Source of the DNA: Alphaproteobacteria bacterium
Lineage (GTDB): Bacteria; Pseudomonadota; Alphaproteobacteria; GCA-2731375
Direction: 5' to 3'
Length of the DNA stretch: 52,057 nucleotides
Assembly: GCA_021776235.1 (NCBI GenBank)
Contig: JAJFGG010000021.1
Coordinates: forward strand, 1-52,057
Part shown: piece by piece, positions 1 through 52,057 of the stretch
Layout of the letters: each line of letters opens with the position of its first letter
Numbering within the stretch: position 1 is the first letter of the stretch
Translations under genes and position numbers: made by a program
The notes under the pieces: model-generated
Databases searched by the model: none
Told to the model about the DNA's origin: nothing
The model's input: only the letters and a program-made list of their open reading frames with translations

Positions 1-25
1 GAGGCCCCTGGGGCCCCCCCCCTAA

Positions 26-175
26 ACCTTCCGGGCCTTCACCAACACCTTCGATCCCACCAAAACAAAGGACGGCGTCCGGGCCGCCCAGATCGCCCGC
101 GTCGCCGACCTGGAGGCCTTCATGGCCTCGTACCGCGACAAACTCAAAAACGGCGGCCTCAGCGCCCTGAATTAG
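26..175 (+). other. open C-terminal tail of an unidentified gene at the window edge
   Basis: The frame is open from just after a stop at 23-25 to a TAG at 173-175. It has GC-rich third positions and reads plausibly as protein, ending in DKLKNGGLSALN. There is no start codon with a ribosome site before it, and the first 25 bases are a low-complexity G/C run that may be an assembly edge or a frameshift. I do not recognise a family. It could be the 3' end of a real gene whose frame is broken by the C-run, or chance coding. Confidence 0.25.
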
Positions 176-338
176 ACCGCTCCGAACCTTCCCAGGGCCC
201 CGCCAGGGCCCTGGCCGCCGGTTCGGCGCCGAGGTCATAGCTGACGCCGCCTCCGCCCTTGACGCCGCCTACGATGGCCTGCCCACCTTCATGTTAACTT
301 TCATAGCGTCGCCGAACAGCTGTCGTTAAACTCGCGCC
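176..338. other. GC-rich spacer before the cyclase array
   Basis: No gene is seen here. Two copies of AGGGCCC, each containing the palindrome GGGCCC, lie near 199-222, and the last 45 bases before the first cyclase ATG are AT-richer and should hold its promoter. No confident -35/-10 pair could be assigned. Confidence 0.4.
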
Positions 339-2093
339 ATGTCGGAAGGAACTCAACGTAGGCTGGCGGCTATCGTAGCCGCTGATGTTGTTGGTTATTC
401 GCGCCTGATGGGTGTGAATGAAGCCGGCACGCTTGCTGCGTTGCGGAGCCATCGGGCGGAACTGATCGATGACAAGATTGCCGAACACGGCGGCCGTATC
501 GTCAAGACCATGGGCGATGGCCTGCTGTTGGAGTTCCCATCCGTCGTTGATGCCACCCAGTGCGTCATCGACGTGCAACAGGCCATGGCAAGACGGAACG
601 AAGCGGTTGATGAGGACAAACGCATCGTCTTCCGTATCGGCGTTCACCTGGGCGATTTGGTTGTTGAAGGTGACGACATTTTCGGTGACGGCATCAATAT
701 CGCCGCTCGGCTTGAGGCCATTTGTGAAGTCGGTGGCGTCGCTATTTCCGGCACCGCGCATGAGAATATTGCCGGTCGTATTGAGGTCGGATTTATCGAT
801 GCCGGCGAGCAGCAACTGAAGAACATCTCCCGTCCAGTCCGGGTTTGGCAATGGACGCCCACGGCTTCGCAAATGCCGACGACCAGAGAGGTGTTGGCCC
901 TTTCGGACAAGCCATCCATCGCCGTGCTGGCGTTCGAAAACATGTCGGGCGATCCGGAACAGGAGTATTTCTCCGACGGCATGACCGAGGACATCATCAC
1001 GGCACTGTCCAAGTTCCGCTGGTTCTTCGTCAGCGCACGAAACTCAAGCTTTGCGTACAAGGGCGCCGTGATCGACATCAAGCAGATCGGGCGCGAACTT
1101 AACGTCCGTTATGTCCTCGAAGGCAGCGTCCGCAAGGCCGGCAACCGCATCCGCATCACGGCGCAGTTGATCGACACGGCAACGGGCAATCACATCTGGG
1201 CCGAACGCTACGACCGTGACCTCGAGGACATCTTCGATCTGCAGGACGAAATCCAGCAGGCCATCGTCACCGCGGTTGAACCAGAGCTGGTCAGCGCCGA
1301 ATACCAAAGGTCGAGCAGCAAGACCTCCAGCGATCTGGCGGCCTGGGACCTGTTGCAGCAGGCCATGTGGCACCTGAACCAACGCACCATTTCAGACACC
1401 GAATGTGCTGTGGCTTTGTTCGAGTCGGCAATCGCCCGTGATCCGTCCATGGCCCGCGCCTATGCCGGCTATTCCCGTGCGTTGGTCAACCAGACCGGGT
1501 ACGGCTGGAGTGCAAGTCCGCAAGAGCATTTACGCAAAGCCAAGGATCTGGCGCTGGAGGCAATCAGGAAAGACGATGGCGACCCGTTCAATCATGATGC
1601 CCTGGGCCGAGTTTTCAACTTTCTCAACGAGGCGGAGAATGCCATTCGCGAACACCAGATCGCGATGAAGCTCAATCCCAACTCGGCCTACACCCATTTT
1701 GGACTGGCGGAAGCATTCTGGATAGCCGGCCGTAACGAAGAAGGGTTGGCCCATGTCGACGTCGCCATAAGGCTCAGCCCGCGGGATCCAATGATGTTCC
1801 TATTCGAGACTATCAAAGGCATATGCCTGGAGGGGCTTGATCGATTAGCCGAAGCGGAGCAGGCCTTGCTTCGCGGCGACAGTTTGAGACCCGACATGAC
1901 AATAATGTTCATCGCCGATTATTATGCTCGGCACGGCCGCATGGCGGAAGCACGAAAGGCCGTGGAAAACGCCCTTGAGCAGCGCCCCGATCTCAGCATT
2001 TCGAGTTTGCGCAATGTCGTTAATCCCTACTACCTGATGCACGGCGACGACTTGCTCAAGAACTTACGAGCAGCCGGGCTGCCGGAAGAATGA
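339..2093 (+). CDS. class III adenylate/guanylate cyclase with TolB-like and TPR domains (array copy 1)
   Basis: 584 residues. Residues 8-170 are a class III nucleotide cyclase domain, which converts NTP to 3',5'-cyclic NMP as a dimer. By alignment with mammalian cyclase motifs the key positions are present: metal-binding D16 (ADVVGYS) and D60 (MGDG), base-recognition K56 and D113 (DIFGD), and transition-state N120 and R124 (NIAAR). Residues 190-320 are the TolB N-terminal/FlgO-like module often fused to such cyclases (SIAVLAFENMSGDP, VLEGSVRKAG), and about 340-575 are tetratricopeptide repeats. There is no transmembrane helix or signal peptide, so it should be cytoplasmic. It is the first of three paralogues joined by 4-base overlaps: its TGA overlaps the next ATG. 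The product nucleotide (cAMP or cGMP) cannot be read from the sequence. Confidence 0.93.
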   Translation: MSEGTQRRLAAIVAADVVGYSRLMGVNEAGTLAALRSHRAELIDDKIAEHGGRIVKTMGDGLLLEFPSVVDATQCVIDVQQAMARRNEAVDEDKRIVFRIGVHLGDLVVEGDDIFGDGINIAARLEAICEVGGVAISGTAHENIAGRIEVGFIDAGEQQLKNISRPVRVWQWTPTASQMPTTREVLALSDKPSIAVLAFENMSGDPEQEYFSDGMTEDIITALSKFRWFFVSARNSSFAYKGAVIDIKQIGRELNVRYVLEGSVRKAGNRIRITAQLIDTATGNHIWAERYDRDLEDIFDLQDEIQQAIVTAVEPELVSAEYQRSSSKTSSDLAAWDLLQQAMWHLNQRTISDTECAVALFESAIARDPSMARAYAGYSRALVNQTGYGWSASPQEHLRKAKDLALEAIRKDDGDPFNHDALGRVFNFLNEAENAIREHQIAMKLNPNSAYTHFGLAEAFWIAGRNEEGLAHVDVAIRLSPRDPMMFLFETIKGICLEGLDRLAEAEQALLRGDSLRPDMTIMFIADYYARHGRMAEARKAVENALEQRPDLSISSLRNVVNPYYLMHGDDLLKNLRAAGLPEE

Positions 2094-3826
2094 GCGCGCC
2101 AACCCGCAAACTCGCAGCCATTCTGGCCGCCGATGTTGCCGGCTACTCTAAGCTTATGGGCGAAGACGAAACCGGCGCGCTGGCGGCGTTGCGTAAACTG
2201 CGCCAAGACCTGTTGCGTCCGACAGTTGAAGAGCATCGCGGCGAAGTCGTCAAGAGTATGGGCGACGGTTGGCTGGTCGAGTTCGCCTCCGTCGTCGATG
2301 CGGTCAACTGCGCCCTTCAAGTCCAAGAAAATCTTGTAAATCACAAGATCATCAAACTCCGCATTGGCATCCACATCGGTGACATCGTTCACGAAGACGA
2401 GGACATCTACGGCGATGGCGTGAACATTGCCGCTCGGTTGCAGGAGATTGCCAATCCAGGTGGTGTTGCGTTGTCGGGTCGCACGAGGGATTTTCTTGAT
2501 AGCAAGCTCGCCAACGGTTTTCGCGATGCTGGTGAGAAACGGCTGAAGAATATTGCTGAGGCGGTACGGGTTTTCGTGACTGGCGATGGTCAATTTGACC
2601 AATCGCCGAGTGTTGATGTTCCTTTGTCCCTCCCTGACAAACCCTCCATAGCCGTGCTGCCCTTCGACAATATGTCGGGCGATCCTGAGCAGGACTATTT
2701 CGCCGATGGTATTGCTGAGGATGTCATTACGGCGCTCTCTCGCTTTCGTTCTTTGTTTGTGATCGCCCGCAATTCTTCATTCACCTACAAAGGAAGTGCA
2801 GTCGATGTTACCCGGGTCGCCCGCGATCTGGGCGTCCGGTATGTGGTGGAAGGCAGTGTCCGCAAAGCCGGGAACCGCGTTCGAATAACGGCACAGTTGA
2901 TTGACGCGGCGAGCGGCAACCATCTCTGGGCGGATCGCTTCGACGGCAACTTGGACGATGTATTTGAACTACAGGACCAAATCACCGAACGGATCGTGTT
3001 CGCGACGGCGCCCGAGATCGAGGCCCACGAGCGCGAACGCGCCCGGCGCAAGCCGCCAGAAAGTCTGGATGCCTGGGAACTCTATCAACGCGGCATGTGG
3101 CACTTTTATAAACTCACGAAAGACGATCTCAATTCGGCGCGGGCACTGTTCGACAAGGCGATAGCGCGCGATCCTGATTTCGCCCTGCCGCGCGCGGGCA
3201 TCGCGTATGTCTGTTACTTCGAAGTATTTCAAGGCTATGACATCGCCTATGATGAGGTCCTGGATCAAGGGCTCGCCGCCGGCGAGCGTGCCGTTGCCTT
3301 GGACGACAAGGACGGTTTCGCCCATCACGTTCTCGGCCGTATGCTGCACCGTACGGGGCAAGGCGAGCGTGCCATCGCCGAACTGGAAAAGTCGATCGCC
3401 CTCAATTCGAGCTTCGCGCACGGCTACTTCGGTCTCGCAGCGGCTCTTGTTTGGCAAGGCCGGGCGGCGGAAGGTATTGTGGCGTTGGACATGTCCATGC
3501 GACTAAGCCCGCAGGATCCGATGCTCTGGGCCATGCAAGGAATGCGGGCATCTTGTTGCTTCAGCCTTGAAAAATATGATGAAGCCGAGGAATGGGCTCG
3601 CCGGGCGGTGAATGTGCGTCCCGACCTCTTCCAAGGTCAGATATATTTGGCAACGGCACTTGTTGGGCTCGACCGGCTGACCGAAGCCAGGGCAGCCATC
3701 GATGCGGCACGGCGCGCGCGGCCCGATCTAACCATTTCTGTTTTTCGCCATATCGTGCGTCACGCCAACGCAGAGTTTCTGGAACCGCGCATTGCGGCCC
3801 TACGCAAGGCCGGACTACCGGAATGA
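2090..3826 (+). CDS. class III adenylate/guanylate cyclase with TolB-like and TPR domains (array copy 2)
   Basis: 578 residues with the same order of domains as its upstream paralogue. The cyclase domain spans about 6-160 and keeps all expected residues: D15 and D59 (metal), K55 and D105 (base), N112 and R116 (NIAAR). The TolB-like module lies at about 185-310 (SIAVLPFDNMSGDPEQD) and the TPR region at about 330-570. The start is set by the ATGA overlap with copy 1. The C-terminus ends in KAGLPE and is followed at once by copy 3, again through ATGA. The TPR half diverges more than the cyclase and TolB-like parts, suggesting that different partners or ligands are sensed by a shared catalytic core (inference). 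Confidence 0.93.
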   Translation: MSAPTRKLAAILAADVAGYSKLMGEDETGALAALRKLRQDLLRPTVEEHRGEVVKSMGDGWLVEFASVVDAVNCALQVQENLVNHKIIKLRIGIHIGDIVHEDEDIYGDGVNIAARLQEIANPGGVALSGRTRDFLDSKLANGFRDAGEKRLKNIAEAVRVFVTGDGQFDQSPSVDVPLSLPDKPSIAVLPFDNMSGDPEQDYFADGIAEDVITALSRFRSLFVIARNSSFTYKGSAVDVTRVARDLGVRYVVEGSVRKAGNRVRITAQLIDAASGNHLWADRFDGNLDDVFELQDQITERIVFATAPEIEAHERERARRKPPESLDAWELYQRGMWHFYKLTKDDLNSARALFDKAIARDPDFALPRAGIAYVCYFEVFQGYDIAYDEVLDQGLAAGERAVALDDKDGFAHHVLGRMLHRTGQGERAIAELEKSIALNSSFAHGYFGLAAALVWQGRAAEGIVALDMSMRLSPQDPMLWAMQGMRASCCFSLEKYDEAEEWARRAVNVRPDLFQGQIYLATALVGLDRLTEARAAIDAARRARPDLTISVFRHIVRHANAEFLEPRIAALRKAGLPE

Positions 3827-5574
3827 GTACGCCAACCCGAAAACTCGCCGCTATCCTGGCCGCCGACGTGGTCGGTTATTCCCGTTTGATGGGCGAGGAT
3901 CAGGCGCGCACGCTCGATGCCTTGCGCCAGTTGCGCAAGGAACTGTTCGAGCCGGTTGTTGAGGAATTCCGCGGTAACGTGGTCAAGCGCATGGGCGATG
4001 GCTGGATCGTCGAATTCGCCAGCGTATCGGATGCGGTCGATTGCGCCATGCGCTTTCAGCTTGGCCTGGCGGACCACGAAATCATTCGCTTGCGCACGGG
4101 CATTCATATCGGCGAAGTGGTGTTCGAGGATGAGGACGTCTTCGGTGAAGGCGTCAACGTGGCCGCGCGGTTGGAAGAACTGGCCGAGCCGGGTGAAGTG
4201 CTGATCTCCGACACCGTGCACAACAGCCTGGATGAAAAGTCGGTGCGGCAATTCAGCGATGGCGATAGCCAGGATTTGAAGAACATTGCGCGTCCTGTTC
4301 AGGTTTGGCGTTGGTCATCTGCCGGAACGCAACAGGCGATACAGGCGGAGACCGAAGAGGCTTTGTCTCTATCCGATAAACCCTCCATCGCGGTACTGCC
4401 GTTCGAGAACATGTCGGGCGATCCGGAGCAGGAATATTTCTCCGACGGCATTGCCGAGGACATCATCACGGCGTTGTCCAAATTCCGCTGGTTCTTCGTT
4501 ACAGCCCGCAATTCTACGTTTACCTACAAGGGCGCCGCAATCGATATCAAGCAGGTCGGGCGCGAACTGGGCGTGCGCTATGTTTTGGAAGGCAGCGTGC
4601 GCAAAGCAGGCAGCCGTATCCGCATCACAGCGCAGCTGATCGAGGCGGCGACGGGCAATCACATCTGGGCCGAACGTTATGATCGTCAACTGGACGACAT
4701 CTTCGATTTGCAGGACGAGATGCAGCAGGCCATCGTGGCTGCGGTAGAACCGGAAATGGCCGGTGCGGAGATGGATCGTGCCGTCAAAAAGGCGCCACAA
4801 ATGCTTGATGCCTGGGACCTCTTTCAACAAGCAAACTGGCATTTCAATCAGCGTTCGCTTGAAGCTACCGATTTTGCGGAACCATTATACGAAAAAGTGG
4901 TGGCGCTTGATCCATCTTTCGCTCCCGCCTACGCCATGCATGCCTGGCTGCTGCACAATGCCGTGGTTTATGGCTTCCGGACGGATACAGAAGTGCAGTT
5001 GGGCAAGGGTTTGGAAATCGGACGGACCGGCGTGTTAAAGGATGACCGGGACGCGCTCACTCATTTCGCCCTTGGTCGGGTCATGACTATGGCCGGCGAC
5101 CTTACGGGCGGTATCCGCGAGCAACGTCTTGCCGTACAGCTTAACCCGAATTTTTCCTTCGCCGCCTGGGGCTTGGGCGAAGCGCTTGGCCGGGCCGGAC
5201 ATCACCAGGAGGCGCTGGAAACGATTGAAGTCGCCCTCCGATTGAGCCCGCGCGATACGCTACGGTTTCTGTTTCTCCGGTTCAAGGGACATAACCATGA
5301 TGCGCTCGGTCAAACGGGTGCGGCTGAAGCGGCCTATCGCGAAGCCGTCGCCCTTAACCACCATGTATCAATTGTGACTCCGAATATCACATTGATCGAT
5401 TTTCTTGTTAGACGAGGACGGCAAGAAGAAGCGCGTGCGTTGATGAGCGACTTGGCCGGCGCGCATCCGGAACTAAGTATCGCTGCCCTGCGTTCTCGGT
5501 CACAACATGTTTGGAGCGCTTTTCAAGAAGGCTGGGGCGATAGACTGGTCTCTGCCGGATTGCCGGAAGAATGA
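3823..5574 (+). CDS. class III adenylate/guanylate cyclase with TolB-like and TPR domains (array copy 3)
   Basis: 583 residues from the ATG that overlaps the copy 2 stop codon. A longer open frame reaches back to 3592, but that part is a shadow inside copy 2, and the family N-terminus MSTPTRKLAAILAAD begins here. Cyclase residues are intact: D15, D59, K55, D105, N112, R116. The TolB-like module (about 190-315) is closer to copy 1 than to copy 2 (EQEYFSDGIAEDIITALSKF versus EQDYFADGIAEDVITALSRF in copy 2). TPR repeats fill the C-terminal 240 residues. The protein ends in AGLPEE, and its stop overlaps the ATG of a decayed fourth copy. Confidence 0.93.
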   Translation: MSTPTRKLAAILAADVVGYSRLMGEDQARTLDALRQLRKELFEPVVEEFRGNVVKRMGDGWIVEFASVSDAVDCAMRFQLGLADHEIIRLRTGIHIGEVVFEDEDVFGEGVNVAARLEELAEPGEVLISDTVHNSLDEKSVRQFSDGDSQDLKNIARPVQVWRWSSAGTQQAIQAETEEALSLSDKPSIAVLPFENMSGDPEQEYFSDGIAEDIITALSKFRWFFVTARNSTFTYKGAAIDIKQVGRELGVRYVLEGSVRKAGSRIRITAQLIEAATGNHIWAERYDRQLDDIFDLQDEMQQAIVAAVEPEMAGAEMDRAVKKAPQMLDAWDLFQQANWHFNQRSLEATDFAEPLYEKVVALDPSFAPAYAMHAWLLHNAVVYGFRTDTEVQLGKGLEIGRTGVLKDDRDALTHFALGRVMTMAGDLTGGIREQRLAVQLNPNFSFAAWGLGEALGRAGHHQEALETIEVALRLSPRDTLRFLFLRFKGHNHDALGQTGAAEAAYREAVALNHHVSIVTPNITLIDFLVRRGRQEEARALMSDLAGAHPELSIAALRSRSQHVWSAFQEGWGDRLVSAGLPEE

Positions 5575-5668
5575 GCACCCCAACCCGCAAACTCGCCGCA
5601 ATTCTGGCCGCTGATGTGGTTGGTTATTCTTGATTGATGGGCGAGGATGATGCGCGTACGCTCGATCC
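5571..5668 (+). pseudogene. decayed 5' remnant of a fourth cyclase copy
   Basis: The ATG overlaps the stop of copy 3 exactly as at the other junctions. Twenty codons match the family start (MSTPTRKLAAILAADVVGYS), then codon 21 is TGA at 5631-5633 where the paralogues have Arg or Lys. One C-to-T change in a CGA codon would explain it. After the stop the same frame still reads LMGEDDARTLD as in the paralogues, then similarity ends near 5668. The remaining roughly 560 codons are gone. This is a truncated, non-functional copy left by duplication or recombination. Confidence 0.85.
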
Positions 5669-5799
5669 TGGGGCAATATCGATAGTCGGCGTGATGCGAC
5701 GTCAATCGTGGGGACAGCATACAAAATTGCCAATTTGTTGCGCCTTGGTATGGGTTTGGCGGGGCAAGGGTTCGCTCAGTGGCGTTAAGGAGAAGGCAT

Positions 5800-6849
5800 C
5801 TACTCTATCCGGACCATTGCTGTCGTACTCAGGGCCACCTGCCGGCGGCCTGCCGTGGTTCTAAGGAGCTGGTATTCGCCCTTGTAGGTGCCCGGCGGCC
5901 AGGGGCGCCGGGCCCGTTTGCCGCTATAGCTGAACCAGCGGGCCTTGTGCGCCTTGGCCGCCGGGCCCTGTTTCACCACCAGCACGGTGCCATCGGGGGC
6001 AATGACCCGCAGGACTTCCTCGTCGCCTGGCTGCAGCCCGAAAATCAGCACCCAGAAGACCAGGTTGGGGGCATGGCGGGCAAGCCGCTCATGGCGGTGC
6101 CCGCCCGCGGTGACCTGGTCGCGGCTGGGCACCTGGTCCGTGAAGCCGGCGGCCAGGACGCCGCTGGGGCGATAGGCCAGCTCGGCCAGCAGATCGGGCG
6201 CCCACAGGGGCTTGCCCTCGACGCCGCAGCCGGTTTTCGCCCCGGCGCCAAGAAAGGGATCAACCACCTGGCCTTGGTACCTGACGCCCAGGTGCAGGTG
6301 CGGAAACTGGGTTCTGCCGGACAGCCCGATGCTGCCCAGGGGTTGCTGCCGGCTGACCCGATCGCCCTGGCGCACCCGGACGCTACCCTGGCGCATATGG
6401 CAATATTGGGTCTGCCAGCCGCCGCCGTGCTCTATGACGACGCCGTTGCCGCATTCGCGGCCCTTGTTCCGGCCCGGCTGGTAGACGCCGGGCGCATGGT
6501 CGGGAACGTCATTGCGGGCGCCACTTACCGTTCCCGGCGCCGCCGCCAGCACCGGGATGTCGCGCCGCAGCCAGCCCACATGGGGCAGGCGAAAGTCCGT
6601 GCCCTTGTGGCCATCGTAGACCAGCCGGCCGCAGGTATAGTCCCTGGCGCCGGGTCCGGGATCCCGGTCGACATAGTTCTGGATGCTGCAGACGGCACCG
6701 ATTTTACAAGCCACGGGCAAAGACAGCCGAATGTCCGACGCGGCGGCCGCGCCCGGGGTCGCTGTCATGAAAGCGGCAACCGCGAGGCTGAAACCCAGTA
6801 CGGGCGCAGACCGAATGTGCGCGGCAACCGCGAAAAGGAACTTTGGCAT
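5800..6849 (-). CDS. secreted M23-family zinc metallopeptidase
   Basis: 349 residues. The N-terminus has a signal peptide-like stretch (hydrophobic about 15-30, cleavage likely after the Ala run at 34-37). The LytM/M23 catalytic core follows. HKGTD supplies zinc ligands H81 and D85, and HLHLG supplies H184/H186, with H151 (QYCHM) also in the usual place. Such enzymes cut peptide cross-links of peptidoglycan or act as envelope peptidases outside the inner membrane. The C-terminal 150 residues have no motif I recognise. Several Cys pairs (C48, C54, C73, C133, C150) could form disulfides, consistent with export. It is transcribed divergently from the MFS gene, and a long plus-strand frame over it is only an antisense shadow. 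Confidence 0.88.
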   Translation of the reverse strand: MPKFLFAVAAHIRSAPVLGFSLAVAAFMTATPGAAAASDIRLSLPVACKIGAVCSIQNYVDRDPGPGARDYTCGRLVYDGHKGTDFRLPHVGWLRRDIPVLAAAPGTVSGARNDVPDHAPGVYQPGRNKGRECGNGVVIEHGGGWQTQYCHMRQGSVRVRQGDRVSRQQPLGSIGLSGRTQFPHLHLGVRYQGQVVDPFLGAGAKTGCGVEGKPLWAPDLLAELAYRPSGVLAAGFTDQVPSRDQVTAGGHRHERLARHAPNLVFWVLIFGLQPGDEEVLRVIAPDGTVLVVKQGPAAKAHKARWFSYSGKRARRPWPPGTYKGEYQLLRTTAGRRQVALSTTAMVRIE

Positions 6850-6952
6850 GCTCCAATTCTAGCGCAATGACACAAATTCCCGCCAATAATACTTGGTGTA
6901 ACGCCGGTCCGGGGGTGCTGCCGATTGTGACCAATTGCGTTATGGTGGCGGC

Positions 6953-8326
6953 ATGTCCGCCGATCCGCCCGCCGACAATCCCGCGTCCGCCCCGTCCGGG
7001 ATTTATCCCGGCTGGATCATGGTGGCGGCCTGCTTTGTCATGGCTTTCTTTGCCTGGGGCCTGGGCTTTTATGGCCACGGCTTCTTCATTGCCGCCCTGC
7101 GGGCCGAACGGGACTGGTCTACGGGCCTGTTGTCCGGCGCGGTGGCATCGTTCTGGCTCGTCGGGGTCCCCGCGGCCCTGCTCGCCGGACGGTTGCTGGA
7201 CCAGCATGGGCCGCGCTGGATCGTCCTGTACGGTGCCGTGGCCATGGGCGGCGGCACCATATTGGTTGGCCAGGCGAGGGAAATCTGGCAGGTCTTCGCG
7301 CTGTTCATGATCATGGGATCGGCCTATCCTGCATTGGCGACGGCCGCGATCAGTGCCGCGCTGGTGCCCTGGTTCGGCCGCCGTCTGGGCCTTGCCCTGG
7401 GGCTTGCCCTGTCCGGGGCTTCGGCGGGAGGTGTCCTGATGCCGCCCGCCCTGGTCTGGCTATCATCGGCCCATGGCTTCGATGCGGCGTTGGCGGCCGT
7501 GGGCATCGCTATATTGCTGCTGGTAAGCCCCCTGGCGCTGTTTGTCCTGCGCCGGCCCCGAAACGGAGCGGAAACCGCCGGCGAGCGCGATCGCCCGGCC
7601 GGGCATGCGGATAGCGCGGCACCACCCGGCATGAGGGATTTCATCACCTCGGGGGCGTTCTGGCGCATCGCCGCTGCTTCTACCCTGGCCCTGGCCGCAC
7701 AGGTTGGCTTCCTGATGCATCAATTGCCCGCCCTGGAGGCGGAGCTGGGCATTTCGACTGCCGCCTTCGCGGTCAGCGTGGTGGCCGGCAGCGCCGTGCT
7801 TGGCCGTTTCGTGCTGGGCGGTCTCAGCGCCCGGATTTCCCTGCCGCGTCTGGCGGCCGCCTGTTATCTGATCCAGGCGGCGGGTTTGATTGCCATCATT
7901 TTCGGCCAGGGCCCGATCCTGCTTTATGGCGGTTCGGCGTTGGCTGGTGCTGTGGTCGGTTGTATCGTTATGCTGCCGCCCTTGTTGCTGAGTGCTAAAT
8001 TCGGCGCCAATGGTTACGGCACGGCCTATGGCCTGATCAGCGCCATTATGTTCCTCGGGGCCAGCATAACGACCGCCACGGTGGGAATATTGCGCGATAT
8101 TACAGGCAGTTACATGCCGTCTTTTTTGTTGTTGGTGGGCATGCAGTTGGCCGCCGCCATGGTCATAACCTGGCATCGTTCAAGATCATATGGCAGGCCC
8201 ACGGCGGATGGCAGGCCGGCTTCGTCAGCCGAAGCTTTTCACCAGGCTGGAGGCAATAAGAGTCCAGCCATCGACCAGGACGAAAAAGATCAATTTAAAG
8301 GGCAGGGCGATCATAATCGGCGGTAG
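6953..8326 (+). CDS. major facilitator superfamily transporter
   Basis: 457 residues from the ATG at 6953, with GGTGGCGG just upstream; an in-frame TTG at 6935 is the alternative. About twelve hydrophobic segments are seen, with the MFS loop 2-3 signature GRLLDQHGPRW and a second half beginning near residue 225 after a hydrophilic central loop. Substrate is unknown; the general look is of the monocarboxylate/oxalate-formate branch, at low confidence. The last 34 codons, after the last helix, lie antisense to the 3' end of fliP, so the hydrophilic tail (QDEKDQFKGQGDHNRR) is encoded on the complement of conserved fliP sequence. Confidence 0.85.
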   Translation: MSADPPADNPASAPSGIYPGWIMVAACFVMAFFAWGLGFYGHGFFIAALRAERDWSTGLLSGAVASFWLVGVPAALLAGRLLDQHGPRWIVLYGAVAMGGGTILVGQAREIWQVFALFMIMGSAYPALATAAISAALVPWFGRRLGLALGLALSGASAGGVLMPPALVWLSSAHGFDAALAAVGIAILLLVSPLALFVLRRPRNGAETAGERDRPAGHADSAAPPGMRDFITSGAFWRIAAASTLALAAQVGFLMHQLPALEAELGISTAAFAVSVVAGSAVLGRFVLGGLSARISLPRLAAACYLIQAAGLIAIIFGQGPILLYGGSALAGAVVGCIVMLPPLLLSAKFGANGYGTAYGLISAIMFLGASITTATVGILRDITGSYMPSFLLLVGMQLAAAMVITWHRSRSYGRPTADGRPASSAEAFHQAGGNKSPAIDQDEKDQFKGQGDHNRR

Positions 8327-9031
8327 CATCATCATACCCATGGACATCAGCACGCTGGCCACCACCATGTCGATGACGATAAAGGGGATGAATATCAGAA
8401 AGCCGATTTCAAAGGCCCGCCGCAATTCGCTGACAATGAAGGCGGGCACCAGAACCTGCAGGGGCGTATCGGCCACATTATCGGGAATTGGGTATTTCGT
8501 CATGTTTATGAACACCGACAGATCCTTTTCCCGGACGTGCTGGATCATGAAACCGCGAAAAGGTTTCATGGCCCGCTCGAAGGCCTCGAACTCGTCGATT
8601 TCCTGGTTCATCAGGGGGCTGATGCCGGTTTCATAGGCTTCTTCAAACACCGGTGACATGATGAAAAAGGTCAGGAACATGGCCAGGCTGATCAGCACCG
8701 TGTTGGGTGGCGTCTGTTGCACCCCCAAGGCGCTGCGCAACAGGGACAGCACGATGACAATTCTGGTGAAAGAGGTCACCATGACCAGGATCGAGGGCGC
8801 CAGGCTGAGAACCGTCAGCAGGGCGATAAATTGTATGACCCGGGAGGTGAGCTCTCCGTCGCCGCCCAGATCCAGGTTCAGGGCTTGCGCCATGGCCGCC
8901 GAGGGCAGGAACAGAACCGCCACGGCCAGCAGGGCCACTAGCGCCATGAGGCCCGCCGGCGCCAGGAGGCGGAAACGCAGTACCGTGGCGGTGCTCGCGG
9001 TCCAAAGGCAAGGGTGAGCCCTGGCCGTCAT
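8225..9031 (-). CDS. fliP: flagellar type III export gate protein FliP
   Basis: 268 residues. FliP forms, with FliQ and FliR, the membrane export gate of the flagellar secretion apparatus. Recognised from its near-invariant core: MVTSFTRIVIVLSLLR, QTPPNTVLISLAMFLTFF, a hydrophilic middle (about 130-185) and the C-terminal helix pair ending IFFVLVDGWTLIASSLVKSFG-like. An N-terminal signal-like segment ending SAAMAQA fits the cleaved signal peptide known for FliP. The start is fixed by an ATGA overlap with fliO. Its 3' end is overlapped in antisense by the convergent MFS gene. Confidence 0.97.
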   Translation of the reverse strand: MTARAHPCLWTASTATVLRFRLLAPAGLMALVALLAVAVLFLPSAAMAQALNLDLGGDGELTSRVIQFIALLTVLSLAPSILVMVTSFTRIVIVLSLLRSALGVQQTPPNTVLISLAMFLTFFIMSPVFEEAYETGISPLMNQEIDEFEAFERAMKPFRGFMIQHVREKDLSVFINMTKYPIPDNVADTPLQVLVPAFIVSELRRAFEIGFLIFIPFIVIDMVVASVLMSMGMMMLPPIMIALPFKLIFFVLVDGWTLIASSLVKSFG

Positions 9032-9312
9032 GGCCGGGAACCGCCAACCCGCGTGATGCCCGTTTCAATGACCAGTTCGCTGTCCTGCCCCAGCAAAATC
9101 AGATGCTCGCGGTCATCGCGGCGGATCAATACCAGGCGGCGTCGGGCATCAACGCTTACCGCCTCGATCACCTCCAACCGTTCTGAACGGTCACGCCTGC
9201 TGGTCTGCACGCCGCCAAAGCCCCAGCGCCGGGCCAACCAGGCAAAGGTGCCGATCAAGGCCAGGACAACCAGCAGAGCCAGGACAAAGCGCAGATAGCT
9301 GGACCATTCCAT
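9028..9312 (-). CDS. fliO: flagellar assembly protein FliO
   Basis: 94 residues with one N-terminal transmembrane helix (about 8-28, VLALLVVLALIGTFAWLA) followed by a basic cytoplasmic part containing the FliO pattern LEVIEAVSVDARRRLVLIRRD. FliO helps stabilise FliP during export-gate assembly. The ATG at 9310-9312 overlaps the stop of the upstream gene as TGATG; a TTG one codon earlier is unlikely to be used. It overlaps fliP by ATGA. Confidence 0.92.
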   Translation of the reverse strand: MEWSSYLRFVLALLVVLALIGTFAWLARRWGFGGVQTSRRDRSERLEVIEAVSVDARRRLVLIRRDDREHLILLGQDSELVIETGITRVGGSRP

Positions 9313-9620
9313 CAATCGACGCCTTCGCCGCCGGCGGCTTCAGGTCCGGCGAGATTATCCATCCGCCGTTGCAATTCGTCCCGGGCCATGGCGATGTCTT
9401 CTTCCAGGGCCTCCAGAAGTTGCAAGGTCGCTTGCAGGCCGGGCGCATAACCGCGGGCTGTTTCCATTGGCAGGGCGGCAATTTGTTCGCACAAGCCTTC
9501 AAGAGCACCGGTCAAGGGTGCCACGTCGAAGCTGGCCTCGCGGTTCAGCTTTTCCCGGGCCGCAATGATCGCGTTGCGAATACGGTTCAGTTCCTGTTCG
9601 GGTTGTGGTGCGCTGGCCAT
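9312..9620 (-). CDS. small alpha-helical protein of unknown function, coupled to fliO-fliP
   Basis: 102 residues, predicted entirely helical and acidic, with heptad-like spacing (EQELNRIRNAIIAAREKLNR and LQLLEALEEDIAMARDELQR). There is no signal peptide or membrane segment. It is the first gene of the minus-strand flagellar unit, and its TGA overlaps the fliO ATG. I do not recognise a named family. Position, size and helical character would fit a cytoplasmic flagellar export chaperone of the FlgN/FliT kind, but that is inference from context only. Confidence 0.75.
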   Translation of the reverse strand: MASAPQPEQELNRIRNAIIAAREKLNREASFDVAPLTGALEGLCEQIAALPMETARGYAPGLQATLQLLEALEEDIAMARDELQRRMDNLAGPEAAGGEGVD

Positions 9621-9848
9621 TGCAGAATGTCATTTCCCTGTACTGTCCGGTTCTTGCCAAATTCTGCCCTGGCACGGTTCAGGCATAGTCCTGGCGCAGC
9701 CCGGGCGAAGCGGGACCGGTTCGCGCCCCCAAGTGCCCGTGGCGCTGCCGCCGACCTGAGCTGACCCTGTTATCGCGCTTTATGCTTAACAAAGGCTGAA
9801 TGGCTGCCTGGATAACGTCCGGCCGCGATTGCACCGCAGCGTTTGCGG

Positions 9849-9863
9849 TTAAGGCTTTGTTAA
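9849..9863. promoter_or_regulatory. CtrA-type box TTAA-N7-TTAA before flgB
   Basis: TTAA at 9849-9852 and TTAA at 9860-9863 are separated by exactly seven bases (GGCTTTG), a perfect match to the alphaproteobacterial CtrA consensus. It is the only perfect full site I found in the intergenic regions. If it sits at the usual -35 position, transcription would begin near 9890, which favours the flgB start at 9937 over the one at 9880. cckA, whose product acts upstream of CtrA, lies at the end of the same gene block. Confidence 0.6.
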
Positions 9864-9936
9864 AGGCTATAGGGCGACAATGGCAGACCCACCGAAAGGC
9901 GGCGCGGATGCTGCTGGCGGCAAGGATCAAGGTGCC

Positions 9937-10347
9937 ATGACACTAGGTGACATGAACTATTTTCAGGCGCTGAACACGCGCATGAGCTGGCTGAACCAGC
10001 GTCAGCGGATGTTGGCCGAAAATGTTGCCAACGCCAACACGCCAGGATTCCTGGCCAAGGACCTCGCGGAACCGAATTTTCGCGATCTGCTGCGCAAAAG
10101 CGCGGCCCCGGTCGCCATGGCCAGGACCGCCGGCAAGCACATTCAGGGCGTGCAGGATGCCGGTGCCACCAAATTCAAGGTCCTGGAATCCAATGCGCAG
10201 GCGGACAAATCCGGCAACAGCGTCACCCTGGAAGCCGAGATGATGAAGGTTTCACAGTCGGTGGCCGATCACGAATTGATGTCCAATCTGTACAAGAAGG
10301 GCATGGATTTGATGCGGATTGCCCTTAGCCGGCCGTCGCGGGGTTGA
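9937..10347 (+). CDS. flgB: flagellar basal-body rod protein FlgB
   Basis: 136 residues from the ATG at 9937, the usual FlgB length. The frame is open back to an ATG at 9880 (AGGG upstream), which would add 19 low-complexity residues not found in the family. The conserved N-terminal rod motif is present (QRQRMLAENVANANTPGF at about 22-39). FlgB is a proximal rod subunit exported through the FliPQR-FlhB gate. It starts the plus-strand operon flgB-flgC-fliE-fliQ-fliR-flhB, behind the CtrA-type box. Confidence 0.93.
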   Translation: MTLGDMNYFQALNTRMSWLNQRQRMLAENVANANTPGFLAKDLAEPNFRDLLRKSAAPVAMARTAGKHIQGVQDAGATKFKVLESNAQADKSGNSVTLEAEMMKVSQSVADHELMSNLYKKGMDLMRIALSRPSRG

Positions 10348-10400
10348 TGCACGGATGTCGGCGGCATCTGGCAGTGGTTTGGTTTGGGAGTAACCGGCGC

Positions 10401-10808
10401 ATGGATTTTGACAAGACAATACAGATTTCCGCCGCAGGCTTGCGGGCGCAGGGCGTCCGCATGCGCATCATCGCGGAAAACATCGCGAATGCTTCGACCA
10501 AACCATTGGCGCCGGATCAGGACCCCTACCGCCGCAAGTTAATCAGCTTCAAGAATGAACTGGACCATAACCTAGGTGTCCATATGGTCGCTGTCGATGG
10601 CATCACCAAAGACACCACAGAATTTACCAAGCGTTTCGAACCAGGCCATCCGGGCGCCGACCGGGAAGGCTATGTGAAGATCCCCAATGTCAATGGCATG
10701 ATCGAGATGATGGATATGCGTGAAGCGCAGCGTAGCTATAAGGCCAACATCAAAGTGATCGAGGCAGCCAAGCGCATGATGATGCGCACCATCGATATGC
10801 TGAAATAG
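10401..10808 (+). CDS. flgC: flagellar basal-body rod protein FlgC
   Basis: 135 residues. The start at 10401 has GGGAG ten bases upstream and gives the family N-terminus MDFDKTIQISAAGLRAQG; an earlier in-frame ATG at 10344 overlaps flgB and adds non-family residues. The rod signature RIIAENIANASTKP and the C-terminal FlgC motif (VNGMIEMMDMREAQRSYKAN, then MMMRTIDMLK) are clear. Proximal rod subunit working with FlgB and FliE. Confidence 0.96.
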   Translation: MDFDKTIQISAAGLRAQGVRMRIIAENIANASTKPLAPDQDPYRRKLISFKNELDHNLGVHMVAVDGITKDTTEFTKRFEPGHPGADREGYVKIPNVNGMIEMMDMREAQRSYKANIKVIEAAKRMMMRTIDMLK

Positions 10809-10884
10809 ACGCCGCCATGGTGGCGCCGCTTGCCGCCGCGCGCGGCTATGACGCCTCGTACCAGAGCTGAAGGAGAATAAGGGA

Positions 10885-11202
10885 ATGGATGCCAAGGTCG
10901 TAAATGCCTCGATCGCTTATGTCGAGGCGCTGAAACGGACCATGGATGCCGGCGCCGCCGCACCACAGGATGGCGCCGAAGCGGGGTCGGGCTTTGCCGA
11001 TATGCTGCGGGAAACGATCACGGATACGACCGCCGCCGTCAAGGGGGCCGAGACAGTGAGTATCCAGGCCGCCGCGAAGCAAGCCAACATCACCGATGTG
11101 GTGACGGCGGTTTCCAACGCCGAGATGGCCCTGGAGTCCGTCGTTGCGGTGCGCGACCGGGTCGTCCAGGCCTATCAGGATATTCTGCGTATGCCCATAT
11201 AG
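10885..11202 (+). CDS. fliE: flagellar hook-basal body complex protein FliE
   Basis: 105 residues, preceded by AGGAG at 10871-10875. FliE links the MS ring/export gate to the rod. The conserved C-terminal half is seen: the helix with ETVSIQAAAKQANITDVV followed by VSNAEMALESVVAVRDRVVQAYQDILRMPI, the typical FliE ending. Gene order flgB-flgC-fliE is the standard one. Confidence 0.95.
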   Translation: MDAKVVNASIAYVEALKRTMDAGAAAPQDGAEAGSGFADMLRETITDTTAAVKGAETVSIQAAAKQANITDVVTAVSNAEMALESVVAVRDRVVQAYQDILRMPI

Positions 11203-11222
11203 GGCCGCTTGAGGGTGTAATC

Positions 11223-11489
11223 ATGGGTGTGCCGGAAGTTCTCGACATCGCACGCGATGCGATCTTTACTTTGCTGCTGATCGCCTCGCCCATTATGGGG
11301 GTTGGCTTGGTGGTTGGCCTGATCATTGCCTTGGTCCAGGCCCTGACGTCGATCCAGGAAATGACCCTGGTATTCGTGCCGAAGATATTCGCAATTTTCT
11401 TGGCGCTGCTGGTTTTCATGCCCTACATGATTCAAAATTTGACCTCTTTCATGGACCGGATCGCCCAGCGCATCGTCAGTTTGTCTTAG
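11223..11489 (+). CDS. fliQ: flagellar export gate protein FliQ
   Basis: 88 residues with two transmembrane helices (about 15-37 and 50-70) joined by the FliQ signature ALVQALTSIQEMTLVFVPK. It is part of the FliP5-Q4-R1 export gate. A GAGGG ribosome site lies before the ATG, 20 bases after fliE. Confidence 0.96.
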   Translation: MGVPEVLDIARDAIFTLLLIASPIMGVGLVVGLIIALVQALTSIQEMTLVFVPKIFAIFLALLVFMPYMIQNLTSFMDRIAQRIVSLS

Positions 11490-11517
11490 GACGCATGGTC
11501 ACGACAGGATGGTTCGC

Positions 11518-11667
11518 ATGACGGTCTTGCAGGCTATTTCGGCAACAAAGTTGGCGCACCGCGCTGTCGGCGTGGCGCCAGGCGCACCCGACCCCGCCGG
11601 CCCGCACGGCCTGCACGGCCCGACCACAGGATCAGACGCGCCGGCCTTCCCTGACAACGGGTTTTAG
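11518..11667 (+). CDS. possible 49-residue protein between fliQ and fliR
   Basis: An open frame of 49 codons fills the 187-base gap between fliQ and fliR, with AGGATGG just upstream and a TAG nine bases before the fliR ATG. The product starts MTVLQAISATKLAHR and continues Pro/Gly-rich (APGAPDPAGPHGLHGP). It is preceded by an eight-codon frame (11494) whose TGA overlaps its ATG. No family is recognised. It may be real, a translational-coupling leader for fliR, or chance. Confidence 0.3.
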   Translation: MTVLQAISATKLAHRAVGVAPGAPDPAGPHGLHGPTTGSDAPAFPDNGF

Positions 11668-11676
11668 GCGGCGGCG

Positions 11677-12441
11677 ATGTTGGGGCAAGTGGTACCGGCG
11701 GAGGTATTTGCGTTCATTCTGGTATTTGCGCGTCTCGGTTCGGCCGTGATGCTGCTGCCCGGCATCGGCGAGAACTATGTCTATTCCCGCGTTCGACTGG
11801 CCCTGGCCTTGGCCCTTACCCTGGTGATGTACCCCCTGGTCCGCGGCGAATTGCCGGCCATGCCACATTCTCCCCTGGCCTTGTTCATCCTGGTCATCGG
11901 GGAAGTCATCATCGGTCTTTTCATCGGCGGCGCCTCGCGCCTCTTGATTTCGAGCCTGCATGTCGGCGGCGTCGTCATCGCCTTTCAAAGCAGCTTGGCA
12001 TTTGCCCAGACAGTTGATCCCAATCAGGGTACCCAGGGCGCGGTCGTGAGCGCCCTATTGACCATCACCGGCGTGGTCCTGATTTTCGTTTCCGGCATGC
12101 ATATGCTGTTATTCGCCGGCATCCGCGACAGCTATTCAATGTTCCCCGCCGGACAGCCGCCTCCCATCGCCGATTTCACCCAGTTGGTGGTGCATTTGGT
12201 CTCGTCGTCATTCACCATCGGTTTGAAGATGGCCGCGCCTTTTATCGTTTATGGCCTGGTCTTCTATATCGGCCTGGGCGTTCTGCAGCGCCTGATCCCC
12301 CAGGTGCAGTTGTTCTTCATTGCCGTGCCGGCGCAGATGATGATGGCGTTTCTGATGATTACCTTGGTGCTGTCGTCGTCCTTGATGGTTTTCCTGCGTT
12401 ATTTCGAGGAAAACGCCATTCTTTTTACGGCGGGACCCTAG
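11677..12441 (+). CDS. fliR: flagellar export gate protein FliR
   Basis: 254 residues with six or so hydrophobic helices. FliR motifs seen include FARLGSAVMLLPGIGENYV near residue 14, the loop IGLFIGGASRLLISSLHVGG, QSSLAFAQTVDPNQGTQG and the later GLGVLQRLIPQVQLFFIAVP. It completes the FliP-Q-R gate and binds FlhB. Followed by flhB after three bases, so the two are co-translated. Confidence 0.96.
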   Translation: MLGQVVPAEVFAFILVFARLGSAVMLLPGIGENYVYSRVRLALALALTLVMYPLVRGELPAMPHSPLALFILVIGEVIIGLFIGGASRLLISSLHVGGVVIAFQSSLAFAQTVDPNQGTQGAVVSALLTITGVVLIFVSGMHMLLFAGIRDSYSMFPAGQPPPIADFTQLVVHLVSSSFTIGLKMAAPFIVYGLVFYIGLGVLQRLIPQVQLFFIAVPAQMMMAFLMITLVLSSSLMVFLRYFEENAILFTAGP

Positions 12442-12444
12442 GAT

Positions 12445-13548
12445 ATGTCAGACGATCAGGATAAATCGGAGAAAACGGAAGAGCCGACGACGAAGCGCAT
12501 AGACGAAGCCTTCAAGAAAGGTACGGTGCCGAAAAGCCAGGAAGTCAACCATTGGTTCATGTTGGCTGGCGGTACGGCGGTGCTTGGTCTGTTTACCTCC
12601 GATATAGTCGATGGCGTAATCGCCAATTTCACCCAGTTTCTGGCCGCGCCGCATGCGATCTCGACTGACGCGGGACAATTGCTGCAACTGGCAGAAAGCC
12701 TGGGCTTCAAGGTGATTGGTTTTCTGGCCCTGCCATTGCTGGTTCTGGTAGGCGCCGCGCTGGCCGGAAACCTGTTGCAGCATCGCCTGGTTTTCTCAGC
12801 CAACAAGATGGTGCCGGAGCTGTCCAAGCTATCGCCTTTGAAAGGGGCGAAAAAAATATTCGGCACCAAGGGCGCGATCGACCTGCTCAAGGCGACCGCT
12901 AAAATTGTTGTGATAGGCGGCCTTGTGGTCAGCATCGTTTGGCCGGATATGGCCGATCTGCGCCATGCGCCGACCTTGGAATTGACGTCGGTCGTGGCCT
13001 TCATCCGGCACGAAGCCCTGAAGATCGCCATGGCGGTTCTGGCGGTGATGGCGGTGGTGGCGATCGGCGACACCTTTTATCAGCGCTATGACTGGTTCGA
13101 GAATCTGCGTATGAGCGTCAAGGATCTGAAAGACGAAAGCAAACAATCGGAAGGGGATCCACACGTCAAGGCGAAGATCAGGCAGTTGCGCGGCGAACGG
13201 GCCCGCACCCGCATGATGGCGGCGGTGCCCGACGCGGACGTTGTGATCACCAACCCGACCCATTTTGCCGTCGCCCTGAAATATGAGGCCGAGAGCATGG
13301 GGGCACCCAAGGTGGTGGCCCTGGGGCAGGACAATATTGCCTTGCGCATTCGCGAGGTGGCCGAGGAAAACAATGTCCCCATCGTGGAAAACCCACCCCT
13401 TGCCCGCGGCCTGTTTGCCTCGGCGGAGCTGGATCGGGAAATCCCCGCCGAATTCTTCAAGGCAGTGGCGGAAGTGATCGGCTATGTCATGCGCTTGCAA
13501 GGTAAATTGGCCCGGCGGCCCGGTGCCGCCGGACGCGGCGGTCCCTGA
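12445..13548 (+). CDS. flhB: flagellar export switch protein FlhB
   Basis: 367 residues: a charged N-terminus (KSEKTEEPTTKRIDEAFKKG, the FlhB start signature), four transmembrane helices to about residue 215, a linker, and the cytoplasmic autocleavage domain. The self-cleaving NPTH motif is at N270-P271-T272-H273, inside DADVVITNPTHFAVAL; cleavage there switches export from rod/hook to filament substrates. The C-terminal core (KVVALGQDNIALRIREVAEE, VPIVENPPLARGLF) is intact. Last flagellar gene of the operon. Confidence 0.97.
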   Translation: MSDDQDKSEKTEEPTTKRIDEAFKKGTVPKSQEVNHWFMLAGGTAVLGLFTSDIVDGVIANFTQFLAAPHAISTDAGQLLQLAESLGFKVIGFLALPLLVLVGAALAGNLLQHRLVFSANKMVPELSKLSPLKGAKKIFGTKGAIDLLKATAKIVVIGGLVVSIVWPDMADLRHAPTLELTSVVAFIRHEALKIAMAVLAVMAVVAIGDTFYQRYDWFENLRMSVKDLKDESKQSEGDPHVKAKIRQLRGERARTRMMAAVPDADVVITNPTHFAVALKYEAESMGAPKVVALGQDNIALRIREVAEENNVPIVENPPLARGLFASAELDREIPAEFFKAVAEVIGYVMRLQGKLARRPGAAGRGGP

Positions 13549-13588
13549 TGGGCCTTTGAAAAGGTCGGATGGATGACCATTGGTATCA

Positions 13589-13693
13589 CTAGAGCGATTT
13601 TCAATTTATCGTGGTCGCTTGCGCGACCTAAGTAATTGGTTTAATTGCTCTATCTTAAAGAGTCTGAGCACATTTGCTTCAAATGTGCTCTAG
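13589..13693. repeat. palindromic repeat element (MITE-like) between flhB and cckA
   Basis: A 105-base element bounded by the inverted ends CTAGAGC (13589-13595) and GCTCTAG (13687-13693). Inside lie two hairpins: GGTCGC-TTGC-GCGACC at 13613-13628, and a perfect 11-base-pair stem GAGCACATTTG (13666-13676) with a CTT loop and its complement to 13690. It is AT-richer than its neighbours. It resembles the short dispersed palindromic repeats of alphaproteobacterial genomes, and it could also end flhB transcription. Confidence 0.55.
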
Positions 13694-13761
13694 GTTGGCC
13701 TGAACGGCAGATGGACGTAAGCTCGTTAAGTATAAATCTTTGACAGGGCAGATAGAGGCAG

Positions 13762-16290
13762 ATGGCGGTTATCACCGACGAACATCAGGCGGAACAAGAG
13801 GCGATCCTGCCCAAGGTCCGGCCCCTGCGTTTGTTACGTTGGCTCATGGCGGTGCTGGCCTTGCTGGCCGGCGCCACGTGCCTGTTGCTGTTGCTGGTCT
13901 GGAACGATGTCCAGGATGGCATCATTCTATCCGCCGCGGCATTCGCGTTGGTGGCCAATGCCGGCCTGGCGTTGGCGGCCCTGATGCCGGACGCCCGCGA
14001 TGCCCAGGTCCATCTATTGTCCGAAATGATGGGGCAAAGCGGCGAAGGTCAGATGGTCACGGACCGTGCTGGCCGGGTGTTGTACATGAACAAGGCGGCG
14101 GAGGGCTTTTTTGGTGCGGCCGTGCCGGACGGCAATCTGGACCGGCTTGCGGGCGGCGACGGCACGGTTGCCCAGACCCTGGGACGCCTGCAATCGGATG
14201 CCCTGTCCGGGGCCAGCAGCCAGGATGAATTTCGCCTGATGCTGCCGAATGGCGAAATTCATGGCCTGGAATTGCGGGTCCATCCCATCGGCAATCCTGC
14301 TGACAAGGTGGCTTGGTACCTGGCCGAGGCCACGGCGCGGCAGGAGTTGCGGGAAGTGCTGCGCAACGAGCAGGCTCTGTTGACGGATTTTCTGGATAAT
14401 GCTCCGGTCGGCTTTTACTCGGTGGATCAGGAAGGGCAATTTATCCTGTCCAATAATACCCTTGCAAACTGGCTGGGCTACCGGCCGGACGAACTGGCGG
14501 CGGGGCAGGATCTGCGCAGCGTCGTGGCCAATGACAGCGCCACGCTGCTGCCGGGTCAGGGTGCCGCGCAGGGTGAAGCTGAAGGCGTGGGTCTTTCGAA
14601 CCGGTATTGGGACGTCACGTTTCAGGCCCGAAACGGTGATACCTTCCAGGCCCAGGTGACACAATCGGTGGTCGGCGATGCCGCCAAGGGTGAGGCGCGG
14701 ACCCGCTCGGTGGTGCGCAACCTGTCATTGGAACGCGAGCGCCGTAGCGCCCTGCAGACGGCGGAGCGCCGATTCCGCGAGTTTTTCGACCATGCCCCGG
14801 TGGCGGTACTGTTGCTGGACGCCGAAGCGGTCATTCTGGAGGCGAATGTCACCTTCGCGGCGCTGTTGCCCGAGGGGGAAACGGCAGCCGAGCGGTCGTT
14901 GTTCGATTTCGTCAACGAAGATGACCGCAAATATGTGGACCGGCAATTGCAGGCGGCCTGGGCCAACGAGCCCTCCAGCGGGCCTTTGGAGGTGGCCTTG
15001 TTCGCGGGTCCGCAACAACGGCAGATGGAACTTTATGCCTCTGGCATGACGGATGCCGAGGGCGGCGTTTCCGGCATATTGCTGCACCTGATTGACAACA
15101 CCACACAACGAAATCTGGAATTGCAGTTCGCCCAGTCGCAAAAGATGCAGGCCGTGGGCCAGTTGGCCGGTGGCGTGGCGCATGATTTCAACAACCTGCT
15201 GACCGCCATGATCGGCCATTGTGATTTGTTGCTGTTGCGCGCGCGGCCGGGTGACGAGACCTTCCCCGATATCATGCAGGTAAAACAAAACGCCAACCGG
15301 GCCGCCAATTTGGTGCGCCAGTTGCTGGCGTTTTCCCGCCAACAGACCTTGCGGCCGAAGGTTCTGTCCCTGACCGATGTCCTGGCGGAATTGACCCATC
15401 TGGTGCGCCGCCTGATCGGCGAAAATATCGAGCTGCGGATCGAACATGGCCGCGACCTTGGTTTGGTCAAGGTCGACCAGGGGCAATTCGAACAGGTCGT
15501 CATTAACCTGGCCGTCAACGCCCGCGACGCCATGACCGGGGGTGGCATACTGCAAATCAGCACCGCCAATGTATCATGGCAGGAATCACGCAATCTGGGT
15601 AACGACCTGATTAAACCGGACGAATATATCAAGGTGCAGGTCAAGGACACCGGTAAAGGCATCAAAAAAGAAGACATGGGCCGGATCTTCGAACCGTTCT
15701 TTACCACCAAGCAACCGGGCACCGGCGCGGGTTCGGGCACCGGCCTGGGACTGTCGACGGTGTTCGGCATCGTCAAACAGACCGGCGGCTATATTTTCCC
15801 GGAAAGCGATACCGACATCGGCACGACCTTCTCCATCTATCTGCCCCGATATATCCCGACCGTGGACGATGCCGCCGCCGCCAGCCGCGATGAAGATGAC
15901 GAGCGGCCCAAGGATCTGACCGGCAAGGGCAAAATTCTGTTGGTGGAGGATGAGGAGGCGGTGCGCATGTTTGCCGCCCGTGCCCTGCGCAACAAGGGTT
16001 ATACGGTGATGGAGGCTGATTGCGGCGAGGCCGCACTGACACAATTCAACGAACAGGAGGGAGATTTCGATTTGCTGATCTCGGACGTGGTCATGCCGCA
16101 GATGGACGGCCCCACGCTGATTCGCGAAGTGCGCAAGCAACGCCCCGATCTGAAAGTAATTTTTATCTCCGGCTATGCCGAAGAAGCATTCCGCCGCAAT
16201 CTGGATCCCAACAGCGAGTTTGAACTGCTGCCCAAGCCATTTTCCTTGAAACAGCTGGCGGGCCGGGTCAAGGACGTGATTGGGGCCTAG
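13762..16290 (+). CDS. cckA: CckA-type hybrid sensor histidine kinase
   Basis: 842 residues. Two transmembrane helices (about 24-45 and 52-75) are followed by about three PAS-like segments (85-190, 205-325, 332-450). A HisKA domain carries phosphoacceptor H474 in GGVAHDFNNLL, and the HATPase_c domain shows NLAVNARDAM, DTGKGI and GTGLGLSTVFGIVKQTGG. A C-terminal receiver has phospho-site D775 (LLISDVVMPQMDG) and Lys in LLPKPF. This layout and the HDFNNLL box are those of CckA, which drives the ChpT phosphotransferase and through it CtrA and CpdR, controlling motility and the cell cycle. The gene follows flhB across a palindromic element. It lacks its own obvious -10, although TTGACA occurs at 13740. 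Confidence 0.93.
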   Translation: MAVITDEHQAEQEAILPKVRPLRLLRWLMAVLALLAGATCLLLLLVWNDVQDGIILSAAAFALVANAGLALAALMPDARDAQVHLLSEMMGQSGEGQMVTDRAGRVLYMNKAAEGFFGAAVPDGNLDRLAGGDGTVAQTLGRLQSDALSGASSQDEFRLMLPNGEIHGLELRVHPIGNPADKVAWYLAEATARQELREVLRNEQALLTDFLDNAPVGFYSVDQEGQFILSNNTLANWLGYRPDELAAGQDLRSVVANDSATLLPGQGAAQGEAEGVGLSNRYWDVTFQARNGDTFQAQVTQSVVGDAAKGEARTRSVVRNLSLERERRSALQTAERRFREFFDHAPVAVLLLDAEAVILEANVTFAALLPEGETAAERSLFDFVNEDDRKYVDRQLQAAWANEPSSGPLEVALFAGPQQRQMELYASGMTDAEGGVSGILLHLIDNTTQRNLELQFAQSQKMQAVGQLAGGVAHDFNNLLTAMIGHCDLLLLRARPGDETFPDIMQVKQNANRAANLVRQLLAFSRQQTLRPKVLSLTDVLAELTHLVRRLIGENIELRIEHGRDLGLVKVDQGQFEQVVINLAVNARDAMTGGGILQISTANVSWQESRNLGNDLIKPDEYIKVQVKDTGKGIKKEDMGRIFEPFFTTKQPGTGAGSGTGLGLSTVFGIVKQTGGYIFPESDTDIGTTFSIYLPRYIPTVDDAAAASRDEDDERPKDLTGKGKILLVEDEEAVRMFAARALRNKGYTVMEADCGEAALTQFNEQEGDFDLLISDVVMPQMDGPTLIREVRKQRPDLKVIFISGYAEEAFRRNLDPNSEFELLPKPFSLKQLAGRVKDVIGA

Positions 16291-16486
16291 TGCACTGATT
16301 TATCGCTCTGGAACTGTTTATCGCTCTGGAAATGGAATTCTAGTTAGTTCAGCTCCGGGGCATTGGCTTGGTTGCAATCCGCCTCGCGTCTGCATCAACT
16401 TCATCCGCTCACGCACGTGTGCCATGACGCACGGCTTGCCACGGGGGCAGGCGCGGTGCGGCGACCGACATGCCAATCCGAAGAAC
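16291..16486. repeat. spacer with an 18-base-period direct repeat after cckA
   Basis: TTTATCGCTCTGGAA occurs twice, at 16299-16313 and 16317-16331, directly after the cckA stop codon. The rest of the stretch has no gene that I can support. It adjoins the transposase remnant and may be part of the same mobile debris. Confidence 0.5.
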
Positions 16487-16870
16487 TCAGGGTTGCTTTG
16501 GCGGCCTCGCGTCACTGCCGATGATGATCTGGCGGATAATATGGGCCAGGTACCAAATGGCGTGATAGCCCGCGCCTAATAGCCGCCCGCCCGTTCCATC
16601 ATAACGCCTGCCGGGTAGCCAGCCATCAGGTTCCGCCCGGTTCGCGCGTACTTTGGCGTTCTGAAACAAGATGTCGAGAACGCCGGCAAAGCGTTTGCGG
16701 CAAGTCAGGCAGTGATAGATGCCCGGACGCGTGGTTTGGCCGTGAATGGTGCGGATCGCTTCGCGTTCGCCGCAATGGGGGCAAAAGGGGCCGTCGGCCC
16801 AATGGGCGCAATCGAGGTTGCCATGCGCTTCGATCTGATAGTGACTGTTGCTCTTTGGATCTACCGTCAT
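16487..16870 (-). pseudogene. remnant of a zinc-ribbon (IS1595/ISXO2-like) transposase
   Basis: 127 residues. The N-terminal part looks like the zinc ribbon of ISXO2-type transposases: CPHC (C30, C33), then about 20 residues later YHCLTCRKRF (C54, C57). In intact proteins this is followed by a few more conserved residues (TVTVGTVFE-like) and a 200-residue DDE-type domain. Here the sequence turns to an unrelated tail after residue 62 and stops at 127, so no catalytic domain remains. I read it as a truncated insertion-sequence fragment; a small stand-alone zinc-ribbon protein is the alternative. An overlapping frame at 16626-16895 is a shadow. Confidence 0.5.
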
Positions 16871-16954
16871 GGGCGATTCCCCCCCGTCCCTTCATATGGC
16901 CATGTGCCTGGCCAGGTCAAATACATTACTTTGAACCGGTCCCTTATCCGGCGG

Positions 16955-16969
16955 GAACAAATTTCGAAC
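16955..16969. promoter_or_regulatory. LexA (SOS) box upstream of recA
   Basis: GAAC (16955-16958), seven bases, GAAC (16966-16969): the direct-repeat operator GAAC-N7-GAAC (GTTC-N7-GTTC on the other strand) known for LexA in Alphaproteobacteria. It lies 146 bases before the recA ATG. DNA damage would relieve LexA repression here. Confidence 0.8.
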
Positions 16970-17114
16970 ACAACTCAAAAACCGAAACAAATACAAAGTG
17001 TTAATTGCCTATTGCCAGATTAGAACAAAAAGAGTACATTGCAGGGGTCGCAGAGATTCAACCTTTGCCCCTAAATTGAACCTGGGGGGCTGTTATGGGA
17101 TAAGGGAGCAGGCT

Positions 17115-18239
17115 ATGTCGGCTGGAAATTTACGCTTGGTGGAGCAGAACCAGATGGATAAGGAAAAGGCGTTGGAACAGGCCTTGGCGCACATTGACCG
17201 CGCCTTCGGCAAAGGCTCGGTAATGAAGCTTGGCCAGAATACTACGGCCGTTGAGATTGGCGCAATTTCCACCGGTTCATTGGGCCTTGATATCGCGCTG
17301 GGCATCGGTGGTTTACCAAAGGGCCGGGTGGTCGAGGTCTATGGACCGGAAAGTTCCGGCAAGACCACGTTGACCCTGCATGTGGTGGCGGAGGCACAAA
17401 AGAAGGGTGGAATTTGCGCCTTTGTCGATGCTGAACATGCGCTCGACCCCGCTTATGCCCGGAAGTTGGGCGTTGATGTGGACGAATTGTTGATTTCGCA
17501 ACCTGATACTGGTGAACAGGCACTTGAAATTGCCGATACCCTGGTCCGGTCAGGAGCAATCGATGTGTTGGTCATCGATTCCGTTGCCGCTCTGACACCA
17601 CGGGCGGAGTTGGAAGGCGAAATGGGCGATACTCATGTCGGCCTGCAGGCGCGCTTGATGAGCCAGGCCCTGCGCAAACTGACCGGCTCCATCTCTAAAT
17701 CCGGCTGCATGGTGATCTTCATCAATCAAATCCGTATGAAGATCGGTGTCATGTTTGGCAGTCCGGAGACCACGTCGGGCGGCAATGCCTTGAAGTTTTA
17801 TGCTTCTGTTCGCCTGGATATCAGGCGGATTGGCGCCTTGAAGGACCGGGATGAAATTGTTGGCAATCAGACCCGCGTGAAGGTGGTCAAGAACAAGGTG
17901 GCGCCTCCCTTCAAAGTGGTGGAATTCGATATCATGTACGGTCAGGGCATTTCCAAGACGGGCGAACTGCTGGACTTGGGCGTCAAGGCCGGTGCGGTTG
18001 AGAAATCCGGTTCCTGGTTTTCATATGGTGATCAGAGAATTGGCCAGGGCCGGGAAAACGCCAAACAATTTCTCTCGGAAAATACCGATATCGCCGATGA
18101 AATCGAACACAGGATCCGCGCCAACGCCGGCCTGATCGCCGAGGCCATTATTGGCGAGCCAATTCCATCGGCGGATGCCGCGGATGCCGCGGATGAAGGC
18201 GACAACGATCCGGAAACGGCCCTGGGCGGCAAGCTCTAA
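17115..18239 (+). CDS. recA: recombinase RecA
   Basis: 374 residues from the ATG at 17115, which has AAGGGAG eight bases upstream; the frame is open earlier, but that part is the leader. RecA catalyses ATP-dependent strand exchange and triggers LexA self-cleavage. Walker A GPESSGKT is at 77-84, followed by the canonical [24 protein letters not shown] (Walker B), [14 protein letters not shown], and loop 2 [28 protein letters not shown]-type sequence. The acidic Asp/Ala-rich C-terminus ([16 protein letters not shown]) is typical. It is under the LexA box at 16955. Confidence 0.99.
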
Positions 18240-18289
18240 TCAGCGTTGCGGCCGGCTCCGCGGACCTTGATATACTAGCTCGCAAATTC

Positions 18290-18315
18290 GGGGCGCGTTC
18301 GTGGGGATGCGCCCC
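18290..18315 (+). terminator. hairpin after recA
   Basis: GGGGCGC (18290-18296) pairs with GCGCCCC (18309-18315) across a 12-base loop, 50 bases after the recA stop. No run of T follows, so it is a weak candidate for an intrinsic terminator and may be only a stabilising 3' hairpin. Confidence 0.35.
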
Positions 18316-18464
18316 GTAGTATTTGGGCGGCACCTCGGCGCCATTGTCAGTTTTTGCGGCGGAAGCTGCAAATCATCACTGACTTCCAGATCGCCGCAGA
18401 AAATGCTATTGCCCTTCATTACCGTCATTCAACGTCGCCCCAAGCAACCGTAGGCTTGATCGCC

Positions 18465-18644
18465 ATGGCCAAATATCATGTGACCCTGAAATCGAGCCTG
18501 TCAGACGGTGATCTGTACTGGGTCGCTGAAGTGACGGCCGAAAACGAAGACGCCGCCATGGCCGCTGCCGAAGTTCTGTTCACGCGCCAGATGAATAATG
18601 CCTCGGAATGGGCTTTTACTGAAGCGGATGTGGAACGGCTATAA
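18465..18644 (+). CDS. small acidic protein of unknown function
   Basis: 59 residues from the ATG at 18465. An in-frame upstream start exists at 18354, but that extension overlaps the probable terminator region and looks non-coding. The product begins MAKYHVTLKSSLSDGDLYWV and has an alternating beta pattern followed by an Ala-rich helix (ENEDAAMAAAEVLFTRQM) and an acidic end. There are no cysteines and no membrane segment. I do not recognise a family. It stands alone between recA and the pseudo-receiver genes. Confidence 0.6.
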   Translation: MAKYHVTLKSSLSDGDLYWVAEVTAENEDAAMAAAEVLFTRQMNNASEWAFTEADVERL

Positions 18645-18692
18645 GGCGTTCGGAAGTTCGCTGAGCCAGGGGAAGCATAGCATTCCGGATAT

Positions 18693-18737
18693 TTATTCCT
18701 AAAAGGCTATTAAGGAATAATTATAGGCGTTCCTTAA
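18693..18737. promoter_or_regulatory. three alternating AGGAA/TTCCT half-sites upstream of the first pseudo-receiver gene
   Basis: TTATTCCT (18693-18700) can pair with AGGAATAA (18713-18720); the overlapping TTAAGGAA (18710-18717) can instead pair with TTCCTTAA (18730-18737). Both spacers are 12 bases, so the two stems share the middle arm and exclude each other. The middle part also reads TTAA-N7-TTAT, one base from a CtrA box. It may be an operator with repeated half-sites or an RNA switch; I cannot tell which. Confidence 0.35.
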
Positions 18738-18824
18738 CTCTTTAAAGACACAATTGGCCAAATTCACAATCGGTGCGGTTGTCCGGGTCGGGAAACACGG
18801 AGAAACCATGACTGACGGTGGATT

Positions 18825-19727
18825 ATGCGTAGAGTACAATATACGAACGCATCGATATTGCATTACGACGCCCGGCGACAAGTCGGAAGACGGACCTGTG
18901 CGGCCCTGGCAGAACTGGGCTTTCGCCGCATAGCAAACGTGGATAATGCAGAGGATCTCTGCAAACTGATGCGCTCGCGGCAGTTTGAGTTGGCGGTCTA
19001 TGGCAATGATGCGGCGGTGTCCGGATCCATGGACCTGGTGAGCCAGACCCGGCAATATGACAAGTCTTCCGATCCCTATACGCCGATGATTATGGTGAGC
19101 TGGAATGGCGCCTCGGAAATGGTGCGCAAGGCCCTGAATACAGGTACCGACCAGCTGTTGCTGTGGCCGTTTTCGCCGCGGCAGCTTGGTGCCCGTGTTG
19201 ACGCCTTGGTTTCAGCGCGAAAACCCTTCATCGAGACCGAGGACTATCTGGGCCCGGAACGACGTGGCTCGTTGGAACGGCGCACCCGTTCCAATTCGGT
19301 TGAAGTACCCAATGCCTTGCGGGCCAGGGTAGAGGGACGTCCCGACCTGGCGCCCAGTGCGGTGGCGATCCAGGCCGCCAGGTCCAGTTTGGAATTTGTC
19401 AAGATTGACAATGTTGCCAAACGCATTTGTTCGACCGCGAAGGTGTTACGGCAGCATCATGACGATGTCGGGTTTCATCCGCACCGGGCGACCGCGGAAT
19501 TGGAGGCCATTCAAAAATCTCTTGCCGTCATCCGCAAGGCGTTGTCGGCAGTCGAGCAGGATCACAAGCAGCCGTATTGTGACTCGGTGGAAAAGGTTGC
19601 GCTGCAGCTGAGCCGATCATCGCCTGGGTTGGATGGCAAGGGTTTGGCTTTGCTGGAACAGGCCTCCAGGGACCTGCGGGTGGCAATTGAGATGAATGCG
19701 AAAACCGCCAATGGCACCACCCATTAG
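18825..19727 (+). CDS. pseudo-receiver protein with C-terminal helical domain (paralogue 1)
   Basis: 300 residues. The first 120 fold by pattern like a response-regulator receiver (five alternating beta/alpha units), but the phosphoacceptor position is G60 (FELAVYGND) and the conserved Lys is W114 (LLLWPFSP). A short motif follows (YLGPERR), then SVEVPNALRARVEGRPDLAPS and a helical C-terminal domain of about 120 residues. It should therefore not be phosphorylated in the normal way. The ATG at 18825 is preceded at once by an in-frame stop; a stronger ribosome site (GGAGAAACC) serves a different-frame 41-codon frame starting at 18808. The next gene is a clear paralogue. Confidence 0.8.
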   Translation: MRRVQYTNASILHYDARRQVGRRTCAALAELGFRRIANVDNAEDLCKLMRSRQFELAVYGNDAAVSGSMDLVSQTRQYDKSSDPYTPMIMVSWNGASEMVRKALNTGTDQLLLWPFSPRQLGARVDALVSARKPFIETEDYLGPERRGSLERRTRSNSVEVPNALRARVEGRPDLAPSAVAIQAARSSLEFVKIDNVAKRICSTAKVLRQHHDDVGFHPHRATAELEAIQKSLAVIRKALSAVEQDHKQPYCDSVEKVALQLSRSSPGLDGKGLALLEQASRDLRVAIEMNAKTANGTTH

Positions 19728-19933
19728 GCGGGTAGACTTTCAACGGCGATTTGATCTCCCGGCAGACGCCTTGTCGTCGGCGTCCATGTGGGCGCAATTG
19801 CCGGGCGTAATAACAGATCTTTAAACATTTACAGGCAACCTATTCCAACCCCGAGCGCCCAAATCATGCGGCGTTGTGGGACGTTGTTTGCATTTGAAAT
19901 GCCGTTCTTGGTTAGGTTGCGGATTATAAACTA

Positions 19934-20890
19934 ATGGAAAAAGAACCTTTTGCGAATTCGACAGTTTTGCTTTTCGACACCAAGCTGTATGTCCGGAAGC
20001 AAACGCGCTCGATCCTGAATATCGTCGGATTCTGGAAGATCGAAGAATGCGAAAGCGTTGATGATGTCCGGCTCGCTCTCAGCAGTCGCCGTTTCGACCT
20101 GGCGATTTTCGCGGTCCTCGACCGTGACGACGGTGTATCCGGGTTGGTCAGCGATGTTCGGCGCTTTCGCTGTGGCGACGATCCTTTTCTGCCCATCATA
20201 CTGTCCAGTTGGGATGCTAGGCTGGGCCTTGTCCGTTCGATCATAGATGCTGGCGCTGACGATTTTCTGGCGCACCCATTTTCCACGACCGACCTGGCGG
20301 ATCGAATCTATGCCATCGTCTCAAACCGCAAACCCTTTATCGTGAGCGAGGAATACTTCGGCCCCGACCGCCGGACCGCCGATGCCCGCGGCAACGACGC
20401 TGGTTCGGTTGAGGTGCCCAATGCTCTGCAGGCCCGGGTCGAGGGACGGCCGGAACTGGGACCCAGTTCCGATTTTATTGAGTCCAGTTTGAGCCAGCTG
20501 CGCCTGGTCAAGATGCGCAACATTGCCCGCCGCATTTGGGCCATGGCGGATGTTCTGTACAAGGCGCACAATGATCCGTCCTTGCCGGACTGGATTGAGC
20601 GCGACCTGCTGCAAATCCTCAAATCGGGGCGCAAGCTTCACGAATCGATACAGCCGCGTGAGGTCGAACAGCTGGGCAGTTTATGCGATACGGTGATGCA
20701 AACCGCCAACCGCCTGCGCACGGAAACACCCAGCGAAAAGGACCTTGAATTGCTGGAAAGAAGCGCTCTGGCGCTTCGGGTTGCCTCGCAGCTTGGCGGT
20801 GATAGTGCCGACGCCGCCAACGAGATATCCTCGGCTCTTGCCGGTATCCGCGGCAAGCACAACGAACTGATCAAGTCTGTTATCGGCTGA
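19934..20890 (+). CDS. pseudo-receiver protein with C-terminal helical domain (paralogue 2)
   Basis: 318 residues, same layout as the gene 206 bases upstream. The phosphoacceptor position is A60 (FDLAIFAVLD) and the Lys position is H114 (FLAHPFST), the same residue numbers as in paralogue 1. The linker motif YFGPDRR and the block SVEVPNALQARVEGRPELGPS are shared almost unchanged, while the remainder diverges. The protein is cytoplasmic by sequence. Function is unknown; a phosphorylation-independent docking or scaffold role is inference. Confidence 0.82.
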   Translation: MEKEPFANSTVLLFDTKLYVRKQTRSILNIVGFWKIEECESVDDVRLALSSRRFDLAIFAVLDRDDGVSGLVSDVRRFRCGDDPFLPIILSSWDARLGLVRSIIDAGADDFLAHPFSTTDLADRIYAIVSNRKPFIVSEEYFGPDRRTADARGNDAGSVEVPNALQARVEGRPELGPSSDFIESSLSQLRLVKMRNIARRIWAMADVLYKAHNDPSLPDWIERDLLQILKSGRKLHESIQPREVEQLGSLCDTVMQTANRLRTETPSEKDLELLERSALALRVASQLGGDSADAANEISSALAGIRGKHNELIKSVIG

Positions 20891-20905
20891 TCAGGCTAGA
20901 ATGCG

Positions 20906-22558
20906 TTAGCAAGACGACGCTTCGCGGTCGCGCAGGGCGAACCGCTGGACCTTGCCCGTGGCGGTTCGTGGCAGGTCGTCGACGAACTCAACGGCGCGGG
21001 GATATTTGTAAGGCGCTATGGTCGCCTTCACATGCTCCTGCAATGCCTTGACCAGACCGGGTCCGGCCTGTTCGGGATTTCTCAATACGACAAAGGCTTT
21101 GACGATCTGGCCGCGCCGGGCATCCGGGCTGCCAATCACGGCGCAATCGGCAACGCCGGGAAACTCCAGCAAAATCGCCTCGATTTCGGGGCCGGAAATA
21201 TTGTAGCCGGCGGAAACGATCAGATCGTCGGTCCGGGATTGATACCAGAAGTAACCATCTTCATCGCGCAAATAACTATCGCCGGTCAGGTTCCAGCCAT
21301 GCAACACATAGCCGGCCTGACGCTCCGGGTTGGCCATGTAGCGGCAACCCGTGGGCCCGCGCACCGCCAGGCGCCCGATCACGCCCGGGGGCGCCGTTTC
21401 GCCCTTTTCGTCCAGAACCGTTGCTTCGAATCCGGGAATGGTCTTGCCGGTGGCGCCGGGGCGGATGCCTTTGCCCCGGCCAGCGATGAAGGTGTGCAGC
21501 ATTTCGGTGGCGCCGATGCCGTCATGAATGCTCAATCCCGTCGCCTCATGCCAGGCATCCCATGTTGCTTTTGGCAAAACTTCCCCGGCTGAATTGCAGA
21601 GCCGCAGACTGGGTAAAGTGGTCTCGTCCAGCAATGGGGTCAAGGTGCGGTACATGGTTGGGGCAGTGAACAGCACCGTGACGTTATGCTTGTTGATCGC
21701 GCTGATCAGGCCTTCCGGCGTATAGCCTTCCAACAGCAGCACTGAGGCGCCTGCGTGCATGGGAAACAGCAACAAGCCGCCCAGGCCATAGGTAAACGCC
21801 AGGGGTGGCGTACCAGCGAAGATATCGTCGGCTCTGGGCTGCACAATTTGCCCGCACGAAGTCAGGCAAACCGCCATCACGTCACGGTGGAAGTGCATAC
21901 AAGCCTTGGGCTGGCCCGTGGTGCCGGAGGTAAAGGCGATGATGCAGACATCGTCCGCGGCGGTATCCACATTGTCGAATAAATCTGGTTTGCCCGCCAT
22001 CCGTGCTTCCAGGCCGTCCTCTCCATCAGCATGGAAACAGACAATTTCGCGCAGGTGTTCCGAACCTGAACGCGCCTGATGCAACTCATCGGCAAGCTTG
22101 CTGTCGCACAGGGCAACTTCGATCCGCGCAAAATCGGCCATGTAGGACAACTCCCGGGCCCGCAACAGCGGCATGGTGGCAACGGCAATGGCGCCGACCT
22201 TCATGATCGCGAACCAGCAGGCGGCATACATAGGGTTGTTGCCCGAGCGTATCAGCACCCGGTTGCCAGGCCGTATGTCGAGATCGTCGGTCAGAACATG
22301 GGCGATACGGTTGGCCTGAGCCAACAACTCGCCGTAGTTCCAGGAGGTTTCGCTATCGCGCAAAGCCACACGGTCGGGATGGGCAGCCGCCTTGCGGTCC
22401 AACAGTTCCGTGGCGCAGTTGATCCGATCCGTCAGGGCGGCCAGTTCCGGCAGACGCGTAAAATCGATTTCTGCCCAGCTTGATTTCGGCGGCAGGTTTT
22501 CCGCCGCGAAATGATCGACATGGGCGGTGCTGCCACCCGGGGCCCATGGTTCAGACAT
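20906..22558 (-). CDS. AMP-dependent acyl/aryl-CoA ligase, 2-aminobenzoate-CoA ligase-like
   Basis: 550 residues. An ANL-superfamily adenylating enzyme forming acyl-AMP and then acyl-CoA. The phosphate loop TSGTTGQPK is at 210-218; the later motifs GIGATEMLHTF, LTGDSYLRDEDGYFWYQSRTDD and the C-terminal catalytic Lys in TATGKVQRF are present. The N-terminus (HVDHFAAENLPP) resembles aminobenzoate/benzoate-CoA ligases, so an aromatic acid is a reasonable substrate, but the pocket cannot be read with confidence. It is the last gene of the minus-strand unit SDR-MarR-OYE-ligase. Confidence 0.88.
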   Translation of the reverse strand: MSEPWAPGGSTAHVDHFAAENLPPKSSWAEIDFTRLPELAALTDRINCATELLDRKAAAHPDRVALRDSETSWNYGELLAQANRIAHVLTDDLDIRPGNRVLIRSGNNPMYAACWFAIMKVGAIAVATMPLLRARELSYMADFARIEVALCDSKLADELHQARSGSEHLREIVCFHADGEDGLEARMAGKPDLFDNVDTAADDVCIIAFTSGTTGQPKACMHFHRDVMAVCLTSCGQIVQPRADDIFAGTPPLAFTYGLGGLLLFPMHAGASVLLLEGYTPEGLISAINKHNVTVLFTAPTMYRTLTPLLDETTLPSLRLCNSAGEVLPKATWDAWHEATGLSIHDGIGATEMLHTFIAGRGKGIRPGATGKTIPGFEATVLDEKGETAPPGVIGRLAVRGPTGCRYMANPERQAGYVLHGWNLTGDSYLRDEDGYFWYQSRTDDLIVSAGYNISGPEIEAILLEFPGVADCAVIGSPDARRGQIVKAFVVLRNPEQAGPGLVKALQEHVKATIAPYKYPRAVEFVDDLPRTATGKVQRFALRDREASSC

Positions 22559-22590
22559 TGTAGCAATAGTCCTCGCTTATGGTTCCCCTG

Positions 22591-24048
22591 CTAATCACGT
22601 CCATAATCTGCCATTGCCATTGTGATGGCAACGGTTTCCGACGGCGGACTGGTCCGGCCATTGCGGTCGAAGGCGCGCACAAAATAACGGTATTGTTGCC
22701 CACTCAAAGCCAGGCGGTCAACAAAACGGCGGCCCTTGACGGCCTCTACGCATTGCACGGCGCCAAGGGCATCGGCGCGGTAGATGTCATAGCCGGCAAT
22801 TTCGGCGCCGCGCCCATGGGCCGGCGCCCAGGACAGTTTGATGCGGCCGTCGGCGCCCGCGCCGGATAGTGAGGCGCCTTCCCTGGGCCAACAAGGCGAC
22901 GGGCCGTTGGCCCGGTCATCGGGGGCCTGTATCTGGCCCTTGGGCCAGAGGAAACAGTTGACCTTTTTGAAACGTTCATCCAGGTCCTTGCAAACATTGC
23001 AATAGACACAGCGGATGATCTCATTGCTGCGTCCCTGCATGACCTTCAAGGGCCAGTCCGGATCCGCCAAAAGCTGCCGCGCCATGCCAATCAGGTCAGC
23101 CTGTCCATCGCGCAGCAGCGCCTCTGCCCGTTCCGGCTCGGCAATTTTGCCCACCGAGATCACCGGGGTCGAGTGCCCACGTTCGTTCAAATAGCCTTTG
23201 ATGCCGGAGGCCAGGTGGGTATGAGGTTGCGCTGGATACCAGTCACCCGGCATGCAGCGGTCGCCGGAGTAACCTGTGTAAGGATACAGGGGTTGGCCGG
23301 GGCGGTGTTCCGCATCCTCGAATTTGCCGCCCACGGACAGGGAAATGTAGTCAACGCCCAATTCAGCCATGCGCAGGGCGATCTGTTGCGCCTCTGGCAG
23401 GGCATAGCCCCCTTTGATGGCTTCCTCGGCCAGAAAACGGACGCCGACCGGAAAATCTTTCCCCACACGGCGGCGCACTTCGGCGAAAACCTCTCCAAAC
23501 AGGGCCAGACGCCCCTCCAGGGTATGGCCGCCATAACGGTCCCGGCGGCGGTTGCGCCGGGAGAGAAACGAGGACAGGGTATAGGCATGCGCCGAGTGCA
23601 GTTCCACGCCATCGTAGCCGGCCTCTCGCGCCCGCAACGCGGCCAGGCCAAAATCTCGAATAATGCCCTTGATATCGGCGATCTCCAGCATCTCGATGGT
23701 TTGACGCCAACCCGAGCGCGCGACCTTCATAAAATGAATAATCTGCGGCACAACCTTGGAATCAGACGTCTCGTGCACCCGCTGGGCCAATTCCCGGTGG
23801 CCTGGAATAAATGCATCATCGGACAGGCGCAGCAGCGGCCCCGACTTCGTGCCATGGACCGCGGTCGCTTCCACCACGATCAGGCCGACCCGGCCGGCGG
23901 CATAACGCACATAGCGGTCAACGACATCGCCCTGGACTAGGCCATCCTCGCCCGACAGGCGGGTCACCATGGCCGGTACCACAACCCGGTTTGGCAACAC
24001 CATGCCGTTGATATTCAGTGGTTGCAGAAGCCGCATGGCAGCGGTCAT
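22591..24048 (-). CDS. Old Yellow Enzyme-family Fe-S flavin oxidoreductase fused to a fibronectin type III domain
   Basis: 485 residues. Residues 1-345 are an NADH:flavin oxidoreductase TIM barrel, with the active-site block HSAHAYTLSSFLSRRNRRRD at 151-170 followed by YGG. Residues 347-365 carry a cysteine cluster (C347, C350, C353, C365) like the 4Fe-4S site of 2,4-dienoyl-CoA reductase relatives. Those relatives continue with a Rossmann FAD/NAD domain. Here, instead, residues 392-476 look like a fibronectin type III fold (GRIKLSWAPA, IAGYDIYRAD, YRYFVRAFDRNGRTSPPS). No export signal is present, so this is an unusual FN3 on a cytoplasmic flavoenzyme. The ATG overlaps the MarR stop (ATGA). 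Confidence 0.88.
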   Translation of the reverse strand: MTAAMRLLQPLNINGMVLPNRVVVPAMVTRLSGEDGLVQGDVVDRYVRYAAGRVGLIVVEATAVHGTKSGPLLRLSDDAFIPGHRELAQRVHETSDSKVVPQIIHFMKVARSGWRQTIEMLEIADIKGIIRDFGLAALRAREAGYDGVELHSAHAYTLSSFLSRRNRRRDRYGGHTLEGRLALFGEVFAEVRRRVGKDFPVGVRFLAEEAIKGGYALPEAQQIALRMAELGVDYISLSVGGKFEDAEHRPGQPLYPYTGYSGDRCMPGDWYPAQPHTHLASGIKGYLNERGHSTPVISVGKIAEPERAEALLRDGQADLIGMARQLLADPDWPLKVMQGRSNEIIRCVYCNVCKDLDERFKKVNCFLWPKGQIQAPDDRANGPSPCWPREGASLSGAGADGRIKLSWAPAHGRGAEIAGYDIYRADALGAVQCVEAVKGRRFVDRLALSGQQYRYFVRAFDRNGRTSPPSETVAITMAMADYGRD

Positions 24049-24539
24049 TGGCCAGCCCCCTCCAGTCCGGCGGCGGCGGCGGAATACTTCAGCTTGCCCA
24101 ACAGTTCGTGCAGATGCTGTATATCCTCGTCATCCAGTCCGTCCAGCATGCCGTTCACCCAGGCTTCGTGGGCCGGCGTCATGGCATCGAAGCGTGCCTT
24201 GCCCAGCGCCGTCAGGGCGACGCGGGTACTGCGCCGATCATCCGGATCGGGACGGCGTTCCACCAGACCGTCGCTGACCAGACGATCGACCAGGCCGGTC
24301 AGATTGCCGTTCGATACCATCATGCGGTTGGACAGTTCGGTCATGGTCAGGCCGCCGGGGCTGCGGTCCAACTGCGCCAACAGGTCGAAGCGCGGCAATG
24401 TGGTGGCAAAATCCTGGCGCAGACGGCGCCGGATGGCCCCTTCCAGCAGATTGGTGCAGGTCAACAGACGCAGCCACAGGCGCAATTCCGGTTTGTCACG
24501 GCGGTCCAGATTGGATTCCAGGTCGCTGCTAGCGGGCAT
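24045..24539 (-). CDS. MarR-family transcriptional regulator
   Basis: 164 residues with a winged-helix core: a recognition region GGLTMTELSNRMMVSNGNLTG and the wing DPDDRRSTRVALTALGKARF (the MarR DxRxxxxxLT signature). MarR dimers bind short palindromes and leave when an aromatic ligand or its CoA ester binds. It sits in the operon it probably controls, three bases after the SDR gene and overlapping the flavoenzyme gene. The inverted repeat at 25381-25404 is a likely target. Confidence 0.92.
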   Translation of the reverse strand: MPASSDLESNLDRRDKPELRLWLRLLTCTNLLEGAIRRRLRQDFATTLPRFDLLAQLDRSPGGLTMTELSNRMMVSNGNLTGLVDRLVSDGLVERRPDPDDRRSTRVALTALGKARFDAMTPAHEAWVNGMLDGLDDEDIQHLHELLGKLKYSAAAAGLEGAGQ

Positions 24540-24542
24540 GCG

Positions 24543-25367
24543 CTACATCACCTCTCCGCCGGCAACGGCGATGGCCTGACCGGTAATGGCGGCGGAGGAT
24601 GGCAGGCATAACCAGCCGGCAGCCGCCGCGACCTGATCCGGTTGGATCAGGCGGCCCTGGGGGTTGCTACGGGTCAGGATGGCGCGGGCCTCCGCTTCCG
24701 ATTTGCCGGATTGTTGTATGTTGGTGATGGCGTTGTGGGCCATCTCGGTCTCTGTATAGCCTGGACAGACCGCATTGACAGTGATCGGACCCTTGGCCAG
24801 TTCCAGAGCGAGGGCGCGGGTCAGGCCAATCAAGGCGTGTTTCGACGCGACATAGGCGGCGACAAAAGGATAGCCGCGCAAACCGGCGGTAGAGGCAATA
24901 TTGACGATGCGGCCAAAACCCTGCTCCTGCATGTCATCCACCAGCGCCTGAGACAGCAAAAATGCCGCCTGAACATTGATGTCAAACGTTTCGCGCCAGC
25001 TATTCAGTTCGAGTTTGGCCAGCGGCGCGGCCGGGGCCACGCCGGCATTGTTGATCAAGATGGCGATCGGGCCCAGGTTTTCCCGCGCCGCGGCCGCCCC
25101 TTGCGAGATTGAGTCCGGATCGCGCAGATCCATGCGCTGGGAGGCAACGGCGATGTCGCCGCGCCGGGACAATATGTCCTGCTGTGTCCGAAGGGCGCCT
25201 TCGTTCCGGGCTGCCAGGGTAATATTGGCGCCTAAATCTGCCAATGCCGTGGCGATCGCGGCGCCGATGCCCCGATTGCCGCCGGTGATCAGGGCGTGCC
25301 GCCCCGCCAGAGGGCGCGGCGCAGGCGTCTCATCGTCAGTTGCTTGGGTGGCTGTCACTGTTGGCAT
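24543..25367 (-). CDS. short-chain dehydrogenase/reductase
   Basis: 274 residues from the ATG at 25365-25367 (GGATGG upstream); the longer frame to 25424 runs through the putative operator. Classical SDR: the cofactor loop TGGNRGIG at 28-35, NNAG at 106-109, catalytic S159, Y172 and K176 (YVASK), and the PGYTETEM loop. It oxidises or reduces a hydroxyl/keto group with NAD(P)(H), and in this setting may act on a 3-hydroxyacyl-CoA or ring-derived alcohol (inference). First gene of the minus-strand catabolic unit. Confidence 0.92.
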   Translation of the reverse strand: MPTVTATQATDDETPAPRPLAGRHALITGGNRGIGAAIATALADLGANITLAARNEGALRTQQDILSRRGDIAVASQRMDLRDPDSISQGAAAARENLGPIAILINNAGVAPAAPLAKLELNSWRETFDINVQAAFLLSQALVDDMQEQGFGRIVNIASTAGLRGYPFVAAYVASKHALIGLTRALALELAKGPITVNAVCPGYTETEMAHNAITNIQQSGKSEAEARAILTRSNPQGRLIQPDQVAAAAGWLCLPSSAAITGQAIAVAGGEVM

Positions 25368-25380
25368 GGTCCATCCATAT

Positions 25381-25404
25381 ATTTGTTTTAAGCCTAAAAT
25401 AAAT
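25381..25404. promoter_or_regulatory. inverted repeat, likely MarR operator in the divergent promoter region
   Basis: ATTTGTTTTA (25381-25390), four bases, TAAAATAAAT (25395-25404): arms match at nine of ten positions. It lies between the divergent SDR and aldehyde dehydrogenase starts, in the only AT-rich part of the locus, and the operon encodes a MarR protein. One bound dimer could repress both directions. Confidence 0.6.
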
Positions 25405-25477
25405 CTGATATTTGGGCAAGGCATACGCGTTCCGGCGACGGTGCTACAATCAGACCAGCCACTGAGGAAACAGACTG

Positions 25478-26905
25478 ATGAGTGTTGCGGATATTTCTAC
25501 CGGGGCGGACCAGTCGCCCGATGCTGGGTTGCGATACCAGTTGGACGCCCTGCGAGCCGCTAACTCGCGCGATGGCGCCCCTGACCGGGCGCAGCGCTTG
25601 GAGTGGCTGGGCCGGATCGCGGCCATGGTGAGAGAGAACCAGGACGCAATTATCGCCGCGGTCGATGCCGACTTTGGCGGCAGGTCGCGGGAAGAAACCC
25701 TGTTGGCGGAAATCTTCACCACCCTGTCCAGCGTGCATCATGCCAAAGGTCAATTGGGTAAATGGATGCGTCCGCGCCGCCGCGCCATGGACCTGGCCTT
25801 CAAGCCGGCCCGCGCCCGTCTGCTGCCCCAGCCCCTGGGCGTGGCAGGGATAATTTCACCGTGGAACTATCCCCTGTTCCTGGCCCTGTCGCCCTTGGTC
25901 GGCGCCCTGGCTGCCGGCAACAGGATTATGTTGAAGCCGTCTGAATTTACCCCACGGACAGCCGCTTTACTGGCCGAAATGATGGCGCAACATTTCGCCG
26001 CCGACGAGGTGGCCGTGGTACAGGGTGGGCCGGCGGTGGGAGCGGCCTTCGCCAAATTGCCGTTTGACCATTTGCTTTATACGGGATCGACCAACGTTGG
26101 CCGAAAGGTGATGGCGGCGGCGGCGGAGAATTTGACCCCGGTTACCCTGGAACTGGGCGGCAAGTCGCCGGCCATCGTTGGCCCCGATGCGGCCATGGAT
26201 GCGACCGTGACTTCGATTGTCCGGGGCAAGTTGTTCAACGCCGGGCAGACCTGCGTGGCGCCTGATTATGTCTTGGTGCCAAAGGACCGGGTTGGCGTCT
26301 TCGTCGAAAAGGCCCTGGCCATGGCCGCTGAGTTTTACCCCGACCTGGCCGACAATAGGGATTATAGCGCGATCGTAAACCAGGCCCAGTACGACCGGCT
26401 GCAATCCATGTTGGCGGAAGCCGAAGCGCAAGGCGCCCGGGTTCTGGCGGCGGGCAGCGGATCGGGCCGGAAAATGCCGCTGACCGTGCTGCTGGAGACC
26501 ACGGAAAGCATGGCAGTGCGGCGGCAAGAAATTTTCGGACCGCTGCTGCCGGTTATTCCTTATGCCGACCTGGGCGCGGCCATCGCCCATGTCAACAGTG
26601 GCGACCGGCCCTTGGCCCTGTATGTCTACGACCGTAACCAGGGCAATGTGGAACGGGTGCTGGCGGAGACGGTTTCCGGCGGGGCTGTCGTCAATGACTG
26701 TCTATTGCATGCCGGTGTCGAGAATTTGCCTTTTGGCGGGGTCGGGCTGTCGGGCATGGGCCAATATCATGGCAGTGAAGGTTTCGAGACTTTTTCCAAG
26801 TTGAAGCCGGTGATGTATCAAAGTCGTCTGAACGGCATGTGGCTTTTACACCCTCCCTATGGCGCCCGGGCCAAGGGATTGATCAAGCTGCTGCTGAAAC
26901 GATAG
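25478..26905 (+). CDS. aldehyde dehydrogenase, coniferyl-aldehyde dehydrogenase-like
   Basis: 475 residues. NAD(P)-dependent aldehyde dehydrogenase with general base E225 (LELGGKSP) and nucleophile C259 (GQTCVAPDY), the PWNYP cofactor motif, and EIFGPLLPVIPY. The short form with a hydrophobic/basic C-terminus (HPPYGARAKGLIKLLLKR) is the type called coniferyl aldehyde dehydrogenase or class 3 ALDH, which takes aromatic or fatty aldehydes; the tail may touch membrane. It is divergent from the SDR-MarR operon and shares the intergenic palindrome. Confidence 0.92.
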   Translation: MSVADISTGADQSPDAGLRYQLDALRAANSRDGAPDRAQRLEWLGRIAAMVRENQDAIIAAVDADFGGRSREETLLAEIFTTLSSVHHAKGQLGKWMRPRRRAMDLAFKPARARLLPQPLGVAGIISPWNYPLFLALSPLVGALAAGNRIMLKPSEFTPRTAALLAEMMAQHFAADEVAVVQGGPAVGAAFAKLPFDHLLYTGSTNVGRKVMAAAAENLTPVTLELGGKSPAIVGPDAAMDATVTSIVRGKLFNAGQTCVAPDYVLVPKDRVGVFVEKALAMAAEFYPDLADNRDYSAIVNQAQYDRLQSMLAEAEAQGARVLAAGSGSGRKMPLTVLLETTESMAVRRQEIFGPLLPVIPYADLGAAIAHVNSGDRPLALYVYDRNQGNVERVLAETVSGGAVVNDCLLHAGVENLPFGGVGLSGMGQYHGSEGFETFSKLKPVMYQSRLNGMWLLHPPYGARAKGLIKLLLKR

Positions 26906-26995
26906 TCGAAAACGCGGGCCAAGCAGGCCAGCCTGATACCTGAGACGTAGCCGGTCCCGTTTCAACCCCGGTCCAATCGCTCCGGCATTTTGCGT

Positions 26996-27940
26996 TCACG
27001 CCAGTGCCTGTTTCAGCACCTTGCCGCAATGTTCCACTGCGTCCCGGCAGGCAGCGGAAGTACTGTGAAACTGCATGAAGGCATGCACCGCGCCCTCATA
27101 ATTGACCAGATTTACCGGCACGCCGGCAGCGCCAAGAACTTCCGCGTAGGCCATGCCCTCGTCACGCAACGGATCATAGCCAGCCACGATAATCTCCGCT
27201 GGCGGCAGGTTGCTGTGATCGCCGGCGATCAAGGGGGCAAATCCGGGATCATCGCTCAAATCACGGTTGCCGATATATTGCTCCATAAACCAGTCCATGT
27301 TTTCCCGGGTCAGTAAATAGCCTTCCCCGAAGGCCTCATGGCTGGGGCTGTCCATGCGCGGTGCCACGCCTGGATAGATCAGCAACTGCAAACTCAATTC
27401 GGGGCCGCCGTTGTCACGTGCGTGTAGGGCGCAGACGGCGGACAAATTGCCCCCGGCGCTATCACCGCCAATGGCGAGACGCCGGTTATCGCCACCGAAT
27501 TCGATCGCGTTCGCGGCGCACCACTGCATGGCGGCGACGCAATCTTCACCGCTGGCGGGGAAGGCATGTTCCGGCGCCAGGCGGTAATCCACTGAAACCA
27601 CTATACAGTCGCCACGATTGGATAAGCGCCGACACAAGGGGTCGTGGGTGTCCAGATCACCGATCACGAAGCCGCCGCCGTGGAGATAAAGGAAAACGCC
27701 CAGGCTCTCTCCCGCCGCCGTCTCCCGCGGCCAGTAGATGCGGACGGGTATCTCGCCCGCCGGGCCCGGAATGGTGCGGTCCTGGGTGCGGTGAATAGGC
27801 TCCTTGTCGGGGTCGAGCAGGTTGACCATGACCTGGTATCCGGCCCGCGCCTCGGCCACGGGCATCTCGCGATAAGGCGGGCGAGCCGCTGCCTTGATCA
27901 TTTCCAGGATGTTTTGCAGATCGTCGTCTACCGCCATCAT
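26996..27940 (-). CDS. alpha/beta hydrolase of the hormone-sensitive lipase (HSL) family
   Basis: 314 residues. The oxyanion-hole motif LHGGGFVIG and the nucleophile motif GGDSAGGN define the family (GDXG). Catalytic Asp and His are likely in YDPLRDEG and AVHAFMQF. It hydrolyses short acyl or aryl esters in the cytoplasm. Two adjacent ATG codons follow GGAGCG; either may start it. It stands downstream of the aminotransferase on the same strand, 70 bases apart. Confidence 0.92.
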   Translation of the reverse strand: MMAVDDDLQNILEMIKAAARPPYREMPVAEARAGYQVMVNLLDPDKEPIHRTQDRTIPGPAGEIPVRIYWPRETAAGESLGVFLYLHGGGFVIGDLDTHDPLCRRLSNRGDCIVVSVDYRLAPEHAFPASGEDCVAAMQWCAANAIEFGGDNRRLAIGGDSAGGNLSAVCALHARDNGGPELSLQLLIYPGVAPRMDSPSHEAFGEGYLLTRENMDWFMEQYIGNRDLSDDPGFAPLIAGDHSNLPPAEIIVAGYDPLRDEGMAYAEVLGAAGVPVNLVNYEGAVHAFMQFHSTSAACRDAVEHCGKVLKQALA

Positions 27941-28010
27941 TTACGCTCCAATTGCGCAAGCACATTCTGGACTAAGGCCCGCCAGAGCACAGCATCAAGG
28001 ACCATTGAAA

Positions 28011-29333
28011 TCAGCCGCCCAAAAGGCTGCCCCGACTGACCATGAATTCCTCCATCGCGGTTTCCAACGCGGCGAAGGAATCCTCCCCGTGCGCCAGGGA
28101 CAGGGTGAACATGCCGCGGGCGGCGGGATAGATGCCCTGGGCGACCAAATCCATGTGCAGTAGAGGGCGCAATTCGTTCCGCCCGGCCATGGCGTCATCC
28201 ACGTTGCGGATTTCGCCACGTCGAAAATGCACGGTCATCATGCTGCCACGCCCGGTAAATTGCATCTCCGCCCCATGCTTGTCGGCCAAGGCGTTCAAGG
28301 CCTGACGCAGGCTGTCGCCGCGGGCATTGAAACTTTCCGCCACCTCCGGGGTATAAATTTGGCTCAGACCGGCCAGACCTGCATTCATAGTCAGGACATT
28401 GTTATTGAAGGTGCCCGCATGGGGCCAGGCATCGTCGCGGCGTGGGTCAAATCGGTCGATGATATCGGACCGGCCGCCAAAGGCGCCAAAGGACATGCCG
28501 CCACCGACATATTTTCCCAGGGACGTCAGGTCCGGCATAATCCCGGTCAAACCCTGCAGGCCGCCCGGGCCAAGGCGCGAGGTCATAACCTCATCAAAAA
28601 TCAATAGCGCGCCGCTACTTTTGGTTTCTTCGCGAAGCATGGCCAAAAAATCCGGCGTGCCCTGGATGCAACCGCCGCCGCCCTGCATGGGTTCGACAAT
28701 GACACAAGCCAAATCCGTACCTTGCTCGCGGATCAAGGCGCGGCAACGGTCAACATCGTTGTAGCTGCCCATGACATAGGGGAATGGTGCGTTCAGGGGC
28801 GAGCCGCCGGGCGCAAAGTAAAATACGCCACCGTGATAGCCGCCTGACATCACCATGACGCCGGGCCGTTCGGTCCAGGCCCGTGCGGCGGAGACGGCCA
28901 TCAGGTTGGCTTCGGTGCCGGAGTTGGTAAAGCGAACCCGCTCAATGCCCGGAAACCGGCCAACAATGGCGCTGGCCAGTCCTGCTTCCGCCTGATTCTG
29001 ACCGCCCATGACGATACCGTCGTCGAGGGCTGCATCGATTGCGGCGCGTATGATGGGGTTGGAATGGCCATAAAGCCCGGCGGTATATTCACCCAGAAAA
29101 TCAATATACTGATGGCCGTCGAGATCCCATAGATGACAGCCTTGACCTTTGGTGATTGTCAGCGGGAAAGGCGGATAGAACAGGACCGTGCGGGTATTGC
29201 CGCCGGGAAGAAACGCCGCTGCCTGTTCCATTTGGGCCTGGCTTTTTGGATTTGCGGCGGTGAATTGAGCCTGGGCTTCGGCGATAGCCGAAGCAACGTC
29301 TATATTGGCGGCGGCACTGCTGGTTGGGCTCAT
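28011..29333 (-). CDS. class III pyridoxal-phosphate aminotransferase (glutamate-1-semialdehyde aminomutase-like)
   Basis: 440 residues from the ATG at 29331-29333; upstream codons in frame overlap the neighbouring gene in antisense and are not family-like. PLP Lys is K274 (DLTSLGKYVGGGM), with D247 (IFDEV) for the pyridine nitrogen and the NSGTEANLMA phosphate-binding block at 137-146. The closest look is of glutamate-1-semialdehyde aminomutase-like proteins outside the haem pathway, so the substrate is uncertain (amino acid, amine or beta-amino acid). Eleven bases after the RAM-domain gene, hence probably the same transcript. Confidence 0.9.
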   Translation of the reverse strand: MSPTSSAAANIDVASAIAEAQAQFTAANPKSQAQMEQAAAFLPGGNTRTVLFYPPFPLTITKGQGCHLWDLDGHQYIDFLGEYTAGLYGHSNPIIRAAIDAALDDGIVMGGQNQAEAGLASAIVGRFPGIERVRFTNSGTEANLMAVSAARAWTERPGVMVMSGGYHGGVFYFAPGGSPLNAPFPYVMGSYNDVDRCRALIREQGTDLACVIVEPMQGGGGCIQGTPDFLAMLREETKSSGALLIFDEVMTSRLGPGGLQGLTGIMPDLTSLGKYVGGGMSFGAFGGRSDIIDRFDPRRDDAWPHAGTFNNNVLTMNAGLAGLSQIYTPEVAESFNARGDSLRQALNALADKHGAEMQFTGRGSMMTVHFRRGEIRNVDDAMAGRNELRPLLHMDLVAQGIYPAARGMFTLSLAHGEDSFAALETAMEEFMVSRGSLLGG

Positions 29334-29344
29334 TACGGCACTCT

Positions 29345-29587
29345 TTAGGAGAAAGTCTTGAAAGTAATTAACGTAAAAGTGTCCTTTACCCCCGGCAGGG
29401 TTTGGATGGTCTCGGTGACGAAATGCCCGATGTCGGCGCCGTCCTGCAGATAGCATTTCATCATCAGGTCGTATTGACCAGAAATGGAATGCACTTCGGA
29501 AATCAGGTCGGTGCTCTCCACCGCGGCCGAGGCAACCTTATAAGTTTCGCCCAACTCGCACTTGGCCATTACGAAAATGGTCTGCAT
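29345..29587 (-). CDS. stand-alone Lrp/AsnC ligand-binding (RAM) domain protein
   Basis: 80 residues consisting only of the RAM fold that follows the helix-turn-helix in Lrp/AsnC regulators (SISGQYDLMMKCYLQD, GHFVTETIQTLPGVKDTFT). There is no DNA-binding domain. Such proteins oligomerise and bind amino acids. Its position just before an aminotransferase gene suggests it senses or modulates the amino substrate of that enzyme (inference). Confidence 0.9.
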   Translation of the reverse strand: MQTIFVMAKCELGETYKVASAAVESTDLISEVHSISGQYDLMMKCYLQDGADIGHFVTETIQTLPGVKDTFTLITFKTFS

Positions 29588-29599
29588 GGCCCAAACTCC

Positions 29600-31213
29600 C
29601 TATTCATCCGACCCTTTTTTGCGTGTGCTGCCACGGGATAGAAATGCTGGCATGTGATCCCCCAGACCAACGACGGGCCGGTCTCCGCCGCCGCGATTAC
29701 CGTTCTGGCTACTTTCGCCCTGCTTGCGCCCACCACGGCCGCGGCCTCGGCCGGCATTTCTTTCGCCATCCTTGCCGCCCGCCGTTCCGGTCTCGCCAGG
29801 CGCTGCCGTGGTTTCGTTCTTATTACTGCGGCTCCGACCGCCGCGCCCTCGGCCCCTGCCGCGGCTGCTCTGCCGGCCTTCGCGTCTGGGTTTATCCTGT
29901 TCCTGCGGGGCGGGCTTGTCCGCAGGTTCGGCGGACGTCTCGACGACTGCTTCCGGCATGGTTTCGGGAACGGGATCGGGCGCGTTATCAGGCGCTGCCT
30001 CAGGCTCAGGTTCCGTGCTTTTGGCTACTTCGGCAATCGGCGGTGCCTCGGATTGGCTGTCGCCGCCATTGTCGTTGCCGGGTCCTGGTGCCGCTTGCCC
30101 ATCCGGATCAAAGCGGGGAATGGGTTTGCCGATCAGCTTTTCCACCGCCGCGAGGAATTTTCGATCCTCCGAGGTGGCCAAGGTGAGGGCACGTCCCGGC
30201 ATGCCTGCGCGGCCGGTGCGCCCGATCCGGTGCACATAGTCATCGGCGTGGATAGGCACGTCATAGAGGAATACATGGCTCAACCCCTGGATATCAAGTC
30301 CGCGGGCGGCCACATCGCTGCAGACCAGGATCTTCACCTCGTTATTGCGGAATTTTTCCAGGGTCTGCATGCGGTAACTCTGCTGCATGTCGCCATGCAG
30401 GGCCAATGCGTCAAAGCCCCTGCTCTTCAATGTTTTGCTGACGGCGTCGACGTCCCGCTTGCGATTGCAGAAGATCAGGGCGTTCTTTACCGGCTGCGAG
30501 CGCAGTAAAGATTGCAGGACCCGATCCTTGTCCCTGGATTGAACCATGGTCAGTGTCTGATCCACCGTCTCGGCCGGCGAGGCGGGCGGCGCGACGGCAA
30601 TTTCCGTCGGGTCGTTCAGAAACACGTCCGCCAGGCGGCGAATTTCAGGCGGCATGGTGGCCGAGAAAAACAGAGTTTGCCGCTTCGGATTACACAGTTG
30701 CACGATGCGCTCTACATCCGGGATGAAGCCCATATCCAGCATCCGGTCGGCCTCATCGATAACCAGCACGTCAACCCCGCGCAGCAACAGGCCGCCGCGT
30801 TCGAAGTGATCCAACAAGCGCCCCGGCGTGGCAATCAACACATCCGCGCCGCGATCGATGATCTTGCTTTGATCCACAAAGGATACGCCGCCGATCAAAA
30901 GGGCCATGTTAAGCTTATGATATTTGCCATAGACCTCGAAATTTTCCGCAACCTGGGCGGCCAGTTCCCGAGTGGGTTCCAGGATCAGGGACCGCGGCAT
31001 GCGCGCCCTGGCCCGGCCCTGGGACAGGATATCGATCATTGGCAGGGTAAAGCCTGCGGTCTTTCCGGTGCCCGTCTGGGCACAGCCCAGGACATCGCGT
31101 CCTTGCAGGACATATGGGATGGCGCGGCGTTGAATGGGCGTCGGTTCGCTGTAACCAGCATCATCGACGGCTTTAAGAATTGAAGTACTAAGACCAAGTT
31201 CTTCGAAGGGCAT
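29600..31213 (-). CDS. DEAD-box RNA helicase, RhlE-like
   Basis: 537 residues. Q motif PTPIQRRAIP, motif I AQTGTGKT (45-52), motif II DEAD (153-156), motif III SAT (184-186), and motif VI HRIGRTGRAG are all present in order, ending near residue 370. The remaining 165 residues are a low-complexity tail: first acidic/Pro-rich, then Arg/Gly-rich (SRGRGRGRGGRSRSNK), typical of RhlE-type helicases that bind ribosomal or cold-stalled RNA. The 3' end lies 12 bases from the RAM gene start. Confidence 0.93.
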   Translation of the reverse strand: MPFEELGLSTSILKAVDDAGYSEPTPIQRRAIPYVLQGRDVLGCAQTGTGKTAGFTLPMIDILSQGRARARMPRSLILEPTRELAAQVAENFEVYGKYHKLNMALLIGGVSFVDQSKIIDRGADVLIATPGRLLDHFERGGLLLRGVDVLVIDEADRMLDMGFIPDVERIVQLCNPKRQTLFFSATMPPEIRRLADVFLNDPTEIAVAPPASPAETVDQTLTMVQSRDKDRVLQSLLRSQPVKNALIFCNRKRDVDAVSKTLKSRGFDALALHGDMQQSYRMQTLEKFRNNEVKILVCSDVAARGLDIQGLSHVFLYDVPIHADDYVHRIGRTGRAGMPGRALTLATSEDRKFLAAVEKLIGKPIPRFDPDGQAAPGPGNDNGGDSQSEAPPIAEVAKSTEPEPEAAPDNAPDPVPETMPEAVVETSAEPADKPAPQEQDKPRREGRQSSRGRGRGRGGRSRSNKNETTAAPGETGTAGGKDGERNAGRGRGRGGRKQGESSQNGNRGGGDRPVVGLGDHMPAFLSRGSTRKKGSDE

Positions 31214-31663
31214 GAAATTCCGTTACTACAATTATGTTCTACGATTATGTTCTGCGAATTTCCGGGGCAGATAGCACTCAATGGGTAAATGCCAGAATCC
31301 CGGCTTCAGTATGGCATTTCACAGATTGCTGCAATGCGACATAATCGCTCGCCGCCGCCCTGTCAACGTTGCAGTGGGAATTCCGGGTGGAAGGCGCGCA
31401 TAGCCGACACCGGCGCGACGCAGTCTTACAAGGCCATATCGGTGCGTCGGTCGAGTTAAGGCGATGCATCGGCCCGGTTTGTGGCCATATTGTGTGATAT
31501 GTGACGGGGCGGGTGTTGGCGGCTACGACTTTCGCCATGCGTGAACCGCAACTCCGCGGTTTTTGAATTATCCCATTCCCTGCCGGCAAAGAATTGCGGG
31601 CAAGCCGCCGATGGCCCATCATAGCGGCCAGGCACCATAAATGTACGTACGAGGGGTGAAACG
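31214..31663. other. 450-base divergent spacer, helicase / formyltransferase
   Basis: No convincing gene is present; the frames here lack ribosome sites and family features. A direct repeat ATTATGTTCT occurs at 31231-31240 and 31244-31253, close to the helicase start, and may be a protein-binding site. GAGGGGTGAA just before 31664 is the formyltransferase ribosome site. Confidence 0.4.
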
Positions 31664-32575
31664 ATGAGAATTGTAGTCAACGGTCAACAGGCCTTCGGCA
31701 AAAGCGTCCTCGAGGCTCTCTCGGCCCGGGGTGACGACGTCATTGCCGTCTATTGCGAACCGGACCGCGAAGGCGGGCGCCTCGATCCGATCAAACAGGC
31801 AGCGCTGGATCTGGGTCTGCCAATTTATCAGCCGGCCTCGTTCAAGAAGCCGGAAATCTGGGCCGAGTTCGAGGCGTTGAAGCCCGACCTCTGTGTCATG
31901 GCCTATGTCACCAAGATCGTGCCCGAAGAATTCCTGAACGCGCCGACCCACGGCACCATTCAATATCATCCCTCGTTACTGCCAAGGCATCGTGGCCCAA
32001 GTTCGATCAACTGGCCGATTATACAGGGCGCGAGCAAGACCGGCTTGACCATCTTCTGGCCCGATAATGGCCTCGATACGGGCCCGGTCCTGTTGCAAAA
32101 GGTCGTTGACATTACGGCTGAGGACACCCTCGGCAGTATTTATTTCGATAGCCTGTTCCCCATGGGTGTCGCGGCCATGTTGGAAAGCGTCGATCTGGTC
32201 AAGGCCGGCAAGGCACCGAAGACCGTCCAGAATGAAGCGGACGCGACCTATGAAAGTTGGTGCACGGCCGACGACGTGGCCATCGACTGGAGCCAACCGG
32301 CGGCCACGGTCCACAACCTGATCCGCGGGGCCGATCCGCAACCAGGCGCCTGGAGCACCCATGACGGCAAACGCCTGCAGGTTTACGACTGCGCCCGCCT
32401 TGACAGCGCCGCCGGCGCCCCAGGAGAGGTCATGGCGATTGGCGAGAATGGCATCGAAGTCGCGGCCGGCGACGGCCGGATTCTGGTCAGACGCGTTCGC
32501 GGCGAGGGGCAAAAAATGGCGGCCGCCGATTATGCCGCCGAGACCGGCCTGAGGACCGGAACACGATTGGGTTGA
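31664..32575 (+). CDS. formyltransferase-family protein resembling the hydrolase domain of 10-formyl-THF dehydrogenase
   Basis: 303 residues. Residues 1-200 are the formyl-transferase fold, with catalytic H102 in YHPSLLPRHRG and D138 in NGLDTGPVLLQ; the 36-residue spacing equals that of H106/D142 in the N-terminal hydrolase domain of formyltetrahydrofolate dehydrogenase. Residues 205-300 match its C-terminal subdomain (VHNLIRGADPQPGAW). Overall it is closer to that domain than to methionyl-tRNA formyltransferase, yet it is not fused to the acyl-carrier and aldehyde-dehydrogenase parts. Likely role: use or hydrolysis of 10-formyl-THF, or formylation of an unknown acceptor. Confidence 0.85.
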   Translation: MRIVVNGQQAFGKSVLEALSARGDDVIAVYCEPDREGGRLDPIKQAALDLGLPIYQPASFKKPEIWAEFEALKPDLCVMAYVTKIVPEEFLNAPTHGTIQYHPSLLPRHRGPSSINWPIIQGASKTGLTIFWPDNGLDTGPVLLQKVVDITAEDTLGSIYFDSLFPMGVAAMLESVDLVKAGKAPKTVQNEADATYESWCTADDVAIDWSQPAATVHNLIRGADPQPGAWSTHDGKRLQVYDCARLDSAAGAPGEVMAIGENGIEVAAGDGRILVRRVRGEGQKMAAADYAAETGLRTGTRLG

Positions 32576-32662
32576 ATGTGAGGCGCCGATGATGCCGGGT
32601 TTCATGCCGTGCCTACGGCCCCCCGCTGGTGCGAACACCCCTGATGCGACGATTTCTGCACG

Positions 32663-33373
32663 ATGAATGGCAAACATTCAATTCCGCTGGTCCTGGTGCC
32701 AGGTCTGCTATGCACCGATGCCCTGTGGCGGGCGCAGGTCGATGCTCTGGCGGACGTGGCCCGGATCACAGTGACGGCAGAACACACCCGCCATACAGAT
32801 ATTGGTGCCATTGCGGCCGCTATTCTGGCTACGGCGCCGCCGCATTTCGCCCTGGCCGGATTGTCCTTTGGCGGCTACATCGCGTTCGAGATCATGCGCC
32901 GGGCGCCGCACCGGGTTGACCGCCTGGCGCTGCTGAATACTACAGCGATAAAAGATTCAGAGGAACGGGGCAGGCTGCGCCGCGAGGTGATCAAGCAGGC
33001 GCAGTTGGGCCGCTTCCTTGGTGTCACCGATCGCCTGCTGCCGCAGTTTATTCACAGCGCCCGGTTGGGGGATCAGGATCTGGTCAACGGCATCAAGGAG
33101 ATGGCCCTGAGGGTGGGGCGCGATGGTTTCATACGGCAACAGACCGCAATCATCGGCCGCCCCGACAGCCGGCGTGATTTGCCAGGGATCGACTGCCCCA
33201 CGCTGGTTCTGGCGGGCCGTCAGGATTTGCTGACACCGGTGGCCCGGCACGAGGAGATGCAAGCGGCGATCCCCGATGCCACCCTAACCGTAATCGAGGC
33301 GTGCGGCCATTTGAGTACCATGGAGCGGCCCGAAGCGGTTAATCAGGCTCTGCGCGATTGGTTGAAACGGTAA
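32663..33373 (+). CDS. alpha/beta-fold hydrolase
   Basis: 236 residues. Nucleophile S68 in GLSFGGY, acid in AGRQDLLTP and His in ACGHLSTMERPE form the usual triad of the MhpC/esterase-like group. No signal peptide. Substrate unknown. The ribosome site is weak. It follows the formyltransferase on the same strand after 87 bases and may share its transcript. Confidence 0.9.
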   Translation: MNGKHSIPLVLVPGLLCTDALWRAQVDALADVARITVTAEHTRHTDIGAIAAAILATAPPHFALAGLSFGGYIAFEIMRRAPHRVDRLALLNTTAIKDSEERGRLRREVIKQAQLGRFLGVTDRLLPQFIHSARLGDQDLVNGIKEMALRVGRDGFIRQQTAIIGRPDSRRDLPGIDCPTLVLAGRQDLLTPVARHEEMQAAIPDATLTVIEACGHLSTMERPEAVNQALRDWLKR

Positions 33374-33389
33374 AAAATTTGCACACCCA

Positions 33390-33965
33390 TCAACAATTGG
33401 TAGTTGCCGGATCGCCGCAAACGCTGTCATCCGAACCTCGGCTGGACAACACGGAGCTCATCAATTGCGACATGGCAACGTCAAAGGCCGGGTCATCAAG
33501 CCCGGTCGGCCGCGGCATCTCTAAAATTGCTTCGCTGACCAATTCGTCGCTGTAACAAAACGTTGCGTGCAGGCGCATTCTATCCGCGGCGCCGGCCCTG
33601 CCCGGCGCCGATGCGGTCTGGGTGGCGGGTTCAGTACAGATGCCATAGCCGGTTGAGGCACGTATAGGATTGAATACCAACACCAGATGGCCAAACTTCC
33701 GGGCCTCGTCCGTGGTCGCCGCAAAAGGCGTTGGCGGGAAAAAACCAGGCAATTGCATGACCGCCAATAGATCGTCGTCGGTTCCGGCGCCAAACGGGTT
33801 GGCGATGACCAAAACGGGAAAGTCCCCCTGGGCCGCGACATATTGCACCAGATCGGGGGAATAGAAACCATAACGGTTTTCTTTGGTAATGACGCTGGTG
33901 CTGGTGCAGGCACCCTGGACGAGTAGCAATAGTACAGCCACCACGCCACCGGCGAAGGCTTTCAT
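33390..33965 (-). CDS. secreted or lipoprotein-like protein of unknown function
   Basis: 191 residues from the only in-frame ATG (33963-33965); the frame extends to a TTG at 34004. The N-terminus MKAFAGGVVAVLLLLVQGAC is a signal sequence ending in a Cys, with a poor lipobox (Gln at -3), so either lipidation or simple cleavage is possible. The mature part has further Cys residues (FCYSD, SVCGD and the C-terminal Cys), fitting a disulfide-bearing periplasmic protein. No family recognised. Convergent with the hydrolase gene. Confidence 0.75.
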   Translation of the reverse strand: MKAFAGGVVAVLLLLVQGACTSTSVITKENRYGFYSPDLVQYVAAQGDFPVLVIANPFGAGTDDDLLAVMQLPGFFPPTPFAATTDEARKFGHLVLVFNPIRASTGYGICTEPATQTASAPGRAGAADRMRLHATFCYSDELVSEAILEMPRPTGLDDPAFDVAMSQLMSSVLSSRGSDDSVCGDPATTNC

Positions 33966-34036
33966 GCGGGCGAATTTTGTCACGGCAAAGCTCCCATCAG
34001 CCAAGGGTCACATTGCGATATATAGGAATTCAGCCC

Positions 34037-36061
34037 TTAAACATCCAGGTCGGTGACGAAACGGGCGTTGTCCTGAATATAGCGATAGCGTGCATCCGCC
34101 TTTCGTCCCATCAACTGCTCGACCAGATCCGAGGTTTCGCCACTATCAGAGGGTAATACGACCCGCAACAACGTGCGATTAGCCGGGTCCATGGTCGTTT
34201 GTTTCAACTGGGCGGGCGGCATTTCACCCAATCCTTTGAAACGGGAGGTTTCTACCTTGCCGCGGCCCTGGAATTCGGTTTCCAGCAATTGTTTGCGATG
34301 CCCCTCATCGCGGGCAAACAGGGTCTTGCCGCCCTGGCTAATCCGGTATAGCGGCGGCAGGGCAAGATAAAGATGCCCTTGATGCACCAGATCAGCCAAC
34401 TCGCGGAAGAAAAATGTCATTAGCAATGACGCAATATGGGCACCGTCAACGTCCGCATCGGTCATAATGATAATTTTTTCGTATCGCAGATCTTCCTCGC
34501 GGTAGCGGACCCCGGTGGCGCAGCCCAGGGCCTGCAACAAATCGGTCAATTCCTGATTTGCCTTGAGCTTTTCCGCGCTGGCGGAGGCGACGTTGAGGAT
34601 TTTTCCCCGTAAAGGCAGGATTGCCTGGTTGGTCCGGTTCCGGGCCTGTTTTGCCGAACCACCGGCACTGTCGCCTTCAACGATGAATATCTCGCTGCCC
34701 GCAGCGGAATTTTGCGAGCAATCGGACAATTTGCCGGGCAGCCGTACCCGGCGCGCGGCTGTCTTGCGTTTGACATCCCGCTCGTCGCGGCGGCGGCGGC
34801 GCTCGTCCGCCCGCTCGATACCCCAGGCCAGCAGCCGATTGGCGTTTTCCGGATCCCCCGACAGCCAATGGTCGAAATGATCGCGGACAATGGCTTCAAC
34901 CCAGCGGGCCGCTTCCGGATTGGCCAAACGTTCCTTGGTCTGACCGCTGAATTGCGGTTCGGGAATGAAGATCGACAACATGGCGGCCGCCGGCCCCAAA
35001 ATATCGTCGCCGGTCAATTGGCTGGCCTTGCGCATACCAACCATTTCGCCATAGGCCTTTAGACCCTTGGTCAGGGCCGCCCGCAGGCCGGCCTCATGGC
35101 TACCGCCTTCGCTGGTTGGTACGGTATTGCAATAGGAATGCAGAAACCCGTCGCTCTCCACGGGCCAATGCATGGCCCATTCAACTTCGCCCTTGGCTTC
35201 GGTCAGGGCAGCGCGGCCACCGAAGGGCTGGGGTGTGACCGTTGGCCCATCCCCCAGGGAGGCGGCCAGAAAATCCACAAGGCCGTTGGGGAAATGTAAT
35301 ATCGCCTCGGCCGGCGTTTGATCCTTGCCCGTAATCAGTCCTGCGGCGCAGGTCCAACGAATTTCCACGCCGCGGAACAAATACGCCTTGGAACGCGCCA
35401 TGCGATACAATCGCGCGGGCAGAAACGAGGCCCCCGCTCCGAAGATTTCGGGGTCGGGCCGGCAGGCGACGGTGGTGCCGCGCCGGTTGGCGACCTTGCC
35501 CAGGTTCTGCAATTTTGTCGTCGGGGCGCCGCGGCTATAGTCCTGCCGCCAAAGCCGGCGATCCCGGGCCACTTCAACCCAAAGGGATTCGGACAGTGCG
35601 TTGACGACGGATATGCCGACGCCATGCAAGCCACCAGCGGTCTGATAGACCTTGTCGGAAAACTTTCCGCCCGAATGCAAAGTTGTCAGAATGACTTCCA
35701 AGGCTGACTTCGGCTTGTATTTGGGGTGTGCATCGATGGGGATGCCGCGGCCGTTGTCCGTGACGGTCAAGGTGCCGTCGGCGCCCAAGTCCACCTCAAT
35801 CCGATTGGCGAAGCCGGCGACGGCCTCGTCCATGGCGTTATCCAGCATCTCGGCCGCCAGATGGTGCAGGGCCCGTTCGTCGGTACCGCCAATATACATG
35901 CCGGGGCGGCGGCGCACCGGCTCCAAACCTTCCAGTACTTCGATATCCTTGGCGGAATAGGCGCTTCCCTTAGCGCCGCGCGGCCCATCGCCGGAATTCT
36001 TCCCGCGGGAGCTCTTCTCGCTGGGCCCTGAACCGCCTGACTGTGTGAACAGATCGTTCAT
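34037..36061 (-). CDS. parE: DNA topoisomerase IV subunit B (ParE)
   Basis: 674 residues from the ATG at 36059-36061; codons upstream to 36112 add a basic non-family stretch. GHKL ATPase domain: EGLEPVRRRPGMYIGG, the Mg-binding Asn in LDNAMDEA, DNGRGIP and GGLHGVG. Then a transducer domain and the TOPRIM part with EGDSAGGSAKQARNR, LPLRGKILN and DADVDGAHI. It ends near GRKADARYRYIQDNA, typical of ParE (GyrB differs in the middle and in length). With ParC it decatenates daughter chromosomes. parC is not in the window. A Ser/Gly-rich N-terminal extension of about 35 residues precedes the domain. Confidence 0.95.
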   Translation of the reverse strand: MNDLFTQSGGSGPSEKSSRGKNSGDGPRGAKGSAYSAKDIEVLEGLEPVRRRPGMYIGGTDERALHHLAAEMLDNAMDEAVAGFANRIEVDLGADGTLTVTDNGRGIPIDAHPKYKPKSALEVILTTLHSGGKFSDKVYQTAGGLHGVGISVVNALSESLWVEVARDRRLWRQDYSRGAPTTKLQNLGKVANRRGTTVACRPDPEIFGAGASFLPARLYRMARSKAYLFRGVEIRWTCAAGLITGKDQTPAEAILHFPNGLVDFLAASLGDGPTVTPQPFGGRAALTEAKGEVEWAMHWPVESDGFLHSYCNTVPTSEGGSHEAGLRAALTKGLKAYGEMVGMRKASQLTGDDILGPAAAMLSIFIPEPQFSGQTKERLANPEAARWVEAIVRDHFDHWLSGDPENANRLLAWGIERADERRRRRDERDVKRKTAARRVRLPGKLSDCSQNSAAGSEIFIVEGDSAGGSAKQARNRTNQAILPLRGKILNVASASAEKLKANQELTDLLQALGCATGVRYREEDLRYEKIIIMTDADVDGAHIASLLMTFFFRELADLVHQGHLYLALPPLYRISQGGKTLFARDEGHRKQLLETEFQGRGKVETSRFKGLGEMPPAQLKQTTMDPANRTLLRVVLPSDSGETSDLVEQLMGRKADARYRYIQDNARFVTDLDV

Positions 36062-36420
36062 GTTGTTTGATCTATCGTCCCTTTGTTTGCGCCGATCCTG
36101 GTTTTTGCGCATCCGGTTCGCCGACCGGCGCGATAAAACGAATCAATGCAAAGGATATATAGTCATGCTGCCATTACCAAACCATGTGCCAATATTTGTT
36201 TGGGCAAAATAACGAAACCCGGCTACAGGGTTTGGCTGCCGGGGCAGGGACGGGGCCACTTGCCGCAACGCCGACCGTATGCCGGGTTTGTTGATTATAA
36301 CGATATTCACGTTTTGTTCTTGTGTCAAGGCGGAAAAATCGGCAGCCGACCCACTATTGTCAGGACCTCGTGGTGGCCATTGAATGCGGAAAATCCAGCC
36401 CAAACGGAAAGCCTGTGTGC
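36062..36420. other. spacer upstream of parE
   Basis: About 360 bases, moderately AT-rich near parE, which should hold the parE promoter. A 93-codon minus-strand frame (36143-36424) has no family features and no good ribosome site, so it is not called. Confidence 0.4.
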
Positions 36421-38019
36421 TCACGCTTCCGGCGCGCTGAGCTCAGTCAGTTCGGCGGGGAAACGCTGTCGCACATGGTCGGCGAATCCTTCGCCGGCCA
36501 GGATGACGCTATCGACGGCCACGTGGGCCCCGGCTTGCTCCAGGATATCGACCTCGTCGGAATAGAGCGCCACCGCCGCGATCTGCCCGTCGAACGGGCT
36601 GTCCGACAATAGCCGCACCACGTCAAGATTGGCGCTCAACTGCGGCAGGGCGAGCATGGATAAACGGATCCGCCCGGACTGCGTCCGCGCCCAAAAATCG
36701 GAATCGGTGGCATCGCCAAGGATTACGTTGCGTCCAGCCGACTGATGGGCCGAGACTTTGTCGGCATTACTGTCTATCCCAATAATGACGTCACCATAGT
36801 GCGCCTTCATGGCGTCGTATGCGCCGGTGCCGATCCGCCCCATGCCGAGGACGGCGATCCGGGCCTTGCCCGGGTCGACTGGCTGGTCATCCGGGTGGCG
36901 GAGCGCGCTTTCCCAAAAGATCAGCCGGTCGTGGAAGTGTGCATAGATTCTGTGGGCCATGAGGTTGAGTGGCGCACCGAGGACAAAGGTGGTTGCCAGG
37001 GCGATCGCGACCACCGCAAGCCAATCGGCTGCAAGCCAGCCGTTGGAAACGGCGATAGCGCTGACGATCAGGCCAAATTCGCTGTAGGTGGCCAGGCTGA
37101 ACGCGGCCAGCGTGGCGCTGCGCCCACGCAAGCGGAAGCGGGTCAAAAGGCCGAAGAACAGGGCCACCTTGAATGGCAGCACCAGAACGAACAGCAGCGC
37201 CGCCAGCACCGCCTCGAGGCTGAGGGTCCCCGACAGTCCGATGTCGAGGAAGAAGCCGACTAGCAGGATGTCCTTGAAACTCAGCAACGAGTCCGATATC
37301 TCGCCGGCCCGGTCATGCTTGGCCAGGAGCGCGCCCAGGATCAGCGCCCCCAGGTCTGCCTTCAAGCCGACCAGGTCGAAAGCTTCAGCACCCAACACCA
37401 GCGCCGCGAACAGCCCGAACAAGGGCATCAGCTCGCCGTGGCCGCAGCGGTCCATGATTGAGAACAAAAGCGGGCGCAGCGGAATAAGGCCGAACAGCAC
37501 CAGTGCCCAAAGCGATGGCGTCTGGCCGGTCGAGAAGGTGATGAACACCACCGCTATGATGTCCTGAATAATCAGGATGCCGATGGCGACCCGGCCGTGG
37601 AGGGACTGAAGCTCGCCTTTTTCTTCCAGCGTCTTGACGGCAAACACGGTGCTGGAAAAACTAAGCGCGAAGGCAAGCAGCGCACTGGTCGCCAGGTCGA
37701 AGCCGGCAAACAGGTGGACCCCGGCAGCGGCGAGTCCGAAAATGGCAAGGCCGAAGACCACAATGGTGGCCGCCATGTGGAGGCTCGCACCAGCCCAGAC
37801 TTCGGGCTTTAGCAAGGTCCCGGCCTTTAGTTTGAGGCCTATCGAGAACAGCAGAAGCGTTACGCCGAGGTCGGCGAGCTGGCCCAGCAGGGGGCTGCTC
37901 TCGAAGCCGAAGCCGTTGAGGGCGAAGCCGGCCGTCAGAAATCCGACCAAAGGCGGCAGGCCGACCTGACGGGCGGCGAATCCCAGCACGAAGGCGATCG
38001 CCAGAAACACCGGGTCCAT
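36421..38019 (-). CDS. KefB-type CPA2 monovalent cation:proton antiporter with TrkA-N domain
   Basis: 532 residues from the ATG at 38017-38019 with GAGGGT upstream. Residues 1-370 hold about twelve transmembrane helices with CPA2 features (GFLTAGFALNGFG, LLLFSIGLKLK, FALSFSSTVFAVK, IGILIIQDIIAV). Residues 395-515 are a cytoplasmic RCK/TrkA-N domain with GMGRIGTGAYDAM and a nucleotide-binding acidic residue in IIGIDSNADK. The predicted role is K+ or Na+ efflux in exchange for protons, gated by nucleotide. It belongs to the short Kef-like group seen with thiol or pH stress. It is a monocistronic gene here. Confidence 0.92.
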   Translation of the reverse strand: MDPVFLAIAFVLGFAARQVGLPPLVGFLTAGFALNGFGFESSPLLGQLADLGVTLLLFSIGLKLKAGTLLKPEVWAGASLHMAATIVVFGLAIFGLAAAGVHLFAGFDLATSALLAFALSFSSTVFAVKTLEEKGELQSLHGRVAIGILIIQDIIAVVFITFSTGQTPSLWALVLFGLIPLRPLLFSIMDRCGHGELMPLFGLFAALVLGAEAFDLVGLKADLGALILGALLAKHDRAGEISDSLLSFKDILLVGFFLDIGLSGTLSLEAVLAALLFVLVLPFKVALFFGLLTRFRLRGRSATLAAFSLATYSEFGLIVSAIAVSNGWLAADWLAVVAIALATTFVLGAPLNLMAHRIYAHFHDRLIFWESALRHPDDQPVDPGKARIAVLGMGRIGTGAYDAMKAHYGDVIIGIDSNADKVSAHQSAGRNVILGDATDSDFWARTQSGRIRLSMLALPQLSANLDVVRLLSDSPFDGQIAAVALYSDEVDILEQAGAHVAVDSVILAGEGFADHVRQRFPAELTELSAPEA

Positions 38020-38342
38020 AATACCCTCTCTACTTTTTTGGCCATCTCCTACGGCGCGTCGCTGCAAATACGTCCCGCCACAATAAGGCCCGCCGACCGC
38101 TACGAACAGAGCCTCGCAACGGACGCATTGTATTAAATGCCTGAAACTGTGCAGGTTTCCCGGACGCCAGCGCGGTAGTGGGTAATGAAGCGCGATACCT
38201 GCCTGCGTCGGAGGAGTGCCAGGGCAGGAAATCGGAGACTGTGATGCGCGGTGGTTGAGGTGGCCCCTATGGGATTTTGACGTTTGCCGCGATGGTGGAT
38301 GGGTCTAATTGCCGTGATCTTACGGCAGCGTAGCATGGCCGA
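38020..38342. other. spacer between the antiporter and the aminotransferase
   Basis: About 320 bases without a supportable gene. It should contain the antiporter promoter. A short inverted repeat TGCCGT (38310-38315) / ACGGCA (38322-38327) lies just past the aminotransferase stop and could be a weak terminator hairpin. Confidence 0.35.
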
Positions 38343-39521
38343 TTAGGCCGGCGACAGGAAATCCAAGGCTGCCTGAACGCCGCCCCTTTCATAGGGCACG
38401 CCCGCGGCGGCCAGGCCCATTTCTACGCCCGATAATGTGCCAGCCAGCATCAATTCGTTGAAATCACCCAGATGGCCAATGCGGAATACGCGGCCCGCAA
38501 GGCGGCCCAGACCGTTGCCGAGGGACATATTGAAGCGCCGCAGCACGACCTCGCGGAACGCATCGGCGTCATGGCCCTCCGGCAACATCACGGCCGTCAG
38601 GCTGTTGGACATTTCCCCCGCCCGCGTGGCCACGGTTTCCAGCCCCCAGGCCTGGACGGCGCGGCGCGTCGCTTCCGCCAGGCGGGCATGGCGTTGGAAG
38701 ACGTTCGGCAAGCCTTCCTCCTGCAGCATGACAATGGCTTCATCCAGGCCGTACAGCAGATTGGTCGCCGGCGTATAGGGGAAGGCGCCGCTTTTGTTGG
38801 CCTGCAACATTGCTGACCAGTCCCAGTAGGACCTGATCATGCCGGCACTTTCCTGCGCTTTCAGGGCTTTTGCGCTCACGGCGTTGAAGCTAAGGCCCGG
38901 CGGCAGCATGAGGCCTTTTTGCGAGCCGCCAATCGTCACATCGACGCCCCATTCGTCATGGCGGTAATCAATCGAAGCCAGGGACGAGATGGTGTCGACA
39001 ATCAACAAGGCCGGATGTCCGACATCGTCCATGGCCCGGCGGACCCCGGCGATATCCGAGGTAACCCCGGTGGAGGTTTCGTTGTGCACGCAACAGACCG
39101 CCTTGATGCGCTGATCCTTGTCTTCGGCCAGCGCGGCAGCGATCAGTTCGGGCTGCACCCCATGGCGCCAATCCCCAGGCAGAAATTGCACGTCCAGGCC
39201 CAAACGCTCGGCTAATCCACGCCACAGGCTGGCGAACTGGCCTGTCTCGGCCATCAATACCCGGTCGCCGGGGGACAGGGTGTTCACCAGGGCTGCTTCC
39301 CATGCGCCAGTACCCGACGCCGGATAGATCACCACGGCATCCTTGGTCTGAAAAATCGGCTTTAAACCGTCCAGCACCCGGCGCGCCATAGCCTCGAACG
39401 CAGGGCCGCGGTGATCGATGGTGGCGCCGTCTATGGCCCGCAGGATGCGATCAGGCACATTGGTCGGACCCGGAATTTGTAGAAAATGGCGGCCTGCCTG
39501 ATGCGGTTGGTTCGTGACCAT
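38343..39521 (-). CDS. alanine/serine-glyoxylate aminotransferase
   Basis: 392 residues. The ATG at 39519-39521 is favoured because AAGG lies 11 bases before it; an ATG five codons earlier is the alternative. Class V aminotransferase fold: GPTNVPDRIL near the start, PASGTGAWEAALVN, HNETSTGVTSDI, IVDTISSLASIDY and PLP-Lys K202 in IGGSQKGLMLPPGL. This SQKGLMLPPGL block is that of serine-glyoxylate aminotransferases, which make hydroxypyruvate and glycine in the serine cycle or photorespiratory-type glyoxylate metabolism. No other serine-cycle gene is visible here. Divergent from the unknown Cys/His protein. Confidence 0.92.
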   Translation of the reverse strand: MVTNQPHQAGRHFLQIPGPTNVPDRILRAIDGATIDHRGPAFEAMARRVLDGLKPIFQTKDAVVIYPASGTGAWEAALVNTLSPGDRVLMAETGQFASLWRGLAERLGLDVQFLPGDWRHGVQPELIAAALAEDKDQRIKAVCCVHNETSTGVTSDIAGVRRAMDDVGHPALLIVDTISSLASIDYRHDEWGVDVTIGGSQKGLMLPPGLSFNAVSAKALKAQESAGMIRSYWDWSAMLQANKSGAFPYTPATNLLYGLDEAIVMLQEEGLPNVFQRHARLAEATRRAVQAWGLETVATRAGEMSNSLTAVMLPEGHDADAFREVVLRRFNMSLGNGLGRLAGRVFRIGHLGDFNELMLAGTLSGVEMGLAAAGVPYERGGVQAALDFLSPA

Positions 39522-39670
39522 GCTGTGAGCCTTCATGTTGCTTTACCGATGCGCCGGTATATTGCTGACTGCGTCCAGGAGGATAATAGGGCGACAACCA
39601 GATTTTGCATCCCCAATGGCCGATTTGGCGGTAACCTGTGCAGGATTTCACCGAAGCCAGGGAGATCGGT

Positions 39671-40429
39671 ATGCTGAAACTAAGCGATATGGCCAAGGTC
39701 GGGCGAAATGTACGCCAGGATGATTGGCAGGAGTTGGGCAAAGCCACCCAGGGGGCTGTCGTGGACGCCATCGACAATGGTCAGGGCGACGAGGCCAAGG
39801 CATTGGCCCTATACACCATCCCCGAGGGCAAAGCCCTGCACGATCTGTTTTGCGATTGGTTGTGGGACCTGTTTACCAACATCGCCGAACGCCATGGCGA
39901 GGAAGAATTGTATCAAACCCTGCGCCAGACCCAGGGCGGCTGGATGATGAAACGCACGTGGCGCGGCTTCCTTAATCTCAGCGTGGAGGAACGGGTCTAT
40001 CTGTCGGCCGAGATCATGCGGGCCCACCGTTGCGGCCCGGACCAGGATGGCGGCCTTGCGGTGACGGACGAGGGCGACCACTATTCCATCGGCATGGACC
40101 CCTGTGGTTCCGGCGGCCGCATGCGGCGTGGCGATGTTGTGGACGGCACCCCGTCAAGACAAGGACCGCCGTATAATTTTGGTGCGACCAGGGAGGCTTA
40201 TGATTGGTCCTGGGGTCAGGCCGGTGTGCCGTATTATTGTCTGCATTGCGCCATGAACGAAATTCTGCCCATGGAATGGGGCGGCCATCCGCTTTGGGTC
40301 ACCGGCTATGACGCTGATCCGCAAAAACCCTGTTCGTGGAAATTCTATAAGCGGGCAGAGGATATCCCGGAAGAATATTATCGCCGGGTGGGACGGCAGA
40401 AACCAGGCCCGGGCGAAGGCAAGTACTGA
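39671..40429 (+). CDS. Cys/His-rich protein of unknown function, paired with an acyl-CoA synthetase
   Basis: 252 residues from the ATG at 39671, which has GGGAG upstream. Residues 1-115 are helical and acidic (GKALHDLFCDWLWDLF). The second half is dense in possible metal or redox ligands: H119, C121 (AHRCGPDQDGG), D143/C145 (GMDPCGSGGRM), C190/H192/C193 (YYCLHCAMNE) and C221. The layout suggests a bound metal or thiol chemistry. I do not recognise the family and assign no function. The acyl-CoA synthetase gene begins 15 bases later on the same strand, so they are probably co-transcribed. Confidence 0.85.
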   Translation: MLKLSDMAKVGRNVRQDDWQELGKATQGAVVDAIDNGQGDEAKALALYTIPEGKALHDLFCDWLWDLFTNIAERHGEEELYQTLRQTQGGWMMKRTWRGFLNLSVEERVYLSAEIMRAHRCGPDQDGGLAVTDEGDHYSIGMDPCGSGGRMRRGDVVDGTPSRQGPPYNFGATREAYDWSWGQAGVPYYCLHCAMNEILPMEWGGHPLWVTGYDADPQKPCSWKFYKRAEDIPEEYYRRVGRQKPGPGEGKY

Positions 40430-40444
40430 ATTCATGGTAGTTTC

Positions 40445-41893
40445 ATGAGTGAAGTTTCCCTATCCCGAATTTTAAGCTACTGGGCCGACCGGGACCCTGA
40501 CAAACCCGTTCTGACCCATGAAGGCAGGACCTTGAGCCGGGCCCAACTGGAGGCGTCCAGTAATCGCCTGGCCAGGGCTTACCGGCAACTGGGCGTCAAG
40601 GAAGGTGACTATGTCACCATTGCGCTGCCTAACGGCGTCGAGTTCGTGGCGGCGGTTTTCGCTACCTGGAAACTGGGGGCGACACCGCAGCCGGTGTCTC
40701 ACCGCCTGCCGGACGGCGAACGCTCCCAGATTGTCGAACTGGCAAAACCCAGCCTGGTGGTTGGAATAGCGCCCGAGCAAAATCCCGGTACGGCCTGTGT
40801 GGCGCCCGGCTATCGCCCGGATGCGGCCCTGTCCGATGCGCCGCTGGCCGAGGTCACGGCCAAAAACTGGAAGGCCATGACCTCCGGCGGTTCAACGGGC
40901 CGGCCAAAACTGATCGTCTCGAAGACTCCTGCGACAACCGACCCTCTGGAAGTGGATTTTGTTCTGGCACCGGAACTGGTCACGCTGGTGCCGGGCCCGC
41001 TGTATCATAATGGACCCTTTAGTCTGGGCATGATGGCCCTGCATAAAGGGCATCATCTGATCATCACCTCTCGCTTTGATGCGGCCGAAACCCTGGAGTT
41101 GATCGACCGCCATGAAGTGCGGGTGTTGTATCTGGTGCCCACCATGATGCAGCGTATGTGGCGTTTGCCTGCCGGCCAGCGGGCCGGCTATGACGTCGAC
41201 TCGCTACGGCTGGTCTGGCATATGGCGGCACCTTGCCCGGCCTGGCTGAAAGAAGCCTTTATCGAATGGTTCGGCGGCGATGTCCTGATGGAATTGTACG
41301 GCGGCACCGAGGCGCAGGGTTTTACGACCATCTCCGGCACCGAATGGTTGAACCATCGCGGCTCGGTCGGTAAGCCGCAGGCGGGCTTTCGCATGAAGGT
41401 GGTGGACGATGCGGGTAACAGCCTGCCAAACGGTGAAATCGGCGAGGTTTTTATGCTGCCCGATGCCGGGCAGGGCGCCACTTATTATTATATCGGGGCG
41501 AGTGCCAAGGCGGCGGCTGGCGGTTGGGAATCCCTGGGCGATCTAGGCTACCTGGATGCCGAGGGTTATCTGTATCTGACGGACCGGCGTAGCGACATGA
41601 TCCTGTCGGGTGGCGCCAATATTTATCCCGCTGAAGTAGAGGCGGCGATCGATCTGCATCCGGGCGTCCGTTCCTCGGCCGTGATCGGCCTGCCGGACGA
41701 AGACATGGGCAACCTAGTCCATGCCATCGTCGACGTTCCCGACCAGGGCCTGGAAACCGAGGCATTACTGGCCCATCTGAACCAGCATCTGGTGCGCTAC
41801 AAGATTCCCCGGACCTTTGAGTTCGTATCGGAACCGTTGCGCGACGACGCGGGCAAGGTCCGCCGGCAGGCCCTGCGCGAACAACGCCTCTGA
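40445..41893 (+). CDS. AMP-dependent acyl-CoA synthetase
   Basis: 482 residues, on the short side for the ANL family. Phosphate loop MTSGGSTGRPKLIV, ELYGGTEAQGFT, the hinge region YLYLTDRRSDMILSGGANIYP and the C-terminal Lys in DDAGKVRRQALR are present. The phosphate loop has GGSTG in place of the usual SGTTG. This type is annotated as bile-acid-CoA-ligase/acyl-CoA-synthetase-like; the substrate is probably a bulky carboxylic acid (inference). Co-transcribed with the Cys/His protein. Confidence 0.9.
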   Translation: MSEVSLSRILSYWADRDPDKPVLTHEGRTLSRAQLEASSNRLARAYRQLGVKEGDYVTIALPNGVEFVAAVFATWKLGATPQPVSHRLPDGERSQIVELAKPSLVVGIAPEQNPGTACVAPGYRPDAALSDAPLAEVTAKNWKAMTSGGSTGRPKLIVSKTPATTDPLEVDFVLAPELVTLVPGPLYHNGPFSLGMMALHKGHHLIITSRFDAAETLELIDRHEVRVLYLVPTMMQRMWRLPAGQRAGYDVDSLRLVWHMAAPCPAWLKEAFIEWFGGDVLMELYGGTEAQGFTTISGTEWLNHRGSVGKPQAGFRMKVVDDAGNSLPNGEIGEVFMLPDAGQGATYYYIGASAKAAAGGWESLGDLGYLDAEGYLYLTDRRSDMILSGGANIYPAEVEAAIDLHPGVRSSAVIGLPDEDMGNLVHAIVDVPDQGLETEALLAHLNQHLVRYKIPRTFEFVSEPLRDDAGKVRRQALREQRL

Positions 41894-42059
41894 GGCCGTG
41901 ACAGGCTGCCGCGCCAAGCTATTCGCTTGCCATTGATACTTTGGTGTCTTTGATGCGACAAAGAGGCCGGTCTTCGGGATGTTGTAAATAGGCGGTTCGT
42001 GAGCCGCCGACAAACAATTGGTTATTCAACTATACCGTCGTGGGAAGTAGGCTTGCGCC

Positions 42060-44813
42060 ATGGCTAATATTGCAAAGGCCCTAAACATGTTGGCCGGTGG
42101 GAACTCCGTCGGCGATGGTTTCTTCGAAGTCGCCGCATCGGCCATGGTCGAGGGCCTTGGTTGTCGATGGGCCGGTATATGCAGCCTTGCCGACGACGGC
42201 AAATCGGTCAGGGTTTTGGCCATGGCGGGAGACGCGCCGCCGATCGAGCGAGAGCGTTTCCCGTTGCAGGGCACGCCCGCGGAACGGCTCTATGCCGAAC
42301 CGCGGTCCGGTGAACTGCATATCGTCGATGATTTAACTACGCGTTTTCCGGAATGGCGGGAGATGCACGGCGTTGCCCTGCATCGTTACAGCGCGGGCCT
42401 TTTTCGGCGGCCCGACGGCCGGCCGGCCGGACATATTTTTATTCTTGACGACCGCGCCGTAACAAGGGCGAAAGAAGCCTGGGAACTCTTCGATCTGATT
42501 GGCCGGCGGGTCGGTGCGGAATTCGCGCTATTCAGTGAATCTGCCGGTGGCGCACGGCTCGAAAGACTGGTTGATGGTACGGGCACGGCCCATGTTGTTA
42601 CAGATGCCTCGGGCCAGATCATATTCGCCAATAACACATTTGCCAACTGGGCTGATTTTCCAAGCGGGGCGGATATAGTCGGCAGCGAAATGACGCGATG
42701 GATCGATCCCAGCGCCCGGGCTGTCAACAGGCTGGCTTTGTCTAATTTATTGCGGCAGGGCACCGTCGACGAGTATGAGACCATGTTGATCGACCGCCAT
42801 GGCGTTCGGCGCGAGGTTGTGGTTGCGGCGACGGTAGACCGGACGCCGGCGGGTAGTCGCGTCGTCGTGCTAATGCGCGATGTCAAAAAACGCAACGATA
42901 CCGAACGGGCGCGCCTGGAAAGCGAGATGCGTTTTCGCAATCTGATCGAGGGCTCGCTGGAAGGCATATTGATTTCCGACGAGTGGATGCGGCCCCTGTT
43001 CGTCAATCGGATGGCCGTCCGCATGTTCGGCTACGACGGGCCAAATGAACTGAAGGCGCTTGGCAGCTATCGGCGGATGGTGGCAGCCCATGAATTGCCA
43101 CGATTCTGCGCCTGGTGGCGGCAAATTCTCGACGGCGAAAGTGTAGAGATCGAACAGGAATTCGAAGGCCGGCGCGAGGATGGCGCCCCTATTTGCGTGC
43201 GTATTTTGGCCCGGCGGATCGAATGGGACGGAAATCCGGCGGTGCAAAGTACCTTGCTGGACATCACCGAAAGGCATCGCGCCGCCGAGGAGCGGGCCGA
43301 AGCAGAAGCGCGCCTAAAGGCGATCATCGAAAATGCGCCCTTTTCCATTGTTCTTAAGGACGGCGAGGGGCGCTATGTCTCGATGAATCGCAAAGGCGAA
43401 GAATGGTTGGGGACAACCATCGATGCAGTAGCCGGGCGATTTCCCGATGCCATTCATCCCCAGGCCGCCGGCAAGCGCGAACGAAGAAGGGACCTTGAGG
43501 TCTTGAATGACGGGCGGATCGTCAGTTATGAAATTGCTGGTGAAGCTGAAAACGCACACCGTACTTTTTGGGTTACGAAATTTCCGATATTGGGTCCGGC
43601 CGGGGCGTTGGCGGGGTTGGGCACCATCGTTTCCGACATTTCCGACCGCAAGCAGGCCGAAAATCTTTTGCAGCGTCAGATGGAGGAAGCTGAAAAGTCC
43701 AATGACGCCAAAACCAGATTTTTGGCGGCGGCCAGCCATGATTTGCGCCAACCGCTGCATTCAATGGAGTTGATGCTGGAAATCTTGGCCCGCATTGTCC
43801 AAGAGCCGGCGCAACAGGAACTGGTTTCGGATATTGCCCAGGCCGCCAATATAGCGGCCGGTCTGTTGAACCCGTTATTGGATTTTTCCCGCCTGGAAGC
43901 GGGCATGGTGCAGCCCGAAATTAAGGACTTTTCCATTGCATCGCTGCTGCGGGATATGGACGTGCGATTCCGTTCTCAGGCCGAAAATGCCGGCCTGGAG
44001 TTACGGATTGTACCGTCTGACGCGGTGATCCGAAGCGACCCTGTATTGCTTTCCCTTATCGTTAGCAATTTTCTTTCGAATGCAGTGCGCTACACTGAGA
44101 AAGGGCGCTTGCTGTTGGGCTGCCGGCGACACGGCAATGCGCTGCGGATCGAAGTTTGGGATACCGGGCCGGGCATAGACAGCAAACATCTGCATTCAAT
44201 TTTTGAAGAATTTCACCAGCTTGAAACGGTCAGCCGCGATCGCGATAAGGGCCTTGGTCTTGGCCTTGCCATCGTCAAGGCTCAGGCAAGCTTGTTGCAA
44301 CACGAGGTGCGGGTGGCGACAAAACCGGGGCGGGGATCGACTTTTTCAATCGAGGTGCCCTTTATCAAGGCCACGGAAAAACATAACCCGGTTCTGGTAG
44401 CAGATTCAGTCAAGCCGGAATTCTTAGTCGGTCTTCGCATGCTGATTTTGGAAGATGATCCAAGCATTCAACGGGCAACCAAAACCCTGCTGGAACGTTG
44501 GGGGTGTACTGTTTCATTGGCGGCAAACCGCGGCGAGGCGATGAATGTGATAGCCGACGAAACGGCCATGTTTGACCTCATAATTGCCGATTATCAACTG
44601 GAACACGGTGATAATGGTGTCGATACCGTGCTGCAAATTCAGGACCAACTGGACTATGACGTACCGGCCATCATCGTCACGGCCAATTTCTCCAATGAAA
44701 GCCTGCGGCGCGCCGACAAGAATGCTTTTCCCGTGTTGCAGAAACCATTCCGCCCGGACGCGTTGCGTTCGGCTATCGCCCGCTCAATTCTCGACCATGC
44801 AGCGGCGTCTTGA
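42060..44813 (+). CDS. hybrid sensor histidine kinase with GAF, PAS repeats and receiver
   Basis: 917 residues, no transmembrane helix, so a cytoplasmic sensor. About 1-160 is GAF-like, then three PAS domains (about 165-285, 290-410, 415-540), a short coiled coil, HisKA with H560 (AASHDLRQPLHSME), HATPase_c with NFLSNAVRYTEKG, DTGPGID and KGLGLGLAIVKAQASLL, and a receiver with D844 (LIIADYQLEHGDNG) and QKPFRP. The HDLRQPL box is of the hybrid-kinase type that partners with NarL/FixJ regulators. Such a regulator lies convergently next door, 93 bases away. Confidence 0.93.
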   Translation: MANIAKALNMLAGGNSVGDGFFEVAASAMVEGLGCRWAGICSLADDGKSVRVLAMAGDAPPIERERFPLQGTPAERLYAEPRSGELHIVDDLTTRFPEWREMHGVALHRYSAGLFRRPDGRPAGHIFILDDRAVTRAKEAWELFDLIGRRVGAEFALFSESAGGARLERLVDGTGTAHVVTDASGQIIFANNTFANWADFPSGADIVGSEMTRWIDPSARAVNRLALSNLLRQGTVDEYETMLIDRHGVRREVVVAATVDRTPAGSRVVVLMRDVKKRNDTERARLESEMRFRNLIEGSLEGILISDEWMRPLFVNRMAVRMFGYDGPNELKALGSYRRMVAAHELPRFCAWWRQILDGESVEIEQEFEGRREDGAPICVRILARRIEWDGNPAVQSTLLDITERHRAAEERAEAEARLKAIIENAPFSIVLKDGEGRYVSMNRKGEEWLGTTIDAVAGRFPDAIHPQAAGKRERRRDLEVLNDGRIVSYEIAGEAENAHRTFWVTKFPILGPAGALAGLGTIVSDISDRKQAENLLQRQMEEAEKSNDAKTRFLAAASHDLRQPLHSMELMLEILARIVQEPAQQELVSDIAQAANIAAGLLNPLLDFSRLEAGMVQPEIKDFSIASLLRDMDVRFRSQAENAGLELRIVPSDAVIRSDPVLLSLIVSNFLSNAVRYTEKGRLLLGCRRHGNALRIEVWDTGPGIDSKHLHSIFEEFHQLETVSRDRDKGLGLGLAIVKAQASLLQHEVRVATKPGRGSTFSIEVPFIKATEKHNPVLVADSVKPEFLVGLRMLILEDDPSIQRATKTLLERWGCTVSLAANRGEAMNVIADETAMFDLIIADYQLEHGDNGVDTVLQIQDQLDYDVPAIIVTANFSNESLRRADKNAFPVLQKPFRPDALRSAIARSILDHAAAS

Positions 44814-44906
44814 GCGCTTTGCCAGAGAACAATGCGCTGCGCCGCGCGGGTCCACCAGGTCTGCCAGGCGAAACCAATCCTGTGGCTTCAGTCCCTTAAA
44901 TCGAAA

Positions 44907-45572
44907 TCAGGCAATACCGCTATCGTTTGAATTTTTTTTGTCGATTAGAGCCGAACTTGCAATAACCGCTTCGGTCCGGTTGCTGACCCCAAGGCTTTTG
45001 AAAATGCGGGTCATGTGAACCTTCACTGTGCCCGGCGACAGGCCCAGCCCGGTTGCGATGGCTTTATTCGATTTGCCTTCGGCCAGAAGTGCCAATACTT
45101 CCTTCTGTCTTGGCGTCAATACTTCCGACTGATCGCCGCGCGGCGGCCGCGGCGCACTTGATGGGGCATCCAGCAGGGTTGGTGGCAAATAGACGCCACC
45201 GGCCAAAATTAAACGTAACGCATTGATCATGACATCCGCGGACGCCGATTTCGGTATATAGCCTGATGCGCCCAACTGAATGGCGTTGCGCACGTCACTG
45301 GCACGGTCATTGACAGACATCACCACGACGGTGGTGTCTTGATAGGCCTCGCACAACGCCTTCAGGTCAATGGGTCCGCCAAGACCGTCGAACATCAGAT
45401 CGGTCAAAACCAGATCAAAGCGTTCCTGCTGTTTCGGCGCCAGCCCGAGCGCCTGATCCAGACTGTTGGCCTCGACAATCTCCACATTTTCGTCCAGTTG
45501 GCGCAAAACATGGCGCAGGCCGGCCCGAAAAATCGCGTGATCATCAACAGACAGGACTCTCAAGTTACCCAT
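44907..45572 (-). CDS. NarL/FixJ-family response regulator
   Basis: 221 residues. Receiver with acidic pair D10/D11 (SVDDH), phosphoacceptor D58 (FDLVLTDLMF) and Lys in GYIPKSA; LuxR-type helix-turn-helix from about 150 (LTPRQKEVLALLAEGKSNKA, then TVKVHMTRIFKSLGV). The convergent GAF/PAS hybrid kinase is the likely partner. Upstream is an AT-rich spacer that should hold its promoter. Its regulon cannot be read from the window. Confidence 0.94.
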   Translation of the reverse strand: MGNLRVLSVDDHAIFRAGLRHVLRQLDENVEIVEANSLDQALGLAPKQQERFDLVLTDLMFDGLGGPIDLKALCEAYQDTTVVVMSVNDRASDVRNAIQLGASGYIPKSASADVMINALRLILAGGVYLPPTLLDAPSSAPRPPRGDQSEVLTPRQKEVLALLAEGKSNKAIATGLGLSPGTVKVHMTRIFKSLGVSNRTEAVIASSALIDKKNSNDSGIA

Positions 45573-45904
45573 GAACTATTCTCCGGAAGCAAACGATGTT
45601 CCTTCCCTTGTAGTTTTCGCCTAAGTAAACCAAATAGCAACCAACAAAGAACCAAAATTTCCAAACTTCAAAATTAACAAAGAAACTATTCTAAGCATAC
45701 AAAACTAAAAAAATGTTTTCTAATACCGAGTACACTGTATGCTTATTAATAAAAAACAACACTATGCCGCGCAATTTGCAAATACCACTTCCAAGTATTT
45801 CCAATTACTTGGCCAGTATATACTGATATCGCGCGAAAAATACTCCAGTTTCACTCCAATATCATACTCTTGAAAAATTTGCCTTAATATTGATGGCGTA
45901 CGCC
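45573..45904. promoter_or_regulatory. AT-rich spacer with an inverted repeat
   Basis: About 330 bases far richer in A+T than anything else in the window, with many A- and T-runs and no open frame worth calling. CCAAGTA (45791-45797) and TACTTGG (45806-45812) form a perfect seven-base inverted repeat with eight bases between. It lies upstream of the NarL-type gene and downstream of the Sel1 gene. It could be a curved-DNA promoter region, a silenced (nucleoid-protein-bound) island or the scar of a lost element. Confidence 0.4.
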
Positions 45905-46369
45905 TTATCGCATAGCGTGCGGGTGGTCCACCAATGTCAACGCTGCGGCGATCCGCTCTGGCGTAAGGCGTTTGGCAATTTCGTCGCGGCGGCGGCGAGC
46001 CCATTTTTGACCCCTTCGCGCGGCCAATTCCAACCAAGCATAGGCCCGCACCAAGTCACGCTCGACGCCCAGGCCGCGGGCGTAAAGGTCGCCCAGGTTC
46101 AGTTGCGCCACAACCGCGCCCTGCTGTGCGGCGCGCCGGTACCAATAGACCGCCATGGCTGGATCACGGGCCACGCCCAGGCCCTGAATGAAGAGGCCGG
46201 CCAGGGCGATCTGGGCGTCCGGATCGCCAGCTTGGGCCTGCGCCTGCCATTCCGCCAGGGCCAGGGCATAGTCGCCACCGTCATAGGCCTGCAATCCCGC
46301 GGCAAAATCCGCCCGTGCGGGTGAAGGACCCAACCAAACCAGGACGGTGACCAGACAGAGCATGCGCAT
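45905..46369 (-). CDS. secreted Sel1-repeat protein
   Basis: 154 residues from the ATG at 46367-46369. The signal peptide MRMLCLVTVLVWLGPSPARA is followed by a TPR/Sel1 array: GDYALALAEWQAQAQAGDPD, a full Sel1 repeat ending GVARDPAMAVYWYRRAAQQG, and a third ending GVERDLVRAYAWLELAARRG. Sel1 proteins act as adaptors, often in the periplasm; the partner is unknown. Divergent from the FAD oxidoreductase gene. Confidence 0.88.
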   Translation of the reverse strand: MRMLCLVTVLVWLGPSPARADFAAGLQAYDGGDYALALAEWQAQAQAGDPDAQIALAGLFIQGLGVARDPAMAVYWYRRAAQQGAVVAQLNLGDLYARGLGVERDLVRAYAWLELAARRGQKWARRRRDEIAKRLTPERIAAALTLVDHPHAMR

Positions 46370-46474
46370 GGGTACTTCTATACGGCGGTTGCGCCGCAAA
46401 TTATCCACAATTTGTCGTGAAAACCCTGTGCTATGGTTCCAAAAATTCTATACCGGATCTGGGAGCCCTGCCGC

Positions 46475-47800
46475 ATGACTGACGAATTTTTCACCGAGGA
46501 TTCCAAGGTGACGCCCTTTTGGTGGGAGGCCGCCCCGCCGCGACTAATCAACGATCCAATACCCGATAGCGCGGACGTGGCCGTGGTTGGTGGCGGTTAT
46601 GCGGGCCTGTCGACGGCATTGGAACTGGCACGCAACGGCGCCGATGTCTTGGTGCTGGAAGCGGAAGCGTTTGGCCATGGCGCTTCGTCCCGCAATGGCG
46701 GCGGGGTTAGCGGCACAAATGTGGGCAAGGGGCCAACTGCCGGCGCCACGTCACCGGTGGAGCGCGCTTTGGGCAAGGAGCGCATGCGCCAGTTGCTGGT
46801 GGGCGGGGCCGAGTCCATGGCAAATCTTGAAAACATGATCGAGCGGGAAAACCTGGATTGCCACTATGTCCGTTGCGGCCGGTTTGTTGGTGCCTATACG
46901 CCGGCCCACTATGACGGCATGGCGGCCAAGGTGGCGCAATTGAATGCGGCAGGGGATGCCGGCGCCGCGCTGTTGCCGCGTGCCGAACAACGCCGCGAGA
47001 TCGCCACGGATTTCTATTTCGGAGGCATGACGGTGGATCGCGCGGGCAGTGTCCACCCCGCCATGTTGCAGATGGGCCTGTTGGCCCGCTGCCAGGAACG
47101 AGGCGTTACCTTGTGCGCCAACACGCCTATGCAGGGGATCAGCCGCGAGGGCGACGGCTTTCTGGTGGCGACCAGCGCCGGCGTCATCAAGGCGCGGGAA
47201 GTGGTGGTGGGCACCAATGGCTATACCGGCAAGGCAACGCCATGGCTGCGCCGGCGCCTGATCCCGGCGGCCAGCTATATCATCGCGACGGAGGAACGGC
47301 CCGAGGAAGAAATCAGGGCCTTGATTCCCAACAACCGCACCATGGCGGATTCCAAGAGGGTCCTGAATTACTACCGTCTCTCTCCCGACGGCCGGCGGGT
47401 TCTGTTCGGCGGCCGTGCGCGCCTGTCGCAAGGTGACCCCCGCGCCTGCGCCGGAATACTGCAGCGCCAGTTGCTCGATGTTTTCCCACAACTCGCCGGC
47501 ATCCGTATCAGCCATGCCTGGACGGGAGGCATCGCCTTCACCTTTGATTTTCTGCCCCATATGGGCCGGCGGAAGGGCGTACACTATATGGCTGGCTGCA
47601 ACGGCGCCGGCGTGGCCATGATGACCTATCTGGGTACCCAGACAGCGCTGAAGATTCTGGATAAGGCAAATCGACCCTGCCCGTTCGATGAGTTACCTTT
47701 TCCCAGCCAGCCGTTTTATACGGGACAGCCCTGGTTCTTGCCGATCGTTTCCAGCTATTACGCTCTGCGGGACCGCATCGACCGAGCTCGCGCAGCCTAA
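46475..47800 (+). CDS. FAD-dependent amine/amino-acid oxidase (DAO family)
   Basis: 441 residues from the ATG at 46475 (GGGAG upstream); an earlier frame start at 46433 lacks family sequence. Dinucleotide loop GGGYAGLSTALELARNG (G39, G41, G44), then SSRNGGGVSG and the C-terminal FAD motif GRRKGVHYMAGCNGAGVAMM. It resembles gamma-glutamylputrescine oxidase (PuuB) and related FAD oxidases acting on secondary or primary amines; the exact substrate is not readable. The TPR gene starts 44 bases after its stop on the same strand. Confidence 0.9.
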   Translation: MTDEFFTEDSKVTPFWWEAAPPRLINDPIPDSADVAVVGGGYAGLSTALELARNGADVLVLEAEAFGHGASSRNGGGVSGTNVGKGPTAGATSPVERALGKERMRQLLVGGAESMANLENMIERENLDCHYVRCGRFVGAYTPAHYDGMAAKVAQLNAAGDAGAALLPRAEQRREIATDFYFGGMTVDRAGSVHPAMLQMGLLARCQERGVTLCANTPMQGISREGDGFLVATSAGVIKAREVVVGTNGYTGKATPWLRRRLIPAASYIIATEERPEEEIRALIPNNRTMADSKRVLNYYRLSPDGRRVLFGGRARLSQGDPRACAGILQRQLLDVFPQLAGIRISHAWTGGIAFTFDFLPHMGRRKGVHYMAGCNGAGVAMMTYLGTQTALKILDKANRPCPFDELPFPSQPFYTGQPWFLPIVSSYYALRDRIDRARAA

Positions 47801-47844
47801 CCGCCGATAACAATGCGGCCGTGGCCGATCCAAAAGGAAGTCCC

Positions 47845-49119
47845 ATGCTTAACGACCGCTATGACAACCCGCTAACGACCAGGTCTCAATCCGCACGTGA
47901 TGCTTATGTCGAAGGTGTGGACTCCATCTTGTCAGCTAACGGGGACGGTATCGGGTTGCTGCAAGGGGCAGTTCAGGCGGATGACAGCTTTGCGCTGGCG
48001 CATGCGGCATTGGCAAGGGCCCTGCAGATTTCAGCACGGGGTGCGGAAGCGGTGGCGGCGATAACAAAGGCCCGTGCGTTGGCCGCCGGGATCTCCGGCC
48101 GGGAGCGAGGGCATATCAACATGCTCGGGCACTTAATTGATGGTGACGGCGCTTTGGCCTACGCAGCGGCGCTTGACCATCTTGCCGCTTTTCCGCGCGA
48201 CGCGTTGATCGCCCAGCCTCTCACCGGAGTCTTCGGCTTGATCGGGTTCAGCGGCTTGTCGGGACGCGAGGCCGAACAACTTGCGTTCCTGGCTCAACTC
48301 GCGCCGCATTATGGCGAGGATTGGTGGTTTGGAACGCAATTCGCCTTTGCGCAGATCGAGGTCGGCCAGGCGGATCGGGCATTGCAGACCATCGAATGTG
48401 CGCTGGAGCGAAATCCGTGCAGCGCCCATGGTGCCCATGTCCGCGCCCACATTCATTATGAACGAGGAGAAACCGAGGCCGGCCTCGCTTACCTGGGTGA
48501 ATGGCGGCGGGATTACCAGCGCCGGGGCGTGCTGTATTGCCACATCAGCTGGCATGTCGCCCTCTGGATGCTGGAGCGTGGCGACGCGGCGGCCGCTTGG
48601 CGGATTATTGATGACTGTGTTCGTCCGGGCAAGGTATGGGGTCCGCCGCTCAATGTGCTCACCGATACGGCTTCTTTCCTGCACCGGGCGGAGTTGATGG
48701 GCGGGGCGCCCCAGCCGGAGCGTTGGCGCGAGGTCAGTGAGTTTGCGCGGCAACTCTTCCCGAAGCCCGGCATCGCCTTTGCCGATGTGCACGCCGCGCT
48801 GGCTCATGCAATGTCGGGGGAGACCGACGCATTGGCCAAATTGATCGCCGAGCCGGTCGGTCCGGCCGGCGAGGTCGTGGCGGCGTTGGCCCAGGTTTTT
48901 GCGGCATTCGCCCGTCAGGATTGGACAGAAAGCATTGCCTTGTTAGCCCCCGTGATGGCCACGCACGAGCGCATCGGCGGCAGCCGGGCACAACGTGATC
49001 TGCTCGAATTCTCCCTGGTCGCAGCCCTCCTTAAGGCCGGTCGTCCCGACGATGCCAGGCTGACGTTGATCAGCCGTCGACCAAAGAAGGTCGGGGCACG
49101 GGCGGTGGCCGGGCTTTGA
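47845..49119 (+). CDS. tetratricopeptide repeat protein of the TTC38 type
   Basis: 424 residues from the ATG at 47845, which has AAGGAAG upstream. The whole length matches the pattern of TTC38-like proteins: TRSQSARDAYVEGVDSILSA at the start, AHAALARALQ, SGRERGHINMLGHLIDGDG, FPRDALIAQPLTGVFGLIGF, APHYGEDWWFGTQFAFAQIE, HGAHVRAHIHYERGE and YCHISWHVALWMLERGD. TTC38 proteins are widespread from bacteria to animals, with no settled biochemical role. No signal peptide. It probably shares a transcript with the FAD oxidase. Confidence 0.88.
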   Translation: MLNDRYDNPLTTRSQSARDAYVEGVDSILSANGDGIGLLQGAVQADDSFALAHAALARALQISARGAEAVAAITKARALAAGISGRERGHINMLGHLIDGDGALAYAAALDHLAAFPRDALIAQPLTGVFGLIGFSGLSGREAEQLAFLAQLAPHYGEDWWFGTQFAFAQIEVGQADRALQTIECALERNPCSAHGAHVRAHIHYERGETEAGLAYLGEWRRDYQRRGVLYCHISWHVALWMLERGDAAAAWRIIDDCVRPGKVWGPPLNVLTDTASFLHRAELMGGAPQPERWREVSEFARQLFPKPGIAFADVHAALAHAMSGETDALAKLIAEPVGPAGEVVAALAQVFAAFARQDWTESIALLAPVMATHERIGGSRAQRDLLEFSLVAALLKAGRPDDARLTLISRRPKKVGARAVAGL

Positions 49120-49200
49120 ACCAGCGTTGACCGGCCTCGGCCTGCGGACGCGGCTTGTCGGTCCCTTCGATTAGCTATCAACGCAGGTTGGTATAACTCC

Positions 49201-50508
49201 CTATTCCGGGTTCTCGAGATCGTTTACCAACTCCTCAAAGCTCTCCTGAACGGCCTCGGCGTCCATCTCGCTGGCAGTCACAATTTCGTCCAGTTCAAAC
49301 TCCGAATTCAAGGCGGCACTCATGGGGGTTGGCGCCATGATGACAAAATCAGAGACCTCTTCGCTGGCGATGGCCTCCCGTTGCGTGGATCGCCACAGGG
49401 CAAAGAGGCAAATCAGGGCCATGGAGACCGCGATCGTGTGAAAAAACGCTTGCGAGCCCAGGTGTTCCATTGCAAACGCCGTAATTGGGGCGCCAAGACT
49501 CGACCCAAGGGATGCGGCCAAGACCAGGGTTCCGCTTGCCGCCACCATTTGGCTTGGACTGAGGTGATCATTTGTGTGGGCGATGCACAGCGCGTACAGC
49601 GGCATCGAAAAACCGCCGAGCAGCGCAATCACCAGATAATGCATCCAGCTGCTAGTCTCGAAACCGGCCGCGCCGAATGAAACAGCGGCGCCGGCGGCGC
49701 AGGTGCCGATGATAACCTGGCGGCGGCCCAAAACATCCGACAGTCTGCCGATCGGGTATTGCAGGACGGCGCCGCCCAGTACCAGACTCCCCATAAAAAA
49801 GGATATCTGCCGCACCGACAGGCCGATGTTGGCGGCATATACGGCGCCCATGCCGAAGACCGCTCCCATAATCACGCCATTGACGAGGACGCCCATAACA
49901 CCAAGCGGCGACACGCGGTAAAGCTGGTAAACGCTGACGGATTCCGCGGTGACAAAATCCGGCGCCTTGCTAACCGACAACAGAATGGGGATGACGGCAA
50001 TGCTGACCAGCACGGAGATCAGGACAAACAATTCATAACTAGACGGGCTGGCAATGTTCAACATGAACTGACCGCCGGCCATGCTGCCCAGAGAGATCAG
50101 CATATAGAAACTGAGCAATTGCCCTCTGGTATCATTCTCCGAGGCATCGTTGAGCCAGCTTTCGGCGACAATATAGAGGCCGGCGTAGGCGAAGCCCGTG
50201 ACAAAACGCATGGTCCACCAGATCCAGGGATCGATAATTACGATATGCACCAGGATCGACGTCGACGCGAGTGACGCCATGGCGCCAAAACTGCGGATGT
50301 GACCGACACGCGTGACAAATTTGGGCACCGCGGCGGCACCAATCAGCAGGCCGACAAAGTAACCGGACATGATGAGCCCGGTGGCCGTGACGCCAAAACC
50401 CTCCAGCGAAGCCCTAAGCCCCAGAAGCGATCCCTGCAAGCCATTGCCAAGCATGATCAGCCCCAAGCCCAAGAACAAAGCCCAACTGTTGGAGATTACC
50501 TGAAACAA
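49201..50508 (-). CDS. MFS transporter, YcaD-like
   Basis: 435 residues with twelve hydrophobic segments. LIMLGNGLQGSLLGLRASLE, GLLIGAAAVPKFVTRVGHIR, GFAYAGLYIVAESWLND and LQYPIGRLSDVLGRRQVI are the YcaD-group signatures. The start appears to be TTG (50506-50508): an in-frame stop lies just upstream and the next ATG would cut into the first helix. The 60-residue C-terminal tail after the last helix is strongly acidic (SEFELDEIVTASEMDAEAVQ). Substrate unknown. Confidence 0.9.
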   Translation of the reverse strand: MFQVISNSWALFLGLGLIMLGNGLQGSLLGLRASLEGFGVTATGLIMSGYFVGLLIGAAAVPKFVTRVGHIRSFGAMASLASTSILVHIVIIDPWIWWTMRFVTGFAYAGLYIVAESWLNDASENDTRGQLLSFYMLISLGSMAGGQFMLNIASPSSYELFVLISVLVSIAVIPILLSVSKAPDFVTAESVSVYQLYRVSPLGVMGVLVNGVIMGAVFGMGAVYAANIGLSVRQISFFMGSLVLGGAVLQYPIGRLSDVLGRRQVIIGTCAAGAAVSFGAAGFETSSWMHYLVIALLGGFSMPLYALCIAHTNDHLSPSQMVAASGTLVLAASLGSSLGAPITAFAMEHLGSQAFFHTIAVSMALICLFALWRSTQREAIASEEVSDFVIMAPTPMSAALNSEFELDEIVTASEMDAEAVQESFEELVNDLENPE

Positions 50509-50979
50509 TTCATTCTACTTTCTGAATTAGTGCTGGTCCCGGTTGCTTATGCAGTACAGAATTTGCTGGGACAAGAAAATTGAACCACAACGGTCCAAGT
50601 CACGGCGTCGCGTCAAACATACCCCTCGCACATGTAAATATTCCTTACCGCGACCTGGCGCGGTGCTGCCTTCGCCTCGGAACAAGGGCCCGCGAGACAG
50701 ACTGTTTTCAACGCCCAGTAGAGGCAGGATCCGGCCGCAACTTGCGCCCACCGGTACATTCAGGCGGCAGCCAAACGGCTATCAGCCATAACCGCGCGTC
50801 ATTGACTTATCCGAGATATCATCTATGTACGCCCCATACGTATTGCATTGGTTTGGTGCGACCTGATTAACCGGTACGCCGTTTAGCTAAGTTATCCCCT
50901 GACAATGTGGACGTTAAATTGACCGCGCCGTCGCATGGCGTGAGGCGCGGAATAAATACCACTGTTAAAGGAATTAGCT
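50509..50979. other. 470-base spacer upstream of the cold-shock gene
   Basis: No gene is supported; small frames here have no ribosome site or family features. The last 180 bases are AT-richer. The cold-shock mRNA leader should lie in this region; AAAGGA at 50967-50972 is the ribosome site. A TTGACT-containing stretch near 50803 is a possible but weak promoter. Confidence 0.4.
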
Positions 50980-51189
50980 ATGACCACTGGTACCGTAAAA
51001 TGGTTCAACTCCGCTAAGGGGTACGGGTTCATTGAGCCGGAAGACGGCTCAAAAGACGCTTTTGTTCACATTTCCGCCGTCGAGCGCGCCGGATTGAGTT
51101 CGCTTAACGAAGGGCAGAAGGTCTCCTACGAGCTTCAGCCGGGACAGAACGGCAAATCTTCCGCCGAGAATCTGTCCGTAGTCGACTAG
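50980..51189 (+). CDS. cold-shock protein, CspA family
   Basis: 69 residues, a single OB-fold cold-shock domain binding single-stranded [26 protein letters not shown] holds RNP1 (KGYGFIEP), and [14 protein letters not shown] holds RNP2. Length and ending (ENLSVVD) are normal. A perfect hairpin follows the stop. Confidence 0.98.
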
Positions 51190-51199
51190 ATACGCTAGG

Positions 51200-51229
51200 C
51201 ATCGCCTCCGACACCCGTTGGAGGCGATG
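51200..51229 (+). terminator. perfect 10-base-pair hairpin after the cold-shock gene
   Basis: CATCGCCTCC (51200-51209) pairs perfectly with GGAGGCGATG (51220-51229) over a 10-base loop, 11 bases past the stop codon. No T-run follows, so it may be a terminator of the non-canonical GC-rich kind or a 3' stabilising element. Confidence 0.6.
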
Positions 51230-51440
51230 ACCGCGCGCCGCGGTGCGGCCCGCGACGGCTGCTAGGCGGTCGGTGGAAAAGAATGGCCCAATCACGGTCA
51301 GCCCTCGTCGACGATAATTAGTAGTGACTAAGCCGATAAATGGCGCAGTGCAGCGCTATGAGCTGCCTTGAACACTAGCCCGTGCAGACGATGAGCGGCA
51401 CTGCTTGCGCCGATCCGACCCGAAACAGAGGATTGCCGAA

Positions 51441-51626
51441 ATGTCAAAGTCAGCAAAATCAAGAGCCGAAGAACAGTTCGCCGCAACCCAGAAGAAGGAC
51501 AGGCAGGCCTTAAGAGAAAAAGAAATTGCCCAGCAGGAACGCGCCGATCATCAGGCAAAGCTGCGGGCCCTTCGCCTGGCGAAAGAGGCGGCCGACAAGG
51601 CGGCGACCGAGGCGGCCGACGCCTAG
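51441..51626 (+). CDS. small, highly charged helical protein of unknown function
   Basis: 61 residues from the ATG at 51441, with AGAGGA upstream. Lys/Arg/Glu/Ala-rich throughout, predicted as one long helix (QKKDRQALREKEIAQQERAD, LRALRLAKEAADKAATEAAD). Comparable small charged proteins near cold-shock genes are common in Alphaproteobacteria, with unknown role (recollection, not checked). The stop TAG is formed by the TA-G edge of the adjoining inverted-repeat element, so the original C-terminus may have been different. Confidence 0.65.
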   Translation: MSKSAKSRAEEQFAATQKKDRQALREKEIAQQERADHQAKLRALRLAKEAADKAATEAADA

Positions 51627-51889
51627 TGTCCTGGGTCAGAAATACGTCATGTTTAGGATCGTTTTTCCGGGCCTCCGGGTAGGAGGCGCCGCGCCGGCGA
51701 TGCGGGACATCGTCAAGCGGCGCCGACGCCATCCGGAGACCCGGAAAAACGACCAAGTTGGCGGCCATACAGGCCCCTCGGACGTCGTTGCGCGGTCCTA
51801 ATGATGCACCACATCACGGCGGGCCACGCTCCTCGCCGAGGGACCTGTATGACCGTCCTAAACGCGACGTACTTCTGACCAGGACACTA
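51624..51889. mobile_element. MITE with TA-flanked terminal inverted repeats and two internal hairpins
   Basis: Ends: TA then GTGTCCTGGGTCAGAAATAC at the left, and the complement of GTGTCCTGGTCAGAAGTACG then TA at the right. The 33-base arms differ at three positions and one indel and are flanked by TA, the target of IS630/Tc1-type transposases. Inside are two long hairpins: arms 51660-51678 with 51733-51751 (18 of 19 pairs; centre CGATG-N5-CATCG), and arms 51766-51781 with 51836-51851 (15 of 16; loop region contains GATG-N5-CATC). No coding frame. A non-autonomous element. Confidence 0.8.
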
Positions 51890-51903
51890 GTGGTCTGAAT
51901 CAA

Positions 51904-52057
51904 CTAAAGCATAGGGAATAGGTTTTTCAACTTGATGCGGGCATCGTCGGTTGTAAACCGCCAATCTGCTTTGACGTTATGTTTGTTGCGCCTTTTCAGC
52001 CACGCCCGGACGTGTTGTTCAAGGGCTTTGATGTCTGGGATGCGCTGGGCCAAACAT
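51904..52057 (-). mobile_element. IS630-family transposase, C-terminal part, runs off the window
   Basis: Fifty codons to a TAG at 51904-51906. The residues IPDIKALEQHVRAWLKRRNK, then KADWRFTTDDARIKLKNLFP, match the well-known end of IS630-family DDE transposases (WRFTTxDARIKLKxLYP). The catalytic domain lies beyond position 52057. The insertion-sequence end, beginning GTGGTCTGAATCA at 51890, directly adjoins the TA at the right end of the MITE. Confidence 0.85.

Follow-up and report, generated by a model that had tools for sequence, protein, structure and literature searches.

This locus raises the question of how a row of class III cyclase genes arises: by copying of a single gene or by assembly from several. 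The window (the whole stretch of DNA analysed, 52,057 nucleotides) contains three complete cyclase/TolB-like/TPR paralogues placed head to tail, as stated in the preliminary description. The features are as follows.

1–176, + strand: 3' end of the left neighbour, orthologous to a gene of G006:C57 that encodes 1155 aa (71% by tblastx across 55 aa)
304–332, + strand: promoter-like motif ahead of the head gene, with −35-like TAGCGT (304–309), a 17-base gap, and −10-like TAAACT (327–332), 6 bases before the ATG
339–2093, + strand: gene 1 (head), class A cyclase with TolB-like and TPR parts, 584 aa
339–860, + strand: cyclase domain of gene 1, class A1, 87–94% identical in amino acids to five genes of G000, G002, G007, and G008 (clade of 6 rows, SH-aLRT 100)
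2090–2093, + strand: ATGA stop/start overlap of genes 1 and 2
2090–3826, + strand: gene 2, class B1 cyclase with TolB-like and TPR parts, 578 aa
2576–2629, + strand: cyclase/TolB linker of gene 2 (aa 163–180), the putative exchange boundary, with low pLDDT, a dip in family identity, and an identity jump against C169
2642–3823, + strand: sensor (TolB-like and TPR) of gene 2, 85% (TolB) and 88% (TPR) identical to G000:C169, with CadC among the best Foldseek rows
3823–3826, + strand: ATGA overlap of genes 2 and 3
3823–5574, + strand: gene 3, class B2 cyclase with TolB-like and TPR parts, 583 aa counted from the ATG at 3823
5571–5574, + strand: ATGA overlap of gene 3 and the remnant
5571–5666, + strand: remnant of a fourth class B gene, with a stop after 20 codons and homology gone after about 32 codons
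5800–6849, − strand: right neighbour, an M23 peptidase gene, convergent

Genes of the array

The PF00211 scores of the three proteins were 42.1, 39.5, and 45.1 bits against a gathering score of 21.9. The catalytic set D-K-D-D-N-R, which we take to be two metal Asp, the substrate Lys and Asp, and Asn and Arg, was found in exactly this form in 73 of the 105 genes scored, and the class III residues are intact in all three window genes, as previously described. Their substrate K and D presumably indicate ATP. The cyclase of Silicibacter pomeroyi (3mr7) has the same fold as the window cyclase (Z 25.2, rmsd 2.0, 40% identity over 164 residues), and Ma1120 and Rv1900c/LipJ are further solved relatives that are alike in fold and catalytic residues. 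However, these chains match the cyclase domain only, whereas the window cyclase is fused to a TolB-like/TPR sensor in ATGA-linked arrays.

Both gene junctions are ATGA, as reported, and a third at 5571 leads into the remnant. The start given for the genes, MSxPTRKLAAIL, holds for genes 2 and 3 and the remnant, but not for gene 1, which begins MSEGTQRRLAAIV and belongs to another cyclase class. The remnant reads MSTPTRKLAAILAADVVGYS-stop-LMGEDDARTLD, its homology ends near 5666, and over 96 bases its nucleotides are 85–86% identical to those of gene 3 and of the second G000:C39 gene. The ORF of gene 3 as automatically called begins farther upstream, at 3592.

Predicted expression and arrays in related genomes

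ATGA-linked arrays were also found in G000 (C39), G001, G002, and G009, in line with the search proposed in the preliminary description. The genomes of the genus are fragmented drafts of 40–540 contigs, MAGs among them. Fourteen genes of the genus were preceded by a family gene in the same orientation at a distance of −30 to +100 bases, and this distance was exactly −4 in 12 of them; the ATGA junction is thus beyond chance. Follower status was defined by this distance, which leaves the pairs with larger gaps at G001:C135 and G002:C80 uncounted. G002:C243:19653 was counted as a head since the preceding gene is frameshifted; the end of the shifted frame gives a 4-base overlap there too.

A −10-like motif at −12/−13, ending 6–7 bases ahead of the ATG, was present in 46 of the 101 head genes of the genus and in none of the 14 followers. 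When heads were scanned from −16 to −8, 46 of the 47 matches lay at −12/−13. This position peak is a better control than the 382 uncurated ORFs, which gave 2 matches and whose starts are unsure. Judging from the sequence, the head genes are probably leaderless. The stop/start overlap expected of a translationally coupled operon is present, with ATGA at 2090, 3823, and 5571, and is consistent with the predicted coupling of the window array. In PMC6728339, strict coupling is reported for 13 of the 14 gene pairs with such overlaps that were tested in other organisms. The exact −4 overlap is shared with the ATGA pairs with termination-reinitiation described in PMC6728339 and PMC10666635; however, the genes that it joins here, 2–4 in a row, are paralogues from a single signalling family.

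A rule that arrays always have an A-class head was rejected: B-class genes that lack an upstream family gene and have their own promoter form occur at G009:C48, G002:C243, G001:C439, and G008:C235, and A-class followers occur in G001 arrays. At one orthologous locus, arrays are longer or shorter by whole genes: the promoter is followed by X in G008:C235 (with an in-frame stop in X) and by Y-ATGA-X-ATGA in G002:C243. The close relative G006 has the same two neighbours as the window array about 300 bases apart with no cyclase between them, and nucleotide homology of the left neighbour to G006 stops at window position 178. The G006 site may be either an empty site or a deletion. A mobile element common to array borders was rejected, since in a comparison of 25 loci no flank protein was shared beyond a few locus pairs.

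The preliminary description suggested hetero-dimeric cyclases, built from array members that differ in their sensors, which we consider unlikely. Short overlaps are generally enriched for heteromeric subunits, as stated in PMC10666635, and the array followers of G000, G002, and G009 that were placed in the tree of the cyclase domain (CHD) are all in clade B, unlike the A heads where these are present. However, the active site is complete in each window gene with no complementary loss, and nothing therefore forces pairing. In mammalian two-half cyclases, active-site residues are lost in a complementary manner. Moreover, the close A1 genes G000:C104 and G007:C315 lack a family neighbour in the DNA examined, and the array partners at G009:C48 and G001:C407 are alike.

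Evidence for re-pairing of cyclase and sensor halves

We favour assembly of the array from exchangeable halves. The preliminary description regarded repeated unequal recombination as the builder of the array. This view held only in part: each of the three cyclase domains clusters with its own set of genes in other genomes, the pattern that the preliminary description had itself linked to assembly. CHD identity between the window genes is only 49–59%, in three separate classes (A1, B1, and B2), against 94, 88, and 92% for the best matches of genes 1, 2, and 3 in another species. Monophyly of the three window genes was rejected for the CHD (p-AU 6e-62) and the TPR part (p-AU 1e-53). As judged from these domain comparisons, the array is a mosaic put together from different genes and not a triple copy of a single gene.

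The converse pattern was also observed. The cyclase of gene 2 is only 47% identical to that of G000:C169, its partner in sensor similarity, and gene 3 and G001:C394 share 75% in the TPR part and 92% in the TolB part, but 52% in the cyclase. The sensor type of gene 2 is found with three cyclase classes. The dS values differed accordingly between parts: 0.54 (CHD) and 1.55 (TolB) for gene 1/C104, 0.48 (CHD) with the other parts saturated for gene 3/C39, and 2.5 (CHD) and 0.27 (TPR) for gene 2/C169, against even values of 0.96/0.98/1.11 in the orthologue control C137/G010:C21. Among the 50 genes that had a sensor relative at a TPR identity of at least 55%, the CHD was below 75% in 35 and kept in 15.

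Across 98 genes of the genus, found by similarity to the window proteins and with 38 from one genome, CHD and TPR identities were uncorrelated (rho −0.002, Mantel p 0.52). The corresponding rho was 0.535 for TolB/TPR, 0.615 for the CHD halves, 0.617 for the TolB halves, and 0.060 for CHD end/TolB start; CHD/TolB coupling was small, but above nil (0.12, Mantel p 0.04). The CHD/TPR decoupling persisted when G001 was left out, when only pairs from different genomes were compared, and among the 78 solo genes, whereas weak coupling remained in the 20 array members alone (rho 0.26). The same break was found in 43 Bradyrhizobium genes (CHD halves 0.597, CHD end/TolB start −0.007, TolB/TPR 0.864). AU tests, for groups named after the identities had been seen, rejected the grouping of each domain on the tree of the other. 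Loci with flank proteins at least 73% identical were congruent across all domains, indicating that the method is able to detect congruence.

The break coincides with a flexible linker. In gene 2, aa 167–177 are the only stretch of the model with pLDDT < 50, mean family identity drops to 35–37% at the cyclase/TolB linker, and the identity of the gene 2/C169 pair jumps there. Based on sequence comparisons, cyclase classes and sensor lineages, both conserved, have repeatedly changed partners at this disordered linker, in the genus and in Bradyrhizobium. Signalling proteins undergo modular domain shuffling, with sensor and output recombining in evolution, and the present family shares this feature. 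However, re-pairing here is so frequent that, within one genus, two adjacent domains have nearly uncorrelated histories. The part of the literature searched, on domain shuffling and recombination among these cyclases, on CadC-like cyclases, and on rhizobial cyclase sets, gave no account of such re-pairing.

Plain tandem duplication, in which one ancestor was copied by unequal crossing over and the TPR part diverged fast, is improbable. It agrees with the uniform gene order and ATGA junction of the array, and neighbours in relatives may carry nearly the same cyclase domain (G009:C48; CHD 94%, dS 0.31). Furthermore, genes 1 and 3 have TolB-like domains that are 84% identical and TPR parts in one clade (SH-aLRT 99), which points to some in-array duplication or conversion. 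Together with the whole-gene changes in array length, these cases retain part of the duplication claim. However, the converse pairs, together with the dS values and the AU tests, ruled out the simple form of this explanation for whole genes; the gene 2/C169 pair is impossible from a fast TPR. Selection for rapid TPR change was also ruled out because dN/dS was about 0.2 in two close pairs (0.06/0.27 and 0.14/0.62), indicating constraint.

Misassembly, by which short-read assemblers would have fused cyclase and sensor pieces from different paralogues, is highly improbable: although the genomes are drafts, several contigs stop inside family genes (e.g., C118 and C147), and two G002:C23 neighbours match exactly across 82 bases at the boundary, the longest exact match is 26 bases among the three window genes, which speaks against it, and 64 bases between these and the other G000 loci retrieved, both inside domains and off the boundary, CHD matches are 81–94% and not 100%, and the Bradyrhizobium genes with the same break are all from strain records, with no MAG.

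Sensor half

Pfam detected TPR matches in all three window proteins and named no domain between PF00211 and TPR; "TolB-like" is the label of the preliminary description. Since the fold search with the whole model listed mostly cyclase rows, the sensor was folded separately. The CadC periplasmic structures 3ly7, 3ly8, 3ly9, and 3lya ranked 3, 4, 6, and 11 in Foldseek for the sensor model (E 5e-8 to 4e-7). However, the rmsd was about 16 across the whole sensor, and the superhelix thus differs. CadC was absent among the best 50 rows of a second aligner, which is no evidence against the likeness. In every window protein the sensor part matched the NCBIfam model CadC, and in genes 1 and 2 also the model HilA, in each case far under the curated cut-off. 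The sensors of CadC and HilA presumably consist of a TolB-like subdomain followed by a helical TPR-like subdomain. Their output is an N-terminal winged-helix DNA-binding domain, whereas the N-terminus of the window proteins is a cyclase. No transmembrane-like stretch, as in the membrane anchor of CadC, was found in the window proteins, the highest 19-aa hydropathy being 1.28. The likeness to CadC may at most concern the way of working.

Proposed mechanism and significance

With a probability of roughly 0.7, we consider the array to be a polycistronic, translationally coupled set of soluble, cytosolic adenylate cyclases of class III with their own TolB-like/TPR sensors, assembled from exchangeable halves. 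Exchange would proceed by homologous recombination between paralogues, seeded at two conserved stretches, the gene start and the TolB start; exact stretches common to the classes are short today, and we therefore only infer this route. The head may be transcribed as a leaderless message and the followers translated by termination-reinitiation. One promoter would thereby supply several sensors that feed a single cAMP pool at a fixed ratio. Each TPR half may bind a cytosolic ligand or partner and regulate the cyclase homodimer to which it belongs.

It is conceivable, although we are doubtful, that the arrays are recombination hubs of plug-in signalling, in which a few constant cyclase cassettes with a leaderless promoter or an ATGA start, common to species and loci, receive sensors from a large stock swapped at one linker, yielding new pairs of sensor and cAMP output and whole operons. 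The divergence between G000 and G002 was below that of gyrB and recA for the A1 and B2 domains only; the core markers were gyrB, recA, and fliP, the window protein at 42060–44813 being a poor core marker. The hub is slightly less likely because class B1 lacks the low between-species divergence of A1 and B2.

If re-pairing is free, the cyclase half would be a generic output and the sensor the unit for classification, and families derived from whole-gene or cyclase-domain trees would mislead on function. Natural cyclase/sensor pairs show tolerated joints, which may be of use in sensor engineering. The whole source genome has 49 PF00211 matches, a large number of candidate sources of one messenger for a single cell.

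Cyclase gene array in the window

The draft genome of the window organism (G000; loci are written genome:contig) comprises 6.36 Mb in 174 contigs, one of which, G000:C88, is the entire window. The preliminary description of three full cyclase genes in an ATGA-linked row with intact catalytic residues was borne out, and the remnant of a fourth copy was found in addition:

339-2093, + strand: gene 1 (class III cyclase domain, TolB-like domain, and TPRs), complete ORF
2090-3826, + strand: gene 2 (cyclase domain, TolB-like domain, and TPRs), complete ORF
3823-5574, + strand: gene 3 (cyclase domain, TolB-like domain, and TPRs), complete ORF
From the third ATGA at 5571, + strand: fourth-copy remnant, with a stop after 20 codons and homology gone after about 32 codons

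The gene 1/gene 2 and gene 2/gene 3 junctions are both ATGA. All three genes carry the set D-K-D-D-N-R, which we take to be two metal-binding Asp, the substrate-specifying Lys and Asp, Asn, and Arg. "TolB-like" is the label first given to the middle domain, a part with no Pfam name. The start described earlier for the junctions holds for the followers (ATGA-joined later genes), but not for the head gene, gene 1, which begins MSEGTQRRLAAIV and differs from the followers in cyclase class. The array borders on a region (5800-18239) that carries FliP and FlhB genes as well as recA (16998-18239).

The family and its arrays in other genomes

The G000 genome has 49 PF00211 matches, and relatives of gene 2 were present in 18 of the 21 genomes searched. 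We parsed 166 family genes or fragments from ten genomes of the genus and from G012, and kept the 105 complete genes, 98 of them within the genus.

ATGA-linked family genes outside the window
G000:C39: array, 2 genes
G002:C23: array, 4 genes
G002:C243: array, 4 genes, third frameshifted; fifth gene 42 bases further on
G002:C291: array, 3 genes, the last truncated at the contig edge
G009:C48: array, 2 genes
G001:C407: array, 2 genes
G001:C16: array, 2 genes, the last one cut
G001:C219 and G001:C505: in each, one gene and one copy that is broken or short

The spacing was exactly -4 in 12 of the 14 genus genes that have a family gene -30 to +100 bases upstream; wider-gap pairs also occur (G001:C135 and G002:C80). 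At the non-genus loci compared, neighbouring family genes are mostly 7 to 309 bases apart, with -4 in one locus (L158). Contigs G000:C118 and G000:C147 (loci L027 and L079) each end inside a family gene, of which they carry the N-terminal and the C-terminal part, respectively; the two parts may represent one gene split by assembly.

Different histories of the cyclase and sensor halves

The array had been attributed to duplication of one gene. This was mostly wrong because the cyclase domain and the sensor (TolB-like domain and TPR part) have different relatives by identities, dS, and AU tests. From these sequence comparisons, a mosaic, translationally linked cyclase bank emerges; in its family, the enzyme half and the sensor half reassort at one joint.

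The cyclase domain of gene 1 (class A1) is 87-94% identical to those of five genes in four genomes, with TPR parts at 18-34%. The values are 89-93% and 25-31% for gene 3 (class B2; five genes), and 81-88% and 31-42% for gene 2 (class B1; six genes). Conversely, gene 2 and a gene on G000:C169 are 88% identical in the TPR part and 47% in the cyclase domain, and gene 3 and a G001:C394 gene 75% in the TPR part, 92% in the TolB-like domain, and 52% in the cyclase domain. Two further genes with the gene 2 sensor (TPR 83-84%), from two MAGs (L087:5983-7752 and L086:166-1938), have a third cyclase class, 49% identical to gene 2 and 56-60% to C169; a further family gene lies 170 bases downstream in L087. 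Similarly, four genes of one sensor lineage (G009:C48:103146, G010:C37, G008:C236, and G004:C20) have TPR parts 69-77% identical in 6/6 pairs and cyclase domains at 45-64%.

Across the 98 genus genes (4753 pairs), cyclase and TPR identities were uncorrelated (rho -0.002, Mantel p 0.52); rho was 0.121 for cyclase/TolB-like (p 0.04) and 0.535 for TolB-like/TPR (p 0.003). Since split halves of each domain correlated (cyclase 0.615, TolB-like 0.617, TPR 0.412), the low cyclase/TPR value is not due to missing signal. Across the domain borders, rho was 0.464 from TolB-like end to TPR start and 0.060 from cyclase end to TolB-like start. The nearest gene by cyclase domain was also nearest by TPR part in 11/98 genes; the TolB-like and TPR choices agreed in 41/98. 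Cyclase/TPR rho was 0.012 without G001 (60 genes), -0.019 between genomes only, and 0.035 in 78 solo genes; it was 0.26 in 20 array members, and thus weak coupling remains in arrays. A sensor relative at 55% or above exists for 50 genes, of which 35 had a cyclase domain below 75% and 15 agreed; among 42 with a cyclase relative at 80% or above, the TPR part was below 45% in 32. AU tests, run on 41 chosen genes with quick trees, rejected the gene 2 + C169 and gene 3 + C394 groupings on the cyclase tree and classes A1, B1, and B2 on the TPR tree (all p < 1e-40).

The family genes of Bradyrhizobium (43 genes) show the same break: rho was 0.128 for cyclase/TPR, 0.217 for cyclase/TolB-like, and -0.007 from cyclase end to TolB-like start, against 0.597 for cyclase halves and 0.864 for TolB-like/TPR. 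In 47 other genes, cyclase halves correlated at only 0.186, too weakly to judge any break.

dS was 0.54 in the cyclase domain and 1.55 in the TolB-like domain for gene 1/C104, and 0.48 in the cyclase domain and saturated beyond it for gene 3/C39. For gene 2/C169, values of 2.5, 2.0, and 0.27 (cyclase, TolB-like, TPR) seem to locate a second break near the end of the TolB-like domain. Orthologue controls were even across domains (0.96/0.98/1.11 and 1.34/1.08/0.79). Between G000 and G002, marker dS was 1.07 (gyrB), 1.28 (recA), and 0.68 (fliP). A1 and B2 cyclase domains, at 0.46-0.64, lie below gyrB and recA and close to fliP, but B1 domains are at 0.90-1.42. A1 and B2 may therefore have been transferred between species, and for B1 this comparison gives no indication of transfer.

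The best-conserved stretches near the joint, at the gene start (mean identity about 70%) and at the TolB-like start (70-75%), may have seeded exchange; the linker just before the TolB-like start has 35-37%. Present-day sequences of different classes share short exact matches.

Misassembly, gene gain or loss, and the array site

The longest exact match among genes 1-3 is 26 bases, and that between window genes and other fetched G000 loci 64 bases; these matches lie inside domains. In the G002:C23 array, two neighbours have 82 bases in common at the boundary, and individual cases outside the window are thus not assured against misassembly.

At cross-genome loci with a common flank protein at least 73% identical, all domains stay together (e.g., G005:C94/G009:C47), except at the array locus G008:C235/G002:C243, where common upstream genes are 80-91% identical. 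In G008, gene X, which has an early in-frame stop, comes directly after the promoter, and then some 30 bases of a next start; in G002, a similar promoter is followed by Y, X (cyclase domain 85%, TPR 86%), and more. Gain or loss of one gene between promoter and X would explain the difference. Domains are not together in three locus pairs with 65-70% flanks (G000:C88/G002:C326, G001:C16/G002:C80, and G001:C352/G008:C474). In G001:C16/G002:C80, identity is 68-70% for the flank protein, 79% for the cyclase domains, and 23% for the TPR parts, which may reflect an in situ exchange of the sensor.

On either side of the window array lies a gene whose 3' end faces it. These two convergent genes also occur in G006, separated there by about 300 bases that contain no cyclase; homology breaks off at window 178 and picks up again at 5801. 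In G010, the right-hand neighbour (the M23 gene) is present and no cyclase relative lies in the 11.5 kb covered; in G002, a solo cyclase of another kind is found beyond the M23 gene, on its opposite side. Insertion at the window site is the simpler account; cyclase loss in G006 is a conceivable alternative.

Probably leaderless head genes

T[AT][AC][AGT]CT occurs at -12 or -13 in 46 of 101 head genes, with 34 matches to a TGGATT/TAGATT-like box at -36/-35, and is missing in this exact form there in the 55 others. In scans from -16 to -8, this -10-like motif was absent from all 14 followers and present in 2 of 382 uncurated control ORFs. The motif was found in 6 of 76 non-genus genes, and no Shine-Dalgarno-like motif in the 46 heads. 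Usual promoter spacing would place the transcript start at the ATG, and these 46 heads are probably leaderless, which suggests leaderless transcripts for a large share of one signalling family. The motif ends 6-7 bases upstream of the ATG; the gene 1 copy is at window 327-332.

Domain shuffling itself was already known; what distinguishes the present case is how far it goes, together with the ATGA arrays and head genes that are probably leaderless. No account of such a reassorting cyclase family was among the papers listed in literature searches.

Structure and active sites

The gene 2 model had a pLDDT of 90.6, with a single stretch below 50 (residues 167-177, the linker), and its cyclase domain matched 3mr7 (Z 25.2, rmsd 2.0 over 164). 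The sensor modelled alone (pLDDT 93.2) gave top Foldseek matches including designed TPRs and CadC periplasmic structures, with rmsd about 16; a second aligner had other TPR proteins among the matches listed. No membrane helix was apparent in the protein sequence. Each protein is most likely a soluble homodimeric adenylate cyclase, for which we infer both activity and dimer type; the hetero-dimers first suggested would be a hypothetical alternative. The TPR half would answer a cytosolic partner or presumed ligand, and several sensors on one transcript may feed one cAMP pool.

The follower G000:C39:6834 (L010) has Glu for the first metal-binding Asp (EKDDNR), a change seen in no other of the 97 genes (out of 105) that have a residue at this position, and its head gene is intact; its product is a candidate weak or helper cyclase. 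The substrate-specifying Lys is replaced by Gly, Asn, or Ser in 27 of the 105 genes aligned, and in 3 of these 27 the adenine Asp is also Asn, possibly reflecting an altered substrate or mechanism.
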